DNA of 33,401 bases from Pseudomonadota bacterium (lineage in GTDB: Bacteria > Desulfobacterota > QYQD01), in contig DSAQ01000107.1 of the NCBI GenBank assembly GCA_011046395.1, positions 1-33,401 on the forward strand. The letters are read 5' to 3'. A model generated the notes under the pieces. The model had not been told where the DNA came from. It did no database searches and saw only the letters and a list, made by a program, of their open reading frames with translations. A program made the translations under genes and the position numbers. This document shows, one piece after another, positions 1 through 33,401 of the stretch (position 1 is the stretch's first letter; the number at the start of each line of letters is the position of its first letter).

Positions 1-212
1 AACCTTTTATCAACGAAATATTTTCAAAGCTTTAAACTTAAACCCTGTTCCTGTGCCAACTCAAATGACAGAGCAGTAAAATTTGTAGTGCCCATAAATA
101 TGCCCATTATTAGCTTAACATATCGGTTTTCCTAAACTTTTAACTATGACTGTGGTAAACTTGGGTTAAGAGAATATGCAATGAAGAAGGGGTAAATGAA
201 CAGGAACTGAGC

Positions 213-377
213 ATGGGAGGACGGAGGAGAAAGGTTTCTAGGGCCAGAGCCAGTATTGCATATCATTTAAGTTTTGAGTTAGGAACCCCGGCGGCTGAGA
301 TAGCCAGGCAATTGGGGGTGTGCACCTCGGCCATCATCAAAGCCATACAAAATCTGGAGTCTATAAAAAATAAGTGA
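213..377 (+). pseudogene. C-terminal HTH remnant of a REP-associated/IS200-like (Y1-type) transposase (short ORF MGGRRRKVSRARASIAYHLSFELGTPAAEIARQLGVCTSAIIKAIQNLESIKNK)
   Basis: My translation of 213-377. It resembles the DnaA-like HTH tail of REP-associated transposases (RxxxSxARxxIxYxxxxELGxxxxEIARxLGVxxSAIxKAI). The upstream frame is closed by a stop at about 168 and no Y1 catalytic domain is present. Confidence 0.5.
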
Positions 378-513
378 TAGTTTTCAACAACGTCCCCTAA
401 GTCCATACGTCGGGACTGTCGGGAAGCATTATTGGCATTGTTTGCTTCATCGTTTGGCTCGGTTTTACTCCAAATGCCATAGCGTGCTTTGCCCGTGCCA
501 TATCTGAGAAATG

Positions 514-1152
514 TTAGGGACTTAGAGGCAGCAATAAGTGCTGAACCTCAATTTTGCCACTCGGCCTTGAATGACCTGTTGCAAAGCGAATGATGAAGGA
601 AACTGGGGGCAAATTATTTACCGGAGATTTACTCATGCATTGCAACCTGCTTGCCTTATTTTGAATCTGGCTTTTTACCGCTGTGAAAGCATTTGGCACA
701 TTACTGTCAAAAACATAACCTATCATGACCCCGAAAGGCAATTCTTGTGCATATTGAGCGGAAACATAGCGCATTACTCCTTCATCGACATACTTATCTG
801 CAAGTGTTTGAAAGCCGCTTGGGAAAAGAACATTCAAGCGTTTACACTCATAGGCAATGTAGTTTTCCTGATTCAAATCAAAAATCACAACGAAATCTAT
901 GAATCCTTTTGTTACAACATCACCTGCTTGATCAGAATCAAGCAGCTTGTGTTACGGCTCAACACGCCAATCGCCGCGTGAACGTGGATATCTCTGCAAC
1001 ATCAAGGCAAGTTGGTCCGTAATCTGGTTTTCTAAAGTATGAGAGTGAAAGCGTCTGGCACAATCAGGCCAGACATCGCTAATCACGTGCAAAACCTTGT
1101 CATGTACATCTTGGAATTTAACCAGCCAGGTTGAAGGATTTCCGATTGTCAC
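514..1152 (-). pseudogene. Probable PD-(D/E)XK-type restriction/nuclease partner gene, broken into two ORFs (952-1152 and 514-888)
   Basis: The 66-aa ORF ends GDWRVEP*. The downstream fragment in another frame reads GDVVTKGFIDFVVIFDLNQENYIAYECKRLNV, with a D-x(n)-ExK-like pattern (YECK). It lies immediately downstream of a methyltransferase. Confidence 0.45.
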
Positions 1153-1158
1153 CTGAGC

Positions 1159-2973
1159 CTATCCCTGTTTCTCATAAGGGTGTCTTGCCGACTGAAGATC
1201 GGCAACTATAGCATCCGCATCGTTTAATGCCGCGCTTTTTGTCCAGAAACGCATTATTTTGGGTTTTATCAAGTAAAGGGTATCATTGACAAATATTCTC
1301 AAGTCAGGAACAAGGTAAAAATTCCGTGAAATCTTTTGCCTTAACCCGGCGTTGATTCTGGATAAAGCGGCATTAAAGGCATCATGAGTCTCGTTGATGA
1401 CAAGGGCTCGCTGCGGGCGCTTGCTCGGGATTCGCAAGCCGATAAGCACGAGATAGGGATGACCAGCTGTCAATGTGGCGGATAAATAACAATTCGGTAT
1501 CAACCAGCTTTCCAGCGTGGCTGAAAGAACCTTCATATATTCCTGCCAATGTCTTTGATTCGTTTTGCTCCACAGGGGCGGCAACGCTTTTGCGCTGGGC
1601 TGAATGCTCGGCAGGACATATTTTATGGTGTCTTCTATTACTGTAATTTCATCTTCGGTCAAACCATAATATTGATACACAAGCCGATTCAGCCGCTCGA
1701 TTGTTTCATCATTCGGAAGCTGCCCTTGGAGTAATTCGTCCTTTTCCAATAATAAATCATCAACTATCCTGACTATGGCTTTTTCGGCTCTATTGGCTGC
1801 TGCGGAATCAGGAAGTTCATTAAGCTCAGGAAAGGGCAATGAAAGCAATTGATTTTCATCAACAAGCGGACGGTCAGAGCCTAAACTTGATGTTTCATGA
1901 AAATAAAACCATGCGGCAAAGCGGCTGTTTAATATGACAGTGAGTAGTTTAAGCTTTGAAGCATCCCCTTTGGAAAAACTAATGATTGACTGGATTGCAT
2001 GCCTGAAGCTAAAGTCCTCTTTTGAATATGCCGCCCGCAAACAGCCATTTTTTCTGTTGATACCCTTAGGAATTAATACATGGGGACCATAATAACCTTT
2101 TTCAAATCCTAATCGTCTCAGAGGGGAAGTACAAGGTTTCTTTAATGTTGCACTTGGAATAACCCATTCTTGAAAGTCGTTGGCATCTAAAAAAGGGATT
2201 TTAGGCACTATCTTAGATACTTTAGGCTTGTCGTTACTATTCGTAACAGGTTGAAACCCCTGTCCAATTATCCACTTTGTTGTATTTTTAAGATGCTTTT
2301 TGTAATCGATGTACTTTTCTATCTTTTTGTGTAATTTTGATAAACTCGAAGGCCAACCAAAAAGCTTCATGTCACGGTTTGTCATCCAAAGATATCTGCC
2401 CCAAGCCGTTGGCTCATGAAGTACCATCGATATTTTCAGTGACACCTTGTCCCCTCTGTTCATCGTCAGCATACGTGTTGTTTGCAGCAATGGATCGGCT
2501 TTGGGGCACCAGTAGTCGAAGCGGTAATCGTGAAGTTCTTTAACGGACGGTTGAAATAGACATAATGCCGTTGGACGAACAGCGCCATCGAACAAGAGAA
2601 AACGGATGTCTGAGAAATTGATAACTCTTTTCAAAAAAATCTGTTCAAGCCACAAGTTCCTGGCTTGAATTGAAGATTCGCTGTGATTATGTAAAAAACC
2701 CATGGCGGGCAGCAAGAAGGCGATTGTTCCGGCCGACTTGACATGGTGTAAGCCCTTCCAGACAAATGCCCATGCAAGCTCATCGGCCGGCATGGGGTAG
2801 TTGTGAGCTTTGCACCATGCAGTGGCTGACAAGATATCGCTTCTTTTACGACTTACCCATGGTGGATTGCCGAGCACAATATCGAACTTCTCCTTAGGCG
2901 TACTTTCTGAAAAAAAAATCATGATCACACATTGTCTTTCCAAAAAGGAGGGGTAGCAGTTTTCCCTCGGCAA
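1159..2973 (-). CDS. Eco57I-like N6-adenine DNA methyltransferase / type IIG-like protein, C-terminal part (NPPW motif IV onward)
   Basis: FDIVLGNPPWVS motif near the N-terminus. The ORF overlaps the upstream ORF in a different frame. Confidence 0.7.
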   Translation of the reverse strand: MPRENCYPSFLERQCVIMIFFSESTPKEKFDIVLGNPPWVSRKRSDILSATAWCKAHNYPMPADELAWAFVWKGLHHVKSAGTIAFLLPAMGFLHNHSESSIQARNLWLEQIFLKRVINFSDIRFLLFDGAVRPTALCLFQPSVKELHDYRFDYWCPKADPLLQTTRMLTMNRGDKVSLKISMVLHEPTAWGRYLWMTNRDMKLFGWPSSLSKLHKKIEKYIDYKKHLKNTTKWIIGQGFQPVTNSNDKPKVSKIVPKIPFLDANDFQEWVIPSATLKKPCTSPLRRLGFEKGYYGPHVLIPKGINRKNGCLRAAYSKEDFSFRHAIQSIISFSKGDASKLKLLTVILNSRFAAWFYFHETSSLGSDRPLVDENQLLSLPFPELNELPDSAAANRAEKAIVRIVDDLLLEKDELLQGQLPNDETIERLNRLVYQYYGLTEDEITVIEDTIKYVLPSIQPSAKALPPLWSKTNQRHWQEYMKVLSATLESWLIPNCYLSATLTAGHPYLVLIGLRIPSKRPQRALVINETHDAFNAALSRINAGLRQKISRNFYLVPDLRIFVNDTLYLIKPKIMRFWTKSAALNDADAIVADLQSARHPYEKQG

Positions 2974-4273
2974 GCAACTTTAGGATTGCCGATGGCTCAA
3001 CTTCTTCCAATAGAGCAATGTAGAGCGAAAAAATGCCGATTCGGACGGCGCTGGTTTCCTTGTCCCAACCATAGAGTCTTTCAACAATGGAAACAAGAGT
3101 GTCCCAATCAGGAGTAGATTTCGGATGTTTTCCGCGCCAGTCCTCGACCATGCGCTGAAAGATACGGACGAGGAAAATAGACGAGCCGCAGGCCGGATCC
3201 AATACCTTGAATTCAGGCTTTGACTTAATATCCGGCGGGACTTCGTCCCATACCTGATTTACCGTGAGGTCTGCCAGAAAATGAGGTGTGTAATATGCCC
3301 CGTGGGCTCTGCGTTCCTTTGGCCTACCGGCAAGAAACCGGTTGTAAATAGCGCTGATAAGCTCAATGGGGATATAACGAAAATCATAGGGCCAGAAGCG
3401 GCCCTGACCAGTAGCAAGCTCAACGTTTCCTTCACGGAACGAGGAGAGACATTGCATATGCTCTGCAGTCAAAGGCGAAGAAGGAGCTTTTGTATCGAAG
3501 GCACATGGAGCGAAGAAAATATCACCGTTGAAGTCATGCCGAAGTTTTCCAAACAGCGCATTAAGGTTCTCTGGGGCTTTGCTGTTAAGCAAGTCTTTGA
3601 GTCCACTGATTTTTCCATGTCCAAGAGCATGTTTGAAATAATTAGGATCGATGATACCTTTGTCTTCAAGATAGGCGATAAAGGTAATTTGCAGTAACAA
3701 CGCCTGAGCTGATCCCGTGGTAAGCTTCCGTTCTGTTAGACTTGCCTCTGTCTCTCTCAAATTGGAAAGCAGAACTGTATCAACCTTCTTTTTCTGATCA
3801 AATTTGGTTTTATTGTCCTGGAAATAGCGACCCGACTCCACTCCGGTTATCAGATGAGAAAGCTCTATCGCATCCGCAACAAGATTGAATGGCTTGACAA
3901 GTCGTTCATCTTTCTTGTCATCCAAATCTGCTGTGTCTTCCGGCACGGGTGTCTGTGTTATCGAATAGGCGCGTACCTCCTCGGGTAGTATCACCAGCAG
4001 AAGGCTGACAAGCCCCTGGTTCCACAAGGATTTGTGTATGCGGTTTATCTCAAGGCGGTTCAACCGTTTTTGAATCAGAAAAGCAATGGCAGGAATGGAA
4101 TCAACACAGAAAAAACCGGAAAGGCCCAGTTTGTTAAACCCAGTACGCATAGCTGCCGCATGCGGCACTCCGCTAACTTCATTAGCCGAAAGGAATAGAT
4201 CCGGTCGGCTACGTCCTCTTAGACCGAGACTCTCGGTCCATATTTGTTGTTTAGCAGTATTCATAACCGGCAA
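2894..4273 (-). CDS. Eco57I-like N6-adenine DNA methyltransferase, N-terminal part (SAM-binding motif I)
   Basis: VLDPACGSSIFLVRIFQRM motif I. The reading frame ends just after a 9-nt T run, and the NPPW part continues in another frame. Confidence 0.7.
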   Translation of the reverse strand: MPVMNTAKQQIWTESLGLRGRSRPDLFLSANEVSGVPHAAAMRTGFNKLGLSGFFCVDSIPAIAFLIQKRLNRLEINRIHKSLWNQGLVSLLLVILPEEVRAYSITQTPVPEDTADLDDKKDERLVKPFNLVADAIELSHLITGVESGRYFQDNKTKFDQKKKVDTVLLSNLRETEASLTERKLTTGSAQALLLQITFIAYLEDKGIIDPNYFKHALGHGKISGLKDLLNSKAPENLNALFGKLRHDFNGDIFFAPCAFDTKAPSSPLTAEHMQCLSSFREGNVELATGQGRFWPYDFRYIPIELISAIYNRFLAGRPKERRAHGAYYTPHFLADLTVNQVWDEVPPDIKSKPEFKVLDPACGSSIFLVRIFQRMVEDWRGKHPKSTPDWDTLVSIVERLYGWDKETSAVRIGIFSLYIALLEEVEPSAILKLLAEGKLLPLLFGKTMCDHDFFFRKYA

Positions 4274-4527
4274 ATAATGTTCACCAAGTTGTTACATTAT
4301 AGCCGCATTTTCAGAAAAAAGGCATCTGAAATTTCGGTGCTTTTTAGGAAAACCCTCTGATATGTCCACAACAATGTTCAGGGATATTTTCGGGACCTCT
4401 CAGTCGCCCTATATATAACGTTGTTTCTCACCATGCTTTTTGTTTATCCCCTTATTTCTTCGCCCAATCTATCGCCCGCGTGATAGGGTCTTAACCTCAC
4501 GGTTAATGCGCTTTGCCATTTTGTGTA

Positions 4528-6231
4528 TTAGCACACCCCGCACCGCTTGCATTTACCCACCTGGCAGGGGATGGTTTTTTCGGCCTTGAGGCCCTTCTGG
4601 TATTCCTCCCAAAGGTAGTCTTTATTTAGGCCGTGGTCGATAAAATCCCAGGGGAAGAGTTCATCCCGATCCCGCGCGCGGGAGACAAAAAAATTAGGAT
4701 TTAAGTCCACCTCTTTATAAGCCTTCTTCCAGCTACCCGTCTTTAGCGCCGCCTCCAGGAAAGACCCGACCCGGCGATCTCCTCTGGCCAGGAGGGCCTG
4801 CACGTAAGCCCACTTGGGCACATCGAACGTGGTTCGGACGTTTCCCTCGTGGCGCAGGCCGTGACTGATAATCTTTATCTTGTCCTGCAGCGACTCCAGC
4901 TCATCCATGGCCACCCACTGGAAGGGCGTCCAGGGCTTGGGCACAAAACAGTTAACGCTGAGCGTTATGGTGCCCATGCGCCTTTTATCCCGACATATTT
5001 TAAGGATATGATGTTTTATCTTCTTAGTCAGATGGACGATGGCCTCCACATCTTCTCCTTCTTCCGTAGGAAGGCCGATCATAAAATAGAGTTTGAGGTT
5101 AAGGATGTCCCACTCGGCCAACTTTTCGGCGGCTTCCAATATAGTGCCTTCGTCCAGTCCCTTATTAATTACCCGCCGCAGGCGTTCTGATCCGGCATCC
5201 GGCGCTATGGTGACCGTCTTTAATCCAGCGGTTTTCAGGGTGGCCAGGAGTTCCGGGGTCAGGCAGTCCGCCCGCAGGGACGAAAACGAAACCTCCTTAC
5301 CGTGAGCGATGAGATGCGTGCAGATACGCTCTATGGCCTCAGCATCGGCAATTTCCGCCCCTACCAGACCCACCTTCTCAATATCTTTGGCCCCGGCAAT
5401 TACGCTATTTATGACTTCTTCAGGCCAGGGCCGGGGCGGACGATAGATAAAGCCCGCCGCACAGAAACGACATCCTCTGGAACATCCGCTCCCTATCTCA
5501 ATGAGAAATTTGTCTCCAAATTCAGTATGTGGAGTAAGGACAATAGTATGTCTTTCGGCTGGTTTTGCTATTGGGACACTCATCCTCTTTACTCTCTGCG
5601 GCAGTCCTTCAGCCGGCTCGAAGGATTTCAACCGTCCCTTTTTATCGTAGCCCGGCTGATAGAATTGCGGGACATAGAGGCCGTCAAGACGGGAGGCCAG
5701 TTCCCGGAGCGCCTTCCCGCGGCCCTGTCCGAAAAGCTGCTTTTCTATCAACAGATCGAGAAAAGGCGGGATGATTTCTTCCCCCTCGCCCAGTAAAAAG
5801 CAGTCTATATATGCGGCCAATGGCTCAGGATTGAGAAAGGTAGCTACCCCCCCGGCCATGACCAGGGGATGTTTATCGCTGCGATCTTCTGTTCGTATGG
5901 GGATACCCGCGGCCTGGAGGATCTTGAGGACATCCAGGTAATCGTTCTCAAAAGAGATGGAAAATGCCAGGACCTTAAAATCGGTCAGGGGCCGGTGGGA
6001 CTCTATGGAAATAGGAGACTCGCCCTCCTCCGGCAGGAAGATGCGTTCACAGACTACGTACGGATTCTGATTAAAAAGGGCATAAACAACCTGATAGCCC
6101 AGGCTGGACATGCCCACATGGTAATGGTTGGGATAAATGAGGGCTACGGGTAATTTACCGTGCCATTTCTTTCTGATTACTCCCTTTTCGGCGGCGAGAA
6201 GTTCCTTGCTTAAAATCTGCTTTTTGTACAA
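4528..6231 (-). CDS. Radical SAM protein with N-terminal B12-binding-like domain (TIGR03960-like)
   Basis: IYPNHYHVGMSSLGYQ..., GSGCSRGCRFCAAGFIYRPPR (CxxxCxxC) and a Cys-rich C-terminus CQVGKCKRCGVC. Located downstream of ftsZ. Confidence 0.8.
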   Translation of the reverse strand: MYKKQILSKELLAAEKGVIRKKWHGKLPVALIYPNHYHVGMSSLGYQVVYALFNQNPYVVCERIFLPEEGESPISIESHRPLTDFKVLAFSISFENDYLDVLKILQAAGIPIRTEDRSDKHPLVMAGGVATFLNPEPLAAYIDCFLLGEGEEIIPPFLDLLIEKQLFGQGRGKALRELASRLDGLYVPQFYQPGYDKKGRLKSFEPAEGLPQRVKRMSVPIAKPAERHTIVLTPHTEFGDKFLIEIGSGCSRGCRFCAAGFIYRPPRPWPEEVINSVIAGAKDIEKVGLVGAEIADAEAIERICTHLIAHGKEVSFSSLRADCLTPELLATLKTAGLKTVTIAPDAGSERLRRVINKGLDEGTILEAAEKLAEWDILNLKLYFMIGLPTEEGEDVEAIVHLTKKIKHHILKICRDKRRMGTITLSVNCFVPKPWTPFQWVAMDELESLQDKIKIISHGLRHEGNVRTTFDVPKWAYVQALLARGDRRVGSFLEAALKTGSWKKAYKEVDLNPNFFVSRARDRDELFPWDFIDHGLNKDYLWEEYQKGLKAEKTIPCQVGKCKRCGVC

Positions 6232-6245
6232 TGATCTCCTTAAAG

Positions 6246-6323
6246 AAGTTCAAAGCTCACAGCTCACAGTTCAAAGTTCAGGGTTAAAAAACCGTGAACG
6301 TGGAACCCGGAACCGTGAACTTC
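6246..6323. repeat. Heptameric (GTTCNNN)n repeat in inverted orientation, forming a long imperfect palindrome
   Basis: 6248-6282 reads GTTCAAA GCTCACA GCTCACA GTTCAAA GTTCAGG. 6293-6320 is CGTGAAC GTGGAAC CCGGAAC CGTGAAC, the reverse complement of (GTTCNNN)n. Outer ends are GAAGTTC/GAACTTC. Confidence 0.75.
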
Positions 6324-6371
6324 TTTGGTTGCGACTATGCCGCGCTGTGTTCTCTGTGGCAATCATCAAAA

Positions 6372-7592
6372 TCAGTCTGCCTGCCGGCGCAAAAATGTCG
6401 GCACGTCCAGTTCTTCTTCATCCATGGCCGCGGCATCGGAGAAACTACGTTTTCGCTGTAAGTTAGTATTCCCGGGTAGTATAGCCCTGGGCTGAAAACG
6501 CTCCACGGCCTGCCCTTCCGGAGACGAAGACGGCCCTCTGCTCCCGAGCCAAGGCCGGGCCGGAGCATCCTGTTTTCTGGGCTGAAGCCGGGGCAGAACG
6601 GCCTGAGGCGGGGATGCCTCCTTCTCGCTTTCTTCCTCTGTGTTGATGCCGGTGGCGATGACCGTGACGCGGAGTTCATCATCCAGGGCATCATCCAGAA
6701 CCGAACCGAATATGATATTGGCATCCTCATGGGCCTCTTTCTGGATAAGGGAAGAGGCGGCATATACCTCATCCATGGTCAAACTCTGGTTACAGGAGAT
6801 GTTGATCAAGACTCCACGCGCTCCGCTTATGGATATATCTTCCAGCAGGGGGCTGGAAATGGCCTTTTGCGCGGCCTCAACGGCCCGGTTTTCTCCGGAG
6901 GCAACGCCGGTACCCATGAGGGCCAGACCCATTTCCGACATAATGGTTCTGACATCAGCAAAATCCACATTGATGAGACCGGGCACGGTAATTACATCTG
7001 AGATTCCCCTTACGGCATAAAGAAGCACATCGTCGGCCTTTTTCAGCATTTCGAGGAAAGTAGCATTCTTTTCCGCGAGGCTCAGGAGGCGGTCATTAGG
7101 GATAGTGATGAGGGTATCCACATGTTTTTTTAATTCGCGAATGCCATCTTCTGCCTGCCGCATGCGTTTTTTTCCCTCAAAATGAAATGGCTTGGTAACT
7201 ACAGCTACGGTGAGGGCGCCTAGCTCCTTACCGATCTGGGCCACAATCGGCGCACCGCCGGTGCCGGTCCCGCCGCCCATACCGGCGGTAACAAAGAGCA
7301 TGTCACTACCGGACAGGGCTTCGCGTATCTTGTCTATACTCTCCAGGGCGGCCTGGCGGCCCTTGTCCGGATCGGCCCCGGCCCCCAGCCCACGGGTTAC
7401 CTCTGTGCCAAGCTGGATCTTAATGTCCGCGCTGGCCACCTCCAGGGCCTGGGCGTCTGTGTTGGCGGCTACAAAACAAACACCCTTTAAGTCGGACCTG
7501 ATCATATTTCTGACCGCGTTTGTGCCGCCGCCGCCAATGCCGAAGACCTTGATTTTCGCCCCATAATCATCTTCTGCAAACGTAAAGAGCAT
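6372..7592 (-). CDS. ftsZ: Cell division protein FtsZ
   Basis: GIGGGGTNAVRNMI, GGGTGTGGAPIVA tubulin signature, and C-terminal LDVPTFLRRQAD peptide. Confidence 0.97.
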   Translation of the reverse strand: MLFTFAEDDYGAKIKVFGIGGGGTNAVRNMIRSDLKGVCFVAANTDAQALEVASADIKIQLGTEVTRGLGAGADPDKGRQAALESIDKIREALSGSDMLFVTAGMGGGTGTGGAPIVAQIGKELGALTVAVVTKPFHFEGKKRMRQAEDGIRELKKHVDTLITIPNDRLLSLAEKNATFLEMLKKADDVLLYAVRGISDVITVPGLINVDFADVRTIMSEMGLALMGTGVASGENRAVEAAQKAISSPLLEDISISGARGVLINISCNQSLTMDEVYAASSLIQKEAHEDANIIFGSVLDDALDDELRVTVIATGINTEEESEKEASPPQAVLPRLQPRKQDAPARPWLGSRGPSSSPEGQAVERFQPRAILPGNTNLQRKRSFSDAAAMDEEELDVPTFLRRQAD

Positions 7593-7616
7593 AACTCCCT
7601 CCCCCTGTATATAATA

Positions 7617-8849
7617 CTATAATATCTTATCTTTGAACCATTTTTTCATACGGTTTGTGACCCGATTAAAAATATTTTCGTCCCGGATACGGAATTTTCT
7701 CTCCGGTTCATTGTTGAGTCCGTATATGAGAAGACCCACAGCCGTTGCATACATGGGACTGTTTATTACATCCACCAGCCCGGTAACGCCCTTGGGATAA
7801 CCGACGCGTGTCGGTAAGTTGAAGATTTGTTCGGCCATCTCCGGTATGCCTTCCAGCAAGGCTGATCCGCCGGTAACTATCAGGCCCGCGGCAACAAGTT
7901 CCTTAAACCCGGAACGAATTATCTCCTGATCAATCAGGGTAAAAACTTCTTCTACCCGCGGCTCCAGTATCTCACTCAATATATACCGCGAGACGATGCG
8001 CGGTTTCCTGCCGCCCACGCTGGGAACTTCGATGGTCTGATCTTTCTGGATCATGGTATTCAGACAACAACCGTGCCTGACCTTGATTTTTTCCGCCTCG
8101 GCCATGGGTGTGCGCAGGCCTACAGCAATATCATTAGTCAGGTTGTTGCCGCCCAGACCCAGTACCGAGGTGTGCCTTATACTGCCGCCGGTAAAAACAG
8201 CTAAATCGGTGGTGCCGCCGCCAAAATCGATCAGCGCCACCCCCAGGTCTTTTTCTTCATTACTCAAAACCGCTTCCGCCGAGGCCAGAGACTCCAGCAC
8301 TATATCGCAGACATCCAGCCCGGCCCGGTTGCAACACTTTATTATGTTGTGCGCCGAGGTAACGGCCCCGGTTATAATGTGCACCTTGGCCTCCAGGCGG
8401 ACACCGGTCATGCCTAAGGGGTCAATTATGCCGTCCTGATCATCTACAATATATTCCTGCGGCAGGATGTGGATGACCTCGCGGTCCATTGGTATAGCTA
8501 CGGCCCGGGCCGCGTCGATCACCCGGTCTATGTCATTCTGCCCTACCTCACGCCCTTTGATGGCAATCACGCCGTGGCTGTTAAAACCCTTGATGTGGCT
8601 GCCGGCGATACCGGCATAGACGGACTTTATCTCACAGCCCGCCATCAACTCTGCTTCTTCTATGGCCTTCTGGATAGAGTTGACGGTGCTTTCAATATTA
8701 ACCACCACACCCTTGCGCAGGCCGATAGACGGATGGGAGCCGACTCCCACGATCTTTATCGTATTTTCTTTTACTTCTCCTACTACCGCGCAGATCTTGG
8801 TCGTGCCGATATCCAGGCCGACAATGATATTCCCTTGATCTTTATCCAT
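7617..8849 (-). CDS. ftsA: Cell division protein FtsA
   Basis: GLDIGTTKICAVVGE, LIDFGGGTTDLAVF, and an amphipathic C-terminus NRMKKWFKDKIL. Confidence 0.96.
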   Translation of the reverse strand: MDKDQGNIIVGLDIGTTKICAVVGEVKENTIKIVGVGSHPSIGLRKGVVVNIESTVNSIQKAIEEAELMAGCEIKSVYAGIAGSHIKGFNSHGVIAIKGREVGQNDIDRVIDAARAVAIPMDREVIHILPQEYIVDDQDGIIDPLGMTGVRLEAKVHIITGAVTSAHNIIKCCNRAGLDVCDIVLESLASAEAVLSNEEKDLGVALIDFGGGTTDLAVFTGGSIRHTSVLGLGGNNLTNDIAVGLRTPMAEAEKIKVRHGCCLNTMIQKDQTIEVPSVGGRKPRIVSRYILSEILEPRVEEVFTLIDQEIIRSGFKELVAAGLIVTGGSALLEGIPEMAEQIFNLPTRVGYPKGVTGLVDVINSPMYATAVGLLIYGLNNEPERKFRIRDENIFNRVTNRMKKWFKDKIL

Positions 8850-8861
8850 AATTAAATTCCC

Positions 8862-9671
8862 CTAGGATAGGTTGATGGTCTTTCGGATCATAATTTTTCC
8901 ATTATAATACTCGCAATCCACATAGCTGACCGAATTATAGGCCTCCTTCAAATAAAGGTCATAAAGAACCATTTCCAGTCGCCTGAATTTTTTTGCCATA
9001 TCTCCCATCCCCAGTCTTATGGGGAAACGTCCATCTACTGTATGTAGAACCAGGCCCATCCTGGGGTCTATGTGGATTTCGGAGATATTTCTGGCCGGCA
9101 GCACATCTTCAACGTTCTTTTTGGCATAGAGAAGCGGCAAAAGCTCCCGCAGATGCCCGACCCTTTCCGAATCAGAGAGCAGCTCTCCTTTCTTTAGGCC
9201 GGTTATAATCGGATAATCCATATTCTCAGCCAGATTTGTCCGCGCGATTATTACGCCCTCTTTATCAACGTAATAAAGCCCGTTATCCTGCAGCAGCGCT
9301 ACCGGCTGTTTTTCCACGATGCGGATATAAAGGCGGTCGGGCAGTTCCTTACGCACGACGGCCTGTTTGACCCAGGGGTGCGTCTCCAGTGTCCGGCCGA
9401 TTTTATCCGCATCAATAGCCAGTATATTGCTGTGTATATCCACATTGGCCAGATTACGTATCTCTTCCTTGGAAATGCGCTGGCACCCGGTAATATGCAC
9501 TGAATTAATACGAAAGAGGCTGGAATGATACATCCAGCGGCAGCAGGTCCTTGTCAAAAAGATGCCGCCCGCGGACAAAAACAGCAGCAGCGCCAGCCCA
9601 AGCAATAAGATTATGCGCCTTTTACGGCGGCTGTCCGGCCTTTGAGGCATCCTTTTATAGCTACGCACCAA
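8862..9671 (-). CDS. ftsQ: Cell division protein FtsQ (POTRA domain)
   Basis: N-terminal TM then POTRA (INSVHITGCQRISKEEI...HPWVKQAVVRKELPDRLYIRIVEKQPVAL). Synteny murB-ftsQ-ftsA. Confidence 0.92.
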   Translation of the reverse strand: MVRSYKRMPQRPDSRRKRRIILLLGLALLLFLSAGGIFLTRTCCRWMYHSSLFRINSVHITGCQRISKEEIRNLANVDIHSNILAIDADKIGRTLETHPWVKQAVVRKELPDRLYIRIVEKQPVALLQDNGLYYVDKEGVIIARTNLAENMDYPIITGLKKGELLSDSERVGHLRELLPLLYAKKNVEDVLPARNISEIHIDPRMGLVLHTVDGRFPIRLGMGDMAKKFRRLEMVLYDLYLKEAYNSVSYVDCEYYNGKIMIRKTINLS

Positions 9672-10581
9672 TGATCTCTACCTCCGGCTCCAATTTCACC
9701 CCAAAGCGGGCCTGGACCTGATCGCGAACCAGGCCCAGCAGACCGAGGATGTCCGAGGCCGTGGCCCCGCCGGTATTGACTATGAAATTGGCGTGCTTCC
9801 GTGATACCAAGGCCCCTCCACAACGCATACCCTTTAATCCGGCCATCTCAATCAATTTACCGGCGGCCAGGCCGGCCGGGTTTTTAAAAATAGAGCCGGC
9901 GCTGGGCTGACGAAGGGGCTGGCTGGCGCGTTTACGCGCCAGGTTAGAGGTAACCATATCCTGAACCTGCCCGGGATTGCTCCTCTCCAGGCAAAAGGTG
10001 CCGGAAAGGATGGCGCCCCTTTTAGGGGCTAAAAGAGTGCGATAACCGAAGGATATCCGGCTCCTCTCCCATCGCCTGACTTTTCCTTCCTCATCCAGGA
10101 CGCTGATCTCTTGCAAACAGTCTTTTATCTCACCGCCCCAGGAGCCGGCGTTCATGGATATGGCTCCACCTGTTGAGCCGGGGATACCGGCAGCGAACTC
10201 CAGGCCGGAAAATCCGGCCTTGGCCGTAAACCGAACCAGTTGCGGGAGATAAACCCCTCCCTCCACGGTAACCAAAACGGTAGGCCTGTCCTTTGAGTCC
10301 GTGACCGTCATCTTTTTGAATCCCATCTTCAGGGAGATAACTACACCGTGAAATCCACGGTCTTTAACTACCAGATTTGTCCCCCGGCCGATAACAAAAT
10401 AAGGTACGCCTTCCCGGCGCGCAAATGCCAGGATTTGTCCCAGGGCGTTGACACTGCGGGGCATAATCAGTGCATCGGCCGGTCCGCCCACTTTAAGGGA
10501 TGTCCAGCGCGCCAGCGGCTCATCAAACAACGTCGCGCCGTCACATAACTTCTCTAATTGTCTTTTTACCCTTTTGTTCAT
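9661..10581 (-). CDS. murB: UDP-N-acetylenolpyruvoylglucosamine reductase MurB
   Basis: [39 protein letters not shown]. Confidence 0.96.
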
Positions 10582-11951
10582 TTTCCAAGCCGCGTCAGCA
10601 GCTCTTCTCCTACCTGCCAGATATTGCCGGCTCCCAGGGTCAAGACCACATCCCCGGGACGGACTATCGCCTCGAGATGAGAGGCTATAGCCGCTCTGTC
10701 CGGTATAAATTGCACGTCCTTATGCCCCTGCCGGCGGATACTCTCACACAGATCTTTTGCCTCCACGCCCGGGATCGGCTTCTCGCCGGCCGCATAAATC
10801 TCGGTCAGTATGAGCACGTCTGTCTGGTAAAAGGCCTTCACAAAATCCTCGAAAAGGGCCTGCGTCCGCGTGTAACGGTGAGGCTGGAAAAGGACGATGA
10901 GTCTCTTATCCTCCCAGCATTGTCGCATCGCGGTAAGGGTGGCCTTAATTTCCGTGGGATGATGACCGTAATCATCTACGAAGATAATGCCGCTCACTTC
11001 CCCTTTGATCTGAAAACGTCGCTGGACGCCGCTGAATTGTTGCAGGGCGGTCTGTATGTCGGCGAATGGTATATCGAGTTCCAGAGCGCAGGCCACCGCC
11101 GCCAGAGAATTATAGACATTATGTATGCCGGGGACGTTCAGGTTGATCTCTCCAAGTTCCTGCCCCAGATGATAAGCAATATAACGTCCTCCCAACCCTG
11201 CCCAGCGGACATCCCGCGCCTGAAAATCGGCCTGAGCGCTGAGGCCATAGGTAGCATGGCGTTTTTTAATATAGGGGATAAAAGATGGAATATGGTTATC
11301 GTCCAGGCAGACGATGGCTATCCCGTAAAAGGGCACTTTATTTATAAATTCGAGGAAGGTAGTCTTAATACACTCCAGGTTGCCGTAGTAGTCGAGGTGT
11401 TCGACATCGACATTGGTCACCACCACAATACTCGGAGAAAGATGCATGAAGGAACCGTCGCTCTCATCGGCCTCGGCCACCAGAAATTTGCCCTGTCCCA
11501 GCTTGGCGTTGCTTCCCAGGCTGTTGAGCTTGCCGCCGATAACCACCGTGGGATCAAGACCGCCCTGAGCCAGTACCGTGGCTACCATGGAAGTGGTGGT
11601 GGTCTTGCCGTGTGCGCCGGCCACGGCAATGCCGTACTTCAGACGCATCAACTCCGCCAGCATCTCCGCCCGCGGGATGACCGGGATCATGGCCTCCCGG
11701 GCATACTGCACCTCAGGGTTATCCCTGGTTACGGCTGAAGAAGTAACCAGAACAGCGGCCCCATGCACGTTTTGGGGATCATGTCCTTTATGTACGGCAC
11801 AACCCAGTCTGCTCAGGCGGCGAGTAATGTCGGTCTCGGCCAAGTCAGAGCCGCTGACCTGATAGCCCAGGTTGACTAGAACCTCGGCTATGCCGCTCAT
11901 GCCGATGCCGCCTATGCCTACAAAGTGTACGTGTTGACCGGTCTTATACAT
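10578..11951 (-). CDS. murC: UDP-N-acetylmuramate--L-alanine ligase MurC
   Basis: [31 protein letters not shown]. 4-nt overlap with murB. Confidence 0.97.
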
Positions 11952-11954
11952 TTA

Positions 11955-13082
11955 TTAGCCACCTATCATCTTAAGACACTCTTCCGCAATAAGCTGAGCG
12001 GCGTTTGACTTGCCCAGCGCCAATGACCGGCCTGCCATATTCTTAAGGGCGCACTGATCTTCATACAGCGATTTAATCTCCCCGGCCAGAATATCCGGCC
12101 TGAGGTCGGCCTGTAGATATACCTTGGCAGCGCCGGCCCTTTCCAGACAGCGGGCATTTACCTCCTGATGGTTATTGGCCGCATAAGGATAAGGGATCAA
12201 CAGGGCAGGCTTCCCGATGGCGGTCAATTCAGCCAGAGTACCGGCCCCGGCCCTGCATACCACAACGCTTGCCCGGCCATAGGCCCATCCCATGTCATTA
12301 ATAAATGCGGAGACCGTGGCCTCAACCCCAGCCTGCCGATAAGCCTCCCCTACCCAGACCTCATCTTTCTCGCCGGTCTGGTGAATGAAGTAAAGTCGTT
12401 CCTTCAGGTCATTCAGACCGGCCAGGGCAGCAGTTATAATCTCATTTATGCGGTGCGCGCCTTGACTGCCGCCCAGGATAAGGACGGTGAACCGGTCGTC
12501 CACTTCCCCACCCTTACCAACTGAATCCAGTAAATCTTTCCGTACTGGATTCCCGGTAAGCATGGCCTTTCGTCCGGGGAAATAATCTCCGCTTTCCGGA
12601 TAAGAGATAAATATCCGATCTACGATGTGGCCTAAAATACGGTTAGTCAGACCCGGGATGGAGTTCTGTTCCTGTATCGCAGTCTTTATTCCCATAAGCC
12701 AACCTCCAAGGGTTACCGGCCCGGAGACATAACCGCCGACGCCCAGGATTAAATGGGGCCGGAAGTCTCTCAAAATGGCCAGTGTCTGTAATATCGCTAA
12801 AGGGACCATGGCCAGGGCCCGAACCGTACCAACTACGCCACGCCCCTTGATACCCTCGGCCCGTATCGTCTTGAACGAAAACCCGTATCTGCGCAGGGCC
12901 TCTACGTTTATTTTCCTGTCCGTGCCTACAAACAGGATGCTCGCGTCTCCTTTGCTCATCAGTTCCCTGGCCACAGCAATCCCCGGGAAAAGATGCCCGC
13001 CGGTTCCACCCCCGGCTACAATGATGCGTATTCTCTTTGCTTCATACATGTTAAACGTTCGAACGGATTTATCATATCGCAA
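11955..13082 (-). CDS. murG: UDP-GlcNAc--lipid I GlcNAc transferase MurG (likely start nearer 13049, MYEAKRIRI)
   Basis: IIVAGGGTGGHLFPGIAVA, ILGGSQGAHRIN, RAGAGTLAELTAIGKPALLIPYP. Confidence 0.96.
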   Translation of the reverse strand: MRYDKSVRTFNMYEAKRIRIIVAGGGTGGHLFPGIAVARELMSKGDASILFVGTDRKINVEALRRYGFSFKTIRAEGIKGRGVVGTVRALAMVPLAILQTLAILRDFRPHLILGVGGYVSGPVTLGGWLMGIKTAIQEQNSIPGLTNRILGHIVDRIFISYPESGDYFPGRKAMLTGNPVRKDLLDSVGKGGEVDDRFTVLILGGSQGAHRINEIITAALAGLNDLKERLYFIHQTGEKDEVWVGEAYRQAGVEATVSAFINDMGWAYGRASVVVCRAGAGTLAELTAIGKPALLIPYPYAANNHQEVNARCLERAGAAKVYLQADLRPDILAGEIKSLYEDQCALKNMAGRSLALGKSNAAQLIAEECLKMIGG

Positions 13083-14442
13083 CGGCCTGCTTTTTTAGCA
13101 AGCTCCGGGCTGCTTCCTGAAAAATATCTCCCCTCTCCGCATAACTACGAAACATATCAAAACTCGCGCAGGCCGGGGAGAGGAGGACAACATCCCCCGG
13201 CGCAGACTCCGCATAGGCCAGGCGCACGGCCTCCGGCAGCGTCCCGGCCTCCATAGTCCGGGTCAGATGTCCCAAGGCCCGGCGTATCTTTTCTCCGGCC
13301 TCGCCGATAAGGATAAGCGCCTTCACCTTATTGCGCACCATACCTTCCAATGCCGCATAACTGCCGCCCTTGTCCCGGCCTCCGGCAATCAGTATGACCG
13401 GCCGGTCGAACCCGGCCAGGGACTTGACCACCGAACCCACATTGGTCCCCTTGGAATCATCATAAAAGCTTACGCCGCCAATCTCACAGACAAATTCCGT
13501 ACGGTGACGCAGGCCCTCAAACGTCTCCAGGGCCTCCTGTATGGCGGATGGCGTACAGCCGCACATCCGGGCCGCAAGCACGGCGGCCATGATGTTTTCC
13601 AGGTTATGCGCGCCCGTCAATTTCACCTTCTCTAATGAATAGGTCTCCCCGGTTTCCTGATCCAAGCGGCAGAGCAGCCTGTTCCCCTCCGGGTAGGCCC
13701 CTTCACCGTGCGGCTTATGGCTGAAGGTGAGTATGCGGGAGGGTATTTTACTTACGTACTGCGTCACCACAGGATCATCACCGTTAATAACAGCAAAGTC
13801 ACCGGCGGTCTGGTTGGCAAAAATCCTGAACTTGGAGAGGGCATAGGCATTAAAAGATGGATAACGATCCAAATGATCCTCGGTTATGTTCAAAAGGAGC
13901 CCCAGCCAGGGTCGAAAGAATTTGGTAGTGTCCAACTGAAAACTGCTTATCTCTGCCACCACAAAATCCCTGTCCTGTTTCTGCCCCGCGTAGCCGATCA
14001 AGGGGCGGCCGATGTTGCCACCCACGAATATCTTTTTACCCGTATGCGCCAGGATGTGACCGATTAATTCCGTAGTCGTGCTCTTGCCATTAGTGCCGGT
14101 TACCGCGATGACAGGCGTATCTATGAAACGGGCGGCCAGCTCTATCTCTCCAATGACCGGAATACCGGCCCGCCTTGCCGCCTGAAGGGGCTCAATCTCC
14201 AGAGGCACCCCCGGGCTGACCACGATCAACCCAGCCGCAAGGAAGGTCTTCATGTTATGCCCGCCGGCCTCCAGAGGAATCCTGTTCTCTTCAATCCAGG
14301 CCAGCTTATCTGCGGGGATATCCTTAAGGGCAGAGGTTTCGGATATGGAGACCCGGGCCGCGCGCTCCAGCAAAAACGCAGCAGATTCCTTACCGCTTGC
14401 GCCCAGCCCTACCACCAAGACCTTTTTATCTTTAAAGTCCAT
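13072..14442 (-). CDS. murD: UDP-N-acetylmuramoylalanine--D-glutamate ligase MurD
   Basis: VLVVGLGASGKESAAFL, AVTGTNGKSTTTELIGH, FYDDSKGTNVGSVVKSL. Confidence 0.96.
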   Translation of the reverse strand: MDFKDKKVLVVGLGASGKESAAFLLERAARVSISETSALKDIPADKLAWIEENRIPLEAGGHNMKTFLAAGLIVVSPGVPLEIEPLQAARRAGIPVIGEIELAARFIDTPVIAVTGTNGKSTTTELIGHILAHTGKKIFVGGNIGRPLIGYAGQKQDRDFVVAEISSFQLDTTKFFRPWLGLLLNITEDHLDRYPSFNAYALSKFRIFANQTAGDFAVINGDDPVVTQYVSKIPSRILTFSHKPHGEGAYPEGNRLLCRLDQETGETYSLEKVKLTGAHNLENIMAAVLAARMCGCTPSAIQEALETFEGLRHRTEFVCEIGGVSFYDDSKGTNVGSVVKSLAGFDRPVILIAGGRDKGGSYAALEGMVRNKVKALILIGEAGEKIRRALGHLTRTMEAGTLPEAVRLAYAESAPGDVVLLSPACASFDMFRSYAERGDIFQEAARSLLKKQAVAI

Positions 14443-14461
14443 AACCCAATATATCCTCTGA

Positions 14462-15541
14462 TTACCTTAGCTTCAGGGTGCTTATGGCTACCAACCCCAG
14501 AAGAATAGCAATGATCCAGAAGCGCACGATGACCTTGGGCTCCGGCCATCCCTTAAGCTCAAAGTGGTGGTGGAGCGGGGCCATGCGGAAAATACGCCTG
14601 CCGTTGGTGGCCTTAAAATATCCTACCTGAAAGATGACGGACAGGGCCTCGACCACGAATATGCCGCCCACAATGGCCAGCAAAATTTCGTGCTTGGTTA
14701 TCACGGCCACCGTCCCCAAGGCCCCCCCCAGGGCCAGCGAACCGACATCACCCATAAAGACCTGAGCCGGATAGCTGTTAAACCATAAAAACCCCAGACC
14801 GGCGCCTACTAATGCCCCGCAAAATACGGCTATCTCTCCGACGCCCGGCACGTAAGCAATTTGCAGATAATTAGCTATCTTAATATGCCCGGTTAAGTAG
14901 GCAAAAATGAGGTAGGTGGCAGCGGCGATGATAGTCGGCCCGATGGCCAACCCATCCAGACCATCGGTCAGGTTGACGGCATTGGACGCTCCAACAATAA
15001 CTAATATGGCCAAGGGGATATAGGCCCAACCAATATCAGGCCTGATGGTCTTGAAAAATGGGATACTGAGGCGGGTATCGAAATTATGATGCGTATAGAG
15101 GTAGACGCCAATAAACAGGGTAATGGCTAATTGTCCGGCCAGCTTGTAACGACCACCCAGGCCTTTATTGTCCTTCTTGATTACCTTGCGATAGTCGTCC
15201 AGAAACCCGATGCTGCCAAAGCCGACGGTGACCAGCAAGACCAACCAGATATAATGGTTACTTAAATCTGCCCACAGGAGCGTGGACGTAACCACGGCAA
15301 AGATGATCATGAGGCCACCCATAGTGGGTGTCCCCTGCTTCGAGAAGTGGGACCGAGGGCCTTCTTCACGAATATACTGCCCTACCTGAAGTTCGCTGAG
15401 CCGCCTGATCAAATAAGGCCCGACTATGAAAGACAACAAAAGGGCCGTCAACGTGGCGTAGATAGTGCGAAAGGTAATATACCGGAAGACATTGAAAACA
15501 GTATGATAGACATGCAGGGGATACAGTAAGTAATATAACAT
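14462..15541 (-). CDS. mraY: Phospho-N-acetylmuramoyl-pentapeptide transferase MraY
   Basis: [46 protein letters not shown]; polytopic. Confidence 0.97.
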
Positions 15542-16984
15542 TTATGCCTCTCCCCGGAGCCCTTTTACAACCTCTTCCATCCGCATGCGACGCGATCCTT
15601 TGACCAGCACAAAATCGTGGCCAGAGGTCTTTTGCCTGAGTATTCTGACTGCTTCTTCATGGCTGGACGCAGCAATAATATGACTTTTATCCATACCGCC
15701 TGAGACAGCCCCTTCTGCAATAAACGCCGGGGCAAACTCGCCCATAACGATGAGATATTCTATCCCCAGCCCGGCAATATACCTTCCGATGGAGCGATGG
15801 GCCTCCGCCGTCTGCTCACCCAATTCCAGCATGTCTCCCAAAACCGCTATCCCGGGCCTACTCCCTTTAATTTCTTTAAGGGTTTCCAGGGCGGCCCGCA
15901 TAGAGCCCGGATTGGCGTTATACGTGTCATTTATTATGGTCATGCCCTGGGGGAGCTTGATAAGCTCTAACCGGTTTGCCGCCGGACGGAATTCTTCCAG
16001 GGCTTCTTTGATGGTCTTGATATCCACTCCCATAGCCAATGCCACAGCGCTTGCGGCAAGGGCATTTGCAATGTTGTGCCTCGCCGGCGTCTGTAGGGTT
16101 ACCTGTACAGCCCCTTCGCGTGACACCAAAGAGAAACTTAGCGTCCCTTCCGGCCGGGATATAATCTCCCGGGCGGTAACTTCCGCCCCGGGACCAAACC
16201 CAAAACCTAGCTTACGCGCCCTGCATTTTCGGGCCAGATTTGAAACATGCGGATCATCCACATTAAATACGGCCGTATCCTCCTCATCCAGAGCGGCATA
16301 AAGTTCGCCCTTGGCCCTGGCTACCCCTTCTATAGTTTTAAGACCCTCCAGGTGAGCCATCTGCACATTGGTAATTACCCCTATATCCGGCCTCGCAATC
16401 TGAGCCAGCCGTTCTATTTCTCCAAGTCTGTTCATACCCATCTCCAGGACGGCTACTTTATCCGTGGGCTTAACCGCCAGGAGAGACAGAGGCAATCCGA
16501 CGAGGTTGTTAAAGTTACCCATGGTCTTGGCCACATTAAGGCATTTAGCCAGGATACCGGCGGTCATTTCCTTGGTGGTGGTCTTGCCGCTGGATCCGGT
16601 AATGGCTACCACTTGCACAGGATTGGCGCGGCGCCAGAAAGAGGCGATGTCGCCTAAGGCGGTTAAGGTATCATCCGCCTCAATGACCACGGCCGGAGTA
16701 AAAAGGTTCCGGCCGGCCTGCTCAGACCACCAGCCTTTACGGACTAAAATACCGCTTACCCCCTTGGCTAACGCTTCCGGCACAAAGTCATGGCCGTCAA
16801 AACGTTCCCCCTTCAGGCACAGAAAAAGATCTCCTTCTTTTGCCGCGCGGGAATCTATGGCCACACGGTTAAAAGAAACGGCCGTGCCACCCTGGAGCAG
16901 CATCCCTTTTGTAGCATACAATACATCTAAAGCCGTCAGCCTTCTCATATCCCGCCCGGTATCAAGACAGACTGCCAAAGGCAT
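15542..16984 (-). CDS. murF: UDP-MurNAc-tripeptide--D-Ala-D-Ala ligase MurF
   Basis: AITGSSGKTTTKEM, NVQMAHLEG, INDTYNANPGSMRAAL. Starts overlapping the end of murE. Confidence 0.95.
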   Translation of the reverse strand: MPLAVCLDTGRDMRRLTALDVLYATKGMLLQGGTAVSFNRVAIDSRAAKEGDLFLCLKGERFDGHDFVPEALAKGVSGILVRKGWWSEQAGRNLFTPAVVIEADDTLTALGDIASFWRRANPVQVVAITGSSGKTTTKEMTAGILAKCLNVAKTMGNFNNLVGLPLSLLAVKPTDKVAVLEMGMNRLGEIERLAQIARPDIGVITNVQMAHLEGLKTIEGVARAKGELYAALDEEDTAVFNVDDPHVSNLARKCRARKLGFGFGPGAEVTAREIISRPEGTLSFSLVSREGAVQVTLQTPARHNIANALAASAVALAMGVDIKTIKEALEEFRPAANRLELIKLPQGMTIINDTYNANPGSMRAALETLKEIKGSRPGIAVLGDMLELGEQTAEAHRSIGRYIAGLGIEYLIVMGEFAPAFIAEGAVSGGMDKSHIIAASSHEEAVRILRQKTSGHDFVLVKGSRRMRMEEVVKGLRGEA

Positions 16985-18494
16985 GCCTCACCTCCGCCCG
17001 ATCGTCAAAAGATAAAATATTCCCCTTTACGATCTGATAGTCTTCATGGCCTTTGCCGGCAATGACGATGGCATCTCCCGGCCGGGCCAGGCGCGAGGCC
17101 AGCCTGATCGCCTCACGCCGGTCAGGCATAATGACATAGCCCGCCTCAGGTAGGCCGGCCAGGATGCTATCCGGCTCAACCCGCCGCAAAGGAGATTCCT
17201 TTATTCCTTCTTCAATATGCCTGATAATCTCCAGAGGATCTTCCTCCCGAGGGTTGTCTGAGGTTATTATTACTATCTGGCTGAATTGGGCGGCTATCCG
17301 CCCCATAATGGGCCTCTTGCCTTGGTCGCGATTACCGCCGCAACCAAATACACTGATAAGCCTTTTAGGATTAAGGGCCTGTACGGTGCTTAAGATTTTT
17401 TCCAGGGCATCCGGAGTATGGGCATAGTCCACTAAGACCGTGGCCTTACAGGGATTCTCGATGCGATCCATGCGTCCCGGCACAGCGCTCAATGCCTCTA
17501 TCCCTTTTTTTATAACCTCGCACGAAAGACCCAGAGCCAGCCCTACCCCTGTGGCCGACAGCATATTGTAAAGGTTGTACTCACCCAGGAGTTTTGAATG
17601 CAGGCCGAAGGTCCCTTTTGGGGTAACTATCTCTGCCTCGATCCCATCCAGGGTAAAAGATGTGTTCCGTGCCGTTATATCTGCCCCATGATCTCTTAGT
17701 CCATAGGTCAAAAGAAGGTCCCGCTGGGTCTTGAGCAACTCCTTCCCCCAGGGATCGTCGATATTGATAACTGAGCAAGGTCGCTTTACCCTTCTGCTCT
17801 CCTCCAAAACTGTGGTAAAAAGCCTTTCCTTGCAACGAAAATAATTCTCCAGGTCGTGATGATAATCCAGGTGATCCCGCGATAAATTGGTATAGACCGC
17901 TACATCAAACCGGCAGGAACCAACCCTCTCCTGATCCAGGGCGTGAGATGACACCTCCATAACCACGTGCGTTATCTTCTGATCAGCCATCCGGCGGAGG
18001 AGCTTTTGCAACTCCAGGGACTCAGGTGTGGTGAAAGGCGCCTTCAGCACCTCACATCCAAAGCGATAATTGACCGTTCCAATAACCCCGGCAGAAAGAC
18101 CCGCGGCCTTTAAAACAGATTCTACCAGGTAAGATGTGGTCGTCTTACCATTAGTGCCGGTAATACCTACAAGGCACAATCTCCCTGTTATGTCTCCATA
18201 GTAGGCGCTGGCGATGCAGGCCAGGGCCTGGCGGGTATTGGGAACCCTGATTATGCTTAAGCCGGCAGGCGTGGAATTCAGTTTAAAACCGTTTTGCACT
18301 ACCACTGCCTTAGCCCCGTGCCTGATAGCATCATGGATATAGGCGTGCCCATCGGCCTTTAATCCGGAAATAGCCACAAAAAGGCTCCCCTGGCTTACCT
18401 TCCTGGAGTCATAGGCGACATCGGCAATTTCAATATCCGGCAGGCCTTCCGTAAGCTCTTTGTCGATTGAGGCTATTAATTGGGGTAGTCGCAT
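16962..18494 (-). CDS. murE: UDP-MurNAc-tripeptide synthetase MurE (meso-DAP type by DNPR motif)
   Basis: GITGTNGKTTTSYLV, VDYAHTPDALE, TSDNPREEDPLEII. Confidence 0.96.
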   Translation of the reverse strand: MRLPQLIASIDKELTEGLPDIEIADVAYDSRKVSQGSLFVAISGLKADGHAYIHDAIRHGAKAVVVQNGFKLNSTPAGLSIIRVPNTRQALACIASAYYGDITGRLCLVGITGTNGKTTTSYLVESVLKAAGLSAGVIGTVNYRFGCEVLKAPFTTPESLELQKLLRRMADQKITHVVMEVSSHALDQERVGSCRFDVAVYTNLSRDHLDYHHDLENYFRCKERLFTTVLEESRRVKRPCSVINIDDPWGKELLKTQRDLLLTYGLRDHGADITARNTSFTLDGIEAEIVTPKGTFGLHSKLLGEYNLYNMLSATGVGLALGLSCEVIKKGIEALSAVPGRMDRIENPCKATVLVDYAHTPDALEKILSTVQALNPKRLISVFGCGGNRDQGKRPIMGRIAAQFSQIVIITSDNPREEDPLEIIRHIEEGIKESPLRRVEPDSILAGLPEAGYVIMPDRREAIRLASRLARPGDAIVIAGKGHEDYQIVKGNILSFDDRAEVRHAFGSLS

Positions 18495-18513
18495 ATCCTA
18501 AAAATCCTGCCTT

Positions 18514-20445
18514 CTATGAAGACGGTTTAAATTCTATTACACAACGAGAATTCTTTCTTAGCCTTGTTCCCGGCGCCGGTGATTGACAAACCGCAACCCC
18601 AGAACCGGTGACTACCAGAGAGACATCATATCCTTGAAGCATATACAGGGCTTCCCGCATGGATTTGCCCCGTACGTTCGGCATAACCATGGCCTTTGTA
18701 GCCGTGGCCGCAGCCTGACTGCAGCTACTTTGAGCCTTATTCTCTCTTCCGGTGTAACCCCGGTCTTTTTTTTCTCTATATGAAGCAAGCGCTTTTGCCT
18801 GGGGACGGGTTAATACTCTAAGAGAGGCATAGGCCATGTCTTTTATCCGGCGTTCTATTTTTGTCCTTACTTCCTCTTCCCCCGGGGCTCCTTCAATTAT
18901 CATCAGTATAGCTACCTTAGGATTATGAGCCGGCACGCCCCCCAGTAAGTATTTAATATAATCAACCCCGGACGAATTGTCGAGAGAGGGATGATCCGGG
19001 GATGAAATGCCGGCGGGGGGCCGGACATAATTGCAAGCTGTAAGCAAGATAAAGTTTTTATCCTCTTTGCCTTGCTGAGTTCTAAGAATGGCGCTTATTT
19101 TTTCAGATGTCTCCGGCGTGCATGCCTGCCTTGCCGGAGCGCACTGATATTCTTTTATTAAATTACCTTCACTGTCGGTTACCTTTGAGACCACGTGAGG
19201 CGGCATAAACACGCCGCGGTTTAAGATAGCCCCAAAGGCCGTAATGAGCTGAAGGGGGGTTACCGTAATCCCTTCACCCCGGTAAAATGCAGATATATCG
19301 CCCTTATATTGGCTATAAGGCGGCAAAGTGCCGCTATTTTCGGCAGGCAGACAGATACCTGTCTTATTGCCAAATCCGAGCTTGAGAAGAAAATTATATA
19401 GAAACTCCGGCGAAGGGGTGTGGGGGGATTCAGAGAGATTTTTTTCATTGTCTTTTGTGTCGCCATGCGACACGTGTGTTGCATTATCACGCCCTTGCAT
19501 GGCCGGAACACTGGATTTTTCTCTTAAAGTCTGCTCTTCAATGGCCGCCGCCGCTCCAAAAAACCCGGCCAGTTCACCCAGTTCATATATATCGGTGACG
19601 GCCCGATTCCTGCGCAGCGAGGCATCGGCCTCCCAGAAGGTGTTAAGATTGTAAGATGGATAATTGGCCATAGCCAATACGGCCCCGCTCTTAATATCCA
19701 TGACAATAATGGCCCCTGCTTTAACTATATTATCTTTGGCCGGAACCGGACAAAACCCCCTCTCCGCCATGGCCTGAATGTTGCTATCCACAGTCAGAAT
19801 AATATTATTGCCCTTGCCGGCATTAACCTCTGTTACCCCGCCATTGAATGTCAAGCGGGTTGACTCGTCGCACTTCTTCTGAAGTGACAAAGGGGTGCTG
19901 CACAGGAGATCATCATAGGCTGACTCTAATCCCTCTATGCCGTGACCATCCGTATCGGCAAAGCCTATAATCTGAGCGGCCAGGCTGTTCCGGGGATAGA
20001 GGCGGCGGTTTTCATTAATAAAATGGATACCCTTGAGCTTGAGATTCTTTATCATCTCTGCCTGATGGGAGGCCACACGACGGGCTATCCATACAAAGGC
20101 CTTCTCACATTCGAGCATCTTGAGTAGATCTTTTTCGTTGATCCTGAGTGTGTTGGAAAGGGCGGCCGCCGTCTGGGCCGGATCGTCAACATCCAGAGGA
20201 TGGGCATAAACGGAGTAGGCGCTAGCGGTTACAGCCAACTCTCTGTAGCTCCGGTCGAAAATGCCGCCTCGATAAGGAGCAAGGGATAAGGCAGGTTCCG
20301 GAGTGTGGCCATGCCCCGAAATTTTCTTATCCTGTTCACCTGCATGGAAGGCACGGGCTAATAGAATGCCCGACCCTGATATAAGGATCGCCAGGATAAT
20401 AATATAGGGGGCATAATTCTTACGCTTACCGGTTTCCCTTTTCAT
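18514..20445 (-). CDS. ftsI: FtsI/PBP3-family division protein with apparently lost transpeptidase motifs; TM + pedestal + degenerate TPase + PASTA-like C-terminus
   Basis: Retained: APYRGGIFDRSYRELAVTASAYSVYA, LGFGNKTGICLPAENSGTLPP, GEGITVTPLQLITAFGAILNRGVFMPPHVV, and PASTA-like MPNVRGKSMREALYMLQGYDVSLV...QSPAPGTRL. Not retained: SxxK (YELGELAGFF), SxN, KTGT. Position between ftsL and murE. Confidence 0.88.
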   Translation of the reverse strand: MKRETGKRKNYAPYIIILAILISGSGILLARAFHAGEQDKKISGHGHTPEPALSLAPYRGGIFDRSYRELAVTASAYSVYAHPLDVDDPAQTAAALSNTLRINEKDLLKMLECEKAFVWIARRVASHQAEMIKNLKLKGIHFINENRRLYPRNSLAAQIIGFADTDGHGIEGLESAYDDLLCSTPLSLQKKCDESTRLTFNGGVTEVNAGKGNNIILTVDSNIQAMAERGFCPVPAKDNIVKAGAIIVMDIKSGAVLAMANYPSYNLNTFWEADASLRRNRAVTDIYELGELAGFFGAAAAIEEQTLREKSSVPAMQGRDNATHVSHGDTKDNEKNLSESPHTPSPEFLYNFLLKLGFGNKTGICLPAENSGTLPPYSQYKGDISAFYRGEGITVTPLQLITAFGAILNRGVFMPPHVVSKVTDSEGNLIKEYQCAPARQACTPETSEKISAILRTQQGKEDKNFILLTACNYVRPPAGISSPDHPSLDNSSGVDYIKYLLGGVPAHNPKVAILMIIEGAPGEEEVRTKIERRIKDMAYASLRVLTRPQAKALASYREKKDRGYTGRENKAQSSCSQAAATATKAMVMPNVRGKSMREALYMLQGYDVSLVVTGSGVAVCQSPAPGTRLRKNSRCVIEFKPSS

Positions 20446-20795
20446 CTAATAATCACAAGCTGTTCTTTGGATGGACGTTGCAATCCCAGTTCACATTTTG
20501 CCAATTGTTCTATCCGTGCCGGAGATTTTAGATATTTCCATTCCTGCTGTAACCTGTGATTTTCGCTTAAAAGTTTCTTATTTTGTTTCCCGGCAACGAT
20601 TCCCTGTGACTCGCTTTCTGTAATCGTGCTTCCTAATGCCACAAGTGACAGGAGACATATCGCCAGGCTGCACGCCAGGGCAATTTTTCCGCCGGGCAAG
20701 GATAACTTGGCGGTCTTGTGTTTAGCCTTCTTTCCGACGGTCAGGTTTCCGATAAACGCCCTTTTGGGCAAGCGAATGGTGGAAACATTAGACAT
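20442..20795 (-). CDS. ftsL: FtsL-like small single-TM division protein
   Basis: 117 aa with one TM (IALACSLAICLLSLVALGSTI) followed by a coiled-coil-like stretch. Lies between rsmH and ftsI, with a 4-nt overlap into ftsI. Confidence 0.8.
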   Translation of the reverse strand: MSNVSTIRLPKRAFIGNLTVGKKAKHKTAKLSLPGGKIALACSLAICLLSLVALGSTITESESQGIVAGKQNKKLLSENHRLQQEWKYLKSPARIEQLAKCELGLQRPSKEQLVIIR

Positions 20796-20808
20796 GCTTA
20801 CTCCTCCT

Positions 20809-21735
20809 TTAAGCCGCGAGTCGCTCCGCCACTCTTAATTTAGCGCTGCGGGCCCGCGGGTTAGCAACACATTCCTCAGGTGACGGAATAATGGGTTTAC
20901 GTGTAATCCGACGCAGCACAGGTCGTTCACCCTTAAGTCCGGTCTGTTCCATCTCCTGGAATTTTTTTTTGACAATTCTATCTTCAAGGGAGTGGAAGGA
21001 AATTATACAGAGCCGCCCCCCCGGCTTGAGGAGACCGACAACACCCTGTATCGCACGGGCCAGATTCTCTAATTCCCGGTTGACCGCGATCCGCAAGGCC
21101 TGAAACGTACGTGTGGCCGGATGAATATTGGCAGGATGGAACTTGCGCGGTATGGCCGAAGCAACCAGCGAAGCCAGTTGTACGGCGGTATTAAGCGGCT
21201 CTCTTTCCCGCTGCCGGCCGATTACCTTGGCAATCCTCCGCGCCCACCTTTCTTCCCCGTATTCCCTTATAATCTTCTCCAGTTCTCTCTCAGGGAAACG
21301 GTTAACAATATGCCGGGCGGTCAATGGATTTTGTTTGTCTATGCGCATATCAAGTATTTCATCCTGTTTAAAGCTGAACCCACGGCCGCTCTGCTCCAGA
21401 TGATAAGAAGAAATGCCCAGATCCAGTAATACCCCGTCAACCTTTTCAATCTTCAGCTCTTGCGCTATAAGCGGCAAGTCGGCAAAATTCCCTTTTACCA
21501 GGATAACACGGTTGCCGAAGGGGGCTAAATGCTCACGCGCTATATGCAGAGAGTCCTCATCCCAGTCAATACCGACCAAGATCCCATCAGGTTTGATTCT
21601 TTCTAATATAGCCGCGGCGTGACCTCCCATGCCTGCGGTTCCATCCACATATACTCCGCCGGGATGACAGTCCAGATAATGAAGAACTTCCTCACGCATA
21701 ACGGGCACATGCCATCCGGTCACAAGGGGTTCCAT
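20809..21735 (-). CDS. rsmH: 16S rRNA m4C1402 methyltransferase RsmH (MraW)
   Basis: HVPVMREEVLHYL, YVDGTAGMGGHAAAIL, LLDLGISSYHLEQSGRGFSF, FHSLEDRIVKKKF. Confidence 0.97.
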   Translation of the reverse strand: MEPLVTGWHVPVMREEVLHYLDCHPGGVYVDGTAGMGGHAAAILERIKPDGILVGIDWDEDSLHIAREHLAPFGNRVILVKGNFADLPLIAQELKIEKVDGVLLDLGISSYHLEQSGRGFSFKQDEILDMRIDKQNPLTARHIVNRFPERELEKIIREYGEERWARRIAKVIGRQREREPLNTAVQLASLVASAIPRKFHPANIHPATRTFQALRIAVNRELENLARAIQGVVGLLKPGGRLCIISFHSLEDRIVKKKFQEMEQTGLKGERPVLRRITRKPIIPSPEECVANPRARSAKLRVAERLAA

Positions 21736-21743
21736 GGTTAAAA

Positions 21744-22184
21744 TTAAATCCCGATCTGGGCTAATGTTGCGCTCAGTTGCGGATAGTTCTCCCGGGATTT
21801 ATTGATCTCCTCATCCCATAGGGCCTTATCCCATATCTCAAAGTTTTTAAGCATCCCGGCTAATACAATCTCTTTATTCAGGACCGCATATTCACGAAGG
21901 CTGGGAGGGATAAGAACCCTTCCCTGCCGGTCCAGCGGGCATTCCACAGCACCGGAGATAAACAACCTTAAAAAGGCCTTAATATTTTCGTCTATGGCAG
22001 ATAGAGAAGCCGTTTTATTCTCAATCAGCCGCCACTCTTCAAAAGGGTAGGCTACTAAACAGCGGTGGAGATTGGTTATAATAAGGCGGTCATCATACCC
22101 GGCCCTGAGAACCTCGCGAAACCGCGCCGGTATAATTAAGCGACCCTTACTGTCCAGGGTATGTGTTGACCTGCCACGAAACAA
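21744..22184 (-). CDS. mraZ: Transcriptional regulator MraZ
   Basis: MFRGRSTHTLDSKGRLIIPARFRE, CPLDRQGRVLIPPSLREYA (two SpoVT/AbrB-like halves). Confidence 0.96.
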   Translation of the reverse strand: MFRGRSTHTLDSKGRLIIPARFREVLRAGYDDRLIITNLHRCLVAYPFEEWRLIENKTASLSAIDENIKAFLRLFISGAVECPLDRQGRVLIPPSLREYAVLNKEIVLAGMLKNFEIWDKALWDEEINKSRENYPQLSATLAQIGI

Positions 22185-22210
22185 ACTATTTCTGCCTCCG
22201 TAATAAATTT

Positions 22211-22252
22211 TACACCACTTTAATCCACTTTACTCCCTTTTTCGCCACTATA
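22211..22252 (-). promoter_or_regulatory. MraZ-box array (four 10-bp-phased AGTGG/AAGGG units) overlapping the -10 element
   Basis: Minus strand AGTGGCGAAA AAGGGAGTAA AGTGGATTAA AGTGGTGTAA. Complement units (ccact/ccctt) start at 22215, 22225, 22235 and 22245, exact 10-bp phasing. Confidence 0.75.
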
Positions 22253-22275
22253 TGGTCAGGACTTTAATTTGTCAA
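22247..22275 (-). promoter_or_regulatory. Sigma70-like promoter of mraZ (TTGACA-N17-TATAGT)
   Basis: -35 TTGACA at 22275-22270, 17-bp spacer, -10 TATAGT at 22252-22247. Confidence 0.75.
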
Positions 22276-22439
22276 GAAAAAATCTGCCCCGAACTAGACA
22301 TAAAAAGGCATATAGCCACCCGAAGCGCATGCTATTACCAGGCCCAGACCTAGAAGGCTATGCCGGGAAAAATATCCTTTACACTAAGCCATTATTAAGG
22401 TAGTTTTTGTGGGTAAGTAGTCTTTTAAAAGGTGGATAT

Positions 22440-23303
22440 ATGGAAGAGCAAAAAACAGGACAAACTTCTGCAAAAAAATCTATGATAGAACCGACCAGAT
22501 ATAACCTTGACAGCCGGTTTAGATTCCGGTGCCATAAAGGCGTAAAATGTTTTACCCTTTGCTGCCGTGGGATCAATATCATCTTGCCGCCTTATGACAT
22601 CATTCGTATCAAGAACCGGCTCAAGGTGTCTTCAGAAGAGTTTCTCCAAAAGTACACCAGACTTGATTTTCTCGGTCATACCCAGCTTCCGGTAATTACC
22701 TTAAAGATGCTGGACGTGGAAGACGGACGCTGTCCGTTTGTAACCCCGGATGGCTGTACAATATATTCCGATCGCCCTTCAACTTGCAGATACTATCCCA
22801 TAGGAATGACCACATGCAAAGAGCAGAGCAAAGAGGGAGTCAGGGAAGAGGACTTTTATTTAATGGTTCGAGAGAACCATTGCCTCGGTTTTCAGGAAGA
22901 CAAGGAGTGGACCATAGAAGAATGGCGAAAAGATCAGGGCGTGGACATATATGACGAAATGAATAGAGGCTGGATGGAGATTATCCTCAGGAAAAAATCC
23001 TATGGCCCAACCGCTGAGCTCAGCAAAGGTGCCTTACAGATGTTCTTTATGGTTTACTCGGATATTGATAAATTCAGGCAGTTTGTCTTTGAAAGCTCAT
23101 TTTTAGAAAAATATGATATAAGCAATGAAACTAGAGCAAAAATAGAAAGCGATGAACTAGAGCTGATGAAGTTTGGATTTGACTGGTTGAAGTCCGCTCT
23201 TTTTGGGGCAGAGGCGGTCAAGCTCAAAGACGAGGTATTGCAGGCCAAGGTCCGGGAAATGAGAGAAAAAGCCGGACAAGCGGCTTCGAAGGCTACGCCT
23301 TAG
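22440..23303 (+). CDS. YkgJ/FliB-like Cys-cluster (zinc/iron-chelating domain) protein
   Basis: FRCHKGVKCFTLCCRGINIILPPYDIIRIKNRL...CPFVTPDGCTIYSDRPSTCRYYPIG. Start MEEQ preceded by AAAAGGTGG. Confidence 0.75.
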   Translation: MEEQKTGQTSAKKSMIEPTRYNLDSRFRFRCHKGVKCFTLCCRGINIILPPYDIIRIKNRLKVSSEEFLQKYTRLDFLGHTQLPVITLKMLDVEDGRCPFVTPDGCTIYSDRPSTCRYYPIGMTTCKEQSKEGVREEDFYLMVRENHCLGFQEDKEWTIEEWRKDQGVDIYDEMNRGWMEIILRKKSYGPTAELSKGALQMFFMVYSDIDKFRQFVFESSFLEKYDISNETRAKIESDELELMKFGFDWLKSALFGAEAVKLKDEVLQAKVREMREKAGQAASKATP

Positions 23304-23336
23304 TTTAATCCTGGTTAAGACAGAACAGGGAATAAT

Positions 23337-23373
23337 AAAAAGCCCCGTGGGACATATCCCGCCGGGGCTTTTT
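23337..23373. terminator. Bidirectional intrinsic terminator between the YkgJ-like gene (+) and qmoC (-)
   Basis: AAAAAGCCCCG-tgggacatatcccgc-CGGGGCTTTTT hairpin with A and T tracts on either side. Confidence 0.85.
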
Positions 23374-23413
23374 GAATTTGATTCAGTCAACAACCGTTAT
23401 CTGACAAGCTCTT

Positions 23414-23464
23414 CTATTGTCTCTACATGCCTATTGTCTCTACATGCCTATTGTCTCTACTTGC
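23414..23464. repeat. Three tandem copies of a 17-bp unit (ctattgtctctacatgc) spanning the 3' end of qmoC
   Basis: 23414-23430, 23431-23447, and 23448-23464 (third copy has ACTTGC in place of ACATGC). Confidence 0.9.
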
Positions 23465-24549
23465 CTCTTGTAAGCCAGGGCTACCGTACGGTACACCATA
23501 TGCGCCAGTTTGGAATAGGGTAAGTATCCTATGATATAGAAGACAAACATCAGGTGAACAACGTACATCGGATAAGCCAGGTTAGCAATGTTTGCCAGCC
23601 GCAAAAGCTCCGTGAGTATCCCTGATGTCACTACTCCGAATATCATGAGGATAAGCGACCAGTCAAAATAAGAACTACTCTGATCCGGGTTCGCCAGCCT
23701 GTTCCTTATAACCAGGGAAATACCGATAAAGAGGATAATAGCACTGATATTCCCAAGGATCTTGGCCGGATCATATAACGGCAGGGGTGTCTCCCGGTGC
23801 AGGATATATTCATAAAATACAACCATAGTGGTCGTTGCAAAGAGGCCGACAAACCCATAAAACACAGCCAGGTGGGCGGTAAAACGCCCCACGTTTGTCC
23901 CGCACTTTTTAAAGCGCACATGCCCTACTATTTCACCAATGGTCTCCAGTAGCGACTTGAAAAAGTTTCGTCCGACCAGATGCCGGTAACGACTGGGGCT
24001 CATCTCATTCCAGAACTTTCTTACTCCCAGCCCCAGGGAAATTATGGCCAGACCGGCAAAGGGCAAGAATATGGAATCCACAAACTTGATGGGCAAAAAT
24101 TTCGAATAAACAATCTCGCCCGCTGGTATCTTCAAATTTCCAAGAGCGGCAAGAACCAGCAAGATTATCGCCAGAGGGATAGCCAGGATCACCGGCAGAT
24201 ACTTACCCTCTCCGACCAGGTTGCCCATAAATCTTGGAAAGGCATATTCCCTTATAGCGTAAGCACGCGCCGCCGCCACAACGTCACCCGGCCTTGCCCC
24301 TCGCGGGCAATAGGTCGAACAATCACCGCACTGGTGGCACGCCCAGATATCACTATTTTTGACCAGTTTGTCCTTCAGCCCCCACTGCGCCCAGATCATC
24401 TCTTTTCGCGGGAAAGGCTTTTCGTCTGAAGACAGGGGACAAATGACCGAGCATGTCGCGCACTGGAAACACTTCTTCAGAGACTCTCCACCTAATTTCT
24501 GAATCTCCTTAACGAACTTAACATCGGGATCAACTGAATAACCTGCCAT
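23440..24549 (-). CDS. qmoC: Quinone-interacting membrane-bound oxidoreductase subunit QmoC (HdrC/HdrE-like)
   Basis: Two 4Fe-4S motifs CFQCATCSVICP and CHQCGDCSTYCP, then a polytopic C-terminal domain. Downstream of qmoA/qmoB. Confidence 0.93.
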   Translation of the reverse strand: MAGYSVDPDVKFVKEIQKLGGESLKKCFQCATCSVICPLSSDEKPFPRKEMIWAQWGLKDKLVKNSDIWACHQCGDCSTYCPRGARPGDVVAAARAYAIREYAFPRFMGNLVGEGKYLPVILAIPLAIILLVLAALGNLKIPAGEIVYSKFLPIKFVDSIFLPFAGLAIISLGLGVRKFWNEMSPSRYRHLVGRNFFKSLLETIGEIVGHVRFKKCGTNVGRFTAHLAVFYGFVGLFATTTMVVFYEYILHRETPLPLYDPAKILGNISAIILFIGISLVIRNRLANPDQSSSYFDWSLILMIFGVVTSGILTELLRLANIANLAYPMYVVHLMFVFYIIGYLPYSKLAHMVYRTVALAYKRQVETIGM

Positions 24550-24561
24550 TTCACATACCTC

Positions 24562-26880
24562 CTAAAAGCCTTTCATGGGGCTGGGACCGATGGCCTCCAT
24601 CTGCTCCATAAATTCATTGAAAATCTGTGGTATCTTATCATATTCGTCAATGGCCACTTGTACCAATTTAACACGTTCTGATTCAAGGGCCAGGGATTTT
24701 AATGTCTCGCCCACGTTATCCATACGCCTGTTGGCCAGCTCACTGCCCTTGGCAAAGTGGCATTGATAATCATCGCCATATTTACAACCCAAAAGGATAA
24801 TGCCGTCAATGCCTCTGGACATGGCATCTTTAATCCAAACCATATTCATCGAGCCCAGACAACGCACCGGGATAACCCTTATGGCCGCCGGTAACTTAAG
24901 CCCCTTCATGGCGGCCATGTCCATAGCCGGATAGGCGTCATTCTCACAAACAAAGGCGATAACCCTGTATATACCGTCTTCTTCCGGCACTTCAAAGGAT
25001 TTCACCATGGAGCCGATCATGTCAATATTATAATTTTTGAAGCCAATGATCCTCTCCGGGCAGGCCCCCATACAGGTACCACAGCGCCGGCACCGCGTGG
25101 GATTGGGCTTGGGCGTTCCTCTCTCATCGTCATCCAGGGCCCCAAACGGACATTCTTCCGTACATCTCTTACACTGTGTGCATCTTGCGAAGAAGAAATC
25201 CGGATAACTCATATCCCCGGAGCGCGGGTGAACGGACACGCCCCTATAGGCCGATTCTATACACTGGATGGCCTTGAGGGCTGCACCGGCCGCATCGTCT
25301 TCACACATAGGTATATTCATGGGCTGCCGCACGCAGCCTGCCGCATAAACACCAGTGCGCCTGGTCTCGTAAGGGAAACAGATAAAATTGGAATCCGCAA
25401 ATCCGTTGAATAGCTCCAGGTCTATCAGGCTCGGCCCCTGGCGGTAAGCCAGATTAAGAATGGCTTCATTCTGAGTGGTGGGGACCATGCCGGTGGCCAG
25501 AACCACCATATCCACGTTAACCGTGATCTTCTCTCCAATCAGGGTATTATCAACCTCTACGGTCAGGTTTTTCTTGGCATCCTCGGTAATGGATACTACA
25601 TCGCCCTTGGTCAGGAAGACTCCCGGGTCCTGCTGCATGCTCTTGTAGAAGTTCTCATACTGCCCGGGTGTCCGCATGTCTTTATAGAAAATAAACGCCT
25701 TGGCATCATCGCCCTGCTCTCTAACATACCTAGCTTGTTTAAGGGAGGTGATACAGCATGTCGCCGAACAGTACGGAAGATGTTTCTCATCCCGCTGGCC
25801 GGCGCACTGAATAAAGGCCACGCTCTTTGCCGGCTTCCCGTCTGAAGGTCTAACCAGGGATTCTTTGGAGGCCAGCTCTTCCATCATAACGTTAGTGATT
25901 ACGTTCGGATACTTACCAAAACCAAGAGAGTCCAGCTTGGTAGCGTCATAGGGCTTCCACCCGGTAGCCAGGACTACCGCGCCGTAGCGTTCTGCATTCT
26001 CGTCTATGGCCAGAATATCCTTATACACACGGCCACCCGCCTCAGCCTGGGCGGCTTCCCCGCCTTCAGAAGGCTTTGCGCCTTCACCAGCCTTAGCTTC
26101 TTCTTCAGCAACAACCTTCGGGGGCACGTCCCACTCGGTTTCGGTCCCCGCCGGTTTAAACGAGACATGGTATAGCCCTGGCGCACCAGCTATCCGGGCT
26201 ACTTCCGTCTCTGTGCGTACATCGATTTTCGCATGGCTACTAACAGCACTAATCTTGGACTGAATGTCCGGTGTCTCTATATCGGTGTATGGGTAGGTTT
26301 TGGCCGCTTGTTTATAGAGCTTGGCCGCAAACCCGCCCAGTTCCTTCTCTTTTTCCACGAGAGTGACCTCATAGCCGACACTGGCCGCATCAAGGGCTGC
26401 GCTCATACCCGTCACACCGCCGCCAATAACCAGGATTTTCTTATTAATCTCCTCTTCCGGTTTATAGGGTTCAGGAAGCTCACCTTTTTGGGCCTTCACG
26501 ATACCCATACGTACGTAATCCTCGGCCAGCATCTGAAATTCCGGGTCAATAGCCGCCTCTTCTCCTTCGCCTCCTGCTTTGTTTGCCTCGTGGCTCCAGA
26601 CCACGCCTTCCCGCAGATTTACCCTCTCCACCAGTACAGGGCCGAAGTCAAAAACATCATACATGACCCTTGGTGAACAGGCGGCGATTATCACGGTGTT
26701 GACGCCCTCTCCTGCAATATCCTGTTTTATAAGCTCAACACCCTCAGGACTACAAAGAATCGGGTGGTTCTTGCAGATCGGAACCTTAGATTTTGCCGCT
26801 ACCCCGGCCAGTTTCTCTATGTCAAGGGACTTCCCGATATCACAGCCGGTACAGATGTATACTCCGTATTTCTTTTCCAT
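24562..26880 (-). CDS. qmoB: QmoB (HdrA-like flavoprotein with C-terminal MvhD-like domain)
   Basis: ILVIGGGVTGMSAALDAASVGYEVTLVEKE, CTQCKRCTEECPFGAL, CRRCGTCMGACPERI, VIPVRCLGSMNMVWIKDAM. Confidence 0.93.
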   Translation of the reverse strand: MEKKYGVYICTGCDIGKSLDIEKLAGVAAKSKVPICKNHPILCSPEGVELIKQDIAGEGVNTVIIAACSPRVMYDVFDFGPVLVERVNLREGVVWSHEANKAGGEGEEAAIDPEFQMLAEDYVRMGIVKAQKGELPEPYKPEEEINKKILVIGGGVTGMSAALDAASVGYEVTLVEKEKELGGFAAKLYKQAAKTYPYTDIETPDIQSKISAVSSHAKIDVRTETEVARIAGAPGLYHVSFKPAGTETEWDVPPKVVAEEEAKAGEGAKPSEGGEAAQAEAGGRVYKDILAIDENAERYGAVVLATGWKPYDATKLDSLGFGKYPNVITNVMMEELASKESLVRPSDGKPAKSVAFIQCAGQRDEKHLPYCSATCCITSLKQARYVREQGDDAKAFIFYKDMRTPGQYENFYKSMQQDPGVFLTKGDVVSITEDAKKNLTVEVDNTLIGEKITVNVDMVVLATGMVPTTQNEAILNLAYRQGPSLIDLELFNGFADSNFICFPYETRRTGVYAAGCVRQPMNIPMCEDDAAGAALKAIQCIESAYRGVSVHPRSGDMSYPDFFFARCTQCKRCTEECPFGALDDDERGTPKPNPTRCRRCGTCMGACPERIIGFKNYNIDMIGSMVKSFEVPEEDGIYRVIAFVCENDAYPAMDMAAMKGLKLPAAIRVIPVRCLGSMNMVWIKDAMSRGIDGIILLGCKYGDDYQCHFAKGSELANRRMDNVGETLKSLALESERVKLVQVAIDEYDKIPQIFNEFMEQMEAIGPSPMKGF

Positions 26881-26884
26881 CTAC

Positions 26885-28153
26885 CTACCTCCTCACCAAA
26901 GTTTGAATAGCCTTCATCGCTGCTCCGGTAGCAGTCTCAGCACAGGAAACGACATCTAAGGGTTCCTTGGCGCAACCACAGGCAGAAATTCCACGCTGTG
27001 GATCGGCCAGAACAAAACTGCTCTCGTTCAATGGGGCGTTAAGGGAGATATCTGTCCCGGCCATCATCGGCTGCATCCCCGCGGCCAGGACAGCCATATC
27101 CACCTTTTCACGGACTTTTGCCCCGGTTGCCGTATTCTCAGCAACCACCGTCACATCCTTCGTCGCGGGATCTTCCTCTATTTGCGCCACCTTACCTTTA
27201 ATTAATGAGATATTGGGATTGGCAGCGACCTTACGATAGAAATTCTCATATCGGCCGGGTGTTCGAATGTCTATATAGTATATAAAAATCTTCGCGTCAG
27301 GATACTGTTCAGCCACATAAGTTGCCTGTTTCAATGAGGCCAAACAGCAGATATATGAACAATATGGCAGATGGTTTTCATCTCTGGAGCCGGCGCACTG
27401 GACAAAAGCGATCTTTTGTATCTCCTTCCCATCAGAAGGCCGTAAAATCTTGCCCGCAGTCGGTCCATTGGGCGCGGCTAATCTCTCCATCATCATATTG
27501 GTGATGACGTTTTTATATTTTCCAAATCCGAGGTTATCCATCTTAGCAGCATCATAGGGGTTCCAACCGGTAGCCCAGACTATGCTGCCGACCTTCAGTT
27601 CCAGGTTCTTCGGTTCCATCTTCAGATCGATAGCATCGTATTTACAAACCGCAACGCACTTGGCACAACTTTCTTTCTGGCATACCTTACCGTCGATAAC
27701 ATATTGCATCGGAAAAGCCATGTCATGCGGCTTATATGCCGCCTTATTCGTATCCATGCCGAAGTTAAAGTCGTTTTCGCGTGTAACCGGGCACACCTCG
27801 GCGCAGGCATTACAGGCCACACATTTCTCATTTACGTATCGGGGGGTTATTTTCACAGACACATCGTAGTTGCCGGGACTCCCTGAAACCTTCTCCACCT
27901 CGGCCAGGGTATAAAACTTAACACGGGGGTTCGTCTTGATTCTTTTGAAGTTAATCTCCAAGCCACAGGTTGGAGGACATAGCTTTGGAAAATATTTATT
28001 TAGCTGAGCTACCCGGCCGCCAAGGTATGGATTCTTCTCAACTAATATAACATCATATCCCACCTCTGCCGCCTCCAGGGCAGCCGTTAATCCGCTAATC
28101 CCCCCACCAACTACTAATATGGTTCCGCTCACAGGACCTGTTCCAGATGTCAT
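26885..28153 (-). CDS. qmoA: QmoA (HdrA-like flavoprotein)
   Basis: ILVVGGGISGLTAALEAAEVGYDVILVEKNPYLGGRVAQLNKYFPKLCPPTCGLEINFKRI; CVACNACAEVCPV. Confidence 0.93.
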   Translation of the reverse strand: MTSGTGPVSGTILVVGGGISGLTAALEAAEVGYDVILVEKNPYLGGRVAQLNKYFPKLCPPTCGLEINFKRIKTNPRVKFYTLAEVEKVSGSPGNYDVSVKITPRYVNEKCVACNACAEVCPVTRENDFNFGMDTNKAAYKPHDMAFPMQYVIDGKVCQKESCAKCVAVCKYDAIDLKMEPKNLELKVGSIVWATGWNPYDAAKMDNLGFGKYKNVITNMMMERLAAPNGPTAGKILRPSDGKEIQKIAFVQCAGSRDENHLPYCSYICCLASLKQATYVAEQYPDAKIFIYYIDIRTPGRYENFYRKVAANPNISLIKGKVAQIEEDPATKDVTVVAENTATGAKVREKVDMAVLAAGMQPMMAGTDISLNAPLNESSFVLADPQRGISACGCAKEPLDVVSCAETATGAAMKAIQTLVRR

Positions 28154-28194
28154 GCTATTCCTCCATGGTCGATTTTTCTCGCTCTAAGGACACC

Positions 28195-28230
28195 AAAAAA
28201 CCTCCAGGCGCCTTTCACGACGCCTGGAGG
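28195..28230 (-). terminator. Intrinsic terminator between aprA and qmoA
   Basis: Minus strand CCTCCAGGCG-tcgtgaaagg-CGCCTGGAGG-TTTTTT: perfect 10-bp stem followed by T6. Confidence 0.85.
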
Positions 28231-28279
28231 CATTGGTCTATCATTTTGTTACGTGCTTAACACTCCCCTCTGACCTCGC

Positions 28280-30202
28280 TTATTCCGGAATGATCTGTTT
28301 CCACTCTTTCTTAAATACCGACCATTCTTTCTTCTCGGGGTCGTACTTGGAGTTGACAAAGCACTTCCAGCTTTCTTCGTCAACCTTCGGGAAGTCTGAC
28401 CGGTAAAAGAAGCCCGGATATCTGGTCTCTTCCCTGAAGAGCATGTGGCGGATATGGGACTCTACCGTACCCAGGCGGTGATATTGTTCCCAGGCCCTCA
28501 TGAGCTCATGGAGATCGCCAGCCGCTAATTTCTCAGAGTCCTCACGCAGCCACTCCAGAAGCTGCATACATCTCTTCAGCAGGGGCCCGCTGGTCATGTA
28601 GTTGGCATTGGCGCCCGCGCCATATTCGTCCGAAGCCTTGATCAGCCGGAGCATAAAGCCCTTTGGTTTAATATAGTTCGGGTTGACATCCGCAGCGGTG
28701 CTGGCATTCTTGAACTGTTCATAGGTCTTTACCGGCTTATAGATCTCAGCAGCCAGTTCCTTGGCGCTCTTTTTCAGGGCTGGAGCAAAGCCGGCATTGT
28801 CTCGGACATATCGAGCCATTGCTTTGGCAGCCATTCGACCCTCGGCATGGGCACCGGAGGAGAACTTATGGCCGGAGGCGCCGACGCCGTCACCGGCCGT
28901 AAAGAGGCCATTAACCGTGGTCATCCGGTTATAACCCCACTTCCACTCTGCCGGCACCCAGGCCTCATTCGGGCCGCTTACCCAGATGCCGCAGCAACCA
29001 GAGTGCGAACCAAGGAGGTAGGGCTCGGTGGGCATGATCTCAGAACCAACCTTTTCCGGCTCAGTATTCGTACCGGCCCAGAGTCCAGCCTGGCCCACGC
29101 TCATATCCAGGAAGTCTTCCCAGGCCTCGGCCTCGAGATGCTTCATCTCTTTTGGAGTCATGTTTTTACCCAGCTCCGCCAGGGCCGTAGCCGTATCGAT
29201 AATAATCGGGCCGCGACCATCTAACATTTCCTTCAGCATGAGATGGTTTCTCAAACAGGTGGCCGGGACCTTGGCCAGTCCGTAGGGCGGGTACTCTTCC
29301 AGCATGGCTTTATTCTTTACCATGTAGTTTTCACCCAGGGCGTTCATAGCCTTGGCCTTGAAGAGAAGGAACCAGGCGCCCACCGGACCATAGCCGTCTT
29401 TGAAGCGGGCCGGCACGAAACGGTTTTCCATCATGGTCAGCTCAGCGCCGACCTCGGCACACATGGTGTAGGTGGAACCGGCATTCCATACCGGGTACCA
29501 GGCCCGGCCCATACCCTCACCGGTGGAGCGCGGCCGGAAGACGTTCACTGCACCGCCAGAGGCGACCAGCATGGTCTTGCACTTAAAGACGTGGACCTTG
29601 TTTTCCCTGGTGCTAAAGCCTACTGCGCCGGCGATGGTGTTGGGCTTATTGGCATCCAGAAGCAGCTTTACGATGAAGATCCTCTCCATGATGTTCTGTT
29701 CACCTAAGGCCATCTTGGCGGCCTCAGCCACGATGCACTTATAGGACTCGCCATTGATCATGATCTGCCATCTACCGGAGCGGACCGGCTTGCCGCCCTC
29801 TTTCAGGGTCTTGCCCTCGTCGCCTTTCTGTTTCCAGATCGGGAGGCCCCATTCCTCAAAAAGCTCCACAGAGTCATCCACGTGGCGGCCCAGGTCATAG
29901 ATAAGGTCCTCACGGACGATACCCATCAGGTCGTTTCTAACCATCCTTACGTAATCATCCGGCTTGTTTTCACCCAGGTAGGTGTTGATGGCCGAAAGAC
30001 CCTGGGCTACCGCGCCGCTTCTCTCTAAAGCAGCCTTGTCGACAAGAATGGTCTTGGCATTCGGGGCCCACTTTTTAATTTCAAACGCCGCACCGCAGGC
30101 AGCCATCCCGCCGCCCACGATAAGAATATCACACTCATGTTCCGCAATTTCCGGATTTACTACTGCGGGGAGTTCACCTAAAGGTTTGTTTGGTAATGCC
30201 AT
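28280..30202 (-). CDS. aprA: Adenylylsulfate reductase subunit alpha AprA
   Basis: ILIVGGGMAACGAAFEIKKWAP, FKCKTMLVASGGAVNVFRPRSTGEGMGRAWYPVWNAGSTYTM, GDGVGASGHKFSSGAHAEGR. Confidence 0.97.
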   Translation of the reverse strand: MALPNKPLGELPAVVNPEIAEHECDILIVGGGMAACGAAFEIKKWAPNAKTILVDKAALERSGAVAQGLSAINTYLGENKPDDYVRMVRNDLMGIVREDLIYDLGRHVDDSVELFEEWGLPIWKQKGDEGKTLKEGGKPVRSGRWQIMINGESYKCIVAEAAKMALGEQNIMERIFIVKLLLDANKPNTIAGAVGFSTRENKVHVFKCKTMLVASGGAVNVFRPRSTGEGMGRAWYPVWNAGSTYTMCAEVGAELTMMENRFVPARFKDGYGPVGAWFLLFKAKAMNALGENYMVKNKAMLEEYPPYGLAKVPATCLRNHLMLKEMLDGRGPIIIDTATALAELGKNMTPKEMKHLEAEAWEDFLDMSVGQAGLWAGTNTEPEKVGSEIMPTEPYLLGSHSGCCGIWVSGPNEAWVPAEWKWGYNRMTTVNGLFTAGDGVGASGHKFSSGAHAEGRMAAKAMARYVRDNAGFAPALKKSAKELAAEIYKPVKTYEQFKNASTAADVNPNYIKPKGFMLRLIKASDEYGAGANANYMTSGPLLKRCMQLLEWLREDSEKLAAGDLHELMRAWEQYHRLGTVESHIRHMLFREETRYPGFFYRSDFPKVDEESWKCFVNSKYDPEKKEWSVFKKEWKQIIPE

Positions 30203-30250
30203 AGCTAATATCCTCCTTACAAAAGTTTAAAGTTCTAGGTGTATAAATTA

Positions 30251-30679
30251 TTACGGGGTCGGCAGCGTCTTACCAATTTCAGTAAAGAGCAGCTCATTGT
30301 CCAGATCGGCTGCCGCTGGCTCGGGCTTGCCCTCAAAGGGTTTAATGGAACCTTCAGGTGTCGTCCGAATGGGGAATTTGAAGCGTTTCAGATTCCCATT
30401 TCTGAATTTAATGGTCCACATAATGGAATCGGAAGCTCTCATGGGAACCACAGAACCGCCCAGAGGGACGATGTCTGAATATGACCGGACCTCAATGGCG
30501 CCCTGTGGGCAAATCTTTACACAGGAAAAACATTCCCAGCAGGCATCCGGCTCCTGGTTGTATGCCTTCATCTCATCGGTATTCAATACCATCAGGTCAT
30601 TCGGGCATACATACATACATGCGGTCTTCTCACCGCCCTTGCAACCATCGCATTTCTCTGGAATTACAAAACTTGGCAT
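30251..30679 (-). CDS. aprB: Adenylylsulfate reductase subunit beta AprB
   Basis: MPSFVIPEKCDGCKGGEKTACMYVCPNDLMVLN...CWECFSCVKICPQGAIEVR. Confidence 0.97.
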   Translation of the reverse strand: MPSFVIPEKCDGCKGGEKTACMYVCPNDLMVLNTDEMKAYNQEPDACWECFSCVKICPQGAIEVRSYSDIVPLGGSVVPMRASDSIMWTIKFRNGNLKRFKFPIRTTPEGSIKPFEGKPEPAAADLDNELLFTEIGKTLPTP

Positions 30680-30719
30680 AATTTTTCCTCCTGCACTTTA
30701 TCTATGTTGTACTACCGAC

Positions 30720-30745
30720 AGGTTTGTTATCGTTTCTACAAACCT
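30720..30745 (-). promoter_or_regulatory. Hairpin in the aprB 5' leader
   Basis: AGGTTTGT-agaaacgata-ACAAACCT, perfect 8-bp stem about 40 nt upstream of the aprB start. Confidence 0.5.
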
Positions 30746-30930
30746 CACCTCTTAAGCATTCTTATTTTTCTCTGATCATCCCCCCTCTCGATATAGATTA
30801 TCGCTCTAAAGACTCGCCCCGTCCGTGGGCATAACCTCCGCACACAGCACCAGACGGGCACCTAAGAAAGCTCACAGCCGAGCACTTTCTCTCAATTCTT
30901 CCGAACAAGACCTAGTGAATGATGTTTCAT

Positions 30931-30959
30931 TTTATATATGGCATCCGCCCATATGTCAA
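30931..30959 (-). promoter_or_regulatory. Sigma70-like promoter of aprBA (TTGACA-N17-TATAAA)
   Basis: -35 complement TGTCAA at 30954-30959, -10 complement TTTATA at 30931-30936. Confidence 0.7.
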
Positions 30960-30966
30960 GAGAAAA

Positions 30967-30984
30967 AATGAATAATTGCTCATT
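30967..30984. promoter_or_regulatory. 18-bp imperfect palindrome just upstream of the apr -35 (AATGAGCAATTATTCATT on the minus strand)
   Basis: 14/18 positions symmetric; resembles the element upstream of the sat promoter. Confidence 0.5.
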
Positions 30985-31199
30985 TTTAAGGAGTAGTCTT
31001 CCAAACGAAAAGTGTTGGAATATCAAAGGGTAACATGATGTATCCATTGTCTATATCTTGTATCTAGAAACACATATGGCACAACATGTAGACGAATCTA
31101 TGGAGGCGTTCTGCTACCAGCCATCGGCTTTACAGGAAAAGCAGAAAGGACATGAGACACTGCAACGAACTTTATTGTTAAGGACGGAGAAGGCAAATA

Positions 31200-31232
31200 A
31201 GGAAGCCGCCCACCAGAGGCGGGCGGCTTCCT
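31200..31232 (-). terminator. Intrinsic terminator downstream of the sat-linked small gene
   Basis: Minus strand AGGAAGCCGCCC-gcctctggt-GGGCGGCTTCCT-TATTT; 12-bp stem including the terminal A-T pair. Confidence 0.75.
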
Positions 31233-31253
31233 TTGTTTGGATATACGTCGGAT

Positions 31254-31610
31254 TTAAACCTCTATGTCCGGAGGAGGAAGATACTCTGATTCCTTCGCGG
31301 CAGCCTCTTTTATCTCCGTCAGTCGTTTTAAGACGCCGTCTACCGCCTCATCGCCCAGGGACTTCGTAATGGCCACTTCATCAAAAAGTACCCGGTTAAA
31401 AGCAATGGGTACGTCAGTAATGAATCCTCTCGAATCTATCCGGGCAGTCCCGAACGCGTCCATGACCTTTTTCGCCTCTTCATCGCTGACTTCTACAACA
31501 AAGGCATTCAACGCCCCTCCAAACATCTTCTCTACCTTGTTTTCCAGCCCGCTCCCTTCTATCTTCTTTAGCCGGCTCTCATCTAAAAGCACTGCTATTG
31601 ACTTGCCCAT
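31254..31610 (-). CDS. Small protein (118 aa) of unknown function directly downstream of sat
   Basis: ORF with good coding character (MGKSIAVLLDESRLKK...). 15 bp from sat, same strand, followed by a terminator. Confidence 0.75.
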   Translation of the reverse strand: MGKSIAVLLDESRLKKIEGSGLENKVEKMFGGALNAFVVEVSDEEAKKVMDAFGTARIDSRGFITDVPIAFNRVLFDEVAITKSLGDEAVDGVLKRLTEIKEAAAKESEYLPPPDIEV

Positions 31611-31625
31611 AATCTCACCTCCTGT

Positions 31626-32987
31626 TTAGATTTCCATATGAGGTACATCAACCTCTAATTCCCTTTCTCTTTCTATCAAATACTTCGGATTGACAAATGG
31701 ATAGCCATAATGCTTCCACCACTTCGCAACAATCTTGTAGACCTCAGGCCTGAATATGACCCCCGGCGGGAAGACACCCTCGGCCACCATGCCCCGGATA
31801 AAGCTTCCGCTGAATTTCTGCCTCTCTTTGTGGTTGCAGTTTGCGCTATAGGCAATCTCCAGACACTTCGGACAATACCAGAACTCAGCCATATTCTGAG
31901 GCCTGATCTTCAGGCCATAGGGCACTTCATTCACCGGAGCCGGGAAGCCAAAACTGGGTATTCCCTTGTCCCAAAGGATCTGTGTGGCGTACATATCGTA
32001 ATATTCACCTACCGCCGCATGATCTCTTCCAAACATATGGTGCGTGCAACCCATATTCTGCCTGATTACCCCGTGCAGCATGGACTCAAGGGGATTCCCA
32101 TACCTCATATCCCATAAACAGATGGTCACCAGGTGTCTGTTCGGGTTGATATAATTGCCGGTATTGACCGCCTCATGACCTTCCACTATGGCCTCATCCG
32201 GATAATCCCCCTTTCTCTTGACACCGATTATGGCATTTACCTGGATGCCGTGACAGGGCTCTGAATCCCCGGTATAAGCGGCATTCTTCATGAGATGCTC
32301 ATGGCCCAGGTGCGGGACATTCCTGGTCTGATGGTTTATTACCGTCCTCCATCCCCTCCTGTCATATTCCTCTCTGCACTTTTTCGGAGGGAACCAGAAC
32401 CGGTCAAAAGGCGGTACCATCATGGGCTCGTTTATTATCTTATACTTCCCGGCCAACACCACCGGATTCAGACTCTTATAAATAACCCAACCGGGGTGCT
32501 TCTTATCGAATGGCTCTTTCACCACCTCGGGGTTGTCTTGGGGAGTCCCAAAGGTCTTGTGTGCGAGTTCCTCTCTATCCTCAATCCTATACACCTCTTC
32601 CACATCAAGGATGGCAAAGGGCTCTCCCTTAAGCCTCAAAAGCACTCTATCCCCTGAGGTCACACCTAACTGCTTGTAATCTTCTTCGGAGATATCAAAA
32701 ACCAGCGGATAAGGGAAGATCCAATCGTTAAGCAGTCTCCTCTCCTTCAATATTCTCTCAACCTCTGCCTGTTTCATCGACCCTTCAACCGGAGAAAAGA
32801 AACCATAACAGGTGGACATTATCTCCCGGTAAACGTTCCTTACCGGCACACCCTTCTCATCCACGGTCGGTTTAATGTCATAAACAGGGCAACCTTTGGC
32901 CAGCTTTTTCCCTGCCGCAGGGTCCTTCACCACCCTGTCTATAAGTCTGCCACCATGTGGCTCAGGCCTATCTATCCTAATTGACAT
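31626..32987 (-). CDS. sat: Sulfate adenylyltransferase (ATP sulfurylase) Sat
   Basis: NHQTRNVPHLGHEHLMKNAAYTG (QxRNxxHxGHE-like motif); HHMFGRDHAAVGEYYD. Confidence 0.96.
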   Translation of the reverse strand: MSIRIDRPEPHGGRLIDRVVKDPAAGKKLAKGCPVYDIKPTVDEKGVPVRNVYREIMSTCYGFFSPVEGSMKQAEVERILKERRLLNDWIFPYPLVFDISEEDYKQLGVTSGDRVLLRLKGEPFAILDVEEVYRIEDREELAHKTFGTPQDNPEVVKEPFDKKHPGWVIYKSLNPVVLAGKYKIINEPMMVPPFDRFWFPPKKCREEYDRRGWRTVINHQTRNVPHLGHEHLMKNAAYTGDSEPCHGIQVNAIIGVKRKGDYPDEAIVEGHEAVNTGNYINPNRHLVTICLWDMRYGNPLESMLHGVIRQNMGCTHHMFGRDHAAVGEYYDMYATQILWDKGIPSFGFPAPVNEVPYGLKIRPQNMAEFWYCPKCLEIAYSANCNHKERQKFSGSFIRGMVAEGVFPPGVIFRPEVYKIVAKWWKHYGYPFVNPKYLIERERELEVDVPHMEI

Positions 32988-33073
32988 TTACGTACCTCCT
33001 TTTTTCTAAAAATCTTGTCTGGCACCTCGCAAATCTTTTCGCCTTAACAATCTCAAATATGCCTTTTCTCTCC

Positions 33074-33111
33074 GTTAGACTCACAGCCGCCAGCGACCTC
33101 AGATGTCTAAC
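33074..33111 (-). promoter_or_regulatory. Hairpin in the sat 5' leader containing CGGCTGTGAG
   Basis: Minus strand GTTAGAC-atctgaggtcgctggcggctgtga-GTCTAAC, perfect 7-bp stem. Confidence 0.45.
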
Positions 33112-33199
33112 TTAAAATTGTGTCCGCCCATTTCCTCCTTTCTATGTTTTATCAAGCCGTAATTAAAATACCGGAAAGAACAAAATTAGCTCGTTTCTC

Positions 33200-33229
33200 T
33201 ATATATCGTAAGATCAGGTTCTCTGTCAA
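33200..33229 (-). promoter_or_regulatory. Sigma70-like promoter of sat (TTGACA-N17/18-ATATAT/TATATA)
   Basis: -35 complement TGTCAA at 33224-33229, -10 region at 33200-33206. Confidence 0.65.
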
Positions 33230-33235
33230 GGACTA

Positions 33236-33253
33236 AATGAATGAACACTCACT
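33236..33253. promoter_or_regulatory. 18-bp imperfect palindrome upstream of the sat -35 (AGTGAGTGTTCATTCATT on the minus strand)
   Basis: Same position relative to -35 as the apr element (within 1 nt); 13/18 identical to it. Confidence 0.5.
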
Positions 33254-33308
33254 TTTTGTTAGAATATACACATGAGCAAATATTGATGACCTCGTAAAAA
33301 GCTAATTT

Positions 33309-33324
33309 ATACCGTTAACGGTAT
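33309..33324. repeat. Perfect 16-bp palindrome ATACCGTTAACGGTAT
   Basis: Direct reading; ATACCGTT is the reverse complement of AACGGTAT. Confidence 0.85.
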
Positions 33325-33401
33325 CCTATATGCAACGAACTTGACTATAACACCAAAAAGCAGCAAAGATATTTAAAGGGCGTAGCAGGTAACTGATACC
33401 G

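Follow-up and report, generated by a model that had tools for sequence, protein, structure and literature searches.

How does a bacterium close its septum when the transpeptidase encoded in its division gene cluster has lost the active site? The question arises from a stretch of 33,401 nucleotides (the window), in which the dcw genes follow the order mraZ-rsmH-ftsL-ftsI-murE-murF-mraY-murD-murG-murC-murB-ftsQ-ftsA-ftsZ and the ftsI slot is occupied by one uninterrupted frame (Table 1). Its product matched all three relevant Pfam domains above their cut-offs (Transpeptidase PF00905 with 103.8 bits at residues 244–533, PBP_dimer with 49.2 bits and PASTA with 34.6 bits), its closest solved structures are FtsI/PBP3, and its identity to triad-intact relatives is about 30–36%. 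Having PBP_dimer and PF00905 in the dcw slot after ftsL, the protein is thus FtsI by descent. An earlier sequence-only reading had credited it with an uninterrupted frame, an overlap with ftsL and preserved TM helix, pedestal and PASTA parts, all of which was borne out. Elsewhere in the window the open reading frames, read by eye, include a redox operon resembling QmoABC-AprAB with a Sat-like gene (23440–32987, the latter at 31626–32987), which would indicate dissimilatory sulfur metabolism; the host lineage is one of uncultured sulfate reducers. Two adjacent overlapping frames at 1159–4273 resemble one restriction/methyltransferase (NPPW motif) in two frames.

Table 1. Features of the dcw cluster in the window, parts of FtsI, and a membrane protein encoded in related clusters
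Feature	Position	Strand	Basis or remark
ftsI, dead class B PBP homologue	18514..20445	-	643 codons; frame search and profile matches
ftsL, 117 aa	20442..20795	-	4-nt overlap with ftsI; DivIC match weak
FtsI TM helix, residues 13-33			
FtsI pedestal, residues 58-200			
FtsI eroded transpeptidase domain, residues 241-545			
FtsI PASTA, residues 586-643			
Former SxxK, E291-L-A-G294	19564..19575	-	alignment; Arg replaces Gly in G002
Polar stretch in place of deleted SxN region, residues 305-347 (about)	19405..19533	-	profile positions 320-360 unmatched
KTGT-replacing segment (ACNYVRPPAG), residues 441-500	18946..19125	-	alignment
murD	13072..14442	-	stop at 13072
murD/murG junction, site without ftsW	13043..13085	-	gene reading; comparison within genus and phylum
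murG	11955..13082	-	start at or before 13049
ftsQ, kept	8862..9671	-	
ftsA, kept	7617..8849	-	
ftsZ, kept	6372..7592	-	
Membrane protein of families f24/f54	L088:8085-8879; L148:10007-10792; L150:9692-10483; L154:8650-9435; L152:9306-10094	-; -; -; -; +	

The catalytic motifs were sought by alignment with FtsIs of Desulfobacterota (YEPGSTFK...) and with solved PBP3 (FEPGSTVK). Residues 287–303 (YELGELAGFFGAAAAIE, positions 19587–19537 of the minus strand) cover the nucleophile motif, in which PGSTFK has become LGELAG, with Glu291 in place of the catalytic Ser and Gly294 in place of Lys, so that SxxK reads ELAG (ELAR in one congener). A polar stretch stands where the SSN segment has been deleted, and ACNYVRPPAG has taken the place of KTGT, the stretch QQGKEDKNF...PPAG lying at 19077–19009. 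These three losses had been claimed before from the sequence itself, and the alignment upheld each of them; the interval then given for the nucleophile region (19553–19587) was right in location and slightly short, offsets being within a few codons. The protein has no alternative triad elsewhere, and outside the lost motifs it can still be aligned with solved FtsI/PBP3.

The genome carrying the window (2.73 Mb, 98% complete) was compared with those of four congeners, all five assemblies being drafts of 81–98% completeness; contigs of two congeners are public as MAGs (JASEGX010000026, Thermodesulfobacteriota, and QYQD01000190, Deltaproteobacteria). In each of the five species ftsI has the same number of codons, no indels and no triad, at 95–96% identity, and the former catalytic Lys is Gly in four of them. 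Pairwise dN/dS of ftsI was 0.20–0.25, in the range of murE, murD, murG and murB and higher than for ftsA and ftsZ; in the former transpeptidase domain it was 0.14–0.23. Such uniformity of length and such dN/dS in five species mean that neither sequencing error nor neutral decay explains the gene, and the common architecture also excludes a pseudogene of a single species. Variable sites are absent from the TM helix and number two in PASTA, which in conservation comes second to the TM; the segments that replaced the motifs are conserved as well, and the linker 546–585 is nearly free to vary. With catalytic residues lost and purifying selection acting in several species, FtsI can be classed by sequence as a pseudoenzyme, and the supported best reading is that of a candidate kept for a structural role. 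The initial preference for such a role over pseudogenisation thus gains support from the orthologues, which have the losses in common and evolve under constraint, and from which we infer that FtsI may serve as a scaffold.

The second peculiarity of the cluster was overlooked at first: ftsW is missing. In the window murD abuts murG, and a genome-wide search for SEDS proteins found no FtsW, RodA being the only SEDS protein registered. FtsI is therefore left without its cognate SEDS partner. PF00905 proteins are three in this genome: MrdA with intact motifs (PPGSTYK/SCD/KTGT), the dead FtsI and a single class A PBP, which is bifunctional and also intact. MrdA, an intact second class B PBP of the kind it had been proposed to look for, belongs to the mreBCD-mrdA-rodA operon (mreD-mrdA-rodA were read in this genome, mreB and mreC in the congeners G001 and G004); neither a second intact FtsI nor FtsW was found in the genome search. 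FtsQ, FtsL, FtsB, FtsA and FtsZ are all present. In the absence of a division-specific pair of SEDS protein and class B PBP this divisome belongs to the FtsW/FtsI-less type, and with both the triad and FtsW gone, the division wall in this lineage has to be built without the pair usually thought essential.

Contrary to the initial impression of an isolated case, the same state was found in 15 families of the phylum. A first set of 59 relatives yielded other genomes with RodA only, and a screen of 198 genomes of at least 95% completeness added more with a single SEDS protein. Of the latter, 30 were followed up. In 24 of these FtsW is missing and the protein in the FtsI slot has no triad, and four have FtsW in the cluster (G074, G076, G150, G205); the remaining two were G191, where the cluster is incomplete, and G195, which was left out having no rsmH match. 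Altogether, in 34 of 34 examined FtsW-less (RodA-only) clusters the ftsI slot codes for a triad-less or truncated protein of 248–703 aa (families f1, f15, f24, f28, f29, f49, f54, f55, f61, f65, f67, f68, f77, f79 and f83; these codes are labels of the search tool, not taxon names). For G002, G072, G112 and, in part, G175 the murD-murG junction lies off the contig and the loss of FtsW was deduced from the SEDS count; eight more single-SEDS genomes (f28, f54, f67), whose dcw clusters were not read, stand outside the 34. The length of the slot protein is 607–621 aa in f15, 410 in f29, 324 in f28, where Pfam does not recognize it, and 248 in f24, where it consists of TM and PASTA. All 46 full-length FtsIs from other genomes have the motifs, and every relative with FtsW in the dcw cluster and FtsI readable to its end has an intact triad; this count leaves aside G014, with ftsI split into two frames, and the slot of G074, where the transpeptidase match is strong. 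Thus, the two losses occur together repeatedly. Some 40 of the 198 genomes would thus be FtsW-less, the ftsI slot having been read in 32 of them. The sole apparent exception is G191 (f27; L160, L166, L167), in which FtsI is intact and only RodA was found; its dcw cluster ends after mraY in the assembly, so that FtsW may be absent merely from the assembled part.

The remnants were compared with a profile built from the 46 intact proteins. FtsI of the genus matches profile positions 2–319 and 361–653. In other families the stretches near SxxK-SxN and KTG go first, and the N-terminal part, often with PASTA, remains; in f24/f54 only TM and PASTA are clear, and in f28 only the N-terminal part (TM and pedestal). 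Since the retained parts differ in this way from family to family, no single shared contact explains all of them. In the murD-murG interval of f24/f54, where ftsW would be expected, a conserved polytopic membrane protein of about 262 aa is encoded, for which one member scanned gave no Pfam match. Its similarity to FtsW is weak (hhalign E 0.03, probability 1.5%), and it is possibly a shrunken FtsW. In f15 (L086, L087) murE and murF are apparently fused into one frame of about 1030 aa.

To count the losses, trees of eight dcw proteins were built with FastTree and, on a reduced set, with IQ-TREE; these are linked genes, and the trees do not stand for a genome-wide species tree. The genus is placed next to G050, which has the intact pair, with full support; f24/f54 are placed beside G033/G025 (intact) and the other FtsW-less families fall into clades including G041 (intact). 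The grouping of every FtsW-less taxon in one clade was rejected (p-AU 0.0004), and so was a union of the genus with f24/f54. A clade that takes in every loss but f24/f54, the genus included, was not rejected (p-AU 0.199), and only two origins are therefore statistically forced. At least two origins of the FtsW/FtsI loss have thus to be accepted, and four or five losses are favoured.

Based on these data one can suggest the following scenario. Loss of the division-specific glycosyltransferase FtsW would have been the first step, freeing FtsI from its catalytic role. FtsI would then persist as a non-catalytic divisome protein, a scaffold or adaptor, held in the FtsQ-FtsL-FtsB complex by its TM helix, pedestal and PASTA, which may also allow binding of peptidoglycan or other synthases. 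Septal peptidoglycan would be polymerized and cross-linked by non-dedicated enzymes, namely the one class A PBP, as in C. difficile, RodA-MrdA of the elongasome, or both. Taken as a whole, this scheme of a dead scaffold with FtsQLB and a septum made by general synthases appears to us probable. The best-known non-catalytic role of FtsI is allosteric activation of FtsW, and with FtsW absent it cannot apply here. On the broader statement, that loss of FtsW repeatedly turns FtsI non-catalytic and that about one fifth of the sampled Desulfobacterota lack the pair and have the remnant together with FtsQLB recruiting or activating a general synthase, our judgement is evenly balanced.

As the main septal synthase we favour the class A PBP, with RodA-MrdA as its main rival. 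A class A PBP was found in 33 of 33 FtsW-less genomes tested and in four of four FtsW-positive controls, and being universal in both groups it does not discriminate between the mechanisms. In G106 (f15; dcw cluster L147), which is 99% complete, no SEDS protein, MrdA or MreB was found; either a contig is missing or this bacterium lives with class A PBPs alone. In the closed genome of G018 rodA, its only SEDS gene, is split by a frameshift (L091:7656–8788). Both cases lean towards the class A PBP, and a missing contig or a sequencing error could explain them.

It is conceivable, though on the whole we rather doubt it, that elongation and division both depend on RodA-MrdA alone, with the dead FtsI as an adaptor that brings it to the Z ring instead of activating FtsW. 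Nearly all FtsW-less genomes have RodA as their sole SEDS protein, always beside intact MrdA, FtsQLB and FtsA are kept, and homology of SEDS proteins suggests that a pedestal once contacting FtsW could contact RodA. However, G106 and G018 suggest that RodA is dispensable in their family, and the equivalent pair of C. difficile only elongates (PMC10693644). It is unlikely that the remodelled domain acquired a new enzymatic or ligand-binding function, for instance as a sensor of peptidoglycan or lipid II signalling to FtsQLB: conservation of the replaced segments and of PASTA, second only to that of the TM, would agree with it, but matches in Pfam, NCBIfam and PDB were to PBPs only and no new motif was recognized. 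Progressively shorter slot proteins in several families (248–410 aa) are what a functionless relic under slow neutral decay would leave, yet this explanation is highly improbable, being already refuted for the genus at the level of dN/dS and by the lack of indels, and having against it the open frame retained in the native slot of all 34 FtsW-less clusters. Least credible of all is an artefact of assembly or contamination by which a live pair was missed, as drafts might allow, because the assemblies of all five species, independent of each other, give one picture, murD adjoins murG wherever the junction was assembled, and single-contig genomes of other FtsW-less families (G031, G174, G095, G166) are in the same state.

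To our knowledge, the literature presents FtsW-FtsI as indispensable everywhere for making septal peptidoglycan, a few cases apart. The phylum thus offers several natural losses of FtsW with FtsQLB, FtsA and FtsZ kept, in which the function of FtsQLB, and of the part of FtsI not concerned with catalysis, can be addressed directly in the absence of FtsW. The annotation of ftsI as transpeptidase is wrong in many genomes, and beta-lactams specific to PBP3 are predicted to have no effect on septation in FtsW-less bacteria. A naturally dead FtsI recurring in dcw clusters appears to be undescribed, no description having been found in the open-licence literature.

From FtsI/PBP3 of other dcw clusters, which it resembles in gene position, overlap with ftsL and the succession of TM, pedestal, transpeptidase-derived domain and PASTA, the protein differs in having neither SxxK, SxN and KTG nor a partner FtsW. 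Catalytic mutants of B. subtilis PBP2B and of C. difficile PBP3/SpoVD demonstrate that a division class B PBP can act without its own catalysis (PMC12713402); those were engineered from live enzymes that have a SEDS partner, whereas the dead FtsI described here arose naturally, is fixed and has no partner left. That Desulfobulbaceae lack FtsW is already known: in this family, cable bacteria included, ftsW and ftsN are absent and mre-pbpA-rodA is retained in one cluster, and the available text of that study treats FtsI as an ordinary divisome protein with no mention of active-site loss (PMC7873302). Division without FtsW/FtsI is likewise known in C. difficile, which has no division-specific pair, its class A PBP making the septum and RodA-PBP2 elongating the cell (PMC10693644). 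The two divisomes are alike in lacking the canonical pair and in retaining a class A PBP together with RodA-PBP2. C. difficile still has catalytic SpoVD/SpoVE, encoded in its dcw cluster and serving sporulation (PMC10693644), whereas the divisome described here has lost FtsW, contains a dead FtsI and keeps FtsA. C. difficile can thus be regarded as the closest experimental analogue, and by this analogy a septal role of the class A PBP is proposed for the bacteria described here.
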